The translations under genes were made by a program, and so were the position numbers. This document shows positions 1-48,127 of a stretch of 48,127 bases of DNA, piece by piece. The first letter of the stretch is position 1; every line of letters starts with the position of its first letter. Location of the stretch: contig CASDPF010000023.1 of NCBI GenBank assembly GCA_949282215.1, positions 1 to 48,127 on the forward strand, written 5' to 3'. Below the pieces are notes generated by a model. That model was given only the letters and a program-made list of their open reading frames with translations. It was not told the origin of the DNA and did no database searches. The stretch comes from an uncultured bacterium. Lineage in GTDB: Bacteria > Cyanobacteriota > Vampirovibrionia > Gastranaerophilales > Gastranaerophilaceae.

Positions 1-255
1 AACATCAGTGAAACCGGAACCAACTCCAGTAAAGCCAGACGTAATAGAGCCAACATCAGTGAAACCGGAACCAACTCCAGTAAAGCCAGACGTAATAGAG
101 CCAACATCAGTAAAACCGGAACCAACTCCAGTAAAGCCAGACGTAATAGAGCCAACATCAGTGAAACCGGAACCAACCCCAGTAAAGCCAGACGTAATAG
201 AGCCAACATCAGTAAAACCGGAACCAACTCCGGTAGAACCAGACATAATAGAGCC
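1..255 (+). repeat. 51-bp in-frame tandem repeat, about 5 copies, running off the left edge
   Basis: Near-identical 51-bp units start at 1, 52, 103, 154 and 205. Each encodes a 17-residue Pro/Glu/Val-rich unit (PEPTPVKPDVIEPTSVK). The first four differ by only one or two bases; the last diverges (EPTPVEPDIIEPSPVKPKP). Low divergence points to recent expansion, and copy number is probably variable. The array begins before base 1, so the total is unknown. Confidence 0.95.
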
Positions 256-2017
256 GTCTCCAGTTAAGCCGAAACCTCAAGGGCCTTCTGCAGAAGAAAT
301 CAGACAACGAAATATTGCAAAACAGGAAGCTGGTATATCACATACAAATAAAAAAATAAATAAAAATGAAATTAATCAAGACTATAATGCATTAAAACTT
401 GATAAATCAAGTAATTTTGTTGAAGTGTCAAGTGATACTAAACTTGTTGTAGGAAATAATACCGTTATAGATTTTGAAAATCTTCCACCTGATTTAAAAA
501 GAAAAATAGACTTGTTAGATGACGGAGATTTCGTAAAAATCGGTAGAAATGATATTAATCCAAATGATAATAGTATAAGCAGAGAACATCTTATAATTAC
601 AAAACAAGATGGCAAACTCGTTATCAAAGATACATCTTCAAATGGTACAAGAGTCTTTGATAAGGAAAACTTTGAAGCTTATAAATCACTTCAGCAAATG
701 AAACAAAATTCAAGTATAATGTCTCAAGAACAATATATTAATGCTGAAGCAAAATTCTTAAAAAATACAGACAATGATTATGTTTTACTGAACAAGCTAA
801 TGAAAAAATTAGAAAAAACAGATAACGTATCATTGAATAATATTTTAGTTTCAACAAATTCAAATAACAAAGCTATTCTTGAGATGTTTGTGAATAATCC
901 TTCAGGAATAAGAAAAAAATCAAGCTTCATCGGCACGAAACAAATAACTGATAAAGACTTGGGCTACTTAATGCTATTCAATAGAAATCATCCTAATACA
1001 ATTAATACATTATCAAATCCGGCAGAAGTAAGTAAATTACTTGAAAGTACCGAAAAAGCACTAGAACAAGCCGGTAAAATGTCAAAAGAAGCAGTATCAT
1101 TAATTGAGACAGGGTCATTTATTTCTAAAAATAAAAAAGTCCAAGCTCAAGTTTCTACAAATGTACTTGATGATATTGAAAGATTGGTACATGGTGAGGA
1201 TTATATAAAACATTATAAAAATACAGCTTCGCTAACAGATATTGCAAGAAATACAGCTGAAGGCGATGTCGTATCAATTAATGGTACAATGTTTGTAAAT
1301 GATAGCGGACAAATGGTACAATTGAAATTGTCGGAAAAACGTTTTAGACAATTATTCCCACCTGTTGGTAGATTTGCAACACATCAGGGAAATGTCGGTA
1401 CATGTTATCTTGTTGCAACATTAGATAGGCTTGCCAATACTCCTAAAGGTAGAGCAAAACTTTATCAAATGATTGGAGAAGATGCTAACGGTATTTATAC
1501 AATGACTGCTAATGGTAATTGGCAAAAAGATTATTTTAGACGATTCCCTAGAAATTATAAACATATGCTTGATGAAAATGGTCTTGCTATAATAGAGCAA
1601 GGGTATTGTAAAAATGCCAAAGATAATATGATGAGAAAATTTGATGCAAGTGAAACTGTTATAATGGATATTGCAGCTTCAGGTAATGGTTATAAAGCAG
1701 TTTCAGGATTGTTGGGATGTAATTCTACTAAAATCAGTTATAACTCTGAAGAAATAATGAATTTTATAATAAACAACGCAAATGATCCAAATCTATATAT
1801 AGCAGCTGGTACAAGACATGTATATGGTAAAAGCGATTCACATGTTTTAAATGGAAAATATGATATTCACCAAGGTCATGAATATTCTATTAAAGGTTAT
1901 AATAAAGAAACAAATTGTGTATTAATATCAAATCCTTGGCATTCCGGTGCCGTAATGGAAGTTCCTATGGATGAATTTTTACAACAATTTGACATGCTAG
2001 ATATTGCAAAAATATAA
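2..2017 (+). CDS. FHA-domain calpain-like cysteine protease, 5'-truncated by the window edge
   Basis: The open frame runs into the window from the left, so the GTG at 8 is a repeat codon, not a start. Counting from that codon: a Pro-rich 17-aa repeat stalk (1-95); an FHA phosphothreonine-binding fold at about 145-220, with IGR (178-180), SREH (191-194) and SSNGT (210-214); a helical middle; and a C-terminal domain like the calpain (C2) core. Its triad fits the family order: Cys466 in HQGNVGTCYLVATL, His624 in GHEYSIKGY and Asn642 in SNPWHSG. Calpains usually have GDCWLL and NPWG, so this is a divergent but apparently active site. FHA domains read phospho-Thr, so kinase-dependent targeting is plausible but inferred. 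A 95-aa gene follows after 11 bp. Confidence 0.85.
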   Translation, partial: TSVKPEPTPVKPDVIEPTSVKPEPTPVKPDVIEPTSVKPEPTPVKPDVIEPTSVKPEPTPVKPDVIEPTSVKPEPTPVEPDIIEPSPVKPKPQGPSAEEIRQRNIAKQEAGISHTNKKINKNEINQDYNALKLDKSSNFVEVSSDTKLVVGNNTVIDFENLPPDLKRKIDLLDDGDFVKIGRNDINPNDNSISREHLIITKQDGKLVIKDTSSNGTRVFDKENFEAYKSLQQMKQNSSIMSQEQYINAEAKFLKNTDNDYVLLNKLMKKLEKTDNVSLNNILVSTNSNNKAILEMFVNNPSGIRKKSSFIGTKQITDKDLGYLMLFNRNHPNTINTLSNPAEVSKLLESTEKALEQAGKMSKEAVSLIETGSFISKNKKVQAQVSTNVLDDIERLVHGEDYIKHYKNTASLTDIARNTAEGDVVSINGTMFVNDSGQMVQLKLSEKRFRQLFPPVGRFATHQGNVGTCYLVATLDRLANTPKGRAKLYQMIGEDANGIYTMTANGNWQKDYFRRFPRNYKHMLDENGLAIIEQGYCKNAKDNMMRKFDASETVIMDIAASGNGYKAVSGLLGCNSTKISYNSEEIMNFIINNANDPNLYIAAGTRHVYGKSDSHVLNGKYDIHQGHEYSIKGYNKETNCVLISNPWHSGAVMEVPMDEFLQQFDMLDIAKI

Positions 2018-2028
2018 AGGACAAAATT

Positions 2029-2316
2029 ATGACTATTGATATACAAAAAGAATTTACGTTATTACAACAACAAGTAAAAAAATGTATTCAAACAAATCAA
2101 CCTTATGATAAATATGTAAAAAGACAAATTCAAATTGTTGAGCAAGTAAAAGATGAATTTGTCAAAAATGCGAGCGAAAATATTGATGACTATTTAATGG
2201 AATTAGGATATAATTCTCAACTAAAAACCCTTTCTGAAAAAATTGGTCTTTCAACAGAAAAATATGTAAATAAAATAAAAGAGCTTACGATGAAATTAGG
2301 TATTGAGGAGGATTAA
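2029..2316 (+). CDS. small helical protein downstream of the calpain-like protease
   Basis: 95 aa, charged and helical throughout, with no membrane segment, signal peptide or cysteine pattern. AAAGGA lies just before the ATG and the gap to the protease stop is 11 bp, so the two are almost certainly cotranscribed. I do not recognise a family. Position immediately after a large protease would suit a chaperone, inhibitor or immunity partner, but nothing in the sequence shows this. Its stop lies 3 bp from that of the convergent CDF gene. Confidence 0.8.
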   Translation: MTIDIQKEFTLLQQQVKKCIQTNQPYDKYVKRQIQIVEQVKDEFVKNASENIDDYLMELGYNSQLKTLSEKIGLSTEKYVNKIKELTMKLGIEED

Positions 2317-2319
2317 AAC

Positions 2320-3210
2320 CTATTGATTTAGGACTTTTTCTAATTCAGGTTCAGCATGGATTGAAATATTGCAAGAGCCTAAGTCTTGTTTAATTTCAGT
2401 TTCTATTTTATCGCAAATATTGTGGCAATTTTCAATAGTCATATTTTTAGGGAATAATAGCGTAAGTTCTATTTGTTTACCGGGGCCGACACTTCTGCCT
2501 TTTAAGTCTTTATATCCGCATAGACCTTCGGTTTTGAATTTATTAATTACTTTGGCAATTTTATCTAAGTCTTCATTAGGTAAAGATGCATCTAATAAGT
2601 TATTTAAAGTAGTTTTTGAAATTGAAATACCTGTTTTAAGTATAATAAGTGCAACTATAATAGCAATTATCGGGTCTAAAATTAATAATCCTGTGATTTT
2701 TATAAGTATTAATCCGATTAATACACCCAATGATGACCAAATATCAGTCCTCAAATGTTCTCCGTCAGCGTATAAAGAAATAGAGTTTGTTTTTTTAGCA
2801 ACGTGAAACAAGTAAGAACTAACAAGGAAATTTGCAATAACAGCTATCCCCATAACAATAATTCCAAGATATGATTCGGTCTCCATCGTATAGCCAAGGA
2901 TTAGTTTTTTACCTGCTTCATACATAATGAAAATTGCAGCGAAAATAATCAATCCGCCTTCAAAAAATCCTGACATATCTTCATATCTGCCATGACCAAA
3001 CGGATGTTCTTTATCTGCAGGTTCTGAAGATTTCATTACTGCAAAAAAAGTTAAAACAGATGCTAAGAAGTCACTAAGTGAATGGATTGCTTCTGATATA
3101 ATACTTATACTGCCTGAAATTACACCGGCAATAAGTTTTAAAAGAATAATTGTAGCATTAGAAAATATTGAAAGTCCTGCTGCAAATTTTTTTTCATTTT
3201 CCGCTAACAT
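2320..3210 (-). CDS. cation diffusion facilitator (CDF) metal transporter
   Basis: 296 aa, the normal CDF length. It has hydrophobic helices from residue 12, the metal-site pair H43xxxD47 (HSLSDF), the HPFGHGR signature after TM2, and a second HxxxD (DGEHLRTD) in a later helix. A cytoplasmic ferredoxin-like tail contains the C-terminal HAEPE. CDF proteins export Zn, Mn, Fe or Co by proton antiport; the HxxxD/HxxxD layout is most often Zn, but the substrate cannot be settled here. No Shine-Dalgarno is seen. An extended -10 TGG-CATAAT (3218-3226) ends 7 nt before the ATG, so the mRNA may be leaderless. Confidence 0.93.
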   Translation of the reverse strand: MLAENEKKFAAGLSIFSNATIILLKLIAGVISGSISIISEAIHSLSDFLASVLTFFAVMKSSEPADKEHPFGHGRYEDMSGFFEGGLIIFAAIFIMYEAGKKLILGYTMETESYLGIIVMGIAVIANFLVSSYLFHVAKKTNSISLYADGEHLRTDIWSSLGVLIGLILIKITGLLILDPIIAIIVALIILKTGISISKTTLNNLLDASLPNEDLDKIAKVINKFKTEGLCGYKDLKGRSVGPGKQIELTLLFPKNMTIENCHNICDKIETEIKQDLGSCNISIHAEPELEKVLNQ

Positions 3211-3330
3211 AACCGATATTATGCCACTTTAAATAAAAAAAGTAAAGTAAAAATATAGCCACTTGTCTACTTTTTTATGAATTAAGTTTATTATATAATT
3301 TCGAGTTATGAACACGGGAGATAAGATATA

Positions 3331-3492
3331 ATGACAGAAATCGGAAAAGATTGTTTAAATGATAATGAAAAACTTGTCTTAGAGATGTTAAAATATGATT
3401 TTGACGAAAAAGAAATTTCGCAAAAACTTGGCATAAGTGAACATACGGTCAACGCACATAAAACAAAACTTGAAAGATTAGGTTTGGTTTAA
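3331..3492 (+). CDS. minimal LuxR/GerE-type helix-turn-helix protein
   Basis: 53 aa consisting almost only of the GerE DNA-binding fold: LNDNEKLVLEMLKYDFDEKEISQKLGISEHTVNAHKTKL read in segments, with the usual E-I-x-x-x-L-x-I-S-x-x-T-V recognition region. It has no receiver or sensor domain. Start supported by GGGAG about 11 nt upstream and a TATAAT at 3294-3299. It lies between divergent CDF and convergent AlkD-like genes and its stop abuts the AlkD-like stop at 3493. Stand-alone HTHs of this size may act as dimers or partner other regulators; the targets are unknown. Confidence 0.82.
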   Translation: MTEIGKDCLNDNEKLVLEMLKYDFDEKEISQKLGISEHTVNAHKTKLERLGLV

Positions 3493-4179
3493 TTATTTTT
3501 TTAATAATTTGAGTTCTGATTTAGTTTCTTTTGAAATTCTGTTTGACTCAATAATTTTTTGAATGGTTTTGTTAAAAATATATTTATCCATATTTGAATT
3601 TAAAAGATGATTTAGAGTTTTTTCTTCAAATTTTACATAACAAATTGATAAAGCCCAAGCAATTGCCATTTGAGCATAATAATCGTTTGTCTTAATTTTG
3701 GATAGAATTTTTAGTGCATTGTCTATATATTCTTTATCAACGAAAAAATTTAATATAATAACGGCTCCGAAACGAATTTCATATTCTTTTTTAGAGTTTA
3801 AATATTTTTGTATAAACTTCCATGTTTCAGATTTATTTTTGTTAATAAATTTCAACCCGCAGCAAAAACTATCACAAATTGCCCAGTTATCAATGTCTGG
3901 AATAAATTTTTCTATATAATTAAAAATAACATCAGCTTGTTCTTTTAATAAGCCTATAACCATACCTTTCAGCATTTTTTCTTCCATAAATTCATAGGAA
4001 TTATTTTCAAGAAAATTTCGCCAATCTGATTTATAGATTTCCCTTGCAATTTTGCGTAAGATAGGAAGTCTTACTCCTGCTACATTTTTTACTCCCGGAA
4101 GAAGTGATGAAGAAAACTTTTGATATTTTTCTTCAGACTCCAGTTTTATTCTTTTGCGAACATTTTCTGCAATATTCAT
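3493..4179 (-). CDS. DNA alkylation repair protein, AlkD/HEAT-like family
   Basis: 228 aa, all-helical with HEAT-like repeats. The family hallmark DNWAICDSFC is present around residue 100, followed by another repeat (YEIRFGAVIILNFF). In this Pfam DNA_alkylation family AlkD enzymes excise cationic alkylpurines without flipping the base. Whether this member keeps glycosylase activity cannot be told by eye. The start is 1 nt after the ispF stop, so translation is probably coupled to ispF. Confidence 0.88.
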   Translation of the reverse strand: MNIAENVRKRIKLESEEKYQKFSSSLLPGVKNVAGVRLPILRKIAREIYKSDWRNFLENNSYEFMEEKMLKGMVIGLLKEQADVIFNYIEKFIPDIDNWAICDSFCCGLKFINKNKSETWKFIQKYLNSKKEYEIRFGAVIILNFFVDKEYIDNALKILSKIKTNDYYAQMAIAWALSICYVKFEEKTLNHLLNSNMDKYIFNKTIQKIIESNRISKETKSELKLLKK

Positions 4180-4180
4180 C

Positions 4181-4657
4181 CTAGACCTTTTTTAATAAAA
4201 CAACAGCATTTGATTCTATAGCGAGTTCTTGTCCTACGGCATCTAATTTCTCTTTTGTTTTTGCCTTTATTGAAATTTTATCTAAGTCTATATTTAATAT
4301 TCCGCACAAAACCTCCTTCATTTTAGGAATATAAGGCATCATTTTAGGCTGTTGTGCAATAATATTACTGTCTAAATTTTCAATTTCATAACCTTTGGTT
4401 TTGATAAGTTCATATACGTGTTTTAATAAAATTGTACTGTCAATATTTTTATACTTAGGATCAGTATCAGGGAATAACGTTCCGATATCAGCAAGAGCAA
4501 GAGCCCCGAGCAAAGAATCAATAATAGCATGTATCAGTACATCGGCATCAGAATGTCCCAAAAGCCCTTTTTCATGGGTAATTTTAACTCCGCCTATGAT
4601 TAAATCTCTCCCAGTTGTAAGTTTATGAATATCATAACCAATGCCAATTCTATACAT
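4181..4657 (-). CDS. ispF: 2-C-methyl-D-erythritol 2,4-cyclodiphosphate synthase
   Basis: 158 aa, full family length. Cyclises CDP-ME 2-phosphate to ME-cPP in the MEP isoprenoid pathway; acts as a soluble trimer. Visible motifs: metal ligands in GYDIHKL (D8, H10), [19 protein letters not shown] carrying the third ligand His, and [14 protein letters not shown]. The C-terminal region reads [14 protein letters not shown] where many homologues have GxGIAAHAVVLL. GAGGA lies 6 nt before the ATG and an extended -10 at 4681-4689 gives a short leader. First gene of an ispF-alkD-like pair. Confidence 0.96.
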
Positions 4658-4680
4658 AATAAATCCTCATATTTAAGTTA

Positions 4681-4689
4681 ATTATAACA
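4681..4689 (-). promoter_or_regulatory. extended -10 promoter of ispF
   Basis: Minus strand reads TGT-TATAAT, a perfect extended -10. The predicted start leaves a leader of about 17 nt that includes the GAGGA site of ispF. Confidence 0.55.
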
Positions 4690-4770
4690 TAGATTTTACA
4701 TATTTGCACCCCAAAAACCTTTGTATTATTATATTTTGTATAGTTACTTTTAGATACTAACGGAGAAATT

Positions 4771-5121
4771 ATGCTTGCTAAAGACCTTCCAAAATGTCCT
4801 GTCGAAACGACTCTTATGATGTTAAGTTCAAGATGGAAAGTATTAATTATAAAAGAGCTTTTAACCGGAACAAAGCGTTTCGGCGAATTAAAGACCTCGG
4901 TTGGTAAAATTACGCAAAAAGTTCTTACAACAAACCTAAGGGATATGGAAGATAAGGGGTTAATAGAGCGTAAGGTTTTCCCTGAAGTCCCGCCAAGAGT
5001 TGAATACACATTGACTGATATTGGTTACAGTCTCGCTGTTGTATTAGATTCTATGGCTGAGTGGGGAAGTGCATATAAACAGTTATTGAAAATAATCGAA
5101 AAACAGAATAAAGTCTCCTAA
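4771..5121 (+). CDS. HxlR-family winged-helix transcriptional regulator
   Basis: 116 aa, typical HxlR length. N-terminal CPVETTLMMLSSRWKVLII and the wing segment RKVFPEVPPRVEYTLTDIG are the family signature. Cys10 sits where thiol-sensing members (HypR, YodB) have their redox Cys, so redox or electrophile sensing is possible. GGAG precedes the ATG by 5 nt. Just upstream an imperfect dyad (TAGTTAC...GATACTAA, about 4740-4760) could be an autoregulatory operator. It is divergent from ispF, but no obvious target gene is nearby. Confidence 0.92.
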   Translation: MLAKDLPKCPVETTLMMLSSRWKVLIIKELLTGTKRFGELKTSVGKITQKVLTTNLRDMEDKGLIERKVFPEVPPRVEYTLTDIGYSLAVVLDSMAEWGSAYKQLLKIIEKQNKVS

Positions 5122-5128
5122 AATTTAT

Positions 5129-5171
5129 ACCCAATTGGGTTATTATCATTAAATATTCAGCTTTGTATAAT
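5129..5171 (+). promoter_or_regulatory. promoter of the DUF2963-like gene with a perfect 12-bp palindrome
   Basis: TTATCA (5143-5148), 17 bp, TATAAT (5166-5171). The perfect palindrome ACCCAATTGGGT (5129-5140) abuts the -35 element. It has no loop, so it is a better protein-binding site than a terminator. GC-rich ends in an AT-rich spacer make it stand out. Confidence 0.55.
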
Positions 5172-5211
5172 ATTTGAAAATCAAAGAGTTTAAATAAAAG
5201 AGGGTTTAAAA

Positions 5212-5934
5212 ATGGTTTCAAATATTATAAAGAGTGTTAAAAAAAACATACATGAATTTTCTCTGCTTCCTGACTCTGTTCTAATAGAACCGGAACTTAA
5301 ATATGAAGATGAAATTGTTTATAGAAAGCATACAGGAAAAGTTGAATCTGTTACAAAATTCAGCCAAAAAACAGGAAATAAAATCAAAACAATAAAATAT
5401 GATTATTTTGATGATAAAAAGATTAAATCAATAGATGAATTTGATGAAGATACGGGAAAAATAATTAAGACAACAAATTTTACACTCTTTAAAGCGGTGA
5501 CTGAATTTGATATCCAATCAGGAAAAAAATTACGCACATTAAATTATAATTTTCGTGATGAAAATAAATTGTCCTCAATTCATGAATATAACTTAAAATA
5601 TGAAAAAGTTTCAAAGGTTACAGTATTTAGAAATGATGGCAAAAGTATCAGTATGGTTAAAGAATTAAATCCGCAGACTGAGAGAATTGAAAAATGTATA
5701 AGTTTTAAAAGAGATTCAAATACCGTAAGCTCTGTTTCAAAATATGATTTTGACGGCAATAAAACAGTAAAAACTACAATGTATTATAACGGTATTACTT
5801 TTAATAAAACAAAAGAAACAAAACAAATTGATTTCGTAGGTTTTAAACCGATAAGCGGTGCTGAAAAAGCTAAAAAAGATAAACTTATAGACAATTTATT
5901 TAAAAATAAACTGACTTTTTCAATGCTGTCATGA
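5212..5934 (+). CDS. beta-repeat protein resembling DUF2963 repeats
   Basis: 240 aa. From residue 25 to 195 it has about six imperfect repeats of 20-25 residues built on T-G-K-x-x-K-T-x-x-Y-x-x-D-x-K-x-x-S-x-x-E-F/Y (for example EFDEDTGKIIKT, EFDIQSGKKLRT, ELNPQTERIEKC). This pattern resembles DUF2963, best known from mollicutes, and is likely a beta-repeat scaffold. The C-terminal 35 residues are basic and helical. No signal peptide or transmembrane helix. AGAGGG precedes the ATG and a clear promoter lies at 5143-5171. Function unknown. Confidence 0.8.
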   Translation: MVSNIIKSVKKNIHEFSLLPDSVLIEPELKYEDEIVYRKHTGKVESVTKFSQKTGNKIKTIKYDYFDDKKIKSIDEFDEDTGKIIKTTNFTLFKAVTEFDIQSGKKLRTLNYNFRDENKLSSIHEYNLKYEKVSKVTVFRNDGKSISMVKELNPQTERIEKCISFKRDSNTVSSVSKYDFDGNKTVKTTMYYNGITFNKTKETKQIDFVGFKPISGAEKAKKDKLIDNLFKNKLTFSMLS

Positions 5935-5973
5935 TAAAATTAACCTGTTAAAAAGGTTATAAGGAGAGAAATC

Positions 5974-6780
5974 ATGGCAGGAATTTTGAATATTCAATTC
6001 ACACCGAAAGCTGGCGATAAGCAGTCAAATTTAGAAAAAGTCGAAACTTTAATAAGCGGTTATTGTGACAAAAATCTTGATTTAGTTGTAATTCCTGAGT
6101 TTTTCTCTACATCTATTGATGATAAATCAATGGTAAATGAACCGGAAGATGAAAACGGCGGAATGGTGACAGATTTCTTAAAAACTGTTGCAAAAAGATA
6201 TAATACAAATATTATATGCGGTTCTGTTATGGAAAAAGTTGACGATAAACTTTATAATACCTCTTTTGTACTTGACAGAGATGGTGAAATCGTTGGTAAA
6301 TACAGAAAAATTCATCTTTTTAATTATTTTGGCGGAAATGAGGGTACATATACTACAGCAGGAGATAAACCTTTAGTTGTAGGATTGGATTTTGCAAGAG
6401 TAGGCGTAAGTTTATGTTTTGATATCAAATTTCCACTATTGTATAAAGAATTGATAAAACGAGGTGCCGAAATTATTGTTTCTCCATCTGCATGGAGTAT
6501 TCCAAAATCTGTATCTAATAAAGAAAAAGAGATTTTTATAAATACTTGGAAAGCAATGAATATATGTAGAGCAACAGAAAGTCTTGTCTATTTTGTGACT
6601 TCAAATCTCACAGGCAGGACAAATCCATTCCTTGACAGTATTGGAAATTCTATGATAACAGGGCCGATGGGAGAAGTCATATCAAATTTGGAAAACAAAG
6701 ATTCCGCTGATTTTGTGGATTTGGATATGAGCGTAATTTATGATTTGAAACATAAAGTCCCTGTTGCAATGATGGACTAA
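5974..6780 (+). CDS. carbon-nitrogen hydrolase (nitrilase superfamily amidase)
   Basis: 268 aa with the full Glu-Lys-Cys triad: E42 in VVIPEFF, K112 in YRKIHLF, C148 in SLCFDIKFP. The superfamily hydrolyses non-peptide C-N bonds (amides, carbamoyl groups, deaminated glutathione). The GKYRKIHLF context and length resemble the omega-amidase/Nit2 branch, but the substrate is not determined. AAGGAGAG gives a strong ribosome site 9 nt before the ATG. A bidirectional terminator follows. Confidence 0.92.
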   Translation: MAGILNIQFTPKAGDKQSNLEKVETLISGYCDKNLDLVVIPEFFSTSIDDKSMVNEPEDENGGMVTDFLKTVAKRYNTNIICGSVMEKVDDKLYNTSFVLDRDGEIVGKYRKIHLFNYFGGNEGTYTTAGDKPLVVGLDFARVGVSLCFDIKFPLLYKELIKRGAEIIVSPSAWSIPKSVSNKEKEIFINTWKAMNICRATESLVYFVTSNLTGRTNPFLDSIGNSMITGPMGEVISNLENKDSADFVDLDMSVIYDLKHKVPVAMMD

Positions 6781-6808
6781 ATTTTTATAATAAGTAATTT
6801 GTATAAAT

Positions 6809-6842
6809 AAAAAGAGTTTAGTTTTTAAGCTAAACTCTTTTT
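6809..6842. terminator. bidirectional terminator between the nitrilase and der genes
   Basis: 13-bp perfect stem (AAAAAGAGTTTAG with its complement) around an 8-nt loop. The A-rich 5' arm and T-rich 3' arm serve both strands, as expected between convergent genes. Confidence 0.9.
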
Positions 6843-6858
6843 TATTTTGTAAGTTTTG

Positions 6859-8196
6859 TTATTTTTTATCTTTTTCAGAACGTTCACGAACGAAAATTCT
6901 AATCGGTGTTCCGAAAAATCCGAAAGCCTCACGCAATTTATTTTCAATATAACGCTTATAATGGTCTTTTAATAAATCTGCATTATTTGCAAAAAGAACA
7001 AATGTTGGAGGCTGAATATCAGATTGTGTTGAATAAAGAATTTTTAATCTCTTACCTTTAATTGATGTTGGAGGATTAAGAGCATAAAGTTCTTTCACTA
7101 CCTTATTCAACAAACCTGTAGATACACGTTTTGTTGATTGTTCATAAACTTCAGCTGCTTTATCAAAGATTTGATGAAGTCTTTGTTTTGTTTTGGCACT
7201 GATATAAATTTTTGGTGCAAATTCCAAAAATGGTATATCATTTGCTAATTTCTTATCAAATTGATTGATAGTATTAGCTTTTTTATCTTCAATCAAATCC
7301 CATTTATTGATTGCAATGATTAAACCTTTTCCGGCTTCTGTGATAATTGATGAAATTTTCTTATCCTGATCAGAAATGCCTTCTGTAGCATCAATTACAA
7401 GAAGTGCAACATCGCAATCCCGTATTGAACGTATAGCTCTATCGACAGCAAACTTTTCTACACCGTAATCTACTTTTGATTTTTTTCTTATTCCTGCTGT
7501 ATCTACAATTATAAACTCTTTGTCTTTATAAGTGATATAACTGTCAATACTGTCACGAGTTGTACCTGATACATCAGAAACGATTACTCTATCTTCATTT
7601 AGCAAAGCATTAACAATCGAAGATTTTCCTGCATTTGGACGTCCGACGATTGCTATTTTAATATTTTTATCTTCTTCTGGGATTTCATCTGTTGCGATAA
7701 AATCTTCCGTAATAATTTCAAGTAAATCTCCAACCCCACCGCTTCCGTGGAGTGCAGAAATACCGATAGGCTCTCCAAGTGCAAGAGAATAAAAATCATT
7801 TACCATTAAATATGCTTCAGGATTATCAAGTTTATTTACCGCAAGGAAAACCGGTTTTCCTGACTGTCTTAAAATATTTGCAATATCATAATCAACAGGA
7901 TTTACTCCCTCTTTCCCGTCGACAAGAAAAACAATTTTATCCGCTTCATCACAAGCGATTCTTGCCTGATCGAAAATTGATATCATAATCTCATCTTCAT
8001 CTCCGGGGATAATACCTCCGGTGTCGATGACTGTAAAAATTTTATTTTGCCATTCTACATCAAAATAAATCCTGTCTCTTGTGACACCAGGGAGGTCGTC
8101 AACTATAGAATTTCTTGAACCTACAAGACGATTTACTAATGTAGATTTACCGACATTAGGTCTTCCGACTATTGCAACTATTGATTTTCTTTCCAT
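6859..8196 (-). CDS. der: ribosome-assembly GTPase Der (EngA)
   Basis: 445 aa from the start chosen here. Two tandem GTPase domains: GRPNVGKS (11-18) with DTGG and NKLD, then a second GRPNAGKSS with DTAG and NKWD, and a C-terminal KH-like domain. Der is needed for 50S maturation. The frame is open for 15 more codons, but those would lie across the rpsR terminator and lack homology. The ATG at 8196 begins MERKSIVAIVGRPN, as in the family. No Shine-Dalgarno; TGT-TATACT ends 6 nt before this ATG, so the mRNA looks leaderless. Confidence 0.96.
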   Translation of the reverse strand: MERKSIVAIVGRPNVGKSTLVNRLVGSRNSIVDDLPGVTRDRIYFDVEWQNKIFTVIDTGGIIPGDEDEIMISIFDQARIACDEADKIVFLVDGKEGVNPVDYDIANILRQSGKPVFLAVNKLDNPEAYLMVNDFYSLALGEPIGISALHGSGGVGDLLEIITEDFIATDEIPEEDKNIKIAIVGRPNAGKSSIVNALLNEDRVIVSDVSGTTRDSIDSYITYKDKEFIIVDTAGIRKKSKVDYGVEKFAVDRAIRSIRDCDVALLVIDATEGISDQDKKISSIITEAGKGLIIAINKWDLIEDKKANTINQFDKKLANDIPFLEFAPKIYISAKTKQRLHQIFDKAAEVYEQSTKRVSTGLLNKVVKELYALNPPTSIKGKRLKILYSTQSDIQPPTFVLFANNADLLKDHYKRYIENKLREAFGFFGTPIRIFVRERSEKDKK

Positions 8197-8202
8197 ACGA
8201 CA

Positions 8203-8211
8203 AGTATAACA
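8203..8211 (-). promoter_or_regulatory. leaderless extended -10 promoter of der
   Basis: Minus strand TGT-TATACT, then exactly 6 nt, then the ATG, which puts +1 on the A of the start codon. There is no good -35 at 17 bp; the TG motif would compensate. Confidence 0.6.
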
Positions 8212-8222
8212 TGAACATGAAA

Positions 8223-8254
8223 AAAGAATCGGAACTTTCACCCCGATTCTTTTA
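8223..8254 (-). terminator. terminator of the rpsF-ssb-rpsR operon
   Basis: 11-bp stem (AAAAGAATCGG and its complement) with a 10-nt loop, 33 bp after the rpsR stop, with T residues at the 3' side on the minus strand. It separates the ribosomal operon from der and rules out the longer der start. Confidence 0.88.
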
Positions 8255-8287
8255 AGTTTTTACTATCTGATTACTTTTAAATTTTAA

Positions 8288-8521
8288 TTAGTCAAAAGTA
8301 TATCCGATAATAGCAGCTTCTCTGGCACGTTTAATAGCTTTTGCTATCATTCTTTGGTGCTCTGCACAGTTACCTGTAATACGGCGAGGAATAATCTTTC
8401 CTGCTTCTGTCAGGTATCTTTTTAATTTTGCTGCATCTTTGTAGTCAATTGAAGTTACTTTGTCTGCACAAAGACTGCAATTTTTACGTTTTTTCTTATC
8501 TGATGCGTCTTGTCTTGCCAT
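8288..8521 (-). CDS. rpsR: 30S ribosomal protein S18
   Basis: 77 aa, normal S18 length. The core [24 protein letters not shown] and the tail [14 protein letters not shown] are unmistakable. S18 binds S6 in the 30S platform. A CxxC (CSLC) near the N-terminus resembles zinc-type S18. Last gene of the rpsF-ssb-(77 aa)-rpsR operon. Confidence 0.97.
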
Positions 8522-8575
8522 TGTTATTAGTTTACCTTTCTATTGTGCCGAAATTTTCGGCTCGACCTTGTTTTC

Positions 8576-8809
8576 TTATTTACTATTTTGAATATTTGAT
8601 ACTATTCTGTCTGTTATTTCTTGAGTAAATGACTTTTTAAAGTTAATTACTGTAGCATTTCCGCTTTTTACAAATATATCAGACTTTTGATTATTCAAAG
8701 ACGGGTTCTGAAAATATTTGTAATTAGATTTACTCTGTATTTGTTTAACTTTTCGAGTCTGTGCTGCAATATTTTGTGCTATTGCAAGATTAAATTTAGA
8801 TTTACCCAC
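8576..8809 (-). CDS. 77-aa unknown protein inserted in the rpsF-ssb-rpsR operon
   Basis: Basic, Asn/Gln/Ser-rich protein, GTG start with AAAGGA 8 nt upstream, 25 bp after ssb and 54 bp before rpsR. N-terminal GKSKFNLAIAQNIAAQTRKVKQIQ is probably helical; a hydrophobic segment (GNATVINFKKSF) follows. I know of no standard gene at this position. The good ribosome site and tight spacing argue that it is expressed. It could be a ribosome- or SSB-associated lineage-specific protein, but this is inference. Confidence 0.72.
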   Translation of the reverse strand: MGKSKFNLAIAQNIAAQTRKVKQIQSKSNYKYFQNPSLNNQKSDIFVKSGNATVINFKKSFTQEITDRIVSNIQNSK

Positions 8810-8834
8810 TTTTCGGAATCCTTTCGTTTGTTTT

Positions 8835-9251
8835 TTAGAAAGGAATTTCGTCTTCTCCGATTAATTCATTAGAAAAATCATCTGATTCAAATTTAACGAT
8901 TTCATCTGTACCGAATTTTGAAGAAGATGAAGAATCTGCACCCATAGAACCTGATGCTTCACCCATTCTTTCGATTGTATTAGCTTCAATTTCATAAATT
9001 CTTTTTTCGGTGCCATCATCCATTTTTACTGCTGCTGTTTGAAGTCTGCCTTCAATCAGAACTTGATCACCTTTTCCAAGGCTTGATACAATTTCATCAA
9101 GAGAATTTCTCTTTGATAAAACTCTCACAAGCATTTCATCTCTGTCAGCAATGTTCAATATAAAAGCCGTTACCGCAACGTTGTTTTGTGTAAAACGTTT
9201 TTCCGGAGCTCTGTATAATGTACCTGTGACTACTGCTTTTGCTAATGACAT
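8835..9251 (-). CDS. ssb: single-stranded DNA-binding protein
   Basis: 138 aa. OB-fold from residue 1 to about 105 (AKAVVTGTLYRAPEKRFTQNNVAVTAF...KGDQVLIEGRLQ), a Ser-rich linker, and the acidic tip EDEIPF that recruits partner proteins. AAAGGAATT lies before the ATG. Classic rpsF-ssb-rpsR order. Confidence 0.96.
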   Translation of the reverse strand: MSLAKAVVTGTLYRAPEKRFTQNNVAVTAFILNIADRDEMLVRVLSKRNSLDEIVSSLGKGDQVLIEGRLQTAAVKMDDGTEKRIYEIEANTIERMGEASGSMGADSSSSSKFGTDEIVKFESDDFSNELIGEDEIPF

Positions 9252-9289
9252 TTTAATTCCTTTCGATTAAAGTGAAAGCGTATATTATA

Positions 9290-9589
9290 CTATACGCTTG
9301 CCTTAGCTGATGTTTCCATAAACATTGTTCTGATAATATTGTCGCTTAATCTTAATTGTCTTTTGAATTCAGCAACTTTATCTGCCGGTAATGTTAAAAC
9401 TAAAGAAACAAAGAATCCGTCTCTAAAGTTTTGAATGTCATAAGCTAATTTTTTTCTTCCGATTTTGTCAGTAGATTCAACTTTTCCGCCAAAACCTACA
9501 ATTGTATCATTAAGTTTTGCGATTAAATTATCTACTTCTTCTGCATCTAAATTTGGTTTAAATACAGTTAAAAGTTCATAAGTTTTCAT
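9290..9589 (-). CDS. rpsF: 30S ribosomal protein S6
   Basis: 99 aa, ferredoxin-like S6 fold: MKTYELLTVFKPNLDAEEVD at the start, KIGRKKLAYDIQNFRDGFFVSL in the middle, and LRLSDNIIRTMFM. Binds S18 and 16S rRNA. AAAGGAG before the ATG is strong. The 5' leader is only about 30 nt, so no long S6-S18 autoregulatory structure is evident. Confidence 0.96.
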   Translation of the reverse strand: MKTYELLTVFKPNLDAEEVDNLIAKLNDTIVGFGGKVESTDKIGRKKLAYDIQNFRDGFFVSLVLTLPADKVAEFKRQLRLSDNIIRTMFMETSAKASV

Positions 9590-9622
9590 TTAATTTTTCT
9601 CCTTTTTCTAGTGTATATTCAG

Positions 9623-9652
9623 ATAATATCATGAAAACGGGAATTTTTACAA
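9623..9652 (-). promoter_or_regulatory. promoter of the rpsF operon
   Basis: Minus strand TTGTAA (9647-9652), 18 bp, TATTAT (9623-9628). The -35 box contains the dapF stop codon, so dapF and the ribosomal operon are packed with no spacer. Confidence 0.6.
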
Positions 9653-10480
9653 CATGTATTCCGCTGTAAATGTGTAATTTGCAGGGCCGATTAAGAAAAT
9701 ATTCTCTGTCAGATTTGACGAATTTCCTTGCCATTCAACGAATACAGACCCTCCAAGAAGATTAACTTTAACCTTTTGTTCTGTTAAGTTATTTAAAACA
9801 CATGCTACGACTGATGCACAGGCACCTGTTCCGCAAGCTAAAGTTATTCCGCATCCTCTTTCATATACACGCATATCAATTTCATTTTTTGAGATTACTT
9901 TTACAAATTCAGTATTTGTTTTTTCAGGGAAATATTCGTGTTTTTCGATAACAGGCCCATATTTTAGAGCCATTTCCATAGGGTCACCCTCTCCTATTAT
10001 TACGCAATGAGGATTTCCCATTGATACAGGAGTAATCTCAAATTCCCTATCCAAAGCTTTCAATTGACGAGAGCCTTTGAATGGGATTTTTTCGTCTTCA
10101 AGAATTGGTGTACCCATATTAACTTTAACATTCCCATCTTCAAGAAGTTGTGGTTTTATAATTCCCGCACCTGTCATAACTGAAAATTCTTTTTTATTGA
10201 TAAGACCCTTGTCATAGACATATTTAGCAAAACATCTCATTCCATTCCCGCACATTTGTGCGATAGAACCGTCAGAATTATAAAAATACCAGCCGATATC
10301 GGTTTCTTTGGTATCGGTTTTAGGTATAATCATTCCGTCTGCACCTATGCCAAAGTTTCTGTTACAAACTTTTTTTGCTAATTCTTCCATTGACATATTA
10401 GTTTTTTCATATTCGCAATAGTCCATGATTACAAAATCATTGCCGCAGCCTTGCATTTTTGTTAATTTTATTTTTATCAT
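9647..10480 (-). CDS. dapF: diaminopimelate epimerase
   Basis: 277 aa. Converts LL-DAP to meso-DAP for lysine and peptidoglycan synthesis. The two catalytic Cys are in QMCGNGMRC and LACGTGACAS; the N-terminal KMQGCGNDFV is also typical. It implies a DAP-type wall. AAGAGG lies 7 nt before the ATG; TGC-TATAAT (10500-10508) is the likely promoter. Confidence 0.97.
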   Translation of the reverse strand: MIKIKLTKMQGCGNDFVIMDYCEYEKTNMSMEELAKKVCNRNFGIGADGMIIPKTDTKETDIGWYFYNSDGSIAQMCGNGMRCFAKYVYDKGLINKKEFSVMTGAGIIKPQLLEDGNVKVNMGTPILEDEKIPFKGSRQLKALDREFEITPVSMGNPHCVIIGEGDPMEMALKYGPVIEKHEYFPEKTNTEFVKVISKNEIDMRVYERGCGITLACGTGACASVVACVLNNLTEQKVKVNLLGGSVFVEWQGNSSNLTENIFLIGPANYTFTAEYML

Positions 10481-10499
10481 AATAACCTCTTCCCTTTGG

Positions 10500-10508
10500 A
10501 TTATAGCA
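10500..10508 (-). promoter_or_regulatory. extended -10 promoter of dapF
   Basis: Minus strand TGC-TATAAT, about 20 nt upstream of the ATG, leaving a short leader with AAGAGG. Confidence 0.5.
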
Positions 10509-10564
10509 TAAAACGCAAAAAATTTTATTGAGGGATTTTATAGGAATTACAAAAGGAGATAAAA

Positions 10565-11212
10565 ATGCAAGTACAACGTGTAAATAATACTCAGCCAAAT
10601 TTTCAGGCTTTAAAAGTGCAAACAGTTACTCAAAATATTGGACAATCAATAAAAACTATTGATGTATATTCATTAAATTATAAAGATAAAGCTTTATTGG
10701 ATAGAATGTTAGAAATTGTTAAAAACCAATCATTCCCAAAAGATAAAAAACTTTTGGGTGCAGATAGTGTAAGAGAAGTTTTTGAAAATGGTATAAAAAG
10801 AGCTAAAAATTTAACGGAATTAGCTGTTGATAGAGTAATGCTTGCTGTAGAAAACGGGAAAAGAATAGTCGGGATAATGGATATTGAAGGCAGAGGCGAC
10901 CAAAGAGTAAGAGGCCTTGCTGTTTGGAATGGTGATAAGTTAACTCGAGACAGCTTGGTCAGAGCCGGTGTAAAAGATACTGCTAAAATGGATGAATATG
11001 CTCTTATTTTACCTACAGAAAAATCTTCTGATTCTATAAAAAGATATTATAGAGGTCTGGGTTTTTATACTCCTAAAGATGAAAAAGACTTAATGCTTGA
11101 ATATGACAGAATAAAAAAAGTCAATGTTATTAATGATGAAAATGTTAATATTAAAGATTTTTATCATAAAAGAAATGTTGATTTAGTTAATATATTAAAA
11201 TTGGATGCATAA
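10565..11212 (+). CDS. unknown protein, faintly GNAT-like
   Basis: 215 aa. The start NNTQPNFQALKV is the kind of short NF-x-A-L motif I expect on many proteins of this lineage, possibly a targeting tag. The middle (VMLAVENGKRIVGIMDIEG...RGLAVW) and the later KRYYRGLGFYTPKDE recall GNAT strands and the acetyl-CoA-adjacent Y-x-x-x-GF, but the R/Q-x-x-G-x-G/A loop is absent, so activity is doubtful. AAAGGAG gives a strong start. Its stop directly abuts that of recJ. Confidence 0.82.
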   Translation: MQVQRVNNTQPNFQALKVQTVTQNIGQSIKTIDVYSLNYKDKALLDRMLEIVKNQSFPKDKKLLGADSVREVFENGIKRAKNLTELAVDRVMLAVENGKRIVGIMDIEGRGDQRVRGLAVWNGDKLTRDSLVRAGVKDTAKMDEYALILPTEKSSDSIKRYYRGLGFYTPKDEKDLMLEYDRIKKVNVINDENVNIKDFYHKRNVDLVNILKLDA

Positions 11213-13582
11213 TTAAAGTACATTGCAAATTTCTTCAAGCTCTTTCAAATCGTCTTCTAAAAGACTTTTTTGGAAGAGTTCGCATTCTTCTGCCATATTT
11301 AAAATTTCTTCGTATTTCGGATTATGCAAAACTTTTGCAATATCATCTATCCCTTTAAAATCAACAATATAGAATATTGGAGATTTTTCTTTAATAGTCA
11401 AGAATTCACATTCTTCAAAAAGTTCGAAAACTCTTTCTATAAGTGAAATAGATTTTCCTAAATGGCTTGCACATCTTCTCAATTCAACTTTCCCGTTGTT
11501 ATTATTATGAGCAAACTTTAACATTCCGGCAATGGTTTTTAAAAATTCTTTATCGTCAAAGTATTTGATATCGTAATTCATAAGATGAATACTTTGAGGA
11601 GTTGTTTCTCTTAGAATGTTTTCAAAAGTTTCTTTATCTGCAGGATAATCAAAAAACATTACGGAATTGCATTGAACAGGATTTTCTCTTGAAAAAGTTT
11701 TTTCAGAAATATATTTAAAAGGTCTAAGCATATCAAGGATTTGCTTACTTTCTGCAAATACCATAATATTTTGTTTTGCATTTTTTATATAATCATTAAC
11801 TTGTTGTAAGATATCTGTTTTTTTACGGTGATCGTGAATTTTTAATTTATTTAGAGGTTCTGCAATTTCTTCTTTCAAATATTCAGAGTGAATATCATCA
11901 ATGATTAATTGTACTGAAGTATTTCCGTTATATTCATTAATTTGAGGATGAAAGGCTATATCAAGCGTATCTCCGTTCACGAGAGAAATATCTCCCTGCT
12001 GCCAGCGAACACAAGTCAATTCATTTGCACCCTGTTGTACTGTTAAGCGAAGGTGGTTTTGGTTTTCACCCATAAGTCTTTTTTGTTTTATTTTAAGATT
12101 TTTAATTGCAAATACAGGACTTGGATTGCTTGCTCCAAAAGGTTCCATTTTAGAAATTTCTTCCACCAAATCAACTGTAATATCATCAGGAGTTAATTCC
12201 AAATCTATATTTAAAAACGGTTTTAAATCTTTTCCTGTAGTCATTTCTTTTACTACACGCAAAAGTTGTTCTTTTACTTGTTTGAAAGGGTATTTTTCAG
12301 GTGAAAAAGCAAGTCCTGCAGCAAGAGAGTGTCCTCCAAAACCGTCGAGGAGTTCGCTTATTGATGATATGGTTTCATACAAATGCACTCCTTCAATACT
12401 TCTTGCAGAACATTTAATTTGCTTGGTTTCTTCAGAATATGTCATCAAAAAAGTCGGTTTGTAATATTTTTCAACGAGTTTTGATGCTACAATACCGATA
12501 ATTCCGACATGCCATTTTGAGTTAAATAAAATGATTGCAGGGTTTCTATTTCCTTCCTTTTGCACCATATCGTCAGCTTCTGCAAAGACTTCCTGACAGA
12601 GAGTCTGGCGAATTTTGTTAAATTCTTCAAGGTTTGTAATAGCCATTTCAATTTCTTGAGGGTTATCGGAAATCAAAACTTTTATAGCTTCTTCAACTGT
12701 GTCTAAACGCCCTGAAGCGTTAATTCTTGGAGCGACTCCGAATGCTATGGTTTCTGCATTAACTCCGCTTTCAACTTTATAACCTGCTCGTTCTATGAGT
12801 CTTTTTAAACCGTAATGTTTTCCTTTTGAAATTAAATCCAAACCTTTTGTCACAAGATATCTGTTTTCATGGACTAAAGGTACGACGTCTGCAATCGTTC
12901 CCACTGCGACATAAGGCAAAATTGAGGGAATAAAATCGGTTTTTTGATAATGCTGTAGAAGACCCGTTGCAACTTTAAATGCTACCCCGACTCCTGCAAG
13001 AGATGTAAGAGAGTCAATATCTTTTGCCGATAAATTTTCATCAAGTGCATTTTGAGCTTTTGGGTTGATAATTGCGTAAGCGTCAGGTAATTGTTCAGGT
13101 GCTTCGTGGTGGTCTGTTATAATTACATCTATTTTAAAACTTTTTATAAAATTAACAGCTTCAATATCTGAAATTCCGCAGTCAACTGAAATTATGATTT
13201 TGGGTTTTAAGGCGGTCATTAATTTTACGAGGGCTTTTGTATCAAAGCCGTGACCTTCTTTTTCTCTGTCGGGGATAAAATAATTTACGTTTGCACCAAG
13301 ATGAGTGAAAGTTCTATACAAAAGTGAAGTTGATGTCACACCGTCTGCATCAAAATCTCCGTAAATAACAATTTTTTCCTGATTATCTATAGCTTTTGAT
13401 AATCTTCCGACAGCCTTTTGCATATCGGTGAAGACATTTGGCTGATATGGGGTGAATTCAAGCGGATTTAGAAACTCTTTGATTTCTTCTTCCGTTTTTA
13501 TTCCACGAGAATTTAAAAGCCTTTTTAATAAAGACTTTTCAGTCGTTTCCTGTTTGCTAAATCTCCACTCTCTAACCGTCAT
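11213..13582 (-). CDS. recJ: single-stranded-DNA-specific 5'-3' exonuclease RecJ
   Basis: 789 aa. DHH phosphoesterase motifs: VIYGDFDADGVTST, SVDCGISD, TDHHEAPE; DHHA1 motif GGHSLAAGLAF; then an OB fold (LRLTVQQG...NGNTSVQLIIDDI). It acts in recombination and base-excision repair. It is longer than E. coli RecJ (577 aa): the extra C-terminal 200 residues resemble the extension of Gram-positive and cyanobacterial RecJ. No Shine-Dalgarno; the promoter predicts a leaderless mRNA. Confidence 0.95.
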   Translation of the reverse strand: MTVREWRFSKQETTEKSLLKRLLNSRGIKTEEEIKEFLNPLEFTPYQPNVFTDMQKAVGRLSKAIDNQEKIVIYGDFDADGVTSTSLLYRTFTHLGANVNYFIPDREKEGHGFDTKALVKLMTALKPKIIISVDCGISDIEAVNFIKSFKIDVIITDHHEAPEQLPDAYAIINPKAQNALDENLSAKDIDSLTSLAGVGVAFKVATGLLQHYQKTDFIPSILPYVAVGTIADVVPLVHENRYLVTKGLDLISKGKHYGLKRLIERAGYKVESGVNAETIAFGVAPRINASGRLDTVEEAIKVLISDNPQEIEMAITNLEEFNKIRQTLCQEVFAEADDMVQKEGNRNPAIILFNSKWHVGIIGIVASKLVEKYYKPTFLMTYSEETKQIKCSARSIEGVHLYETISSISELLDGFGGHSLAAGLAFSPEKYPFKQVKEQLLRVVKEMTTGKDLKPFLNIDLELTPDDITVDLVEEISKMEPFGASNPSPVFAIKNLKIKQKRLMGENQNHLRLTVQQGANELTCVRWQQGDISLVNGDTLDIAFHPQINEYNGNTSVQLIIDDIHSEYLKEEIAEPLNKLKIHDHRKKTDILQQVNDYIKNAKQNIMVFAESKQILDMLRPFKYISEKTFSRENPVQCNSVMFFDYPADKETFENILRETTPQSIHLMNYDIKYFDDKEFLKTIAGMLKFAHNNNNGKVELRRCASHLGKSISLIERVFELFEECEFLTIKEKSPIFYIVDFKGIDDIAKVLHNPKYEEILNMAEECELFQKSLLEDDLKELEEICNVL

Positions 13583-13588
13583 AACTGA

Positions 13589-13616
13589 ATTTTAGCATAA
13601 AATTAGTTTCGGGCAA
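13589..13616 (-). promoter_or_regulatory. leaderless promoter of recJ
   Basis: Minus strand TTGCCC (13611-13616), 16 bp, TGC-TAAAAT (-10 at 13589-13594), then exactly 6 nt to the ATG. Confidence 0.55.
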
Positions 13617-13713
13617 ATTTGTGATATTTGTAAATTTTCATTACAAAGATAGCAAAAAGATATACTTTAGAGGTTTAATAAAAAATATTAAAAGCGGATT
13701 TAGGAGAAGGTTA

Positions 13714-16695
13714 ATGATTAATAAAGTAGGTTTAAATTTAAATACATCACATAAAAATAATTTTCAAAATAAAAATCAAGGTAATAACCAGCAATTTGAT
13801 GAAAAAATCAAATATGATGAGTATTTGCATCCACAATTATTGAAAAATTATTATGTTCCTGTATTTACAGGAAAAGAAACTCAAAAACCTACGATGTCAA
13901 AAGAAGAAAATATCAGGTTTTATATGTCTACTCCGGCAAAAAATATGTTTTCTAAACTCCAACAATCTGCTTTGGAAACCGGACATTCTGAAGTAACTGT
14001 TTTGCATGTAATGAAGTATGCGACAGAGGAAACTCTTGAATATCTTAATGATTTGGATCATGAAAAAATAGATTTTGATGTTGAAACTCAACCAAGTTTA
14101 GCATCAATAATATCTTATGAATCAACGCCGCACGCTTTTAGCAAACCTGAAAATCGTAAAAAACTAAAACCTGTTCTTGAAAAACAATTGGAAAAGGTAA
14201 ATAGTCTTATTGAACAAAACAAACCGGAACGCTCTGATATCGTAGATGTTAACGCTATAAAAATGTCTGAAGATTTGACAAACTCGGTATTTGCATTAGC
14301 TGCAGACGAAAAAATAAATACAGTAACACCTTATCTTTTGGTTAGTGGTGCATATAATTCTCCTGTAAAAGAAATTGCAAATCATACTACTCAATTTCTA
14401 ATGGATGTAGATAGTGCATTAATGTTAGAAAAAACTCCAATAAATAAAAGACCGATTTTTAGTGCTTACGAACAAAAAGCCTCAAATGTTTTAAAGAATT
14501 TAGCTTTAGGGACTAACATATTTATTACTTATGATGCTAATAAAGAAGAACCAAAATATTTTATTAATACAATCCAAAAAATAGCTAATAGTAATGATTA
14601 TGCTCAAAAATTCAAAATTACAGAATTAAATGGACAAGTTAATGATAAATATTTATCTCATGTAATTACACAGTTATCAAAAGATAAGAAAAACGAGCAC
14701 GTTGTAATTTTGGAACCAGTTCAATTAATGATAAATTCCTCAACTTCTGAGCAACTTGCTAAAGGGACATATGCGATTCCACCTATATTTATTCAAATGC
14801 TCGTAAATCAGCCATCCAATATAAAATTTTTACTCTATGATACAAAGAATAATTACTATGGTGTAATGCTTCAGAATATAGAATATGCATTTAAGAATTT
14901 TGAAGAAATGACAATTCCTGCATTGAGTACAAATCAAATGGTAAAATCATTCAGGGAAAATCCTGATTTGATGAAAGATATCAAAAAGCCGTTTACAAAA
15001 AATGCTATAGATAAGACAGTCGAAGCGTCAGCTCAACTGGATGGGGCATTCCCTGAAAAAACACAAAAACTTATGAAAAAAATCGTAAGTTATTATATTG
15101 ATAAAAAAGATATAAATGAAAAAGATATTGCAAACTATATCAAAGAAGCAACAAATCTATTCAAAAAAGGTAATGATGATAGCATGATAGATGTTGTTTT
15201 TGATACCGAAAGAAATATTAAACAGATGGTAGGTAAAGAATCTACTAAAAAAGAAGCACTTTCTTGGGTAAAACAAATAAAATCAAACAAAATGGGTACA
15301 AAAGGTTTATTGATATATTCTCAAGACGGGACAGCAGGGAGCGGAAGAACTTTTACCGCACAAGCTATTGCAGGTGAAGCAAAAGTCCCTTATATTGAGA
15401 TAAATACAATGGATTTTGGTACTAAAGAAGTCGGACTCTTTGGTGGTGCAGGTTTATCTCCTGAGGCATCCATCAAAAAACTTTTTTCAATCGTAACAAC
15501 CCAAGCAGAAGCTAATTCACATAAATCTGCAGTTCTATACATTGAAAACTTTGAATATTTTTCTATTGGAGAACTAATTTCACAATATCATCAAAAGGCT
15601 ATGGCTCAATTATTGAGAGAAATGGATAAAGCTGAAAAGGCAGGATTAAATATTCTGGTTATAGGATCTGTTTCTAATCCTCAGTTTATCGGTGAAGCAG
15701 CTATGAAATCGTTTAAATTTTCTGACAGCATAGAGGTTGCATCACCTGCATTCAACGAAAAAGAACGAGCTGAAATTCTTGCAGATACAATAAAAAAATC
15801 TAAACTTAAACTTGCAGGAACGCCTGAGGAACAAAAAGCTATTATTAATTCTGTGGCTCATTTTACAACAGGTTTCCCTAATATGTATTTGAAAAATGTT
15901 GTTAAAAAAGCTCAATCTGTTGCTTTAGAACGAGGTCATAAAGCTTTAACCAAGAGCGATTTTACAGAGGCATTTTTACAAATTACAACAGGCAGACCGT
16001 CTACAAATGTAATTAATGAGCACGAAAAACAAATCGTAGCATCCCATGAATGCGGGCATGCAACTAATCTTGAAGTAATGAATAGTTTGTTCACTAAAAA
16101 AGGTCATCCTTGGCATTTACCTGAAAAAGTTAATTTTATAACATTAGATCCAAGAGGCTACTATGGCGGAGCTGTTTACCACGGTCCGGATAAAAATAGA
16201 GAATATTCTTTTGAAAAACTTTTCTCTAACATCGTTTGTTCTTATGGTGGACATTCTGCTGAAAAATTGTTCTATGGAATGGATGGCTCTTATGGCATTT
16301 CTTCAGATTTAGAGAATGCAACCTATACTGCGGAAGCTATGGTAAAAGTGATGGGACAGGGTGCAAGAACAGGTAAAATTTCTTTATATGATAGAAAAGA
16401 TTTATCTGCAAAATTAAGAAACGATTCTGAAACTGATATGCAGGTTATTTTGAAGAATGCATTGACGATTTCTGATTTAATTACCGATACTTATGCTGAT
16501 TTCAACAGGGAATTTACTGAAAAATATGCACATTTAGTCGGTACAGGTGATTGTTTAATTGACGGTGAAGTTTTCAAAAAAGAATTAAATGATTGGAAAG
16601 CTCGTCAATCTAAAGAAAAACAAGAAGAATTAAAAAATTGTGATGAATTAATTCTTGATACAATTAAAAAAACTAAAAAAGGATTTTTAGATTAA
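13714..16695 (+). CDS. FtsH-related protein: Clp-N-like domain, degenerate AAA modules, intact M41 zinc protease
   Basis: 993 aa from the ATG preceded by AGGAGAAGG; the open frame extends 31 codons upstream without a ribosome site. Layout: Asn-rich N-terminus; two Clp-N-like helical repeats (about 65-235); a degenerate AAA-like region (about 255-430); an FtsH-type AAA module (about 500-745); M41 peptidase (about 770-960). Peptidase ligands are intact: HECGH (778-782) and Asp865 in SSDLENAT. ATPase motifs are not: Walker A is GTAGSGRT with Arg545 for Lys; Walker B is AVLYIEN (606-612), with E611 and N612 replacing Asp-Glu; no RPGR Arg finger. The pore-type loop LFGG (F576) is kept. No transmembrane helix, unlike FtsH. 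Likely an ATP-independent or partner-driven protease. Upstream TATACT (13661-13666) may be its promoter. Confidence 0.88.
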   Translation: MINKVGLNLNTSHKNNFQNKNQGNNQQFDEKIKYDEYLHPQLLKNYYVPVFTGKETQKPTMSKEENIRFYMSTPAKNMFSKLQQSALETGHSEVTVLHVMKYATEETLEYLNDLDHEKIDFDVETQPSLASIISYESTPHAFSKPENRKKLKPVLEKQLEKVNSLIEQNKPERSDIVDVNAIKMSEDLTNSVFALAADEKINTVTPYLLVSGAYNSPVKEIANHTTQFLMDVDSALMLEKTPINKRPIFSAYEQKASNVLKNLALGTNIFITYDANKEEPKYFINTIQKIANSNDYAQKFKITELNGQVNDKYLSHVITQLSKDKKNEHVVILEPVQLMINSSTSEQLAKGTYAIPPIFIQMLVNQPSNIKFLLYDTKNNYYGVMLQNIEYAFKNFEEMTIPALSTNQMVKSFRENPDLMKDIKKPFTKNAIDKTVEASAQLDGAFPEKTQKLMKKIVSYYIDKKDINEKDIANYIKEATNLFKKGNDDSMIDVVFDTERNIKQMVGKESTKKEALSWVKQIKSNKMGTKGLLIYSQDGTAGSGRTFTAQAIAGEAKVPYIEINTMDFGTKEVGLFGGAGLSPEASIKKLFSIVTTQAEANSHKSAVLYIENFEYFSIGELISQYHQKAMAQLLREMDKAEKAGLNILVIGSVSNPQFIGEAAMKSFKFSDSIEVASPAFNEKERAEILADTIKKSKLKLAGTPEEQKAIINSVAHFTTGFPNMYLKNVVKKAQSVALERGHKALTKSDFTEAFLQITTGRPSTNVINEHEKQIVASHECGHATNLEVMNSLFTKKGHPWHLPEKVNFITLDPRGYYGGAVYHGPDKNREYSFEKLFSNIVCSYGGHSAEKLFYGMDGSYGISSDLENATYTAEAMVKVMGQGARTGKISLYDRKDLSAKLRNDSETDMQVILKNALTISDLITDTYADFNREFTEKYAHLVGTGDCLIDGEVFKKELNDWKARQSKEKQEELKNCDELILDTIKKTKKGFLD

Positions 16696-16705
16696 TCAGA
16701 TAAAA

Positions 16706-16739
16706 AATAAGGCATATCTTTTTCAAGATTTGCCTTATT
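16706..16739 (-). terminator. terminator of the EF-hand gene
   Basis: 9-bp stem (AATAAGGCA and complement) continued after one mismatch by 5 bp (ATCTT/AAGAT) with a TTTC loop. On the minus strand it is followed by six T, so it mainly serves the EF-hand gene; it may also slow transcripts from the M41 gene. Confidence 0.75.
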
Positions 16740-16788
16740 AAAATCTTCCCTTTTTCTTGCACAAAGTGCTGTTACTAAGAATATATTA

Positions 16789-17346
16789 CTAGGAATTGGA
16801 ATTTTTATATCTATAACTCAACATACTATATGTGCCGTCAGTAGATGAACTTTCACTTCCATAGAATACGGACATATCTGTTGCAAATTTATTATTAAAT
16901 TCATCTTCTTTTTCCATTCTGGCAGAATTTACACTATATGCAGAAATTTCTGCACTTGTAATTCTCCCATCGTGATTTGTGTCCATATCATCAAAGTGTT
17001 CTAATATATTGTTAATTGTATCTGTAGACAGACCGCTTGCACCTGAGGCGTACATTTGCGTTAACTCAGCTTTTGTCAGACCCTGTGCTGACATACGGTT
17101 TGTTAAATTAGTCATTTCTTCTGATGAAATAATTCCGTCACCATCTTTATCTATTGAACTGAAATTTGTTTGCAAATAAGATGCAAATGTCGGGTTTATA
17201 TATTGTGTTTTAGTAGAATCAGCTCTGGCTTCATTAATACTGTCAAGAGTTAGCCCGTCAGGACTTATACTAGACAGATAAGAATATGTATTTGTTAAAC
17301 CTGCATATATACCTGAAAACAGGGAACTGCCACTTAAATTTGCCAT
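16789..17346 (-). CDS. two-EF-hand calcium-binding protein
   Basis: 185 aa from the second ATG, which has AGAGGAGC 6 nt upstream; the first ATG, 27 nt earlier, has no ribosome site. Two canonical 12-residue loops: DKDGDGIISSEE (66-77) and DTNHDGRITSAE (122-133, with N124 in the third position). Ser/Thr-rich, no clear signal peptide. Probably a Ca2+-binding structural or signalling protein. It has its own terminator and stands alone between convergent and same-strand neighbours. Confidence 0.88.
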   Translation of the reverse strand: MANLSGSSLFSGIYAGLTNTYSYLSSISPDGLTLDSINEARADSTKTQYINPTFASYLQTNFSSIDKDGDGIISSEEMTNLTNRMSAQGLTKAELTQMYASGASGLSTDTINNILEHFDDMDTNHDGRITSAEISAYSVNSARMEKEDEFNNKFATDMSVFYGSESSSTDGTYSMLSYRYKNSNS

Positions 17347-17455
17347 AATATAGCTCCTCTTAATTTTGCTCATGACTATATTAATGATTTTTTGAAATTT
17401 GTCAACCCCTTTTTATTATAAAATCAAATAAATTCAGTGTTTAACCTCTGAAAAA

Positions 17456-18790
17456 TCACTTGCCGATACAAAAATGGCTGAAAATATTTTCTAGGATTTC
17501 ATCTGTAATTACTTCCCCTGTAATTTCATCAAGGAATAGCAGTGCAGATTTTAGGTCAATAGAAATTAAATCCTGTAATTCTCCGATTTTAGCGGCATTT
17601 AAAGCTTGGGTGAGACTTTCTTTGCATTTTACAAGACAATCCTGTTGTCGTTTATTTGTAATAAATTCCGTATCTTCAGATGAAAAATTATAAACTATTT
17701 CTTTTATTTTTTCTTTTAATTCTTCAATTCCCTTATCTGTTTGGACTGAAATATTAATCGCATTATCTATAGGTTTTTCAATCAGGTCGCATTTGTTAGC
17801 AACAATGAGATGGTTTTTATTTTCAATTAAATTAAGAATAGCTTTGTCTTCTTCGTTCATCCCTCTGCTTGCATCATAAATAAACAGTACCAAATCCGCT
17901 TCATCAGCCGATTGTTTTGAATATTCAATTCCTATTTCTTCGACTTTTCCAACCTCTTCATTATCACGAATGCCTGCCGTATCAATAAGAGTAATTGCAA
18001 CATCCCAGTCAAGATTTTCTTTTATAACATCTCTTGTTGTGCCTGCAATATCTGTGACGATTGCTCTTTCGACATTCAGTAATTTATTAAATAATGACGA
18101 TTTTCCGACATTCGGTTTTCCGACAATGGCAATTTTTACTCCTTGACGCAGGATATCAGAGGATTTTGCGTAGGATAAAATCTTATTAATTTCTTTAAGT
18201 GAATGTTCAAAACTTTCTATCAGGTATGAATATTCAGGTTCTGCAACATCTTCAGGAAAGTCTATGCCGGCAATTATTTTCGATAAAACTTCAAAAATTT
18301 CTTTTTTTATTTCTCCAATTTTTTCGCCTAAAACTCCTGAGAGATTTTTAGCAGATTGAATTGCAAAATTTCTGGTTTTTGCGTGAATTAAATCAGCTAC
18401 TGCTTCAGCTTGAGAGAGATCCATTTTTTTATTTAAGAAAGCTCTTTTGGTAAACTCCCCTCTTTCAGCTGTTCTTGCACCATTTTTAAGAATAAGGTCA
18501 AGAATATTTCTTACAACATTAATTCCGCCGTGGCAGTGAACTTCAATAACATCTTCTCCTGTGTAGCTGTGCGGATTTCTGAACGGAAGCACTATAACTT
18601 CATCAATTTTTTTTCCGTTATCTTGAATCCAGCCGTGAGCGATTTTTCCTGCTTCAAGGTTTTTTTTAGAAAAAATTTTTTTAATTATATCAAATGCTGT
18701 ATCGCCTGAAATTCTAATTACGCCGACACCACCAGTACCTAGAGGGGTTGCAATTGCAGCTATTGTATCAAATTCCTGTATAATATTCAT
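17456..18790 (-). CDS. mnmE: tRNA modification GTPase MnmE
   Basis: 444 aa from MNIIQEFDTIAAIATPLG, the family start. N-terminal formyl-THF-binding domain, GTPase (GKPNVGKSSLFN, DTAGIRD, NKCD) inside a helical domain, and the C-terminal CIGK with the conserved Cys. With MnmG it makes cmnm5-type wobble uridines. The frame is open 20 codons further, but that stretch is the upstream gene's terminator. No Shine-Dalgarno; TGC-TATAAT ends 6 nt before the ATG. Confidence 0.97.
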   Translation of the reverse strand: MNIIQEFDTIAAIATPLGTGGVGVIRISGDTAFDIIKKIFSKKNLEAGKIAHGWIQDNGKKIDEVIVLPFRNPHSYTGEDVIEVHCHGGINVVRNILDLILKNGARTAERGEFTKRAFLNKKMDLSQAEAVADLIHAKTRNFAIQSAKNLSGVLGEKIGEIKKEIFEVLSKIIAGIDFPEDVAEPEYSYLIESFEHSLKEINKILSYAKSSDILRQGVKIAIVGKPNVGKSSLFNKLLNVERAIVTDIAGTTRDVIKENLDWDVAITLIDTAGIRDNEEVGKVEEIGIEYSKQSADEADLVLFIYDASRGMNEEDKAILNLIENKNHLIVANKCDLIEKPIDNAINISVQTDKGIEELKEKIKEIVYNFSSEDTEFITNKRQQDCLVKCKESLTQALNAAKIGELQDLISIDLKSALLFLDEITGEVITDEILENIFSHFCIGK

Positions 18791-18796
18791 AGCTTT

Positions 18797-18805
18797 ATTA
18801 TAGCA
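18797..18805 (-). promoter_or_regulatory. leaderless extended -10 promoter of mnmE
   Basis: Minus strand TGC-TATAAT with a perfect hexamer, exactly 6 nt before the ATG. No -35 match at 17 bp, as for der. Confidence 0.65.
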
Positions 18806-18815
18806 CAGAGGAAAA

Positions 18816-18844
18816 AAAACGGGTTTTACAATAAAACCCGTTTT
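18816..18844 (-). terminator. strong intrinsic terminator of the 217-aa gene
   Basis: 13-bp perfect stem (arms from AAAACGGGTTTTA) with a 3-nt loop, followed on the minus strand by a run of T (A8 on the plus strand overlaps the arm). It separates the 217-aa gene from mnmE. Confidence 0.93.
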
Positions 18845-18860
18845 GTACAAATTTTGTATT

Positions 18861-19514
18861 TTATTTTGATAAATAAAATGAAAGTAATTGTGTACCTAAT
18901 TGTGACATCAAATTAGAGCCTTCACTCCACCAATTTGTGCCTGATGAGTAGTTACCTGTATTATATGAAGTTCCGGCATTACTGTTTGATTGAGACATAT
19001 TACCGTAAGCCATCGCAGTTGAATTTATTCCGCTCACATAATCATCAAGAAAACTCATATAGTTATATCTTCTTGATAATTCATCATTAACTAAGTCATT
19101 TTGCATAATTACTAAATCTTGTCCAAGTGAACTGATAGCATCAGCTCTGTTTGTTTCTATTGAATTAAGACTGTTTAGGAATGACGAGTTATCAAGGTTG
19201 CCGAAGCGTTTTGCAATATCGTTTTTAGTATCTTCAATCATTGGTTTGTAAATGTCGTTAATGGCTTTTGTACCTTTTTGAGCATAAGCTTCAAGTTGTT
19301 GGTTAATACTTTTTCTTGTATCTGCATCAAAAACATTCAGGCTTGACAAATTATCGGCAAAAGATTTTTGTGCATAGTCATAAGCTCTTTTTTCATCATC
19401 AGACATAAGGTAATTTGTAACAACATTATCTCCATATTTAGAGGTAGTTGCTTTTGTTTGACCATTTATTTGAACTGTACCCGATGAATATTTCGGTTTA
19501 GAATTTTTTCCCAT
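18861..19514 (-). CDS. unknown Ser/Asn-rich helical protein
   Basis: 217 aa from the ATG preceded by AAAGGA; an ATG 15 nt upstream has none. Residues 35-145 are helical and polar (LMSDDEKRAYDYAQKSFADN..., KSINQQLEAYAQKGTKAINDIY). The C-terminus is Gly/Ser/Asn/Tyr-rich, ending in the amphipathic segment LMSQLGTQLLSFYLSK. No signal peptide. I do not recognise a family. The ribosome site lies inside an inverted repeat (19516-19540), suggesting translational control. Confidence 0.8.
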   Translation of the reverse strand: MGKNSKPKYSSGTVQINGQTKATTSKYGDNVVTNYLMSDDEKRAYDYAQKSFADNLSSLNVFDADTRKSINQQLEAYAQKGTKAINDIYKPMIEDTKNDIAKRFGNLDNSSFLNSLNSIETNRADAISSLGQDLVIMQNDLVNDELSRRYNYMSFLDDYVSGINSTAMAYGNMSQSNSNAGTSYNTGNYSSGTNWWSEGSNLMSQLGTQLLSFYLSK

Positions 19515-19515
19515 T

Positions 19516-19540
19516 ATTGTTCCTTTCATATTGGAACAAT
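19516..19540. repeat. inverted repeat overlapping the ribosome-binding site of the 217-aa gene
   Basis: Perfect 8-bp arms ATTGTTCC / GGAACAAT around 9 nt. In the minus-strand mRNA the 3' arm (GGAACAAT) includes part of the AAAGGA site and ends 1 nt before the ATG, so a folded hairpin would hide it. It could equally be a protein-binding dyad. Confidence 0.55.
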
Positions 19541-19609
19541 ATCTAGTGTAGTAAGGCGTATGGATATAATATTATACCACGTGTTTAAAAAATTTGTCCA
19601 GAAACATTT

Positions 19610-20845
19610 TTATTTTTCTGTATCAAATTCGTAGATAATTTCTCTATCGTAAGTTTCGCCTTGTTTAAGTATTGGTTTTTCGTCAAAAGTGTTGATTGCA
19701 TTCGGATAGAATTGAGGTTCTATACAAAAAGCTGAGCGTTTTTCGTATTTTTTACCGTCTTTTCCAAGAGGTTGTTCAGGTTTTTCGAGGTGGTTTGCGG
19801 TGTAGAATTGAAATCCTGGGAGATTTGTAGAAACTTTTAATGTTATTCCGCTTTTTTCTGATTTGACTTTAGCAATTTTACGGATAGTTTTTCCGTCGTA
19901 ATCGTCTATACAATAGTTTTGGTCAAATCCTGAACCTATTTCAAGCTGTTTTGACTCCTGATGGATTACATCTTTGATTTTTTTAGCTTTTTTGAAATCA
20001 AAAGGGGTGCCTTTTACTGATGCCATTTCCCCTGTAGGGATTGCGATTTCGTTATTTACTGTATATCTTGACGAGTTCGGTAATTCTACTATATGGTCAA
20101 GTACGGCATTTTCTTCGGTGTTTTCTGCTCCATCAAGGTTAAAATATGTATGGTTTGTCATATTTATTAGAGTGTCTTTGTCAGATTCTGCGTGATATTT
20201 TATATGCAGTCTGTTCTCATTATCCAGCTGATATGTTACCGTTGCAGTTACATTACCGGGATGTCCGCCTTCCATATCTTTTTTCAGATATGTAAATTTT
20301 ACTCCGTCTTTTAAAATTTCTGCTTTCCAATTTTTGGTGTCAAAACCCTCAGAGCCTCCGTGAGAATGGGTTTTACCGTTATCTTTGTTGCATTCAAGTT
20401 TATATTCAGTATCATTAATTTTGAATGTGCCGTTATCAATTTTATTTGCACAAGGGCCTATTGTCCCGCCGGCATGGCCTACAGGTGATTTTTCATAAGG
20501 AGTTACACTTGCATAACCTTGAGTGATATCTTTTAGTTTTCCGTTTTTATCGGGAACTTTTATTGATGTGATTGTTGCACCAAATGTTGATAAATCAACG
20601 CTTAAGCCGTTTTTATTTGTGATTGTATAAAGCTCTGCCATCTCTCCTGTTTTTTCAATTTTTCCGAAAGATTGTTTCTCAATAATCATTCCTGAATAAT
20701 CTTTATCAATTTTTTGATTAACATTTTTTATGAATGTATCAGTTTGATTATTGGTATTTAAATTAGGTTGATTATGCTGAATATTATTATATACCGCAGG
20801 TTTTGGAATAGTAAATATAAAATGAGAATTAAAATCTATCGGCAT
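19610..20845 (-). CDS. galM: galactose mutarotase (aldose 1-epimerase) with N-terminal extension
   Basis: 411 aa; the ATG chosen has AAAGGAG 7 nt upstream, while an ATG 24 nt earlier has nothing. The mutarotase beta-sandwich runs from about residue 60: GATITSIKVPDKNG, then the catalytic-His region KTHSHGGSEGFD, NMTNHTYFNLDG, and the Glu base in FCIEPQFYPNAIN. Interconverts alpha and beta anomers of aldoses. The first 55 residues (AVYNNIQHNQPNLNTNN) are Asn/Gln-rich and not part of the enzyme, recalling the NF/NL motif of the 215-aa protein at 10565. Divergent from the TPR gene. Confidence 0.92.
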   Translation of the reverse strand: MPIDFNSHFIFTIPKPAVYNNIQHNQPNLNTNNQTDTFIKNVNQKIDKDYSGMIIEKQSFGKIEKTGEMAELYTITNKNGLSVDLSTFGATITSIKVPDKNGKLKDITQGYASVTPYEKSPVGHAGGTIGPCANKIDNGTFKINDTEYKLECNKDNGKTHSHGGSEGFDTKNWKAEILKDGVKFTYLKKDMEGGHPGNVTATVTYQLDNENRLHIKYHAESDKDTLINMTNHTYFNLDGAENTEENAVLDHIVELPNSSRYTVNNEIAIPTGEMASVKGTPFDFKKAKKIKDVIHQESKQLEIGSGFDQNYCIDDYDGKTIRKIAKVKSEKSGITLKVSTNLPGFQFYTANHLEKPEQPLGKDGKKYEKRSAFCIEPQFYPNAINTFDEKPILKQGETYDREIIYEFDTEK

Positions 20846-20913
20846 TCCTAACTCCTTTTTTAAGACCATTATAATAAAAAAAGAACATAGAAAAAATTGC
20901 CCTAATCTTTTTA

Positions 20914-20922
20914 TGATATAAT
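20914..20922 (+). promoter_or_regulatory. leaderless extended -10 promoter of the TPR gene
   Basis: TGA-TATAAT, perfect hexamer, exactly 6 nt before the ATG at 20929. No Shine-Dalgarno is present. Confidence 0.65.
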
Positions 20923-20928
20923 GCAGTT

Positions 20929-22695
20929 ATGGAAGAATTGAATTTAAACGAAATTACGGAACTTGTAGCGGATAAAAAATATGAGGAAGCAAAAGAAAAG
21001 CTTTCTTGTATATCCAATAACGATGAAAATAATTTGGAAGCTCTTAAACTATTGGGCTTATGTAATATTAATCTGGAAAATTACAAAGATGCACAAAGTA
21101 ATTATGAAACTATCGTAAAGTATTTTCCTGAAGATGCCACCAGTTGGTTTTATTTAGCCTGCTGCTATGATTATCAGGAAGATTATATTCATGCGACTGC
21201 CGCTTATGAAGAAGTTATAAAACTCAGAGAAGACTATACTGAGGCTTATAAGTGTCTTTGCGTAATTTACGTTAAACAACACAATGAAGATAAGGCTATT
21301 GAATTAGGTAAAAAAATTCTTGAAAAAGTCCAAGATGATTATACTCTTTTCTATATTGTAGGTACGGCGTATATGTCGACAAAACGTTTTGAAGAAAGTG
21401 TTTATTATCTGGAAAAGGCCCTTGAATTAAAACCGGATCACGCACAGTTATATAACAATCTTGGAACTTCTTATATTACTATCGGAAACCTTGATAAGGC
21501 TATTGAAAACTTCCATAAAGCAACTGAACTCGATCCTGATAATGCAATAACTTATTTCAATATCGGTTCAATTTTGCAAATGAAAAATGACCATAAAAAA
21601 GCTTGTGAATATTTTGAAAAGGCTTACAGCTTGGAAGAAAATGACAGTTTTCTAACCGCTCTTGCACTATCTGAAGTGAAACTTGAGGATTGGAATAATG
21701 CAATTAAACATTACAAAACTCTTATTACTCATCATCCTGAAAAACAGACTTATCAATACAATTTGGCTTGTTGTTTTGAGGCAAAAGGTGAATATGCTTA
21801 TGCAATAGGAATTTTGGTTAAACTTGTTGCACTAAATCCAAAATCGACTTCAATGTCTAAAAAGCTGGCAAATCTTTTCCTCAAAATTAATAAACCAATT
21901 CAGGCAAAAGAAATTTATGAAAGAATAATTATTCAAGGCAGTGTTTCGTTTGAGACATACTATGAGTTTGCCAATATATGTATGCTTACGGATGATACCG
22001 ATAAAGCTGAAAAAATTCTTAAAAAAGTCGTTGAATTGAAACCTGAACACGCTCAGGCTCATAAGGATTTGGGTGTAATTTATTTGACAAGAAAATTATT
22101 TGACTACGCAAAAGACGAGTTTGATAAAGCTCTTGAGTACGCACCGAATAATGGTGAAATTTTGTATGAATATGCAAACTATCTTCATGCGACAACTGAG
22201 TTTAAGCAGGCAGATGAATATTATCAAAAAGCATTGGAAGTTATGCCTGATAACGGTGATATTTTAGCTTTTTCAGCTTTGAATAAAATGCATACGGGGG
22301 ACTTGGAAAAAGCCCGTGAACAGATTGATTTAGCAATAGGTAAAAAAGTTCAAAGCGGATTTTTGTTATTTATCGCAGGTAAAATTCGTTACTTGTTGAA
22401 AGATTATGAAGATGCTAAAAGATTTTTAATCAAATCATTTGAGCTTGAACGCAATCCTGAAGTTAAAAATCTTTTAGGCTTATGCTATTTTGAGCTTGGT
22501 GATTATAATCAAGCAAAAAATATTTTTCAAAATATATTGGAAGGAAAACCTCTAAATCCTTACGTAATGCTGAGTATTGCTAAGTGTGATGCAAAACTCG
22601 GTGATACTGATGGAGCACTTGAGGTTTTAGAAAAAATAACAGAAAATTTCCCTGATAATGAAGAAGCACACGAATTGATAAGAGAGTTATCGTAA
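20929..22695 (+). CDS. large tetratricopeptide-repeat protein
   Basis: 588 aa made of about 15 TPR units of 34 residues, for example AQLYNNLGTSYITIGNLDKAIENFHKATELDPDN, read here as one unit in two halves: AQLYNNLGTSYITIGN and LDKAIENFHKATELDPDN. No signal peptide or enzymatic domain, so a cytoplasmic scaffold. TPR proteins of this kind often assist pilus or secretion assembly. The G-tract pilin leader begins 20 bp after its stop with no promoter of its own, so the two may be cotranscribed. Confidence 0.93.
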   Translation: MEELNLNEITELVADKKYEEAKEKLSCISNNDENNLEALKLLGLCNINLENYKDAQSNYETIVKYFPEDATSWFYLACCYDYQEDYIHATAAYEEVIKLREDYTEAYKCLCVIYVKQHNEDKAIELGKKILEKVQDDYTLFYIVGTAYMSTKRFEESVYYLEKALELKPDHAQLYNNLGTSYITIGNLDKAIENFHKATELDPDNAITYFNIGSILQMKNDHKKACEYFEKAYSLEENDSFLTALALSEVKLEDWNNAIKHYKTLITHHPEKQTYQYNLACCFEAKGEYAYAIGILVKLVALNPKSTSMSKKLANLFLKINKPIQAKEIYERIIIQGSVSFETYYEFANICMLTDDTDKAEKILKKVVELKPEHAQAHKDLGVIYLTRKLFDYAKDEFDKALEYAPNNGEILYEYANYLHATTEFKQADEYYQKALEVMPDNGDILAFSALNKMHTGDLEKAREQIDLAIGKKVQSGFLLFIAGKIRYLLKDYEDAKRFLIKSFELERNPEVKNLLGLCYFELGDYNQAKNIFQNILEGKPLNPYVMLSIAKCDAKLGDTDGALEVLEKITENFPDNEEAHELIRELS

Positions 22696-22902
22696 GTATT
22701 TCGAAAGGAGGATGTATGCAAAATACAGTTATAACGTGTATTTCGGGGGGGGGGGCAGCCGTATTGTAGCTCGGGAGAGCTTTTTGGATTAGTTCCTCCA
22801 AATAAAAGATACTGCAATATAAGCCGTGCCAAAAGACACGGTAATTTGTCGTGCGAAATTTTTGAAAAACGAATAATAAAAATATAAGCAAACGGAGGAT
22901 TT
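22696..22902 (+). promoter_or_regulatory. pilin leader copy 1: short ORF with a G11 tract, hairpin and anti-Shine-Dalgarno
   Basis: Ordered elements shared with copy 2: strong ribosome site AAAGGAGG (GGAGG at 22707-22711); short ORF MQ...ISGGG (22716-22769); G11 tract (22745-22755); TCCTCC (22794-22799), which can pair with either GGAGG; hairpin CCGTG/CACGG (22824-22828, 22837-22841) inside the conserved block AAGCCGTGCCAAAAGACACG; conserved AAATTTTTGAAAAA; and the pilin ribosome site GGAGG (22894-22898). No -35/-10 pair is apparent here. I cannot match it to a known riboswitch class. Confidence 0.7.
22716..22769 (+). CDS. 17-residue leader ORF with poly-G tract (copy 1)
   Basis: MQNTVITCISGGGAAVL then TAG, with GGAGG 4 nt upstream. 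The 11 G encode the end of Ser, three Gly and the start of Ala. With one G fewer the same ORF would run about 39 codons further, through ...ISRAKRHGN..., to a TAA at the pilin start. The copy-2 leader behaves the same way. Whether it is translated is unproven; the ribosome site and conserved MQ-x-x-x-I-x-x-ISGGG support it. Confidence 0.5.
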   Translation: MQNTVITCISGGGAAVL

Positions 22903-23642
22903 ATGAAAAAGAGAAATGCTTTTACCTTAGCAGAAGTCCTAATTACATTAGGAATAATCGGAGTAGTAGCGGCTCTTACTCTGCCAGCGATAGTTCAAAA
23001 AAATTATGAAAAAGAAACGGTAGCAAGAGTAAAAAAAGCCTATCCTATTCAATTTTACAGCAGGCATACTTAATGGCATCTCAAAAAGACGGAACTCCAG
23101 ATGAGTGGGGAGCAACAGGCATGTATGAAGAGAGCAGTCATATTTTTCTGGCAAACAAATTTGCACCCTATATAAAAATAACGACGAATTGTGTTGGTAT
23201 GAGTAATGCGGATGTTAAAAAGAATTGTACTAATGTATATTATAATACAACAGAGTTCGCAAGCTATAAAATAGCAGATGGGACAACATTCATTTTTAGA
23301 ATATTTGATGGAAATTGTAATAGCCAATATGGTCCAATAATGCAGTTAAAACATGTATGTGGAAGTATACTTATAGACACAAATGCTACAGGAAAACCTA
23401 ATATAATAGGAAAAGATATATTTGCTTTTTATATTACAAAATCAGGAATATATCCTCAAGGAACAGAGTTTGATAGATTATCAATGAAAAATTATTGCAC
23501 ATCATCAAGGATATGGGGACAAAATTATAATGGCTACCGTAATGGTGGATCTTGTACCGCATGGGTATTGTATAATGAGAATATGGACTACTTGCGATGT
23601 GAATTGGATTGGGAAAGCGGTAAAACATCTTGTAAAAAATAA
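22903..23642 (+). pseudogene. type IV pilin-like protein gene, frameshifted by a 5-bp tandem duplication
   Basis: The 5' part encodes MKKRNAFTLAEVLITLGIIG, a class III prepilin signal with Ala at -1 of the cleavage site. After residue 47 the frame breaks at CCTATCCTAT (23039-23048); the paralogue at 35872 has a single unit. The shifted frame stops at 23071-23073. The correct frame then stays open for 189 codons to 23642 and aligns with the paralogue without gaps (MASQKDGTPDEWGATGMYE...). The stop and an in-frame ATG overlap as TAATG, so a headless C-terminal part could be made by reinitiation. Loss of one CCTAT would restore the gene, so this may be a recent or reversible OFF allele. Confidence 0.85.
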
Positions 23643-23651
23643 TAATAAAAA

Positions 23652-23671
23652 AGGCGGTGTTGCCATCGCCT
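23652..23671 (-). terminator. candidate terminator for the GGDEF gene
   Basis: AGGCG/CGCCT stem with extra internal pairs, followed on the minus strand by six T. On the plus strand no T-run follows, so it fits the minus-strand GGDEF gene better than the pilin. Confidence 0.5.
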
Positions 23672-23716
23672 AAAATAACCAGATTTTTACACTATGTAAG
23701 TGTTCAGAAAGGAAGG

Positions 23717-23738
23717 GCGGACGATGTCCGCTTTTTTA
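23717..23738 (+). terminator. terminator of the pilin copy-1 transcript
   Basis: GCGGAC-GAT-GTCCGC, 6-bp GC-rich stem with a 3-nt loop, followed by seven T. Lies 75 bp after the pilin stop. Confidence 0.85.
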
Positions 23739-23744
23739 TAGCTT

Positions 23745-23764
23745 ACGATTTTTTAAAAAATCGT
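23745..23764. repeat. 20-bp perfect palindrome
   Basis: Arms ACGATTTTTT / AAAAAATCGT with no spacer, between convergent pilin and GGDEF genes. It could add to termination; no other role is apparent. The remaining bases to 23835 hold only a weak CCGCA/TGCGG hairpin. Confidence 0.6.
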
Positions 23765-23835
23765 TTTAGCTTCGTTATAAGTTGCTTCACTGAAAAACAA
23801 CTCAGCAATTTTCCGCAATGATGCGGGATTATTGT

Positions 23836-24708
23836 CTAGTCTCCCAAGTTAATTTGAGAGAATTGAACGATTTTATTTTTTCCGCGTTTTTTTGCATTAT
23901 ATAATGCATGTTCAGCATAGCGGATTATTGTATTTACATCCTCATCTACGTTTTCAAGACAAGGATATGATGAAATACCGCCTGAAATTGTAATAGGATG
24001 TCTTTCTTCTTCACCTGCAGGAATAAATTCCATCTTTTCAATATCACGTCTGAAACGTTCTGCAAAAAGGAATGCATTTTCTTCAGATGTGTTCGGAAGG
24101 ATTAGAAGAAATTCTTCATCACCATATCTTGTTAAAATATCTTCTTTTCTGATAAGCTGTTTAAGCTTGTCAGCGATAGAACGAAGCAATACATCGCCCC
24201 ATTCATAACCGTAGATATCATTGACAACTTTGAAGAAATCGAGGTCAAATAACAGGCAAGAAAGTTTTGTACCATAACGTTTTGCACGTGAAATTTCCTG
24301 CTCAAGACGTTCTTGCAAGTATTTTCTGTTATGCAAACCCGTGAGTTCATCTGTTGTTGATACTTGGAGTAATTTATCTCTTAGTTCTTTAATTTTTAAT
24401 AAAGCTTTTGCTCTGATTAAAAGCTCGTCATTATCTACAGGAGTTTTAATCAAATCATAAGTTACTGCACGAACAGTCGTTCCCTTAAATATTTCTCCAA
24501 CAAACAATACAGGAGCTTTGAATTTTGTTACCATCAGTACATCTTTGATATTTGGTACATCTTCTACGATAATCAAACCGGGATTTAAGGTTTCATATTC
24601 TCTTAATTTTTCGGCATCTTCAATTCTTACGTTAACGTCATCAAGCTTAGCAAGCACATCTGCAAGACCTGAAACTTGTTTACTTGTATATACAATAATA
24701 TTTTTCAT
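23836..24708 (-). CDS. receiver-like plus GGDEF-domain protein with altered active site
   Basis: 290 aa from MKNIIVYTSKQ, with GAGGG about 9 nt upstream. Residues 1-115 look like a degenerate response-regulator receiver (LIIVEDVPNIKDVLMVT...FKAPVLFVG; no clear phospho-Asp). A helical linker (LLIRAKALLKIKELRDKLLQ) leads to GGDEF: TDELTGLHNRKYLQ, FDLDFFKVVND and signature RYGDEEF, where the second Gly of GGEEF is Asp. The RKED inhibitory site sits exactly five residues before the signature. It may be a weak cyclase or a c-di-GMP/GTP-binding effector. It converges on the pilin copy 1 gene. Confidence 0.9.
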   Translation of the reverse strand: MKNIIVYTSKQVSGLADVLAKLDDVNVRIEDAEKLREYETLNPGLIIVEDVPNIKDVLMVTKFKAPVLFVGEIFKGTTVRAVTYDLIKTPVDNDELLIRAKALLKIKELRDKLLQVSTTDELTGLHNRKYLQERLEQEISRAKRYGTKLSCLLFDLDFFKVVNDIYGYEWGDVLLRSIADKLKQLIRKEDILTRYGDEEFLLILPNTSEENAFLFAERFRRDIEKMEFIPAGEEERHPITISGGISSYPCLENVDEDVNTIIRYAEHALYNAKKRGKNKIVQFSQINLGD

Positions 24709-24842
24709 GTCAAACCCTCTCTTAGCAAGAAGTGTAGCATATTGAATGTTCCAACGCAATTTGTAAAGATATTTTAATAAATTGAGGAAAGTTTAAAGTT
24801 AAAACACTAAAAATACGTATATTATATTGTGAAAGGTTAGAA

Positions 24843-27800
24843 ATGTCGGATCCAATTTTAATAAATATATTAATACAAGCAGAAGGTTTGTCAGGACAAA
24901 ATGCTGAGAAGCGTCGTGCTGAACTGGAAAAGAAATCCACAGCTGAATTGCAGGAATTGCTTTCAAAAAGTTCTGATAAAGCCTCTTATGAATTGAATTT
25001 TTACCAGTCTGTCGGTTGGATGCCGGAGGCTAAACCCCAGCCTAATTACACCTCAGGGCAACAAGAAGCTATGCAATTTATGAAAGAAATGCTCGCTGAT
25101 GCAATGAGGATAATGTATGAGCAAGATAAAAAAGAAAATTCTGTAAGCAAAAGCGTTAATTTTGTTAAAGAAGTTTTTAATACCGAATATGCACAATCAA
25201 ATGTTACATCTGTAATTCAATCATTTCAAGAAGATTTTTCTGCAATAGAAGATGCGGCAAGGAAAGTTCCATCAGAATTTGAAGCTGAATTTCAGAAACG
25301 CAGAGGTGTAAAGGTTGATGAGAAAAAAATTGCAGACTGTAGCCAAAAAGCAAAAGATATGGCGGAATTTCAGGCTTCTACAGATGTGATAGATGGATTA
25401 AAAATAAAACTGAAAAATGCTTTAGTAAACGATACTTCTAATAATTTTACTCGTGCAGGAGAAAAGGCTATTTTAGAGACTCTTTCCACTATGGGTTATA
25501 CTAAAATCGGGGAGGTTATTCAAGCTGCAATGAAAGGTCATGAGAATGATCCTGCCGTAAAAGATTATATGAAAGAAAATGGTCGTTTTGCAGTTAGAAA
25601 AGATGAAGACGGCAAAATCGGGATTTATCGGGAAACAAAAGAAGGTGGATGGCAGCCTATAACTCAAGAACAGGCTCAAATTATCGGTAAAGAAATTGAA
25701 TTACGTTTAAATAAGCTTCATTCTGATATTTTAGGGGTAGACATTCCTGAAAATGCAACAAGTGAAGAAATTGCGAAATTGAATGAAGCAAAAATGGCAC
25801 AATATAAAGCTGATTATGAAAAAAGCTTTGCTCAAGCTTATGGAAAAAAAGACTTAAAACAACTTTCACAAAATTATGTAATGAGCCAAGAACAAGGTCA
25901 GGCGTATGTTCAGATGGGTGTAAATATTCTTGCTATGGCAGGAGCTATGTTCTCTGGCGGAGGTACGCTTGCATTAGTTTCAACCGGTGTAATGCTTACA
26001 AATCCTGTAGGATTTATTCAAAAAGCTACAGATGCAGATGGAATGACTGCTGAAGATTGGAAAAATTATGGTTCAGAACTTATAGAACAGGCAGGATGGA
26101 TGGCTTTAGGTATGGGTGCAGGTAAAGTCGGAGATCTTACGCGTAGTTTTGTAAAAGTCAAAGGACTTGCAAAAGTTATGAAAGATGGAGGTAAATCTTT
26201 AGATGACTTTATAAAAATTGCAGCTAAAAGTCCTGACATCCCTGCTGATGTTGCAAAAAGTCTTAAAACCGTTACAAGACTTGCGAATACTGCAGGTGTC
26301 ACAACTGAAGTAGCGACTGACATGGCAACGACAATTGCATTACAAAAAGATGGTGCGACAAGTATGGATTGGATTATGTCAATTGGAGGTTCATTAGTCG
26401 GTACTAAAATGCAAAAAGTTCTTGCTCCTATGTCACCTGATGCAAAAGTTGCTTATGTGATGGATGCGTTTAAAGATTTTAAATTATCTGAAACAGAAGC
26501 TAAACAATTGCTTAAAGCTATGGATGATTCGGCAAATGGACTTGCTCCGTTGAATAAACAAGATGTGTCAAATAATTCTCAGTATCAAGCAGAATTGGCT
26601 GATTTAAATGAAAAATTTAAAAATAAAGAAATCTCAGCCTCTGAGCTTTTGGCTGCCAAAAAAGCCCTAAGAGCTAAATATGAACAAGAAAATACGGTAA
26701 ATCATTCTCCGGCCTCGCCGACTAATCAAAAAGCTTCTTCAAAAGAAGATGCTCAAACAAATCCTGCTCAAAAAAGCGGGCCTGTTTTAGAGGGTGGAGT
26801 TCGTGCTGATGAACTTGATGAAGTTGCTCCGTTTGCACAAAGACTTGAAAATTCTTCTGATGTCGGAGATTATATCCCAGTGTCTACAAAAAAACTTGAT
26901 ATTAAAGAGTTTAAAAATAAATTAGTTTCACTAACAGACCCGAAAGACGGAACTCCATTATTTAAAGAATTGGATAGTGAATTTTTCATAGATAAGTTTG
27001 GGGTTGAGAATATCGCAGAAGTTTCCAAATTTATAGATTTTGCTCGTCAAAAGTATGATGATAATTTTGTCAAAGAGTGCTTATTTTCTTCTAACACTGA
27101 TAATAAAATAGATCCTATTGATAAAATTAAATTGCAAAGAGATTTGATAGAAAATTTTGATAATACTCCTGAAAATGCTCAATCAATTTTGACTTTATTT
27201 TGGACTATAAGCCCAAGTAAATTTAAAGCTGCTCAAATTCTATCGGATATGCCAAAACGAGAAAATTCACCAGATGCTCAATGGAATGATTTGAATAGTT
27301 TTATTGAAAAAGTTGAATTGTTTGATACTAATAAGTCAGTTGAAGCCTTAAATCGTGCTGTTACATTACAAGTTAATAATGGTGCTAAAGCATTTGGCAT
27401 AAAAGATATAGATAAAATTATTCAGATAAAAAGTTTATTATTAAGTAATGATTTTTCAGATGATGAGCTTGTAAAACTTTCTTTATCATTAGTTGGTGTT
27501 GCAAAAAACAGTAATGATTTTGGATATATTGCTGACGTTATTGCTTCTCCTAAAAATAAAGATCTTCAGACCGAAATTAAAGAAATACTGAAAGATGATA
27601 AATTTATGACTATTGTCGCTAAAATGCATCAATTGCAGCCTAAGATTTATGATAAAGTTTATGCGACTAAAATTGCTCAACCTAATATAAAGGATAAAAC
27701 TTCAAAATCTTTAATTAAACGGAATGCCAAAAAAATTAAAGATCCTCAAAAACGTCTTGATTTTGTTACTAATATGGAAAAAACACTTCCAAACCTATCT

Positions 27801-30059
27801 GAAATACAGGATAAATATATTTTGAGTAAAATTTATGCAGAAACTTCTAATATAGTAGAAAGATTGAATACAAACGATGCTGACGTTAAGTCTGAGGACT
27901 ACTTAAACTTAATTGAATATGTAAATATTGATAAAGAATTTCGTGGCGAAACGACTTATGTATATGGAAATGCTTCAGCTTATTTAGAATATATGGAAAA
28001 CGAATATCCTGATAGTGCAAAAGTTTTTAAGGATTTAGTTGAAAAATATCAAACGATGTCAAAAGAAGATTTTGATGAATATTTTGATCAAAATACCACT
28101 CCTGAAATCACAAAATTAGGGATAATCAACTATGTAAAAGATAAACAAATTGAGCAATTGAAGAATTATATAAATCAAAACTCTTATAAAGAAGGTAATT
28201 TAAATTACAGTAAAAAAGAGTTAGATAGTATTTCTCGTTTCTACAGAGACAAGTATCTATCTCAATTGCCTGAAGCGGCAAGGGAACGTTGCGAAAAAAT
28301 TTATGATTCGTTTGGTGTAAAAATGTTTTTAGCTGATGAAAATGATACAAAAGTACTTGATTTTGTATATAATGAGCTGCTGGAATGGCAAAAAGCAAGC
28401 AGAGGACAAGCTCAAATGCCTCCTGTTATTGATTTAAGTGTCATTAAAAAAGATTATATAGATAAAGTTTTCCAAGCTGGTGGATATTGTAATTCCGTTA
28501 CTAAAAATGTGAGTGTCAATGGCAGATATTTAGAAAATGTGAAACATGCACTAAGACATGAAATTGCTCATGCAAATGATTCAAAAGTTAAGACCAAAGA
28601 CGGTATTATAACTGTCTATAACAAAGATGGTTCAGCAGAAGATATTAATATAGATGAAATTATTGTCCATAAAAAAGTACAAAAACTTGATAGTAATGGA
28701 AAGCCAATGTTTAATCCTGATGGAACTCCTATTATGGAAAAAGCAAGGGCAGAAAATGGGACTTTAGATCCTGATTTGGATAAATGTAAATATGTTGAAG
28801 AATTTAAAAATGCAGGAATTCCAGAGTGGGATATTCCTTATGCGTATACAAATAAAGCAGAATTTGTAGCTGTAGCTGCTGAAGGAGATTATAGTAAATA
28901 TTCTCCTGAATTTAAAGAATTGCTTGTAAAACTGGGACTTCCGAAATGGATGTTTAATATGAAAGCAAAGGATAATGTAAATACTGATCTTAATTTATAC
29001 ACAAATAATAAATTTGCCAGTAAATATTCAGCTGAAGATAATCAAAAAATTTCCGCAAATTCAGAAAAATTCTTCAACTGGGTATCTAAAAATATTAATG
29101 AAATAACAAATGATTATTGGAAATATATTGATCAAACATTTGGAACTCTAAGTACACGTGTGAAAGATTTAGAAGGGCTGAATGAAAAAATTTACCGTGA
29201 AATAGATAGAATAGATCAAAAAATCGCAGATTTAGAAGATATAGATCAATATAATGCCACAAAACTTAAAAAAGGTGATGAGCCTTTAACTCAAGAAGCT
29301 GCAAATATTTTGATTGAAAAATATAATATGCAGAAACAAAATTTAATTAATGATTATGATACGGTTATCAACACAGTTCAAGATGCATTTGGTGCAAGAC
29401 TTGTACTTGACGATACTTCGCCTGCAGCTATTGCAAAAGTTCATCAATCTTTGTTAAATGCTATAGACAGCGGGGAAATAAAAATCCTCGAGATTAATAA
29501 CTATCAAGGTGAAGGAGCTGTTCCATATTTCTCCAGTGCTCAAATAAAACAGCTACAAGCACATTGCAGACGTCAGGGATATGAATTGAAAGTTATTTCT
29601 GATGTAAATGCCCCTGCAGGAAAAGAAGATTTATACAATAAAGATTATAATTCTCAAAAAGCAATTAAAGCTTCCGGTTATACAACTTGTCAGATGAATA
29701 TTCAACATAAAAACGGCGTTATTAGTGAATTTCAAATTCGCGGTAAATATATCAATGAGCTTGCAGAAAGCGAGCATATTTTCTATGATATCTCACAAAA
29801 CAAAGATTTAAGCAAGGGCAATCCGAGAATAAAAGCCATTACAGATCCGCTCGTCAGAGTTGTCGAAAATATGAATGCTAAAGGTAATGAACACATAAAA
29901 GAAGCATATTCAAAATATTTGACGGAATGTTATAAATTTGCACGTATGATGGAGTTAGGTATCCCTATGAAAAAACCGGTTCTGCCTGATATTGTAAATC
30001 CTATGCTTGATATTGATAATATAATTTATATTCATAATCAAATAACTTCCATAAAATAG
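24843..30059 (+). CDS. 1738-aa multidomain protein with HExxH protease motif and C-terminal RelA/SpoT-type synthetase domain
   Basis: AAAGG 6 nt before the ATG. Parts: polar helical N-terminus (1-330); Gly-rich hydrophobic segment (about 355-400, MGVNILAMAGAMFSGGG); helical region; low-complexity linker (about 615-650, SPASPTNQKASSKED); long helical region (690-1190); a zinc-protease-like part with HEIAH (1239-1243) and E1340 in AEFVAVAAEG; and an RSH-like nucleotidyltransferase (about 1425-1690). In the last: RVKDLEGLNEKIYR (1439-1452) matches the ATP-binding R-x-K...K-x-x-R motif; D1514 in VQDAFGARL is the metal Asp; GYTTCQ (1612-1617) matches GYRSxH; EFQIR (1629-1633) matches ExQIR. Known RSH enzymes make (p)ppGpp; toxic versions make (p)ppApp or modify tRNA. 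Product here is unknown. No signal peptide. Resembles a large effector or polymorphic toxin (inference). Confidence 0.85.
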   Translation: MSDPILINILIQAEGLSGQNAEKRRAELEKKSTAELQELLSKSSDKASYELNFYQSVGWMPEAKPQPNYTSGQQEAMQFMKEMLADAMRIMYEQDKKENSVSKSVNFVKEVFNTEYAQSNVTSVIQSFQEDFSAIEDAARKVPSEFEAEFQKRRGVKVDEKKIADCSQKAKDMAEFQASTDVIDGLKIKLKNALVNDTSNNFTRAGEKAILETLSTMGYTKIGEVIQAAMKGHENDPAVKDYMKENGRFAVRKDEDGKIGIYRETKEGGWQPITQEQAQIIGKEIELRLNKLHSDILGVDIPENATSEEIAKLNEAKMAQYKADYEKSFAQAYGKKDLKQLSQNYVMSQEQGQAYVQMGVNILAMAGAMFSGGGTLALVSTGVMLTNPVGFIQKATDADGMTAEDWKNYGSELIEQAGWMALGMGAGKVGDLTRSFVKVKGLAKVMKDGGKSLDDFIKIAAKSPDIPADVAKSLKTVTRLANTAGVTTEVATDMATTIALQKDGATSMDWIMSIGGSLVGTKMQKVLAPMSPDAKVAYVMDAFKDFKLSETEAKQLLKAMDDSANGLAPLNKQDVSNNSQYQAELADLNEKFKNKEISASELLAAKKALRAKYEQENTVNHSPASPTNQKASSKEDAQTNPAQKSGPVLEGGVRADELDEVAPFAQRLENSSDVGDYIPVSTKKLDIKEFKNKLVSLTDPKDGTPLFKELDSEFFIDKFGVENIAEVSKFIDFARQKYDDNFVKECLFSSNTDNKIDPIDKIKLQRDLIENFDNTPENAQSILTLFWTISPSKFKAAQILSDMPKRENSPDAQWNDLNSFIEKVELFDTNKSVEALNRAVTLQVNNGAKAFGIKDIDKIIQIKSLLLSNDFSDDELVKLSLSLVGVAKNSNDFGYIADVIASPKNKDLQTEIKEILKDDKFMTIVAKMHQLQPKIYDKVYATKIAQPNIKDKTSKSLIKRNAKKIKDPQKRLDFVTNMEKTLPNLSEIQDKYILSKIYAETSNIVERLNTNDADVKSEDYLNLIEYVNIDKEFRGETTYVYGNASAYLEYMENEYPDSAKVFKDLVEKYQTMSKEDFDEYFDQNTTPEITKLGIINYVKDKQIEQLKNYINQNSYKEGNLNYSKKELDSISRFYRDKYLSQLPEAARERCEKIYDSFGVKMFLADENDTKVLDFVYNELLEWQKASRGQAQMPPVIDLSVIKKDYIDKVFQAGGYCNSVTKNVSVNGRYLENVKHALRHEIAHANDSKVKTKDGIITVYNKDGSAEDINIDEIIVHKKVQKLDSNGKPMFNPDGTPIMEKARAENGTLDPDLDKCKYVEEFKNAGIPEWDIPYAYTNKAEFVAVAAEGDYSKYSPEFKELLVKLGLPKWMFNMKAKDNVNTDLNLYTNNKFASKYSAEDNQKISANSEKFFNWVSKNINEITNDYWKYIDQTFGTLSTRVKDLEGLNEKIYREIDRIDQKIADLEDIDQYNATKLKKGDEPLTQEAANILIEKYNMQKQNLINDYDTVINTVQDAFGARLVLDDTSPAAIAKVHQSLLNAIDSGEIKILEINNYQGEGAVPYFSSAQIKQLQAHCRRQGYELKVISDVNAPAGKEDLYNKDYNSQKAIKASGYTTCQMNIQHKNGVISEFQIRGKYINELAESEHIFYDISQNKDLSKGNPRIKAITDPLVRVVENMNAKGNEHIKEAYSKYLTECYKFARMMELGIPMKKPVLPDIVNPMLDIDNIIYIHNQITSIK

Positions 30060-30113
30060 CAAAAATAGTTTTTTATGGTTGTTAATTATAAAAAAAAGAG
30101 GTAAAATAAGTTT

Positions 30114-30548
30114 ATGATAAGTTTTGAAGGAAATAGTCAATTGAATAAAAAAATAAATCAGCTTTCTATAGAAAAATTAGAAAAAGTTTTACCAAAGAAT
30201 GAAATCGAAATTTTGCTAAAAAAGGTGAAAACTCGAGCTGAAATTGAAATGACCGAAATTGGTTCATTCCGACCTATTAAAGAGAACATTCAAAATCATA
30301 AACCTGTCATAGAAATAGGTAATGTTTCTTTGAACATTAGACCTACATCTAATCTAAACAGCAGTAAAGAAAGAATTCTTGAGGCTTCTGTATCTACAAA
30401 ATCTGGTCAGTATGTTATTGAAAAACAATTGGCAGAAGGTAATCGTGATGAAATTCTGAAATACTTAAATGATAAAAATTTTGATGAGAATTTTAAAAGA
30501 TTTCTGATGGAATGTTCTGATAATTTTGAGCAAAAAGGGCTTGAATAA
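30114..30548 (+). CDS. unknown 144-aa protein directly downstream of the RSH/zinc-protease giant
   Basis: A 54-bp gap and no terminator separate it from the giant gene, and GAGG lies 11 nt before the ATG. N-terminal helices (NKKINQLSIEKLEKVLPKNEIEILLKK), a beta-rich middle (KPVIEIGNVSLNIRP...ILEASVSTKSGQYVIEKQL) and a helical acidic end. No transmembrane segment or known motif. Position would suit an immunity or chaperone protein for the giant, but the only support is location. Confidence 0.78.
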   Translation: MISFEGNSQLNKKINQLSIEKLEKVLPKNEIEILLKKVKTRAEIEMTEIGSFRPIKENIQNHKPVIEIGNVSLNIRPTSNLNSSKERILEASVSTKSGQYVIEKQLAEGNRDEILKYLNDKNFDENFKRFLMECSDNFEQKGLE

Positions 30549-30550
30549 TT

Positions 30551-30579
30551 TTGCATTGAAATTTTAGTCGTGGTAAGAT
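30551..30579 (+). promoter_or_regulatory. leaderless promoter of rimI
   Basis: TTGCAT (30551-30556), 17 bp ending in TGG, TAAGAT (30574-30579), then exactly 6 nt to the ATG at 30586. The cleanest example of the leaderless pattern, as both hexamers are present. Confidence 0.7.
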
Positions 30580-30585
30580 AGCTTT

Positions 30586-31116
30586 ATGACAGAGCTGTTT
30601 ACGATTAAAATAAGACCTATGACACAGATGGATTTGGATAATGTAATTTCCATTGAAGCGGAATCTTATGGTGACCATCATTGGTCAAAGGAATCTTTTT
30701 TTAATGAATTATCCAATGAGCTTGCGAGATATTATTGTGCATTTGATGCTAATGGCAATCTTATGGGATATGCGGGTACTTGGCAAATTCTTGAAGAAGC
30801 TCATATTACAAATATTGCGGTTTCTCCTGATTATAGGAGAAAAAAAGTCGGAGAGGCTCTACTTACAACGATTATCAATGATTGCAGAAATAATGGAATA
30901 AAATATATTACTCTGGAAGTCCGTGTAAGCAATACTCCTGCAATTAATCTTTATGAAAAATATGGTTTCAAATCTCTGGGCACAAGAAAAGGCTATTACC
31001 AAAATAATAATGAAGATGCCTTAATAATGTGGACAGAAAATATGTTTTACGATAAATTTAAATTAATATATGACAACAATCTAGAAGATTTGAAAAGGGT
31101 TGTAAATATAATATGA
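30586..31116 (+). CDS. rimI: ribosomal-protein-alanine N-acetyltransferase
   Basis: 176 aa GNAT. Acetyl-CoA loop RRKKVGEALL, preceded by ITNIAVSPDY, and the C-terminal NLYEKYGFKSLGTRKGYYQNNNEDALIM typical of RimI, which acetylates S18 Ala1 (family knowledge). About 25 extra residues at the C-terminus. The ATG lacks a Shine-Dalgarno but has a leaderless promoter. Its stop overlaps the next ATG by 4 nt (ATGA), so translation is coupled. Confidence 0.9.
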   Translation: MTELFTIKIRPMTQMDLDNVISIEAESYGDHHWSKESFFNELSNELARYYCAFDANGNLMGYAGTWQILEEAHITNIAVSPDYRRKKVGEALLTTIINDCRNNGIKYITLEVRVSNTPAINLYEKYGFKSLGTRKGYYQNNNEDALIMWTENMFYDKFKLIYDNNLEDLKRVVNII

Positions 31117-31805
31117 CACAGGAAGAACAAGAAGAACAGCAAGAACAACCGAAAAAAAAGCTCCGTGTAAAGACGGTTAAACCTAAAAAACGCCGAGGTA
31201 TAAGGTTAGGTGTAGGCAGCCTTGTTTTATTGATTTTTTGTTCTTTTTTACTTGTAATTTCGACTTTTTTGCAGTTGGATATAACTCATTTCATTATCCC
31301 GTCTAAGTTATTTTCAGGAGAGCCAACTCGAATAAAAGATTTTATTTTTACTTATAAATTTATCCCGCAAATTCCTGCAGTTATGTTTATTGTAGGACTT
31401 TTGGGGAGAAGATTAAGTATTACAAGTATTTTGCTTTATATAATTACAGGATTATTCTTCCTGCCTGTATTTGCACTTGGCGGTGGTTGGAGATATGTTT
31501 TTGAATACGGATTTGGTTATATTTTGGCATATATTCCCGCTGCGTTTTTTACTGGCATGATACTTAAAAAAGGATATTCTTATAAAAATACTGCAAAAGC
31601 TGTCTTTGTCGGGGTTTTAACCATACACATTCTTGGAATTATTTATATGATGTGTCTTGCTTCATTAAGACATACCGGATGGGGATTTGTGGGTGATTGG
31701 ATTGCAGCTCAAAGTGGACTTAAAATAATTTACGATTTTATTTTTAGCTACATTCTTGTGTTAGTTGCGAAATATTTAAGAATTATTTTGTGGCTGTATT
31801 TGTAA
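31113..31805 (+). CDS. bioY: BioY-like biotin transporter (ECF S component)
   Basis: 230 aa. The first 35 residues are cytoplasmic, Glu/Gln then Lys/Arg-rich; five or six hydrophobic helices follow. The BioY-like segment GGGWRYVFEYGFGYILAYIPAAFFTG matches G-x-G...GY-x-x-x-x-AAF-x-x-G. BioY binds biotin, alone or with an EcfAT module; no such genes are nearby. The charged extension is unusual. Overlaps rimI by 4 nt and its 3' end overlaps the convergent EamA gene by 23 nt. Confidence 0.78.
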   Translation: MTQEEQEEQQEQPKKKLRVKTVKPKKRRGIRLGVGSLVLLIFCSFLLVISTFLQLDITHFIIPSKLFSGEPTRIKDFIFTYKFIPQIPAVMFIVGLLGRRLSITSILLYIITGLFFLPVFALGGGWRYVFEYGFGYILAYIPAAFFTGMILKKGYSYKNTAKAVFVGVLTIHILGIIYMMCLASLRHTGWGFVGDWIAAQSGLKIIYDFIFSYILVLVAKYLRIILWLYL

Positions 31806-32697
31806 CCATTTCTGGTTTTGGATAATTTTTTCTTGTAACAATTAATATTACGCCAGTGAGAATCAGTATAACTCCTGTTATAATTCTTAGCGTTAAATGT
31901 TCTTGGAAGAACAATACCCCGAAAAAGATTGCGGTTAAAGGTTCTAATGCACCAAGTATCGCAGTTTTTGTAGAACCGATAAGTTTAATTGAAATAGTAA
32001 TTGTCTCAAGTGAAATAATTGTAGGGAATAGTGCTAGTGCAATTGCACAGAGCCATAGTAATGGTTTATCAATAAGCTGTAGTTCAGTGCAGAATTTCAA
32101 ATTAAAGATGTAGACTAATAGTCCAAAAAGCATAACATAAAAACTTAATTTATCACATTTGATATGTTTGACTGTTTTGATATTTTTAACTCCGATAATA
32201 TAAAGAGCATATAAAATGGCTGAGAGTAAAACTAATCCTACCCCTTGAATGTTTAAATCCATATCTGGTTTGCCTTTGTACAACAAAACAATCCCGATTG
32301 ATGTAAGAATAATTGATGAAATAACTGTTTTTGTCATTTTTTCTTTAAAAAACAGCCACATCAAAATTGCAACTAATACAGGATAAATAAAAAGTATCGT
32401 ACAGGCAATTCCTGCTTCAATATACTGGAAAGCCATAAAAAGTGTTAAAGAAGATAATGAAAAAAACAATCCCAGAAATAATAATGGCCAAAATTCGGCT
32501 AGGGTGATTTTTAAAGAGATTTTTTTATGAAATTTTAACCATAAATAATAAATTCCGACAGCTATTGCGTATCTGTAGAATAATACTGAATTTACGCCTA
32601 TACCGCCTGCATATAACGGAAGCCCGAATAACGGATTTGTTCCATAACTTGCAGCAGCTATTGCACCGTTAATAATGCCTGTAACTTGTCTTTTCAC
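31783..32697 (-). CDS. EamA/DMT-superfamily transporter
   Basis: 304 aa with ten predicted helices in two EamA halves; LLFLGLFFSLSSLTLFMAFQYIEAGIACTILFIYP is read in pieces as the first repeat's end, and TKTAILGALEPLTAIFFGVLFFQE as the second's. Exports small metabolites; the substrate cannot be assigned. GTG start supported by GAGGAGAG about 11 nt upstream. It follows tadA by 48 bp and may extend the RR-HK-tadA operon. Confidence 0.9.
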   Translation of the reverse strand: MKRQVTGIINGAIAAASYGTNPLFGLPLYAGGIGVNSVLFYRYAIAVGIYYLWLKFHKKISLKITLAEFWPLLFLGLFFSLSSLTLFMAFQYIEAGIACTILFIYPVLVAILMWLFFKEKMTKTVISSIILTSIGIVLLYKGKPDMDLNIQGVGLVLLSAILYALYIIGVKNIKTVKHIKCDKLSFYVMLFGLLVYIFNLKFCTELQLIDKPLLWLCAIALALFPTIISLETITISIKLIGSTKTAILGALEPLTAIFFGVLFFQEHLTLRIITGVILILTGVILIVTRKNYPKPEMVTNTATK

Positions 32698-32745
32698 AGT
32701 AATTTTCTCTCCTCAAGCCACTATAGGGGTTAACAATATTATATA

Positions 32746-33168
32746 TTATTTTCTTAAATTTTCAAAACATTTTTTTAAAATTAAATCGCATTCTTTTTCC
32801 ATAATGCCGCCATATACTTTTAAAGGGGAATTGGCGAGTTTTCTAATATCAATTACCGAGCCTAATGCACCGTAATTTGTATCATAAGAACCGAAATAAA
32901 CGGATTTTAACCGTGATTGAACTATTGCCCAGGCACACATAGGACAAGGTTCTAATGTTACGTACATCTCACAATCCTCAAGACGCCAGCATCCAAGCTT
33001 TTTTTCAGCTTCTTTTATCGCCAAAATCTCAGCATGAGCCGTTACATCATTAAGTTGTTCTTTCTGGTTAAAAGCTGATGAAATTACTTCACCATTTTTA
33101 ACGATTACTGCACCAACTGCAATTTCACCTTTGGCTTTTTCAGCTTCCAATATTGCAAGTTTCATCAT
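32746..33168 (-). CDS. tadA: tRNA-specific adenosine deaminase
   Basis: 140 aa. Zinc deaminase motifs: HAEILAI (His ligand and catalytic Glu) and PCPMCAWAI (two Cys ligands). The VAVGAVIVKNGEVI-type start and DTNYGALGSVIDI favour TadA, which makes inosine-34 in tRNA-Arg, over other cytosine deaminases. Its ATG overlaps the kinase stop (ATGATGA), so it is the third gene of the RR-HK-tadA operon. Confidence 0.88.
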   Translation of the reverse strand: MMKLAILEAEKAKGEIAVGAVIVKNGEVISSAFNQKEQLNDVTAHAEILAIKEAEKKLGCWRLEDCEMYVTLEPCPMCAWAIVQSRLKSVYFGSYDTNYGALGSVIDIRKLANSPLKVYGGIMEKECDLILKKCFENLRK

Positions 33169-34853
33169 TGTTCTTCATCAGCCTCATTTGGTGCTAATTT
33201 TAAATCAACTTCGACGCAAAATCCGCATTTTTCATCAGAAGATAATTTTATTTCCCCCTGCATAGCTTCTACAAGTCCTTTTACAATGAATAATCCAAGC
33301 CCTGTTCCTCTGGTTGTGCGTGTTGTGTTATCATCCAGTCTTATAAATTTTTCAAAAAGAGTTTGGAGCTTTTTCGGTGGAATTATATCACAATCGTTTT
33401 TAACAAAGATTTTGGCAAGATTATTTTCAATAATTCCTTCAACTGTAATTTTTGAATCAGGATATGCATATTTTATTGCATTTTCAATTAAGTTTACAAA
33501 TACTTGCTCAAGTCTGTTTTTATCACCTGATACATTTGGAAAATCTTCAGGTACATTAATTACAATTTCTTTATTATCTTTATTTTTCACAAGCATTTTC
33601 GCTGTTTCTATAACTTCCGGCAGCCAAACGCTTTCAATGTTTGTGCGTAATCTCATTCCCTCAATATCAGGAATAGTAAGCAAATCTTCTATAAGTCGTT
33701 TTAATCTTTCTGATTGCTCTTTGATTATTCTCAAAGATTTTTGTTTTGTCTCTTCATCAATTTTTATATCTTGTCTTAAAAGTCTTGAAGTGTAGCCTTG
33801 AATGCTTGTAAGTGGAGTTCTCAACTCATGGCTCACTGTATCTATCAAGTTTGAACGGAATTCATTTAACTGTTTTAATTCAACGTTATTTTGTTTCAGT
33901 TGGATGTATGATTTGTGAATTTCACCTGCCATACGGTTGAATTCAAACGCGAGGAATACGATTTCATGCGGAGTGAATGCTGTTGTTAAAAGTCTTATTT
34001 GACGTTCATAATTACCTTTGGAAATCGCGATAATCCCTTTGAACAACTGTCTTATATTGATATACAAATAGTAAGTATAAAGTGCTGTTACAAATATAAT
34101 TACCAAAGTCGCAAGAATTACCGAAAGAATAATTTTTGCACTGTTATTATTAATTGCTTTTCGTGTGATTTTTTCTGTAGTGTTAACAATTATAGTAATA
34201 GGAGGGTCATCTTTATGAACATAAACTAATGGCTGATTTTTGACATCTCCGAATATAACGGGGGTATTTAATTTAAGCTTTTGCGGTAATAGCGAAAGCG
34301 TTTCTTCAAAAACGTTTTCAGTATAATTATGGGAAGCAATCAATTTACCTTCATTAGTCATAACATAAATTTGTCTGTCATCATCTTTGAGAGATTGGAA
34401 CAGCTCATCTTTCAAGGCTTGTATGCTGTATGTTGCAACAAGAAAATTTGTTTTGTCTAATGGGATTGATACTGTTGCTTTGTTTTCTTGACTGTTGATT
34501 TTGTGAATTTCTTCAAGTTCTTCTTTAGAATTTACAATTTCAATTTTTTCACAGTTGTCGAAATTTGATGCAACATTTTTGAGATATTTAGTCTTTTGTG
34601 CTTTATTCGGGATAAAATTTAATGAAAAAGCTATTTGTTCAAGATTATTATTTATAGTGTTTGAAAAAAAATCTATTTCATCAGATACCATATTAGCAAT
34701 CAAAACAGCAGATTCTCTAAGTTGATATCTCATTGATTGCTGATTAATGTTATTGATAATAAAACCGCTTACACACATAGGTATCAGGACTGCAAAGAAA
34801 AATACAATTCCGATTTGTTCAACAATTTTTAGTCTTTTAAATTTAAAAAACAT
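33165..34853 (-). CDS. membrane sensor histidine kinase
   Basis: 562 aa from the ATG immediately after the response-regulator stop; a TTG 15 nt upstream is an alternative. TM1 about 10-32, extracytoplasmic sensor (about 33-220) that looks like a dCache/PAS-type fold, TM2 about 222-250, HAMP, HisKA with His342 in DTVSHELRTPLTS, and HATPase with NLIENAIKYA, DNTTRTTRGTGLGLFI. Orthodox kinase, paired with the OmpR-type regulator. The signal is unknown. Same-operon tadA is probably incidental. Confidence 0.93.
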   Translation of the reverse strand: MFFKFKRLKIVEQIGIVFFFAVLIPMCVSGFIINNINQQSMRYQLRESAVLIANMVSDEIDFFSNTINNNLEQIAFSLNFIPNKAQKTKYLKNVASNFDNCEKIEIVNSKEELEEIHKINSQENKATVSIPLDKTNFLVATYSIQALKDELFQSLKDDDRQIYVMTNEGKLIASHNYTENVFEETLSLLPQKLKLNTPVIFGDVKNQPLVYVHKDDPPITIIVNTTEKITRKAINNNSAKIILSVILATLVIIFVTALYTYYLYINIRQLFKGIIAISKGNYERQIRLLTTAFTPHEIVFLAFEFNRMAGEIHKSYIQLKQNNVELKQLNEFRSNLIDTVSHELRTPLTSIQGYTSRLLRQDIKIDEETKQKSLRIIKEQSERLKRLIEDLLTIPDIEGMRLRTNIESVWLPEVIETAKMLVKNKDNKEIVINVPEDFPNVSGDKNRLEQVFVNLIENAIKYAYPDSKITVEGIIENNLAKIFVKNDCDIIPPKKLQTLFEKFIRLDDNTTRTTRGTGLGLFIVKGLVEAMQGEIKLSSDEKCGFCVEVDLKLAPNEADEEQ

Positions 34854-34854
34854 A

Positions 34855-35568
34855 TTATTCACCAGCAAAAGGAGTCAATTTATAACCTACATTAGTGACA
34901 GTATGAAGATATTTTGGATTTTTGGAATCAGTTTCAATTTTATTTCTTAACCCTCCAACATGAACCCTCAACATACGTACATCTTCATTACTGTCATATC
35001 CCCAGACCTCATCTAAAAGAGTTGCAAGGGTGACAGGCTGGTTAAAGTGCTGCATAAGACTATAAAGAATTTCAAACTCTGTAGGTGTCAGTTTTATTTT
35101 TTTATTGATTATTATACACTCCAAAGTTTCAGGAAAAATCTGAATATCTCCGACATTTAAAATTTCATCTGATAATGAATTTTTATCTTCAATCTGATTG
35201 CGTCTTAAAAGTACTTTTATTCTCAAAAGCACTTCCTGAATATCAAAAGGTTTTACTAAATAATCATCTGCACCGCAGTCAAAACCTTCTGTTTTATCAT
35301 CAATAGTACCTTTTGCCGTAAGCATTAGAATAGGTATAGCAAGTTTCGCCTGACGAATATTTTTAGCAACGTCAAAACCGTTCATTTTAGGCATCATAAC
35401 GTCAAGTAAAATCAAGTCATAAGAATTATTTAAAGCCTTATTTAAACCCTCAAGTCCGTCCTTTGCCGTATCGACAAAGTAACCGCTTTGAGATACGTCA
35501 AATTCTAATAACTCTCTTATTTCATCATCATCATCAACTATTAAAATACGTTTTTGAGTTGCTGTCAT
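34855..35568 (-). CDS. OmpR/PhoB-family response regulator
   Basis: 237 aa. Receiver domain with DDDD (12-15), phospho-Asp D56 in LILLDVMMP, MLTAKG and KPFD; C-terminal winged helix (PTEFEILYSLMQHF, VDE-type VWGYDSNEDVRMLRVHVGGLRNKIE). AAAGGAT precedes the ATG by 5 nt; TATAAT lies at 35582-35587 on the minus strand. Divergent from the pilin copy 2 promoter only 77 bp away, making that pilin a natural target (inference). Confidence 0.94.
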   Translation of the reverse strand: MTATQKRILIVDDDDEIRELLEFDVSQSGYFVDTAKDGLEGLNKALNNSYDLILLDVMMPKMNGFDVAKNIRQAKLAIPILMLTAKGTIDDKTEGFDCGADDYLVKPFDIQEVLLRIKVLLRRNQIEDKNSLSDEILNVGDIQIFPETLECIIINKKIKLTPTEFEILYSLMQHFNQPVTLATLLDEVWGYDSNEDVRMLRVHVGGLRNKIETDSKNPKYLHTVTNVGYKLTPFAGE

Positions 35569-35644
35569 AATATCCTTTCAAATTATACCTTATTTTATAA
35601 GACTTATCGAAATTTTTCAATCGTTTATAAAGGTTTATTAAAGG

Positions 35645-35673
35645 TTGAAAATTTGTGGTAAATAACTTATAAT
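35645..35673 (+). promoter_or_regulatory. sigma70-type promoter of pilin copy 2
   Basis: TTGAAA (35645-35650), 17 bp, TATAAT (35668-35673). The predicted start is near 35680, which gives an untranslated leader of about 190 nt. Confidence 0.75.
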
Positions 35674-35679
35674 GAATAA

Positions 35680-35871
35680 AAAAGGAGGACGTATGCAAAA
35701 AGCTTATATAGATAGAATTTCGGGGGGGGGGCTACCGACTAACAGATAAGTCAAGCATTTCCGACTTAGACCTCCGAAGTAAAGCAAAAGAGCTGAACGT
35801 AAGCCGTGCCAAAAGACACGGTGATTTTTGATGCAAAATTTTTGAAAAAAGTAATAAATATGGAGGAAGTT
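35680..35871 (+). promoter_or_regulatory. pilin leader copy 2: short ORF with a G10 tract, hairpin and anti-Shine-Dalgarno
   Basis: Same order as copy 1: GGAGG (35684-35688), short ORF from 35693, G10 tract (35722-35731), CCTCC (35771-35775), CCGTG/CACGG hairpin (35804-35808, 35817-35821) followed by T5, AAATTTTTGAAAAA, and the pilin GGAGG (35862-35866). CCTCC can pair with either ribosome site, so two exclusive folds are possible. Unlike copy 1 it has a full promoter. Confidence 0.72.
35693..35749 (+). CDS. 18-residue leader ORF with poly-G tract (copy 2)
   Basis: MQKAYIDRISGGGLPTNR then TAA, with GGAGG 4 nt upstream. One G fewer would open the frame for 46 codons: ...GGGYRLTDKSSISDLD, then LRSKAKELNVSRAKRHGDF, ending at TGA near 35832. 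The SRAKRHG block lies in the same -1 register in copy 1. Translation is unproven. Confidence 0.5.
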   Translation: MQKAYIDRISGGGLPTNR

Positions 35872-36606
35872 ATGAAAAAGAAAAACGCATTCACTTTAGC
35901 AGAAGTGCTGATAACATTAGGAATAATCGGCGTAGTAGCAGCTCTTACGCTGCCTGCAATAGTTCAAAAAAATTATGAGAAAGAAACGGTAGCCAGAGTA
36001 AAAAAAGCTTATTCAATTTTACAGCAGGCATACTTAATGGCATCTCAAAAAGACGGGACTCCTGATGAATGGGGAGCAACAGGCATGTATGAAACAAGCA
36101 GTCATATTTTTCTTGCCAACAAATTTGCACCTTATATAAAAATAACGACGAATTGTGTTGGAATGAATAATGAGGAGGTAAAAAAAATTTGTACTGCCAT
36201 ATATTTTGATACAACATCTTATGCAAGCTATAAAATAGCAGATGGAACAACATTTATTTTTAGAATATGGGATGGACAATGTAATGGACAGTATGGTTCT
36301 ACAAAACAGCTAAAAGATGTATGTGGACGTATAATGGTAGATGTAAATGCTACAGGAAAACCTAATATATTAGGGAAAGATATATTCAATTTTTATATTA
36401 CAAAATCAGGAATATATCCTACAGGAACGGAATTTGATAGATTATCAATGAAAGACTACTGTACAAAATCCAGAGAATGGGGAGGGGCTTATAATAGTTA
36501 CTACAATGGTGTAGCGTGTGCAGCTTGGGTATTGTATAAGGAGAATATGGACTATTTGCGATGTGAATTGGATTGGGATAGCGGTAAAAAATCTTGTAAA
36601 AAATAA
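35872..36606 (+). CDS. type IV pilin-like (pseudopilin) protein, intact copy
   Basis: 244 aa from the ATG with GGAGG 5 nt upstream. Short basic leader MKKKNA, then FTLAEVLITLGIIGVVAALT: the class III signal with Glu at +5, and Ala instead of Gly at -1. The globular part has six or more Cys, including a C-terminal pair (RCELDWDSGKKSC) that can close a disulphide loop as in pilins. Processed by prepilin peptidase and displayed on, or part of, a type IV or type II-like filament (family knowledge). A GTG-started extension to 35806 is open but lacks a ribosome site. Paralogous to 22903-23642, with divergence concentrated in the middle. Confidence 0.93.
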   Translation: MKKKNAFTLAEVLITLGIIGVVAALTLPAIVQKNYEKETVARVKKAYSILQQAYLMASQKDGTPDEWGATGMYETSSHIFLANKFAPYIKITTNCVGMNNEEVKKICTAIYFDTTSYASYKIADGTTFIFRIWDGQCNGQYGSTKQLKDVCGRIMVDVNATGKPNILGKDIFNFYITKSGIYPTGTEFDRLSMKDYCTKSREWGGAYNSYYNGVACAAWVLYKENMDYLRCELDWDSGKKSCKK

Positions 36607-36610
36607 TAAT

Positions 36611-36638
36611 AAAAGCCGCTCAGTTGAGCGGCTTTTTT
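36611..36638 (+). terminator. terminator of pilin copy 2
   Basis: 11-bp stem AAAAGCCGCTC and complement with a 4-nt loop, followed by a T-run, directly after the pilin stop. Confidence 0.93.
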
Positions 36639-36661
36639 AGTGTTCAAAATCTATATAAAAT

Positions 36662-36943
36662 TTATTCAGCAGTTTCTGCTGTTTTAGTAAAACATTCTTT
36701 ACAATAAACTTCTTTACCCGGAATAGGTTTAAATGGAACCTGAGTTTGAGCTCCGCATTTTGAACATACAGCATCATACATTTTTCTTTGTCTTCTGTTT
36801 CTTTGTCTGCGTTGCTTTCTGCATTCAGGACATCTTTTTGGCTTATTTACGAGACCTTTTTCTGCATAAAATTCTTGTTCACCCACTGTGAAGATAAATT
36901 CTGCTCCGCAATCTTCACAAATCAGTTTTTCATCTTGGTACAT
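36662..36943 (-). CDS. double zinc-ribbon protein
   Basis: 93 aa with two four-Cys zinc ribbons: CEDC...CPEC (GEQEFYAEKGLVNKPKRCPEC, the probable zinc-ribbon zf-trcl family) and CSKC...CKEC (with VPFKPIPGKEVYCKECF). A basic Arg/Gln-rich linker (RKQRRQRNRRQRK) joins them and could bind nucleic acid. AGGAG precedes the ATG by 7 nt. Role unknown; small ribbon proteins of this type are common in bacteria without fixed context. Confidence 0.9.
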   Translation of the reverse strand: MYQDEKLICEDCGAEFIFTVGEQEFYAEKGLVNKPKRCPECRKQRRQRNRRQRKMYDAVCSKCGAQTQVPFKPIPGKEVYCKECFTKTAETAE

Positions 36944-36999
36944 TTGTGTTCTCCTGGTTTAGTAATATCCGAAGGGTTTAAACAATCCTCCATTCGTGT

Positions 37000-37028
37000 A
37001 TTATACACTATATATCAATTTTATGCAA
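37000..37028 (-). promoter_or_regulatory. promoter of the zinc-ribbon gene
   Basis: Minus strand TTGCAT (37023-37028), 17 bp, TATAAT (37000-37005). The -10 lies in a 13-bp dyad, GTGTATTATACAC. Confidence 0.7.
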
Positions 37029-37048
37029 GTGGTTAATCCAGAAAAACA

Positions 37049-39013
37049 CTATATAATCGTAGATAATGACGGTGCTATAGCGATAAAATGTCTTACTAAA
37101 TCTTTATCCCAGAATTTTCCTGCACCATCTTTCAAGATTTCACAGGCTTTTTCTGTTCCTAATCCTTTTCTGTACGGTCTATCGCTTATTAGAGCGTGAA
37201 AAGCATCAGCTACAGCGACAATTCTTGCTGATAGCGGAATTTCTTCACCTTTTAATTTTTCAGGATATCCCGAGCCGTCAATATGTTCATGGTGATATTT
37301 AACCATAGGGATTAAATCTCTTAAGGCTTCATTTGGCATTAATACTTTTTCTGCACCGATTACAGGATGCTGTTTCATGATTTCCCATTCATCATCTTCA
37401 AGTTTGCCCGGTTTTTTCAATACATTTTCAGGAATTCCGATTTTGCCGACATCATGTAATAATGCACCTAAAGTAATCCTTTGAACTTCATCTTCAGGCA
37501 GGTTAATTGCACGGGCAAGAGCTTCTGAATATCTTGATACAGAGGTTGAATGACCTTTTGTATATGGATCTTTTGCATCAATTGCACCTGCAAGTGAGTT
37601 TGCAAGTTCCATCAAATGGTTTTGAGAAATTATTTGTTCATTATTGAATTTATGTACAAGTTCTTCTTCAAAGTTTATACCAAGTTGTGCATGGCGTTTT
37701 GCAATAACTTCCGCAAATGAATTCAATGCTTCATCATCCCAGAAATTGAAGTCTGAAGAACTTATGATTGCTGACATACCTTCTTTGTAGCCTTTTGCTT
37801 GAGAGATATACATTGCTTGCTCTGCTAAAATTAAAAGTTTTTCCTGATTTTTTGAACATTCAGGGAATGTCGAGATACCTACAGAAACCTTCACAGGTCC
37901 TACATCGTCTACAAAACAGCAAGAAAGCGTATATGTAATATATTCTGCTAAGTATTTCGCATCAGCAGTGCATGTATTTGGAAGAATAATCGCTATTTCG
38001 TCCCCGCCATATCTGCCGGCTTTGTCATTTGAACGCATGTTTTGCTTAACTTTTTCTGCAAGAAGTTTTATAACTTCATCACCTTTGGCATGACCTAATT
38101 CTCTGTTAATTTTGGAAATATTGTTTATATCAAACATTATTATTGAAAGTTCTGTATTAGTATCTTCTGCAACTTTTAATTCATTTGCAAGAACTTCCTG
38201 AAATCCTCTGTGGTTATATAAAGAAGTCAATGTGTCAGTGTTTGCGAACTTGTTTGTTTTTTCAAGCAAATCAATATTATGAGCAAATATTGCAATATAA
38301 TTTGCGATGAATGATAACATTCCCATGTTACAGTCAAGGCTGTCTTTGCCCAAAATTATTACTCCTAAGCTGTTATTTATTGATACTAAAGGAAGTATTA
38401 TGGTAGACGATGGCTGTAAGTACGGAATATTTAAAAATTTGTTATCTTTCAAAAGTACTGTAGATAGACTTTTAAAACATTCTACCACCGGATTTTGCTC
38501 ATCTGATAAGAAAATTTTTGATGAATATGTGCTGCCCATTTTGTTTGTTAATTTTAAATTTATACATTTGGACTTTTCATGTAAAAGTCCAAATGCCGTA
38601 AATGTACAGTTTAATTTTTCAATAAAAACTTCATGCATTGTCATGAATAATTCATGCAATGTACTTTTACCGTTTAAGGCTGTATTTAAACTCATTAATA
38701 ATTCAGGATAATCGACGGGTTTACTTTGTGCAATAGGATTGTTTATATACCCTGCGTATAGTTTATTTGTACTTTTACTTAAATTAAAATTATTGAGTTT
38801 TGCGACAATTCCCGCATTAGTCGTAATCGGCTGACTTACAGCAGGTGTGACAGGAGTTGCTTTTTTCTTTACACTTGTTTTATGCTTTATATCCGGTTTA
38901 CTTTCAGCAGGTAATTTTTCAGGTGCAATGGGATTAGAAACTCTTTCTAATGAAGCGTTTCTTGCCTTTTTGATTATTGTTTCTTTATTTTCCTTTTTTA
39001 AATTTTTTTCCAA
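37049..39013 (-). CDS. GAF-GGDEF-HD-GYP c-di-GMP turnover protein
   Basis: 654 aa, TTG start with AGGCGG upstream and no other usable Met before the first domain. A basic Lys/Pro-rich N-terminus (1-75); GAF sensor (about 85-235); GGDEF (about 255-415) with signature RYGGDEI; HD-GYP phosphodiesterase (about 465-640) with LLHDVGKIGI, HHEHIDGSGYPEKLKG and DAFHALISDRPYR. The HD-GYP site looks complete, so it probably degrades c-di-GMP; the GGDEF may be active or bind GTP. No transmembrane helix. Lies 440 bp beyond pilin copy 2. Confidence 0.94.
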   Translation of the reverse strand: MEKNLKKENKETIIKKARNASLERVSNPIAPEKLPAESKPDIKHKTSVKKKATPVTPAVSQPITTNAGIVAKLNNFNLSKSTNKLYAGYINNPIAQSKPVDYPELLMSLNTALNGKSTLHELFMTMHEVFIEKLNCTFTAFGLLHEKSKCINLKLTNKMGSTYSSKIFLSDEQNPVVECFKSLSTVLLKDNKFLNIPYLQPSSTIILPLVSINNSLGVIILGKDSLDCNMGMLSFIANYIAIFAHNIDLLEKTNKFANTDTLTSLYNHRGFQEVLANELKVAEDTNTELSIIMFDINNISKINRELGHAKGDEVIKLLAEKVKQNMRSNDKAGRYGGDEIAIILPNTCTADAKYLAEYITYTLSCCFVDDVGPVKVSVGISTFPECSKNQEKLLILAEQAMYISQAKGYKEGMSAIISSSDFNFWDDEALNSFAEVIAKRHAQLGINFEEELVHKFNNEQIISQNHLMELANSLAGAIDAKDPYTKGHSTSVSRYSEALARAINLPEDEVQRITLGALLHDVGKIGIPENVLKKPGKLEDDEWEIMKQHPVIGAEKVLMPNEALRDLIPMVKYHHEHIDGSGYPEKLKGEEIPLSARIVAVADAFHALISDRPYRKGLGTEKACEILKDGAGKFWDKDLVRHFIAIAPSLSTII

Positions 39014-39062
39014 AATTTCCGCCTGCCTGCTTACCCTTTTAAAACTTGTGAAGATTCATAAT

Positions 39063-39088
39063 TGTTAAATCTGCATGCAAATTTAACA
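39063..39088. promoter_or_regulatory. 26-bp palindrome in the leader of the HD-GYP gene
   Basis: GTTAAAT-c-TGCATGCA-a-ATTTAAC: 24 of 26 positions symmetric. It starts about 5 nt after the predicted transcription start and ends 50 nt before the TTG start, which suits a repressor roadblock or an RNA hairpin. The 319-nt gap 39014-39332 otherwise holds the promoter, an AT-rich stretch and the terminator at 39274. Confidence 0.65.
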
Positions 39089-39099
39089 TTCCTTAAAGT

Positions 39100-39128
39100 A
39101 TTGTACTTTTCTATAACATAAAACGCAA
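39100..39128 (-). promoter_or_regulatory. promoter of the GAF-GGDEF-HD-GYP gene
   Basis: Minus strand TTGCGT (39123-39128), 17 bp, TACAAT (39100-39105), giving a leader of about 80 nt. Confidence 0.6.
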
Positions 39129-39268
39129 TACGTCATTTAGATGGCAATACTGCTTATTTCCAAGTTAATGACAAACCTTTTCTACACGTTACTACATTTG
39201 TAGTATAACTCTTTTTTTTAACTTTTTAAACCCCTTTTCAATATTTATTTACAAACCTATGTAAATAC

Positions 39269-39296
39269 AAAAATGGCTGACGTTTTAAGTCAGCCA
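39269..39296 (-). terminator. terminator of the 151-aa gene
   Basis: TGGCTGAC/GTCAGCCA, 8-bp perfect stem with a 7-nt loop, followed on the minus strand by five T. Confidence 0.88.
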
Positions 39297-39332
39297 CCAA
39301 ATATGTGAGTAAATGTGTATTTATAAGCTTAT

Positions 39333-39788
39333 TTAAGCATATTTTAAAATATTATCTAAGTTATTTTTACCATGAATGGTATTGAAAGCTATTCTGTCCA
39401 TTTGTTGCGGAGTCATTTTTGCTATAGAAGCAAGTGCTTTTGAAGGTAAAAACTCTACGAAATCTTCATCAAGTCCTTCAATTTCTGCAGGAATCTTAAA
39501 TTCAGCTTTTAATGTATATATTTCAGGTGATTCAAGGAAGAATTTGTCCATATTAGTTTCAGTTGATGTATTTTTGGAGAAATTCAATCCCATTGAAGAA
39601 TATATTGCTTTCGGGTCAAAATTCAAATTAAGGTCTTTATTTTCAATATGTTCAGTATTTGATGTTTGACCTACAGGTACATCTTTTTTAGCAGCGGTTT
39701 TTTGTGTTTCATCTGTTTCGACTTTTTTGCCAAACAAAAATCCGTTTACATTTCCTAAATTTCCGTTAAATTTGTCAATTCCTGCCAT
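39333..39788 (-). CDS. unknown 151-aa protein
   Basis: Starts MAGIDKFNGNLGNVNGFLFGKK, a Gly/Asn-rich head, then a polar disordered stretch (residues 20-60), then a more ordered C-terminus (SPEIYTLKAEFKIPAEIEGLDEDFVEFLPSKALASIAKM in two parts, ending LDNILKYA). CGGAGA lies before the ATG, and a clean terminator follows, so it is a genuine monocistronic gene. No family recognised; no signal peptide or membrane helix. Confidence 0.82.
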   Translation of the reverse strand: MAGIDKFNGNLGNVNGFLFGKKVETDETQKTAAKKDVPVGQTSNTEHIENKDLNLNFDPKAIYSSMGLNFSKNTSTETNMDKFFLESPEIYTLKAEFKIPAEIEGLDEDFVEFLPSKALASIAKMTPQQMDRIAFNTIHGKNNLDNILKYA

Positions 39789-39835
39789 TTTCGTTCTCCG
39801 TTATTTACTCACAATCTCTTAATCGTCATCTTCTT

Positions 39836-39999
39836 GTTTAATCTTTAATGATTAAACTATTTTTATCAGTTTTTTGTAACAAATGTTTACATCCTAGTTT
39901 ATTTTCCTATTTATCTCTGGTACTTATATAAAGTATTTTTGTATTTAAAAATTGCGTAAAGCGTATATAAAATTTACATAATGTTAACATTTGTTTACA
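39836..39999. repeat. inverted repeats in the intergenic region upstream of the 151-aa gene
   Basis: GTTTAATC / GATTAAAC (39836-39857) is a perfect 8-bp-arm hairpin in the 5' leader. Two related sites face each other 90 bp apart: TGTAACAAATGTTTACA (39875-39891) and TGTTAACATTTGTTTACA (39982-39999). They are near-reverse complements (one mismatch, one indel), as for a shared DNA-binding protein. Confidence 0.45.
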
Positions 40000-40057
40000 A
40001 TAATTCAGATATAAAAAATCATTAAAATCAGCTCATAGCAAGCATTTTGCTAAATGA

Positions 40058-40249
40058 TTAATTTTGCTGATTAGAGAAATCATTAATTAAGTTATTAATA
40101 TTGTTAATTGAATAATCAATTATTGTGTGTAGGTGATAGAAGTCATGATTATTATCATAGCAGTATTTATGAGCTTGATTGAGAGCAATAAGCAGATTTT
40201 TAATAGCGTAAAGTTCATTAAGTATTAAGTCAAATTGTTTATTCATCAT
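40058..40249 (-). CDS. small protein divergent from an XRE regulator
   Basis: 63 aa (MMNKQFDLILNELYAIKN...), from the first of two adjacent ATGs with AAGGAT 3 nt upstream; the open frame extends 19 codons further without a ribosome site. Helical, with an Asn/Asp/His-rich middle (KYCYDNNHDFYHLH). Consensus promoter at 40278-40306 on this strand overlaps the putative XRE operator. The divergent small-gene/XRE layout is like a regulator with its own controlled partner. Function unknown. Confidence 0.62.
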   Translation of the reverse strand: MMNKQFDLILNELYAIKNLLIALNQAHKYCYDNNHDFYHLHTIIDYSINNINNLINDFSNQQN

Positions 40250-40256
40250 TATCCTT

Positions 40257-40320
40257 ACTATAGTGTATTTTAAAATAACTATAGCATATTTACAATAGTT
40301 AGTCAATACTATACTATAGT
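40257..40320. promoter_or_regulatory. divergent promoter region with three ACTATAG(T) operator-like sites
   Basis: ACTATAGT, itself a palindrome, occurs at 40257-40264 and 40313-40320, with ACTATAG at 40278-40284. Site 2 is the minus-strand -10 (TATAGT) of the 63-aa gene, 17 bp from TTGACT (40301-40306). Site 3 supplies the plus-strand TATAGT (40315-40320), exactly 6 nt before the XRE ATG. A regulator at these sites would control both genes. Confidence 0.6.
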
Positions 40321-40326
40321 TATGTT

Positions 40327-40554
40327 ATGAAAGAGCGAGTACTTGAAGTATCAAAGCTTGTGGGTAAGAATATTAAAGCTCAGAGGGTTAAAAAGGATTT
40401 AACACAAACCCAATTAGCTGAGCGTGCAGAAATGAGTTCTACAATGATAGGTCATATTGAGCGTGGTGAAAAATCTCCAACCGTTGAAACCCTTGCGTCA
40501 ATAGCTATTGCTTTAAATATTGACTTGTATAAACTTTTTATTTTTGAAGACTAG
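40327..40554 (+). CDS. XRE-family helix-turn-helix regulator
   Basis: 75 aa, a single Cro/C1-type HTH: VGKNIKAQRVKKDLTQTQLAERAEMSSTMIGHIERGEKSPTVETLASIAIAL, quoted in parts as LTQTQLAERAEMSSTMIGHI and ERGEKSPTVETLASIA. Acts as a DNA-binding dimer, probably on the ACTATAGT sites upstream. No Shine-Dalgarno; TATAGT ends 6 nt before the ATG, so leaderless. Its 3' end overlaps the convergent HAD gene by 17 nt. Confidence 0.93.
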   Translation: MKERVLEVSKLVGKNIKAQRVKKDLTQTQLAERAEMSSTMIGHIERGEKSPTVETLASIAIALNIDLYKLFIFED

Positions 40555-41344
40555 GGCAAAATACGAATTTTTCAATGGCTTTTACGAAACCGTCATTTTC
40601 GACTATATCGGTTATATAGTTTGCACATGCTTTAAGTTCAGATGTAGCATTACCCATAGCAACAGCAACTCCGCCGGCTTTTAAAAGTTCAATATCGTTA
40701 TCTTGATCTCCGATTGCGAGAATTTCTTCTTTTTTTATTCCCCATTGATTTGCAAGGAATTCAACACCTTTAGATTTTTTGGCATTAGGGCTGCCTATTT
40801 CACAAAAATAAGGAGTTGATTTGACGACATATAGTTCAGGATAGTCTTTGTGTAGCTCATTTACCCAGCCTGTGACTCTTTCTGCATTGTTGTAATCTAT
40901 TGCAAGAAGTTTATTAACGTTACGAATTTCCAAGTCATCAAAGGAACATACGTTATATGTTACAAACTTTCCGTCTGTATATCTTTTTACAAAATCGTTA
41001 TCTTTTTCTACATAAAGCTTGTCATCAAGATAGAGGTTGAGATGAATATCATTCTTTCTTGCCCATTTAATAAGTTTTTTAGCATATTCATCAGGTAAAT
41101 TTTCTTGGTACAGTGTGTTTCCGCCAAAATCTTTTATTAGACCTCCCTGATAAGAAACAATAGGATTTGATAGACGTAATTCAAGTGCAATAGGCATTGC
41201 GGCACAATGCATTCTGCCTGTTACAAGGATTACTTTTACACCTTGTTTGTTTAATTTTTTAATGCATTGTTTAACATTTTCTGAAAATCCTGTATCCCAT
41301 TTGACGATTGTACCGTCAATATCTGTTGCGACCATTTTAATCAT
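40538..41344 (-). CDS. Cof-type HAD phosphatase
   Basis: 268 aa. HAD motifs: ATDIDGTI (nucleophile Asp), VTGR, Lys in KSKGVEFLANQW, and GDQDNDIELLKAGG. The large C2-type cap marks the Cof subfamily, which dephosphorylates sugar phosphates, FMN or PLP. Substrate undetermined. It overlaps the Nudix gene stop by 8 nt, so the pair is coupled. Confidence 0.92.
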   Translation of the reverse strand: MIKMVATDIDGTIVKWDTGFSENVKQCIKKLNKQGVKVILVTGRMHCAAMPIALELRLSNPIVSYQGGLIKDFGGNTLYQENLPDEYAKKLIKWARKNDIHLNLYLDDKLYVEKDNDFVKRYTDGKFVTYNVCSFDDLEIRNVNKLLAIDYNNAERVTGWVNELHKDYPELYVVKSTPYFCEIGSPNAKKSKGVEFLANQWGIKKEEILAIGDQDNDIELLKAGGVAVAMGNATSELKACANYITDIVENDGFVKAIEKFVFCPSLQK

Positions 41345-41864
41345 AGAATGCCCTCATTATAGCACAAACGGTTTTGGCATCAGCAATTTCACCTGATTTA
41401 ACTTGTTTGATGAATTCATCTAATGGAAATTCGTAATTTTTGATAATTTCTCCATCATCAGGGTGTTCTCCTACAAATTCCAATTCAGTGGCAAGATAAA
41501 GATATAATTTTTCATCACTGTAGCCCGGAGAGGTGTAAATAAAGCCGAGCGATTTCCAATTTTTGGCTCTATATCCGGTTTCCTCTTCCAATTCTCTTGC
41601 TGCTGCAAAAGCAGGGTCTTCACCTTTTTCTAATTTACCTGCAGGAAGTTCCAAAATTGTCTTTTTAAGCGGATATCTGAATTGTTTTACTGCCAGAATG
41701 GTATTTTCATCTTTTAATGCTGCTATTACGACTCCTCCGGAGTGTTTAACTATTTCACGAAAAGACTTTCTCCCTGTCGAAATTTCTATTTCATCACGGC
41801 ATATTGTCATTATTTTTCCGTTATAAACACATTCAGAGCTTAGAGTTTTTTCTTCCAAATCCAT
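41337..41864 (-). CDS. Nudix hydrolase, ADP-ribose pyrophosphatase type
   Basis: 175 aa. Nudix box GKLEKGEDPAFAAARELEEETGY is complete (G-x5-E-x7-REL-x-EE-x-G); the preceding VKQFRYPLKKTILELPAG and the following SPGYSDEKLYLYLA are typical of ADPRase (NudF-like). Hydrolyses ADP-ribose to AMP and ribose 5-phosphate (family knowledge). No Shine-Dalgarno; TGT-TAGAAT ends 6 nt before the ATG. First gene of a two-gene unit with the HAD phosphatase. Confidence 0.93.
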   Translation of the reverse strand: MDLEEKTLSSECVYNGKIMTICRDEIEISTGRKSFREIVKHSGGVVIAALKDENTILAVKQFRYPLKKTILELPAGKLEKGEDPAFAAARELEEETGYRAKNWKSLGFIYTSPGYSDEKLYLYLATELEFVGEHPDDGEIIKNYEFPLDEFIKQVKSGEIADAKTVCAIMRAFYD

Positions 41865-41870
41865 AATTTT

Positions 41871-41879
41871 ATTCTAACA
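41871..41879 (-). promoter_or_regulatory. leaderless extended -10 promoter of the Nudix gene
   Basis: Minus strand TGT-TAGAAT, exactly 6 nt before the ATG. Confidence 0.55.
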
Positions 41880-41886
41880 TAATTTT

Positions 41887-43056
41887 TTATAAAACACGAA
41901 TCATTGATTTAATATTTTCATCGGTGACTTTTAAAAGAGCAACGGTTTTCGTTGGCTCATCGAGGTTTCCGAGTTTTTTAAGAATTTCCGCAGTTTTTAA
42001 AATGATAGTTTGGTTATTGCATTTTAAAAGCTCACGGATAGCAAATACATCTTCTGCAAAGTCTAGTGCTGTATATACAAACGAGCTGTTTTCGTTTAGT
42101 TCTTGCAGGCAGAGTGTTTTTAATTGTTTTTTATTGATTGAGGTCAGTAATTTTTTTATATCCTGAACTTCATTTTTAGTATTTTTATCTTCATCAAACA
42201 AATATTCATCATTTTCTGTAAGGGTTTCGAACTTTTCTGAAGCATTTAAAAGCACTACGGCAGTTTTGCTGTCATCTGTATTTCTTATTAATCTTTCAAA
42301 CACATCATATAATTCATAATCAAAAACCGTCGGAATACCTAAAATTTCTCCAAGTCCGTTGATAATGTAATTGATTACCAAAAGAGCATTAGCATTATTT
42401 TTGTCCAAAAGCTCAAAAAGATTAGAAAGATATGGAATTTCTCCTGCTATATTTTCTGCCATGGTAGATGATTTCATTGTTTCGATAATTGCAGGAATGG
42501 CATCTTTGTTGCCGTATAGTACGAGAAATTTTACTGCTGATAATTGTTCAAATTCATCATCGGATTGAAGCTTTTCAAGTGCCAGATTGTATGATACAGG
42601 ATCTTGAAAAACTCCCAAAGTAGCTGCACAGTTTGCATTTAAGCTTTCATCATCCGTATATGAATTTGCTCTTAAAAGTTCGATTGAAAGAGGATCTTGA
42701 ATATAGAAAAAATATTTTGCACAATATGTTTTTTGATCAGTTGTGCCTGTTTCAAATATATCAAGAATTTCATCAGTTAAGTCTTCGTCAGCATATTTTG
42801 CTAATGTTGATACAATAAAATCATCGTAGTATGGTGAATAACATACAAAGAAACTTAAAAGATTTCGGTAATTAGTTTCATTACAAGCATTTGCAAGTCT
42901 TTCTGCTACATTTTGTTTAACGAAATCAAATAAAAAATCGTCACTTTCGACTAACTCTTTAAACAAAGCGACATCAGCATTATCAATCATTTCTTTAGCG
43001 ACTTGCTCGTAATCATTTTTATTTTTGCCGCTCAGTTTTTTTATTAAATCGTTCAT
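41887..43056 (-). CDS. HEAT-repeat-like scaffold protein
   Basis: 389 aa, acidic, all-helical, with about eight 30-35-residue helical hairpins (SLNANCAATLGVFQDPVSYNLALEKLQSDDEFEQLSAVKFLVLYGNKDAI in part shows the D-x-x-V/I-R-like register of HEAT repeats). No catalytic motif. It lies 28 bp after the SLOG gene and 22 bp before the Nudix gene on the same strand, so it is probably cotranscribed with the SLOG gene. Likely a protein-protein scaffold. Confidence 0.82.
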   Translation of the reverse strand: MNDLIKKLSGKNKNDYEQVAKEMIDNADVALFKELVESDDFLFDFVKQNVAERLANACNETNYRNLLSFFVCYSPYYDDFIVSTLAKYADEDLTDEILDIFETGTTDQKTYCAKYFFYIQDPLSIELLRANSYTDDESLNANCAATLGVFQDPVSYNLALEKLQSDDEFEQLSAVKFLVLYGNKDAIPAIIETMKSSTMAENIAGEIPYLSNLFELLDKNNANALLVINYIINGLGEILGIPTVFDYELYDVFERLIRNTDDSKTAVVLLNASEKFETLTENDEYLFDEDKNTKNEVQDIKKLLTSINKKQLKTLCLQELNENSSFVYTALDFAEDVFAIRELLKCNNQTIILKTAEILKKLGNLDEPTKTVALLKVTDENIKSMIRVL

Positions 43057-43084
43057 AAGTTTGCTAATTCCGCGTATGAATAAA

Positions 43085-43678
43085 TCAGTCTAAATAAAAT
43101 ACAGTAATAACTTTGTGACCTTCTTCCGCATACTGAACTGCATTATGAAGCGTTTTACTGGTATGAGAAAGGAAGCAAATTAACTGATTGCAATCATCAA
43201 TAATTTCTCTGTTGCAAACTCTTGAAGCATCTGCAAGAGTCATCATAGCTCTATCTGCGTGTTCTACAATGTTCGGAACTCCGATAAGTTGATTTTGAAC
43301 ATCAGATGGCTGTTGACCGATTGTTTGCGGTAAAATAACTTTTAATTTATCAGGATTAGCTTTCATGGCACCTCTAATAGCTGCTGCGTTTGTACCTGAT
43401 GAACCGCCTGATGTAATAATAGTATTACCTTGCATAACAAGAGCGGTAGCAAGTGTTTCAATCATTTGCTGATGAGTGATTGGAAGATTTCTGCTTCCGA
43501 TAATAGCAATTTTTTTGGCAGATTGTCTTATAGTTGCTAATTCTTGTGCAAGTTCATCCACAGTATGCGGTGAATCTGTGCTTACTGTATCTAAATCATC
43601 TACAGGTACCATAATTGATGGTTGTTCATTTTGATTATCATCAGCACTCATAAAAACATCATTATCAAAGTCTGCCAT
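43085..43678 (-). CDS. SLOG/DprA-like Rossmann-fold protein
   Basis: 197 aa from MADFDNDVF, with AGGA 3-4 nt before the ATG; the open frame is 25 codons longer without support. Residues 1-55 are acidic and disordered; the rest is the SLOG fold: KIAIIGSRNLP (DprA-type GSR), TIITSGGSSGTNAAAIRGA (the G-G-A-x-G-x-D-x-x-A position, but with N-A-A-A-I), and LICFLSHTSKTLHNAVQYAEEGHKVITVF. SLOG proteins bind nucleotides or DNA. Too short and lacking the DML1-like tail for DprA itself. Divergent from pcrA. Confidence 0.85.
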   Translation of the reverse strand: MADFDNDVFMSADDNQNEQPSIMVPVDDLDTVSTDSPHTVDELAQELATIRQSAKKIAIIGSRNLPITHQQMIETLATALVMQGNTIITSGGSSGTNAAAIRGAMKANPDKLKVILPQTIGQQPSDVQNQLIGVPNIVEHADRAMMTLADASRVCNREIIDDCNQLICFLSHTSKTLHNAVQYAEEGHKVITVFYLD

Positions 43679-43772
43679 TTTTCCTACTTTCTGAATAACT
43701 ATGTAATTGCAATAAATATTTTTTTCGATTATGCTGATTATAACACAAAACATTAATTTTGGGAATAGGGAT

Positions 43773-46295
43773 ATGGAAAATATATTGGAGAATCTTAACA
43801 GAGAGCAAAAAGAAGCTGTCCAGACAACGCAAGGACCACTGCTTATACTTGCAGGTGCAGGCAGTGGAAAGACTAAAGTCTTAACTACAAGAATTGCATA
43901 TATGATTAAAAAGGGGGTAAAACCTCAAAATATTTTGGCAGTTACATTTACCAACAAAGCGGCTAAGGAAATGAAAGCCCGTCTTGGCAGTATGATTGGC
44001 GAAACAATCGTTAAATATATGTGGGTAGGTACATTTCACGGTATTTGCGGACGTATTTTACGTGAAAATATCGACCGTTACAGCTTCCCATCTGGTAAAA
44101 AGCTTGATAAGAATTTTACGATATACGATGACAATGATACCAATGCTGTTTTAAAACAGGCAATTAAAAAGTTGAATTTGGATGACAAAATTTATCAGCC
44201 AAAGCTTGTAAAATCAGTTATTTCTAATGCAAAGAACAAAATGCAGGATGCATATACCTTTGCGACTTTTGCAAGAGATTTTAAATCCCAAAAAATTGCA
44301 CAGATTTATGAAGAGTACGAAAATGCTTTAAACAATAATAATGCAATTGATTTTGACGATATGCTTATGTTGACGGTAAAGCTTCTTGACCATAATACTG
44401 AGATTAGAACAGAATATTATGAAAGATTTAAACATATTATGGTCGATGAGTATCAGGATACTAACCTTGCTCAGTACAATTTGGTAAATATGTTATATAC
44501 AAACAAATTGTCAGAAATCCCTGAAGAAAGATCTTTATGTGTTGTAGGTGATGTTGACCAGTCAATTTACAGTTGGCGTGGTGCTGATTATACGATTATT
44601 ATGAATTTCCAAAAAGACTTCAAAAATACCAAGTTAATTAAGCTTGAGCAGAATTATCGTTCGACTGCAAATATTTTGAATGTCGCTAACGCTATTATTG
44701 AAAATAATACCGAACGTGTAGATAAAGTTCTGTATTCAAACAAGGGCGAGGGTGAGTTAATTGATTACTTTGAAGCTCAAGATGAGTCTGATGAAGCGAA
44801 TTTTATTGTAAGTAAAATTAAGCAGGATAGCGGTGGAAATTATAATCAATACGCTATTTTGTACAGAACAAACTCTCAATCCCGTTCAATTGAAGAAGCT
44901 TGTATGGCAGCCGGTATTCCATACCGTATTTATGGCGGGCTGAAATTCTATGACCGTAAAGAAATTAAAGACGTAATTGCTTATCTTAAATTGATTTATA
45001 ATACCGATGATTCACAAAGTTTCAGAAGAATAGTAAACGTTCCAAAACGTTCTATCGGAGATACCACAATTAAAAGATTACAGGATTTTGCAGACAGAGA
45101 AGATATTTCGCTGTTTGCTGCAGCTCAAAGAATTCAAGAGGATGATGAAATTCCTCAAAGAACCAAGTCAAAAATTACTGATTTTGTAAATTTAATTACT
45201 AAATTCCGTGACGCAAAGGATAATTATAATCTTCGTGAATTTGTGACACTTGTAATCGAAAAATCAGGATATTTGGCTGAATTGCAACTTCAAAACACCC
45301 CTGAGGCTGAAGCTGATATTGAAAACTTACAAGAACTTGTAAACGTTGCAGAAGAGTTTGTTCCTGAAGAAGATGATAATGTTCTTGGAGAATTTTTGGC
45401 TCAGGTAGCTCTTGTATCAGATATTGATAATATGGATACAATAGCAAATAATGTAACTCTTATGACTTTGCATGCTGCTAAAGGTCTTGAATTCCCGATT
45501 GTATTTATGGCTGGTATGGATGAGGGGGTATTCCCTCACCAGAGAACTTTTAATTCTAATTCTGAATTAGAAGAAGAACGAAGACTTATGTATGTAGGTG
45601 TTACTCGTGCTGAGGAAAAACTATATCTCACTTCTGCAAAACGCCGCCAAATGTGGGGTGAATATAAATATTACAATCCGTCAAGATTTATAGAAGAAAT
45701 TCCTCGTCAATTGATGAATATGACATCTTTTGAGGGAAGTATTTCAGATGGTTCTACGTTTAGAAATGCTGTTTCAAAAGCTAAGACAGGAAAATCGGAT
45801 TATTCATATTCAGCAGCACAAAGTGACAGTTATGGTTATATTAAACCTTCATCAGGATTTGGCAAAGGTTTTGTTGCACCGACAAAAGGCTTATCAACTA
45901 ATACTTCGACAAAAAAATCCTCTTATGAATATGAACAGCCAAAACGTACTCCTCAAAGAACTATTTTAATTAAATCGAAAGCAAATAAGGAACGTGATGA
46001 GCAAAAAGTACAAGAATTTTTCAAAGATAATGCCATAAAACGTATGCTTGAAGAAAAGCGTAAAAAGGATTATGAGGATTCAATAAGAGAGCAGGAAAGA
46101 GAAAAGGCTATTGAAGGTACATCTACTGTTGAATATGTTTTTAATGTCGGCGAAAGAGTTTTCCACGACAAACTCGGCATAGGCCATATCATTGATGTGA
46201 TTAAAGTCGGTGAAAGTATGATGTACACAATAGACTTTGGCAAACAGGGCAAAAAAGCCATGGATGCTGCCTATGCTAAGTTGAAAAAATTCTAA
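43773..46295 (+). CDS. pcrA: UvrD/PcrA-type superfamily 1 DNA helicase
   Basis: 840 aa from MENILENLNREQKEAV, the standard start; the open frame begins 14 codons earlier. Motifs: LAGAGSGKTKVL (Walker A), FTNKAAKEMK, VGTFHG, VDEYQDTN (Walker B), GDVDQSIYSWRGAD, EQNYRST, TLHAAKGLEF, VGVTRAEEKLYL. A Ser/Lys-rich linker precedes the PcrA-type C-terminal domain (RVFHDKLGIGHIIDV). 3'-5' helicase for repair and conflict resolution. GGGA-rich weak ribosome site. Confidence 0.96.
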   Translation: MENILENLNREQKEAVQTTQGPLLILAGAGSGKTKVLTTRIAYMIKKGVKPQNILAVTFTNKAAKEMKARLGSMIGETIVKYMWVGTFHGICGRILRENIDRYSFPSGKKLDKNFTIYDDNDTNAVLKQAIKKLNLDDKIYQPKLVKSVISNAKNKMQDAYTFATFARDFKSQKIAQIYEEYENALNNNNAIDFDDMLMLTVKLLDHNTEIRTEYYERFKHIMVDEYQDTNLAQYNLVNMLYTNKLSEIPEERSLCVVGDVDQSIYSWRGADYTIIMNFQKDFKNTKLIKLEQNYRSTANILNVANAIIENNTERVDKVLYSNKGEGELIDYFEAQDESDEANFIVSKIKQDSGGNYNQYAILYRTNSQSRSIEEACMAAGIPYRIYGGLKFYDRKEIKDVIAYLKLIYNTDDSQSFRRIVNVPKRSIGDTTIKRLQDFADREDISLFAAAQRIQEDDEIPQRTKSKITDFVNLITKFRDAKDNYNLREFVTLVIEKSGYLAELQLQNTPEAEADIENLQELVNVAEEFVPEEDDNVLGEFLAQVALVSDIDNMDTIANNVTLMTLHAAKGLEFPIVFMAGMDEGVFPHQRTFNSNSELEEERRLMYVGVTRAEEKLYLTSAKRRQMWGEYKYYNPSRFIEEIPRQLMNMTSFEGSISDGSTFRNAVSKAKTGKSDYSYSAAQSDSYGYIKPSSGFGKGFVAPTKGLSTNTSTKKSSYEYEQPKRTPQRTILIKSKANKERDEQKVQEFFKDNAIKRMLEEKRKKDYEDSIREQEREKAIEGTSTVEYVFNVGERVFHDKLGIGHIIDVIKVGESMMYTIDFGKQGKKAMDAAYAKLKKF

Positions 46296-46316
46296 AGGTA
46301 ATAGTGAGGAGCTAAA

Positions 46317-47054
46317 TTAAAACCAAGGGTAATCGTCTTTGATTTCCCATCCGTCCTGTTGGATTAAAGCACCACAGTAAATAGAACCATTAGATGCAGA
46401 ACTTTTATTTTTACAACCCCAAGTTTGGTAATTCATTAGTCTATCTCGTGTCATTCCAGCACCATACATTCCAAAATAATATTTTTTATTATTTCTTATA
46501 TTCATTACAAATATGTCTTTGCTATAGGTATTTGGTTTTTGAAAACCGTTTATATCAACGGTGATTAATATACTTCCAGCACTATAATCACCTTCACTGT
46601 TATCGTAAGTTAGTGATATTAATATTGTATTATTGAGAATAAATCTATAAATATTATCACGTGGAATATAATTAATAGGAGTTCCATCTGTTGTGTACCA
46701 AGTATAGAAACAGCTCCTTGATGCATTATTGCCCGCTTCACAGTCAGTTACAACGCTTAAATATGGAATTAAATATGTTTTGGCAAAGCTATTTAGTGCG
46801 TATTTTAATGTTGTTGTATCGCCGTCTACAGGGTTTTGGGGTTTAAAATCCCATTGTGATACGTCTCCATAATCCTTTTGAGCCATTGTAAATGCTTGTA
46901 ATATTGTTGAATAAGCTTTTTTTAGCTGTGTTGCAGTAACTGTTTTCTTATGTTTTGCTATAAGTGCCGGCAGTGTCATTGCTGCAACTATTCCGATTAT
47001 ACCCAGTGTGATAAGCACTTCTGCTAATGTAAAGCCATTATTATTAGTCCTCAT
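46317..47054 (-). CDS. type IV pilin-like protein, third paralogue
   Basis: 245 aa. MRTNNNG then FTLAEVLITLGIIGIVAAMT: a proper class III signal with Gly at -1 and Glu at +5. The globular domain has few Cys (DCEAGNNASRSC; GCKNK; YCGAL) and differs from the other two pilins. It lacks the G-tract leader: its promoter is the consensus TTGACA-17-TATTAT at 47092-47120 and its 30-nt leader is an operator-like palindrome. Tail to tail with pcrA. Probably a minor pilin or pseudopilin regulated by the small HTH gene opposite. Confidence 0.9.
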   Translation of the reverse strand: MRTNNNGFTLAEVLITLGIIGIVAAMTLPALIAKHKKTVTATQLKKAYSTILQAFTMAQKDYGDVSQWDFKPQNPVDGDTTTLKYALNSFAKTYLIPYLSVVTDCEAGNNASRSCFYTWYTTDGTPINYIPRDNIYRFILNNTILISLTYDNSEGDYSAGSILITVDINGFQKPNTYSKDIFVMNIRNNKKYYFGMYGAGMTRDRLMNYQTWGCKNKSSASNGSIYCGALIQQDGWEIKDDYPWF

Positions 47055-47071
47055 AGTTATTATATCCTTAG

Positions 47072-47120
47072 TTATCTAACTACATAGTTAGATAATATAA
47101 TTCAATAATTAGATTGTCAA
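47072..47120 (-). promoter_or_regulatory. consensus promoter of pilin 3 with a 24-bp operator-like palindrome
   Basis: Minus strand TTGACA (47115-47120), 17 bp, TATTAT (47092-47097). A perfect palindrome TTATCTAACTA-ca-TAGTTAGATAA (47072-47095) overlaps the last bases of the -10 and the transcription start, so a bound repressor would block initiation. Confidence 0.8.
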
Positions 47121-47133
47121 GCTTTTATCAATA

Positions 47134-47139
47134 TATAGT
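47134..47139 (+). promoter_or_regulatory. leaderless -10 of the small HTH gene
   Basis: TATAGT, exactly 6 nt before the ATG at 47146. The following bases TATG(A/T) are the same as at the XRE gene (40315-40324). No TG extension. Confidence 0.45.
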
Positions 47140-47145
47140 TATGAA

Positions 47146-47379
47146 ATGAAGAATGAGTATATTTTAGAAAAAGAAAATATAAGAAAGCTGATAAAACTTT
47201 TAGCAACAGCTGAGGGTAAGACTTTAACCAGACTAAAGGTTGATATTAACCATAAATATAATAAGACAGATTCTTTGGAAAATCTTGCAAATAAGTTGAG
47301 AAACAAGACTGTAAAGGTGACAGAGCTTTTAGAAATCTTTGATGTGCTTGAATATGAACTGGTTATAAGAAAAAAATAG
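47146..47379 (+). CDS. small Cro/C1-like DNA-binding protein
   Basis: 77 aa. The layout LIKLLATAEGKTLTRLKVDI...DSLENLANKLRNKTVKVTELLEIFDVLEYELVIRKK follows the small phage-type HTH family in which x-SLxNLxNKLRR-x-T-x-x-ELxxIxxxLxxEL is the recognition part. It is divergent from pilin 3 across a perfect palindrome, making it the likely repressor of both. No Shine-Dalgarno. Confidence 0.75.
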   Translation: MKNEYILEKENIRKLIKLLATAEGKTLTRLKVDINHKYNKTDSLENLANKLRNKTVKVTELLEIFDVLEYELVIRKK

Positions 47380-47421
47380 TATATAGCTAAGTATAGTTGT
47401 CTAATGGAAAATTTGTTTTCT

Positions 47422-47445
47422 GAATTTATTCTATTAAATAAATTC
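47422..47445. promoter_or_regulatory. inverted repeat abutting the ribosome site of the secreted protein gene
   Basis: GAATTTATT / AATAAATTC, perfect 9-bp arms with a 6-nt spacer, ending 1 nt before GGAGG. Either an mRNA hairpin next to the ribosome site or a protein-binding dyad. Confidence 0.5.
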
Positions 47446-47455
47446 AGGAGGCGTT

Positions 47456-47932
47456 ATGAAAAAATTTTTGTTATTTGTTATAACAGGGGTGGTATTCTTA
47501 TTTGGTTCACAGGTTTTTGCAGATGAGCAGCAGGAAGCATTAAAGTTTTTTAAAAGCTACGTGAATGCAGCTAATAATTATAGTCCTGAAATTATACAGA
47601 TGTATTCGCCTGAAGCAAGGATTATCAGACAAGTTGTAAAACCCGATGGCGGACTTGTTGATGTGGAAACTGATATGGATACATATATTTCTCAAATGAG
47701 ACTCGGACAAAAGGGTGCAAAATTAAGGAAATATAAAAATACTTATACTGATATAAAGGCTGCAAAAATCGAAAATGGCTATAAAATCAGCTCTTTAAGA
47801 CAGCCTGCGGGAGAAAAATATAAGCTTAAAACTTATATGATTGTCCAAAAACAACCGTCAGGGAAATGGTTGATTACTGAAGAGATGATGCAGACTAAAG
47901 TCCAAACTTTCTTAAAATATGCCAAGAAATAG
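47456..47932 (+). CDS. secreted NTF2-like (SnoaL-type) protein
   Basis: 158 aa. Sec signal peptide: KK, hydrophobic FLLFVITGVVFLFG, then SQVFA with cleavage likely before DEQQ (about residue 23). The mature part (EALKFFKSYVNAANNYSPEIIQMYSPEARIIR in parts, VETDMDTYISQM, WLITEEMMQTK) has the helix-plus-curved-sheet pattern of NTF2-like folds. Such folds bind small ligands; no catalytic residues can be named. AGGAGG precedes the ATG. Confidence 0.82.
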   Translation: MKKFLLFVITGVVFLFGSQVFADEQQEALKFFKSYVNAANNYSPEIIQMYSPEARIIRQVVKPDGGLVDVETDMDTYISQMRLGQKGAKLRKYKNTYTDIKAAKIENGYKISSLRQPAGEKYKLKTYMIVQKQPSGKWLITEEMMQTKVQTFLKYAKK

Positions 47933-47953
47933 CATAATATATGTTATTAATAT

Positions 47954-48120
47954 GTTCATTTCTTTCTCTTTTATTGCGAGTAAAAGAGAAAGAAATGAAC
48001 CAAAGAAAGAGAAAAACGCTAAGCTCACAGCATCGCAAAGCGATGCAAAAATCAAATGGCTGTCGTTAAATGCTGACGCATTTAACCGTTCAAGCCTCAC
48101 TATCGCACAATAAATTGTGC
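47954..48120. repeat. palindrome-rich intergenic repeat element at the right edge
   Basis: Four perfect hairpins in 167 bp. Arms and spacers: 20-bp GTTCATTTCTTTCTCTTTTA with 7-nt loop (47954-48000); GCATCGC-3-GCGATGC (48030-48046); GTTAAATGC-4-GCATTTAAC (48065-48086); GCACAAT-2-ATTGTGC (48105-48120). The first may also end the upstream transcript. The open frame through it is a by-product. The density resembles dispersed repeat families (REP/MITE-like); it continues to the window edge. Confidence 0.75.
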
Positions 48121-48127
48121 ACGTTCG

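Follow-up and report, generated by a model that had tools for sequence, protein, structure and literature searches.

Leaderless genes occur widely among bacteria (PMC3160421). A strong TG peak, with a TG-extended −10 box close to the start, has been described in Lactococcus (Zheng 2011; PMC3160421), and 9% of the operons of S. pneumoniae D39 start exactly on the coding sequence (PMC6212727). In Deinococcus-Thermus, leaderless expression is associated with a −10 motif, TAnnnT, located ~6–7 bp before the start codon (PMC12340547). A few leaderless transcripts have been reported from cyanobacteria: S. elongatus UTEX 2973 has 19 such start sites, and in Prochlorococcus MED4 6–8% of primary starts are within 10 nt; many cyanobacteria were described as having neither Shine-Dalgarno (SD) nor leaderless starts as their main mode (PMC3160421; PMC9581028; PMC6091082; PMC5607370). 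According to GeneMarkS-2 predictions, about a fifth of bacterial species have leaderless transcription; the Cyanobacteria are listed there as a group whose signals are weak and unknown (PMC9581028). A literature search, with most subscription journals and all preprints outside its scope, returned no paper on leaderless starts in Melainabacteria and, judged by title, none relevant to promoters or transcription starts in Gastranaerophilales or Vampirovibrio.

The DNA analyzed here (the window) is a stretch of 48,127 nucleotides that constitutes an entire contig (C23) of a 2.19-Mb genome in 45 contigs, with a GC content of ~32%. Comparison of recJ orthologues placed the host within Candidatus Gastranaerophilales, near Candidatus Scatousia; the Gastranaerophilales are a non-photosynthetic gut lineage of Cyanobacteriota known mostly from metagenomes. 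A first-pass annotation of the window had listed eight genes with a −10 hexamer ending exactly 6 nt before the ATG, and all eight hexamers were found in place when the sequence was re-read (Table 1). As also claimed, TG is present one base 5′ of the hexamer in six of the eight, the XRE gene and the small 77-aa gene being the two without it, no SD was seen at any of the eight starts in the interval −17 to −5, and the CDF gene carries a similar site at 7 nt. The SD-led genes said to occur alongside them are likewise present, with AAGGAG/GAGG-type sites at many other genes in the window. TGnTAnnnT-N6-ATG was found in six of the 43 tabulated window genes, which against a background of 0.43% per gene (the rate of TGnTAnnnT at other spacings) gives P ~3e-8, in agreement with the view that the spacing is not due to chance. 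Pfam searches confirmed the der, recJ, mnmE, TPR, GNAT (rimI-like), Nudix, and CDF genes, and the XRE gene matched HTH_3 (E 3.3e-15); the 77-aa gene at 47146, previously labelled HTH, gave no significant Pfam match. The set of eight is upheld for its six TG-containing members, but the XRE gene and the small gene are individually weak, because the TG-less class barely exceeds background (an excess of ~42 at 6 nt vs. ~32 at frame-matched spacings) and the small gene in addition has an A at −1. Neither of these two can be taken as a leaderless start supported on its own.

Table 1. Candidate leaderless starts and SD-led contrast genes in the window.
Gene	Position	Strand	−10 box and spacing	Start codon	Remarks
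der	8194..8211	-	TGt TATACT 8203-8208, N6	ATG 8196-8194	predicted +1 = A 8196
recJ	13580..13597	-	TGc TAAAAT 13589-13594, N6	ATG 13582-13580	
mnmE	18788..18805	-	TGc TATAAT 18797-18802, N6	ATG 18790-18788	
TPR-repeat gene	20914..20931	+	TGa TATAAT 20917-20922, N6	ATG 20929-20931	
rimI-like GNAT gene	30571..30588	+	TGg TAAGAT 30574-30579, N6	ATG 30586-30588	
Nudix gene	41862..41879	-	TGt TAGAAT 41871-41876, N6	ATG 41864-41862	
XRE (HTH_3) gene	40315..40329	+	TATAGT 40315-40320, N6	ATG 40327	without TG; weak member
small 77-aa gene	47134..47148	+	TATAGT 47134-47139, N6	ATG 47146	without TG, A at −1; weak member
CDF gene	3208..3226	-	TGg CATAAT 3218-3223, N7	ATG 3210-3208	spacing-7 variant
rpsF (S6)	9587..9604	-			AAGGAG at start; SD-led contrast
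dapF	10478..10508	-	TGcTATAAT, 19 nt from ATG		GAGG in short leader; contrast

The regions around the two TG-less sites contain repeats. Overlapping ATAGT/ACTAT repeats extend across the −10 region upstream of the XRE gene (40290–40326) and may represent an autorepressor operator. An inverted repeat, TATCTAACTA-TG-TAGTTAGATA, is located at 47070–47099 between the small gene at 47146 and a divergent pilin-like gene (start 47054), and is also a possible operator; the sequence TATAGTTATG is common to the XRE upstream region and the small gene. Elsewhere in the window, a 1738-aa ORF (24843–30059) has no Pfam match at E 0.001, and a protein encoded at 5212–5934 has four matched DUF2963 stretches (E 1.3e-28).

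The statistics were obtained from an 848-kb sample of the genome (800 kb in 20-kb stretches plus the window), in which ORFs of at least 120 aa were called, overlaps removed, and start codons picked by simple rules, giving 684 ORFs, and from pattern counts in the whole genome. The first-pass annotation had proposed a genome-wide count against other spacings and named the lack of a peak at 6 nt as its refutation; the count shows the opposite, a sharp maximum at 6 flanked by a shoulder at 7. When spacings of 0–15 were compared, TGnTAnnnT was found ahead of a start ATG in 35 genes at spacing 6 and in 15 at spacing 7; the other spacings have 0–7 genes each. When the window was left out and ATG or GTG starts were accepted, 29 genes remained at spacing 6 and 15 at spacing 7, the 14 other spacings having 0–10 genes with a mean of 3.6. 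The motif at spacing 6 precedes 4.6% of first ATGs and 0.03% of internal in-frame ATGs, and no enrichment at this spacing was observed for GTG or TTG starts, ATG being preferred. Counts made without gene calls show a modest excess, with 68 raw matches at spacing 6 vs. 38–43 at spacings 3, 9, 12, and 15, and 151 matches at N6 vs. 97 at N9 in the whole genome. The excess is only modest because coding sequence supplies most of the matches; about two thirds of the raw matches are background, and the signal is concentrated at gene starts. A weight-matrix scan at a threshold of 5 identified 45 genes at spacing 6 and 17 at spacing 7, with 1–11 elsewhere. In the 684 genes, the excess over background is ~41 for spacing 6 and ~13 for spacing 7; since the spacing-6 set had served to train the matrix, these figures are an estimate only. 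Leaderless starts would accordingly make up roughly 8% of the genes, perhaps one in twelve, and an SD-like candidate start was found in about half of the genes in the sample. The signature, described earlier as window-wide, is present in the window, but its scope is lineage-wide and it is no special property of this contig.

The logo of the 35 sites reads TTTRTGnTAnnATnnnnnT|ATG, in which TG, TA…T, and ATG follow from how the sites were selected, whereas TTTR, an A as fifth base of the hexamer, and a T at −1 are free of that constraint. With the spacing fixed at 6, the first T of the TAnnnT box is located at −12, within the 10–12 bp upstream that define TA-led leaderless genes. No SD was flagged at any of the 35 TG-type starts, and no clear −35 consensus was found at these sites (at most 0.23 bits per position from −40 to −30). 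TG one base 5′ of the hexamer and the lack of a visible −35 consensus are features expected of putative extended −10 promoters. The base at −1 is a pyrimidine (T or C) in 35/35 leaderless starts vs. 57% of SD starts (Fisher P ~1e-8), the SD starts serving as control since anchoring on ATG could favour some bases nearby. Transcription typically starts at a purine after a pyrimidine, ~7 nt past the −10 box, and the uniform pyrimidine is therefore independent, if indirect, support for a +1 on the A of the ATG.

Boxes of the form TGnTAnn[AT]T show the same separation, with 32 at spacing 6 and then ~2 at each position over the range 7–18. At SD-led genes none of these boxes is within 10 nt of the start; they are found about 20–50 nt away, most commonly at 20–29 nt. 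Since the boxes of SD genes are located farther out, one kind of promoter appears to serve both classes, with leaders of ~1–10 nt avoided. The host assembly lacks a 16S rRNA gene, but one genome of the same genus and three genomes of the same order have an intact anti-SD tail (GGATCACCTCCTTT), which is consistent with SD initiation being possible beside leaderless initiation in this lineage. Depletion of leaderless starts from operon-internal positions was not decisive (16% vs. 25%). A putative intrinsic terminator abuts the promoter at 6/35 leaderless starts vs. 8% of SD starts, too few for a general rule. A stem-loop with a T-run, terminator-like in appearance, ends a few bases 5′ of the extended −10 box in both der (8215–8255) and mnmE (18806–18844), and a similar element was seen by eye in the mnmE orthologues of four relatives (L117, L118, L121, and L128).

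Among orthologues of the host family, TAnnnT is found at spacing 6 in 21/30 for mnmE, and TGnTAnnnT at spacing 6 in 13/29 and at spacing 7 in 5/29 for der (18/29 at 6–7), although the relatives are not independent and P values for orthologue counts are optimistic. The flanks of the mnmE and der boxes have diverged among these orthologues while the spacing is kept, and the start of the der protein is conserved. For recJ, the spacing-6 leaderless form was identified in eight close relatives, and most others have an extended −10 box 15–25 nt from the start; an SD-like site is present in 20/33. The control gene dapF has an SD-like site in 25/30 relatives, with boxes farther out, and has switched in one relative (L214), where TGcTACAAT-N6-ATG is found. 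The conserved spacing at mnmE and der together with the switches at recJ and dapF argue that the mode of initiation is a gene-level trait, which appears to be long kept and sometimes to switch. Outside the family, no clear spacing-6 sites were found in der and mnmE orthologues, except that mnmE in the sister family has close boxes. In this sister family (L236–L242 and L277–L289), the mnmE and der boxes are ~7–12 nt away from the ATG and these starts have no SD, which suggests very short leaders.

An extended −10 promoter firing on the A of the ATG, giving leaderless mRNA alongside the SD genes, is very probably the explanation of the signature. A sigma-70-type extended −10 box would be sited so that the A of the ATG falls on its natural start point, 7 nt past the hexamer; RNA polymerase would then produce an mRNA beginning with AUG and devoid of a 5′ leader, on which ribosomes would initiate at the 5′-terminal AUG without an SD. 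In the second mode, a like promoter ~20–50 nt upstream would yield a short leader bearing an SD. The original reading of these starts as leaderless is backed by the peak at 6, the invariant −1 pyrimidine, the spacing of der and mnmE conserved across genera, and the separate SD class with distant boxes. We infer that transcription would start on the A and that the leaderless AUG would be used directly by the ribosome. Efficient translation of leaderless mRNA may also be inferred, considering that the housekeeping genes der and mnmE use such starts family-wide.

The promoters could be real and the transcripts nevertheless carry a leader of 1–5 nt. Such near-leaderless initiation would account for the 15 genes at spacing 7, for der in five relatives, and for the sister-family boxes described above, but spacing 6 has a peak about twice as high as that of spacing 7, spacings 8–12 are near background, and the pyrimidine at −1 followed by A at +1 fits a start on the A, so that we regard it as improbable. 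Far less credible still is a role of the AT-rich element at the mRNA level, as a binding signal for the ribosome or S1 in a longer leader instead of as a promoter. Bacteroidetes are known to have AT-rich translation signals other than the SD (PMC3160421), but the element here has the detail of a promoter (TG, TTTR, TAnnAT) and recurs 20–50 nt upstream of SD-led starts, recJ keeps its box whether an SD leader is present or absent, and the equivalent element in Deinococcus cannot be replaced by a ribosome binding site (PMC12340547).

A compositional origin was also considered, as TGn and TAn are in-frame stops in frame with the ATG 6 nt on, and choosing the first ATG of a frame favours nearby upstream stops. 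However, the frame-matched spacings 0, 3, 9, 12, and 15 are not enriched, with 2, 0, 6, 3, and 2 genes vs. 35 at spacing 6 (2, 0, 7, 3, and 2 with the window left out), and in-frame stops are therefore not the cause of the peak. They would also leave the A at position 5, TTTR, and the −1 pyrimidine unexplained, and the box is kept in orthologues. This artefact was rejected and is, in our judgement, next to impossible.

The distribution of the signature was examined by comparing N6 and N9 counts in 292 genomes of Cyanobacteriota, a subset of which was summed; N9, which keeps the reading frame, was used as control in place of the reversed pattern. In the host family, N6 exceeded N9 in all 28 summed genomes (3689 vs. 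2141). N6/N9 ratios of 1.8–3.4 were found in families f6, f10, f13, and f14, and a weak excess (1.3) in f4; no photosystem reaction-centre genes were detected in the genomes sampled from these five families. The sister family f3, in the same class as the host, has a ratio of 1.06. Among photosynthetic members, one genome (f35) has 29 N6 vs. 11 N9 matches, the large family f12 has a small yet statistically clear excess (1.18), and the remaining families have ratios of 0.9–1.2, with little or no excess. Start-anchored histograms from other lineages, at 64–200 kb per lineage, are too small to decide lineage by lineage. Extended −10 leaderless initiation may be widespread in the branches of Cyanobacteriota that lack photosynthesis and rare in most of those that have it, implying gain or loss of an initiation mode within the phylum, but we propose this only tentatively and with less than even confidence.

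The host resembles Lactococcus and Streptococcus in its low GC, in the −10 box just 5′ of the start, and in the coexistence with SD genes, but it belongs to another phylum and its starts are predicted from sequence. With Deinococcus-Thermus it shares the TAnnnT spacing, the SD genes in the same genome, and the conservation among orthologues, while in Deinococcus-Thermus about one third of the genes are concerned, at high GC; in the host, the statistical signal all but requires TG. The cyanobacteria are of the same phylum as the host, and most photosynthetic families sampled have little or no spacing-6 excess. What is new is the lineage, together with its useful gene-level switches, the mechanism itself having been described in other bacteria.

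For gut Gastranaerophilales, known mostly from metagenomes, a sequence rule that yields promoter, transcription start, and translation start together is useful. Gene finders tuned to SD sites can misplace such starts in the upstream direction: for der and mnmE, the longest frames begin at GTG 8241 and TTG 18850, 15 and 20 codons upstream of the conserved leaderless ATG. Leaderless translation reportedly responds differently to some initiation inhibitors (PMC9581028). If gain or loss within the phylum is true, it would be traceable gene by gene through recJ, dapF, der, and mnmE, and genes whose orthologues are leaderless in some relatives and SD-led in others offer a natural series on why genes choose either mode.

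Follow-up and report, generated by a model that had tools for sequence, protein, structure and literature searches.

Translation of bacterial genes can be controlled by their own leaders, and the best comparison for the locus described here is with the erm-type attenuators and other anti-SD/anti-anti-SD leaders, in which a short leader ORF with a strong ribosome site (SD) lies ahead of a second, masked SD, and where the ribosome stands decides which of two exclusive pairings is formed. G-rich sequences near pilin genes have been associated with another role in Neisseria, where a G4 element upstream of pilE promotes gene conversion among pilin copies. The present locus belongs to the Gastranaerophilales, an order of gut non-photosynthetic relatives of cyanobacteria. 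Poly-G tracts are best known from phase-variable contingency genes, for example pilC and pglA of Neisseria (PMC5953494), and a programmed +1 frameshift is described for prfB, which encodes RF2 (PMC12421855).

We analyzed a stretch of 48,127 nucleotides (hereafter the window) from a genome of 2.19 Mb that is 98% complete. It contains two copies of a leader with a poly-G tract, each placed before a type IV prepilin gene. We give an even chance to the reading that they belong to a multicopy cis-acting leader controlling the translation of such genes, acting as a leader-ORF switch with the tract and the pilin SD as competitors for a CCUCC sequence. The resemblance to the erm-type attenuators lies in the short ORF, its strong SD and, as predictions, the masking of the downstream SD and the two exclusive pairings. 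What competes here, unlike in these attenuators, is a homopolymer of G within the leader ORF, about 70 copies are present in one genome before a family of surface proteins, and the predicted sign is repression by leader translation, with no inducer known and no match in Rfam.

Copy 1 starts directly 3' of a TPR gene whose stop is at 22695; the features of the two copies given below are on the forward (+) strand. The ribosome site AAAGGAGG (22704..22711), kept in nearly all copies, is followed by a leader ORF of 17 codons (MQNTVITCISGGGAAVL, then a stop; 22716..22769) whose frame and stop position are conserved across the family. Its tract is exactly G11 (22745..22755), running from the third base of codon 10 to the first base of codon 14, and is separated by 147 nt from the pilin ATG at 22903. 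The preliminary description, which had placed an 11-G tract in a short leader ORF with a ribosome site about 150 bp ahead of a pilin gene, was accurate on these points. Between the tract and the pilin gene lie a CCTCC anti-SD (22795..22799), able to pair with either the tract or the pilin SD, a hairpin CCGTG-CCAAAAGA-CACGG (22824..22841) and the pilin ribosome site CGGAGG (22893..22898). The pilin ORF itself (22903..23073) is frameshifted relative to copy 2 after about 48 codons and stops after 56 codons; its remainder, found in the ORF 23073-23642, matched no Pfam family. Copy 1 is also among the more diverged members (79 bits versus about 150). It may be decaying or carrying an assembly error, and it is a poor representative of the family. 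Its first helix can be extended by eye (UAUUU/AAAUA), and in its predicted fold the CCUCC is on the tract with a probability of 0.93 and the pilin SD is open with a probability of 0.86.

In copy 2, a promoter-like -10 TATAAT (35668..35673), recognized by eye here and in similar form in most copies, precedes the leader ORF (MQKAYIDRISGGGLPTNR, then a stop; 35693..35749). The tract is G10 here (35722..35731), hence the ORF is outside the usual frame of the family. The CCTCC (35771..35775), the hairpin CCGTG-CCAAAAGA-CACGG (35804..35821) and the pilin ribosome site GGAGG (35862..35866) follow in the same order, and lead to an intact prepilin of 244 aa (35872..36606) matching Pfam N_methyl (PF07963) and NCBIfam IV_pilin_GFxxxE (TIGR02532) above cut-off, that is, the N-terminal prepilin cleavage/methylation motif. 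The two tracts are the only runs of at least 7 G in the window, which holds 9 overlapping GGGGGGG matches versus 0.4 expected, a number reached in 0 of 100 shuffles. At the start of the window, the ORF 8-2017 begins with tandem PEPTPVKPDVIEPTSVK repeats.

The family extends well beyond these two copies. The hairpin sequence that follows the tract (AAGCCGTGCCAAAAGACACGGT) matches the genome 63 times at up to 3 mismatches, with 0 matches for the reversed control, and the readable matches form the end of a leader of about 190 nt before a gene beginning MKK(K/R)xAFTLAEVLIT. With a covariance model, this genome yielded 70 copies, a sister species (G010) 39 and four further species of the genus 5, 2, 1 and 3 (11 in total), whereas seven other species of the genus yielded none. 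When the search was widened to 239 genomes of the family, with strict filters by which weak copies are lost, one clear member was found in another genus (L133, in G161). A second match of the model outside the genus (L132) was discarded as a chance hairpin only, and the pattern matches L135/L136 and L137 as unrelated to the leader; pattern searches requiring GAATGAAA, or exactly eight G, are excluded from the negative evidence. All checked copies with readable downstream sequence head an FTLAEV prepilin. In its own genome the leader stands before about 70 genes, the prepilin motif being present about 179 times, a pilin total that is a motif count only. Short pilins make up 7 of the 96 leader-bearing ones by script, and six is the better figure since L023 is a start mis-call.

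The leader ORF of the family has about 16 codons, with the pattern SD-MQK..I..ISGGGA[T/A].-stop, and together with the pilin N-terminus the leader forms a conserved block with mosaic variation among many paralogues. The search of Rfam gave no match at the gathering level and none up to E=5, and the open literature, a scope that leaves aside most subscription papers and all preprints, gave nothing relevant on the leader, on phase variation in Gastranaerophilales or on frameshifted pilins. Two side observations concern the surroundings of the family: several leaderless pilins (L191, L193, L198, L206 and others) have, by reading, a divergent XRE-type regulator-like gene upstream, and in L065 (G006) the element is split by some 60 nt of A-rich inserted sequence, which comes directly after a G18 tract.

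The length of the tract is nearly constant. Among 117 distinct copies it is 11 in 99, 10 in 7, 12 in 7, 13 in 2, 9 in 1 and 18 in 1, as read from assembled sequences, in which within-strain variation is invisible. The leader ATG lies 29 nt ahead of the tract in 110/115 copies, and the leader frame meets a stop within 21 nt past the tract in 109/115, versus 84/115 and 19/115 in the other two frames, so that the leader ORF, called conserved in the preliminary description, is conserved along with its SD in the family at large; two copies (L044 and L117) have no leader start. Between this genome and G010, 19 pairs of pilins are reciprocal best matches at 60% identity or more, and the tracts were equal (11 and 11) in 18 of them, the leader DNA around them being about 85% identical, i.e., with about 15% drift. 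Changes beside the tract are compensated so that the frame is kept, as in ATTCG12 (L016, and similarly L112) and, among divergent copies, in TTTTCG10 (L204), ATTCG10 (L133) and GCG9 (L154). About 10% of the tracts are off frame. Codons 4-5 of the leader are variable, which indicates that the peptide is not constrained there.

The second conserved element is the CCTCC-type motif, found 39 nt past the tract in 105/109 copies. It is complementary to the start of the tract (CGGGGG/CCUCCG) as well as to the pilin SD (CGGAGG/CCUCCG), and because it can pair with one or the other the two pairings are mutually exclusive; all 11 G become pairable once a second helix is added (GGGGGGCU with AGCaUUUCC). 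There is little variation in the helices, and formal counts of covariation are low. A swap permutation was run on 24 divergent copies, where the anti-SD pairs with its own pilin SD at -13.5 kcal/mol versus -12.4 kcal/mol when swapped (2/5000 swaps as good), and where 3/5000 swaps were as good for the anti-SD and its own tract flank. In the same copies, the controls showed no covariation, either for the anti-SD and the leader SD (4977/5000), which discards the leader SD as the selected partner of CCUCC, or for the flank and the pilin SD (2518/5000); shared ancestry is still included in this permutation, and in the controls likewise. The covariation with the pilin SD is weak among close relatives (58/1000 over all copies, 28/1000 in 33 divergent windows), as is expected over near-identical copies in which little varies. 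Examples are the long pairing of L060 and the pairings AAAACCUCC/GGAGGUUUU of L133 and UUUCUCCAAA/UUUGGAGGAA of L071. The earlier proposal that CCTCC could mask the pilin ribosome site is thus strengthened by its complementarity to the pilin SD and its covariation with it, weak over all copies.

Predicted ensembles give an idea of how these pairings would be distributed. For the full-length RNA without a ribosome, the mean probability of the anti-SD:SD pairing is 0.72 and that of a free SD 0.21; with a ribosome modelled on the tract, they become 0.92 and 0.06, respectively. For an RNA ending just past CCUCC, this sequence is predicted on the leader SD at 0.57 and on the tract at 0.40, and the pairing with the tract is lost when a ribosome is placed on it. 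A run of at least 5 T follows the hairpin in only 53/108 copies; with a U run in half of the copies only, a transcription terminator is unlikely, and attenuation of the terminator type was set aside.

The scenario that we propose is the following. In the nascent RNA, CCUCC would pair with the G tract and the pilin SD would stay free (ON), and a ribosome on the leader would cover the tract and free CCUCC, which would then mask the pilin SD (OFF). Translation of the leader would in this way repress the pilin, and a lower initiation on the leader or a lower transit through it would raise pilin output. The G tract would be at the same time the competing arm and a row of GGG codons, and its length would be fixed because it determines the pairing as well as the frame that leads to the stop. 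As in attenuators, the leader has a translatable ORF with its own SD and a conserved frame and stop, and it has an SD-masking sequence with covariation in the divergent copies (weaker over all copies). The possible pairings and the conservation of the frame can be read directly in the sequence; the direction of control and the kinetics we infer. The weakest point of the leader-ORF switch is that its modelled ON state is the minor one: the masked SD is already favored without a ribosome and the nascent CCUCC prefers the leader SD, so that the ON state would depend on kinetic trapping or on some factor. It also counts against this switch that copy 1 itself sits before a broken pilin gene.

Related leaders exist in which the tract is located inside the gene. 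Poly-G tracts preceded by A or T are present in 13/13 genomes of the genus, and a second class of loci, which we call fused (L199, L208 and L271-L278 in this genome, L211-L330 in other genomes), follows the plan SD-ATG-11 codons-G9..16-stop, with the long ORF of a prepilin or of another surface gene either running on past the tract in a different frame or coming after it. With a frame-blind pattern, such sites are found in 17/117 family genomes from 7 genera, and the reversed pattern gives 0 matches. A single clear long ORF is present at 81 fused loci; it would come into frame with one G fewer in 64 and with one G more in 12, and is in frame as it stands in 5; relatedness is roughly controlled only, by taking the majority frames of 40 protein clusters (50% identity), which are 32, 6 and 2 in the same order. 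In 94% of the 64 loci a stop closes the read frame within 5 codons, versus 44% at matched gene-body positions, and the stops are TAA in 39, TAG in 22 and TGA in 3. The distance from the ATG and the length of the tract trade off (33+12, 34+11, 35+10). No ATG, GTG or TTG is found in the open frame between the tract and FTLAEV in 32/60 fused prepilins, and in 45/64 fused loci the open frame is closed upstream by a stop; neither an internal nor an upstream start therefore explains expression in many loci.

This organization points to programmed recoding, or else to a phase-OFF state with a strong bias. Recoding or transcript slippage is favored over neutral phase variation, since the latter should yield equal numbers in the two off-frames, but a phase-variable repertoire kept OFF, its off state being biased, would also be compatible with these frames. 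A role of the tract depending on the frame, as advanced in the preliminary description, is conceivable for these other genes, in which the tract is out of frame inside the prepilin ORF. As in prfB, a G-rich SD-like run precedes a zero-frame stop, and an open frame that +1 shifting would reach lies downstream, an arrangement conserved in 64/81 fused loci. Unlike prfB, the fused loci have no CTTT slippery codon, their stops are mostly TAA or TAG, and the G run is much longer; the arrangement of a CTTT slippery sequence with a UGA stop was found at none of the listed fused sites. The comparison with prfB does not apply to copy 1, where the pilin has its own start.

Several observations were made beside these loci. 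A poly-G leader of this kind also stands before non-pilin genes, which from reading their translations, rather than from a family search, are fucosyltransferase-, Stealth-type transferase-, secreted protein- and sugar epimerase-like (L231, L233, L240 and L295, respectively). In another genus (G052), the leaders of L308-L320 are of the uORF type (MQNxIIxRISxIGGG); the hairpin that follows them differs (GGCGAAAG..CTTTCGCC), and a CCTCC was not seen ahead of the pilin SD. These leaders are apparently a parallel form. Finally, the prepilins of L289, L290, L308 and L312 carry N-terminal extensions containing translated interspersed repeats (..CEERSDVAIA.., ..CHPELAAPLVADVKEAYKGGG..), open in frame to FTLAEV.

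Other explanations of the leader have to be weighed against the leader-ORF switch. Slipped-strand phase variation, by which the length of the tract would set the leader frame and hence the expression of the pilin, was the central proposal of the preliminary description, and it now appears improbable for this family. A long G tract inside a leader ORF of an AT-rich genome invites this reading, which would also accommodate the tenth or so of copies that are off frame, with lengths of 9-13 and 18, and the G12 copies, in which ribosomes would be carried far on, across CCUCC and the hairpin. Tracts of the G9-G20 type in pilus or surface genes are moreover shared with the contingency genes of Neisseria, including pilC (PMC5953494). 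In contrast to these genes, the tract of the leader is in a separate ORF with a conserved frame, and its length is near-fixed across copies and species, so that the comparison with sister species, named beforehand as a possible refutation, speaks against a phase switch. Compensation next to the tract (L016, L112, L204) is the opposite of what characterizes a contingency tract, and no alternative frame is conserved. The loss of one G would indeed extend the leader of copy 1 to 56 codons, as had been calculated, but this product is confined to copy 1: the same frame closes a few codons past the tract in nearly every other copy, including copy 2, which has G10 to begin with. The SRAKRHG block reported in both copies is conserved as an RNA/DNA motif and not as a peptide, being a one-frame reading of the hairpin CCGTGCCAAAAGACACGG. 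The frame with one extra G, open in many copies, is closed early in L075, L079, L082, L119, L124 and L125, and its changes mostly alter amino acids, so that it was rejected as coding. A role at the level of DNA, the tract being a quadruplex or a recombination tag which promotes gene conversion among pilin copies, is highly improbable. The mosaic variation of the block shared by many paralogues would fit it, G11 is by our own reasoning the shortest tract that allows a two-tetrad G4 with loops of one base, and a G-rich element upstream of pilin genes recalls that of pilE. This tract, unlike that of pilE, is transcribed within a leader ORF, lacks an interspersed G4 pattern and is present at every copy, so that there is no single expression site; it tolerates a central A (L012), G9 and G10, and neither the reading frame nor the pairing, both conserved, is needed by a DNA element.

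Two further alternatives bear on the RNA. A protein or a small RNA could bind the conserved RNA, with the leader ORF being incidental; this would give a function to the hairpin CCGTG..CACGG, conserved and without an assigned role, and would agree with the freedom of codons 4-5; the conservation of frame and stop in divergent copies goes against it and makes it decidedly improbable. The leader could also be a relic or a variant of a putative poly-G recoding module, leader and tract having been retained after the pilin gained its own start. The fused loci argue for this possibility through the frames of their long ORFs and the early stops of their read frames, through the likeness of their leaders (MQNTVIASKLR-GGG and MQNAIIVRISPI-GGG, compared with MQNTVITCIS-GGG for class A) and through intermediates such as L281, L204 and the loci of G052. 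It would leave unexplained why CCUCC and the pilin SD covary and why the tract length is fixed over about 15% divergence, and we regard it as unlikely.

In its mechanism the pilin leader would represent a variant form of leader-ORF attenuation, unusual for its homopolymer arm and exceptional in copy number. More tentatively, and with some doubt, one short module (an SD, about 10 codons, a poly-G tract and an immediate stop) may gate pilins and some surface genes genome-wide in Gastranaerophilales in two forms, one being a uORF in which the tract and the pilin SD compete for the anti-SD, and the other an out-of-frame prepilin start read via +1 recoding or transcript slippage. If the working proposed for the leader is true, a single RNA module would co-ordinate a huge pilin repertoire, amounting to about 70 of the approximately 179 motif-bearing genes, and the G tract would be a structural and coding element, not a mutation hot spot. 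This would also be a warning that not every poly-G tract should be called phase-variable, and the out-of-frame prepilins of seven genera offer a simple test case for poly-G programmed recoding in bacteria.

What the first reader, a model, noticed from the sequence alone, without database searches (positions are those of the whole stretch)
24843..30548. Giant protein joining a zinc-protease motif to an intact RSH (alarmone-synthetase-type) domain, with a small partner gene
Seen: HEIAH (1239-1243), a downstream E1340, and the four ordered RSH synthetase elements RVKDLEGLNEKIYR, D1514, GYTTCQ and EFQIR at the C-terminus. A 144-aa gene follows after 54 bp with no terminator. Known: RSH-fold toxins (Tas1, CapRel, FaRel) make (p)ppApp or pyrophosphorylate tRNA, and C-terminal position is typical of polymorphic toxins. 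Inferred: the protein is a self-processing or protease-linked effector, with the small gene as immunity or chaperone. G1445 replaces the usual Ser of the ATP motif and the Gln in GYTTCQ replaces His, so the product may be non-standard.
Basis: partly seen in the sequence, partly recalled or inferred. Interest (0 to 1): 0.88.

Follow-up and report, generated by a model that had tools for sequence, protein, structure and literature searches.

The report
Giant alarmone-synthetase toxin with immunity gene
A gut bacterium of the non-photosynthetic cyanobacterial order Gastranaerophilales carries a giant protein whose end is an alarmone-making enzyme domain like those of known bacterial toxins, and a small gene of a new family follows nearly every copy of that domain in its relatives, which best fits a toxin and its self-protection protein.

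Summary
The 1738-aa protein has an intact RelA/SpoT-type synthetase domain at its C-terminus and an intact zinc-peptidase domain before it; a 144-aa gene follows after 54 bp. A predicted structure of aa 1086-1738 (pLDDT 90) matches exported and small alarmone synthetases (SaEAS Z 13.1, RelP 11.8, CapRel 11.5, Tas1 9.1); the peptidase part resembles the zincin of anthrax lethal factor (Z about 7, modest). K1441, D1514 and E1629 are conserved in at least 35 of 36 relatives. The small gene tracks the RSH domain: 69 of 82 non-redundant RSH genes have it directly downstream, wherever the domain sits in the protein; of 52 small genes found by their own profile, 50 lie behind an RSH gene. Six giants sharing only the N-terminal carrier lack it. 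Related genomes show the same chromosomal site empty, with differently built giants, or with the small gene alone. This pattern fits a polymorphic-toxin effector with cognate immunity. Exported alarmone synthetases are already known; new are the clade, the peptidase fusion, the giant size and the immunity-candidate family, which matched no known fold. Toxicity, product, target and secretion route are untested. Self-processing is not supported.

The parts
24843..30059 (+). giant protein, 1738 aa (putative secreted effector)
   Evidence: own genome single copy; relatives in 34 of 59 genomes searched
24843..26700 (+). N-terminal carrier region (about aa 1-620) with a moderately hydrophobic segment at aa 362-380; shared with giants that lack RSH
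   Evidence: no family match
28098..29087 (+). zinc metallopeptidase domain (aa 1086-1415; HEIAH 1239-1243, third ligand E1340)
   Evidence: 20/20 conservation of H1239, E1240, H1243, E1340; model aligns to the lethal-factor zincin, Z about 7
29103..30056 (+). RSH (alarmone-synthetase-type) domain (aa 1421-1738): K1441, D1514, GYTTCQ 1612-1617, EFQIR 1629-1633
30114..30548 (+). 144-aa partner gene, candidate immunity protein
   Evidence: linkage; orphan copy; model and fold searches
23836..24759 (-). flanking GGDEF gene, left border of the variable site
30586..31805 (+). flanking genes (RimI-like 176 aa, BioY-like 230 aa; names assigned by eye, not scanned), right border of the variable site

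Best explanation
The locus encodes a polymorphic-toxin-style effector and its cognate immunity protein. The giant carries an N-terminal carrier region, a zinc-peptidase module and a C-terminal RSH nucleotidyltransferase that transfers pyrophosphate from ATP to a 3'-OH acceptor (a purine nucleotide or tRNA). It is proposed to act in the cytoplasm of a competing bacterium, stopping growth by alarmone overproduction, ATP drain or tRNA block. The 144-aa protein is proposed to bind the RSH domain and keep it inactive in the producer. Shown: domain folds by prediction, conserved catalytic residues, linkage of the pair, modular architecture, and a variable chromosomal site. Inferred: toxicity, export, bacterial target, product, binding by the small protein.
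For: RSH fold and residues: profile hits to PDB synthetases; model pLDDT 90.3; Foldseek and VIA matches to SaEAS, RelP, RelQ, CapRel and Tas1; K/D/E conserved. Partner follows RSH: 69 of 82 non-redundant RSH genes not at contig ends; 50 of 52 small genes found by profile alone have an RSH ORF upstream. It is kept when RSH is internal (six giants with more than 1000 residues after RSH) and with 320-450 aa RSH proteins that lack the carrier (L039, L074). It is absent from six carrier-sharing giants without RSH and from a peptidase giant without RSH (L055). Orphan small gene, intact and without giant remnants, at the same site (L121); sites empty of both genes (L125, L126, L137). The small protein diverges faster than RSH (60% against 74% identity at genus level) and the distance matrices correlate (r 0.89). 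A Sec-signal-like RSH giant has no partner (L072), as reported for Sec-exported synthetases (PMC12691689).
Against: No experiment. No recognised trafficking domain. One small gene follows an RSH-less giant with a kinase-like C-terminus (L165). Distance-matrix correlation with the peptidase is equally high (0.96), so it does not single out RSH. Only one true orphan was seen, with a shortened loop. L032 and L036 have the paired-type Gln but no partner detected.
Confidence: 0.62

Rival explanations
1. The 144-aa protein is a dedicated secretion chaperone of the RSH-bearing effector, for example for a type III-like export apparatus, rather than an immunity protein.
For: Small size and position directly downstream in the same operon; the order carries a conserved FlhA/FliP export gate even without flagellin; L165 keeps the small gene behind an RSH-less giant.
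Against: It follows the RSH domain and not the N-terminal carrier; orphan copy without giant; the model gave no match to a chaperone fold, though the fold search is inconclusive.
Confidence: 0.2
2. The pair is an intracellular toxin-antitoxin or phage-defence module (toxSAS type, as FaRel or CapRel) and the giant is a sensor, not an exported effector.
For: No signal peptide or trafficking domain recognised; compact 320-450 aa versions exist (L039, L074); toxSAS toxin-antitoxin modules have the same two-gene layout (PMC11782079).
Against: Giant multi-module proteins with lethal-factor-like peptidase, calpain-like or HD domains look like effectors; carrier-sharing giants swap C-terminal modules; no PADLOC match for the window domain; no relative found in viral contigs.
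Confidence: 0.12
3. An effector aimed mainly at eukaryotic host cells, with the peptidase as the main active module and RSH as a secondary activity.
For: Peptidase resembles lethal factor; XopAD, a plant-directed effector, carries RelA-like domains (PMC3482391, PMC12691689).
Against: An immunity-type partner is strictly linked to RSH, which suggests the substrate is in the producer's own cytoplasm; most relatives have RSH without the peptidase.
Confidence: 0.06

Closest known systems
Exported alarmone synthetases (SaEAS, VpEAS, AaEAS; PMC12691689)
   Same: RSH synthetase domain; SaEAS 8vx3 is the best structural match (Z 13.1); AaEAS is T7SS-linked, has its synthetase at the C-terminus and is also followed by a putative immunity gene
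   Different: no Sec signal, LXG, XopAD, MuF, Rhs/PAAR or DUF4157 domain recognised; Gln instead of His in GYxxxH; Gastranaerophilales are not named in the main text; new partner family; peptidase fusion
Tas1/Apk1 with Tis1 (type VI effector and immunity)
   Same: RSH toxin domain of a secreted effector with an adjacent immunity gene; VIA Z 9.1
   Different: no PAAR/T6SS parts seen; lower structural similarity; the partner model did not match Tis1 in the rows shown (inconclusive)
toxSAS toxin-antitoxin modules (FaRel, FaRel2, CapRel)
   Same: toxic RSH domain plus small neutraliser; CapRel Z 11.5
   Different: here mostly fused to larger multi-module proteins; partner not matched to Panacea, pZFD or Tis1 families
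XopAD/SKWP type III effectors
   Same: giant effectors with RelA/SpoT-like domains; weak NCBIfam hits of 5 members to XopAD and PRK09169
   Different: no SKWP match in the window protein; XopAD is plant-directed
MuF-Apk2 with IapK and Aph1 (PMC12226406)
   Same: polymorphic toxin with C-terminal RSH domain and downstream immunity gene
   Different: no MuF domain; syn2 GAR, syn3 Gln and syn4 IR differ from Apk2 (RYT, Asn, YH)

Membership tests
RSH / alarmone synthetase (RelA_SpoT, PF04607) | synthetase fold with RxK, D, GYxxx[HQ], ExQIR elements | tested here: met
   Pfam score of the window domain is below the curated cut-off (19.6 against 27 bits)
RSH / alarmone synthetase (RelA_SpoT, PF04607) | 3'-pyrophosphokinase activity | not testable with these tools
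   no assay
Exported alarmone synthetase (EAS) | recognisable export signal or secretion-system domain | tested here: inconclusive
   no trafficking family matched; secretion untested
toxSAS | growth inhibition by the RSH domain, relieved by an adjacent partner | not testable with these tools
   adjacent partner present; activity untested
Polymorphic toxin system | conserved carrier with exchangeable C-terminal toxin modules | tested here: met
   carrier shared by giants with and without RSH; different giants at one site
Polymorphic toxin system | toxin-specific immunity gene directly downstream | tested here: inconclusive
   linkage to RSH met; immunity function untested
Tis1 / pZFD / Panacea neutralisers | fold or sequence match of the 144-aa protein | tested here: inconclusive
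   no Pfam or NCBIfam hit above cut-off; no significant fold match
Lethal-factor-type gluzincin (M34-like) | HExxH plus downstream Glu on a zincin fold | tested here: met
   the resemblance to lethal factor itself is modest (Z about 7), so membership of M34 is not claimed

The most novel reading that the evidence does not exclude
The giants are substrates of the FlhA/FliP-type export apparatus that nearly all sampled Gastranaerophilales keep even without flagellin, so this would be an antibacterial, immunity-guarded type III-like effector system in non-photosynthetic cyanobacteria, with an RSH clade whose conserved Gln changes the pyrophosphate acceptor.
Probability: 0.15. Interest if true: 0.88.

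Novelty: new variant of a known kind. Interest (0 to 1): 0.62.

Why it matters
Gastranaerophilales are gut bacteria for which the paper searches here found no described secreted effectors. Cyanobacteria were described as strikingly poor in polymorphic toxins (PMC3482391). A widespread RSH effector family with a strictly linked partner of unmatched fold would add a new immunity family and a directly testable toxin pair, and standard annotation misses it because the window domain scores below the Pfam cut-off.

Tried and rejected
Plasmid search with the giant: no match. PADLOC: no match for the window domain. Viral contigs: none encodes a relative. VirB4-type T4SS: 0 of 39 genomes. Fold search of the small protein in PDB and viral libraries: nothing at E below 0.001; PUR/Whirly-like rows have Z below 8 and are treated as chance. 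Distance-matrix co-evolution does not discriminate RSH from peptidase. Housekeeping role rejected: the genome has its own 745-aa RSH ORF and the giant is patchy. Self-processing by the peptidase rejected for lack of consistent co-occurrence. A hydrophobic hairpin as a general translocation marker: only 32 of 69 paired proteins show a hydrophobic segment at the threshold used. Fusing the two genes for a complex prediction was not done because the tool returns no inter-chain confidence.

Full report
Check of the observation. The gap is 54 bp, and the consensus scan finds no terminator-like site in it. The giant is single copy in its 2.19-Mb genome. The organism is placed by its relatives: near-identical loci come from Gastranaerophilales MAGs, and a close one from Candidatus Scatousia excrementigallinarum.

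The RSH domain. Full-length Pfam and NCBIfam scans give nothing significant, because the window domain alone scores 19.6 bits against a cut-off of 27. A family alignment removes the doubt: 32 of 35 members match RelA_SpoT, and the profile finds YwaC and other synthetases in the PDB, best E 1.5e-11. The predicted structure of aa 1086-1738 has mean pLDDT 90.3 and pTM 0.86. Its best matches are small and exported alarmone synthetases: SaEAS Z 13.1, RelP 11.8, RelQ 11.7, CapRel 11.5, Tas1 9.1. K1441 is kept in 35 of 36 aligned sequences, D1514 in 36 and E1629 in 35. The genome has its own separate 745-aa RSH ORF, so the giant is not the housekeeping enzyme.

The Gln. In the GYxxxH motif, which recognises guanosine in RSH enzymes (PMC12226406), this family has Gln. 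After correcting seven motif misassignments by eye, all 69 RSH domains with the small partner have Gln. Of the 13 without it, 9 have His, Asn or Val. The script's own test before correction gave p 2.5e-7; the sequences are related, so this is a clade marker and not an independent association. It does not tell the product: replacing motifs in Apk2 did not change specificity.

The peptidase. HExxH and E1340 are identical in 20 of 20 aligned sequences. The first 284 residues of the model align to the lethal-factor zincin with Z about 7, a modest score. The module occurs with RSH in 16 of the 69 pairs, without RSH in L055, and as a 479-aa protein in L104. In L180 the order is RSH then peptidase. 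It is therefore an independent module; self-processing is possible but has no support here.

The partner gene. Among 84 non-redundant RSH proteins, 69 have a family member directly downstream on the same strand; the gap is -11 to 97 bp in all but one, where it is 354 bp. Two are cut by contig ends and 13 have none detected. One of the 13, L035, has a 148-aa neighbour that looks like a divergent member. The reverse test is stronger because it does not start from RSH. The small-protein profile found 52 further genes whose neighbourhoods were fetched, and 50 have an RSH ORF directly upstream. The partner stays at the 3' end even when RSH is internal with more than 1000 residues after it, and when the RSH protein is only 320-450 aa. 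Giants that share the N-terminal carrier but lack RSH do not have it: L167, L168, L169, L170, L171 and L172. In L168 and L172 another short gene follows within a few bases.

The site. In the window the pair lies between a GGDEF gene and RimI/BioY-like genes. The same borders enclose differently built giants in other genomes: 3330 aa in L034, and 955 to 1752 aa in L173-L182. They enclose nothing in L125, L126 and L137, and in L121 only the small gene plus a 302-aa gene that is also present in related loci. In L121 the small ORF is intact, 50% identical to its nearest relative in L182, and no remnant of a giant is detectable. This is what retained immunity looks like, although it is a single case with a shortened loop.

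Immunity or chaperone. Linkage to the toxin-like domain rather than the carrier, and the orphan, favour immunity. One exception points the other way: L165 has the small gene overlapping a giant without RSH but with a kinase-like C-terminus (domain judged by eye); that giant appears broken at its N-terminus. The predicted fold of the small protein (pLDDT 76; helices flanking a four-stranded sheet) has no convincing match, so fold does not decide.

Export. No trafficking domain was found. VirB4-type T4SS is absent from 39 genomes. FlhA-type (39 of 39) and FliP-type (38 of 39) export-gate proteins are present throughout the order sample, while flagellin is found in only 18 of 39 and not in the window's genome. 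The window's genome has a FliE, FliF, FliH and FlhA cluster. This makes a type III-like route conceivable, but nothing links the giant to it.

Prior art. RelA/SpoT domains in polymorphic toxins and XopAD were noted in 2012 (PMC3482391). Tas1/Apk1, Apk2 and toxSAS modules are characterised, and about 600 exported alarmone synthetases with several export domains were reported in 2025 (PMC12691689), including one T7SS-linked protein with a putative immunity gene. The present family is a new variant: new lineage, giant multi-module architecture, Gln clade, and a partner family without a known match. Supplementary files of the 2025 paper could not be read, so some members may be listed there.

Noticed in passing
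L140:10836-16943, L141:9110-10585 (own genome, contigs C11 and C8): FlhA/FliP-type export gate conserved in nearly all Gastranaerophilales sampled although flagellin is found in only 18 of 39 genomes; also a roughly 495-aa protein carrying only the C-terminal half of FlhA.
   Followed up: partly
N-termini of many short ORFs, e.g. L099_10983, L101_14510, and several small partners: An N-terminal [NS]F-x-G motif occurs in 18 of 534 short ORFs within the first 45 residues against 4 in the next 45; it may be a lineage-specific signal.
   Followed up: partly
L052:5407-6863 and L111:2734-4278: RSH proteins with Asn at the Gln/His position, each followed by a 122-126 aa gene of apparently another family.
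   Followed up: no
L165:4620-8274: Small partner gene overlapping a giant without RSH but with a kinase-like C-terminus; the giant looks broken at its N-terminus.
   Followed up: partly
L072:1656-8870 (Deltaproteobacteria MAG): 2404-aa protein with a signal-peptide-like N-terminus and a C-terminal RSH domain of the Gln type, without partner gene.
   Followed up: partly
window 23073-23642 and 35806-36606: Paralogues about 80% identical; the longer one has a pilin-like N-terminus (FTLAEVLITLGIIGVVAA).
   Followed up: no
L030, L045, L037: Other giants of the set carry HD-domain or calpain-like peptidase matches besides RSH.
   Followed up: no
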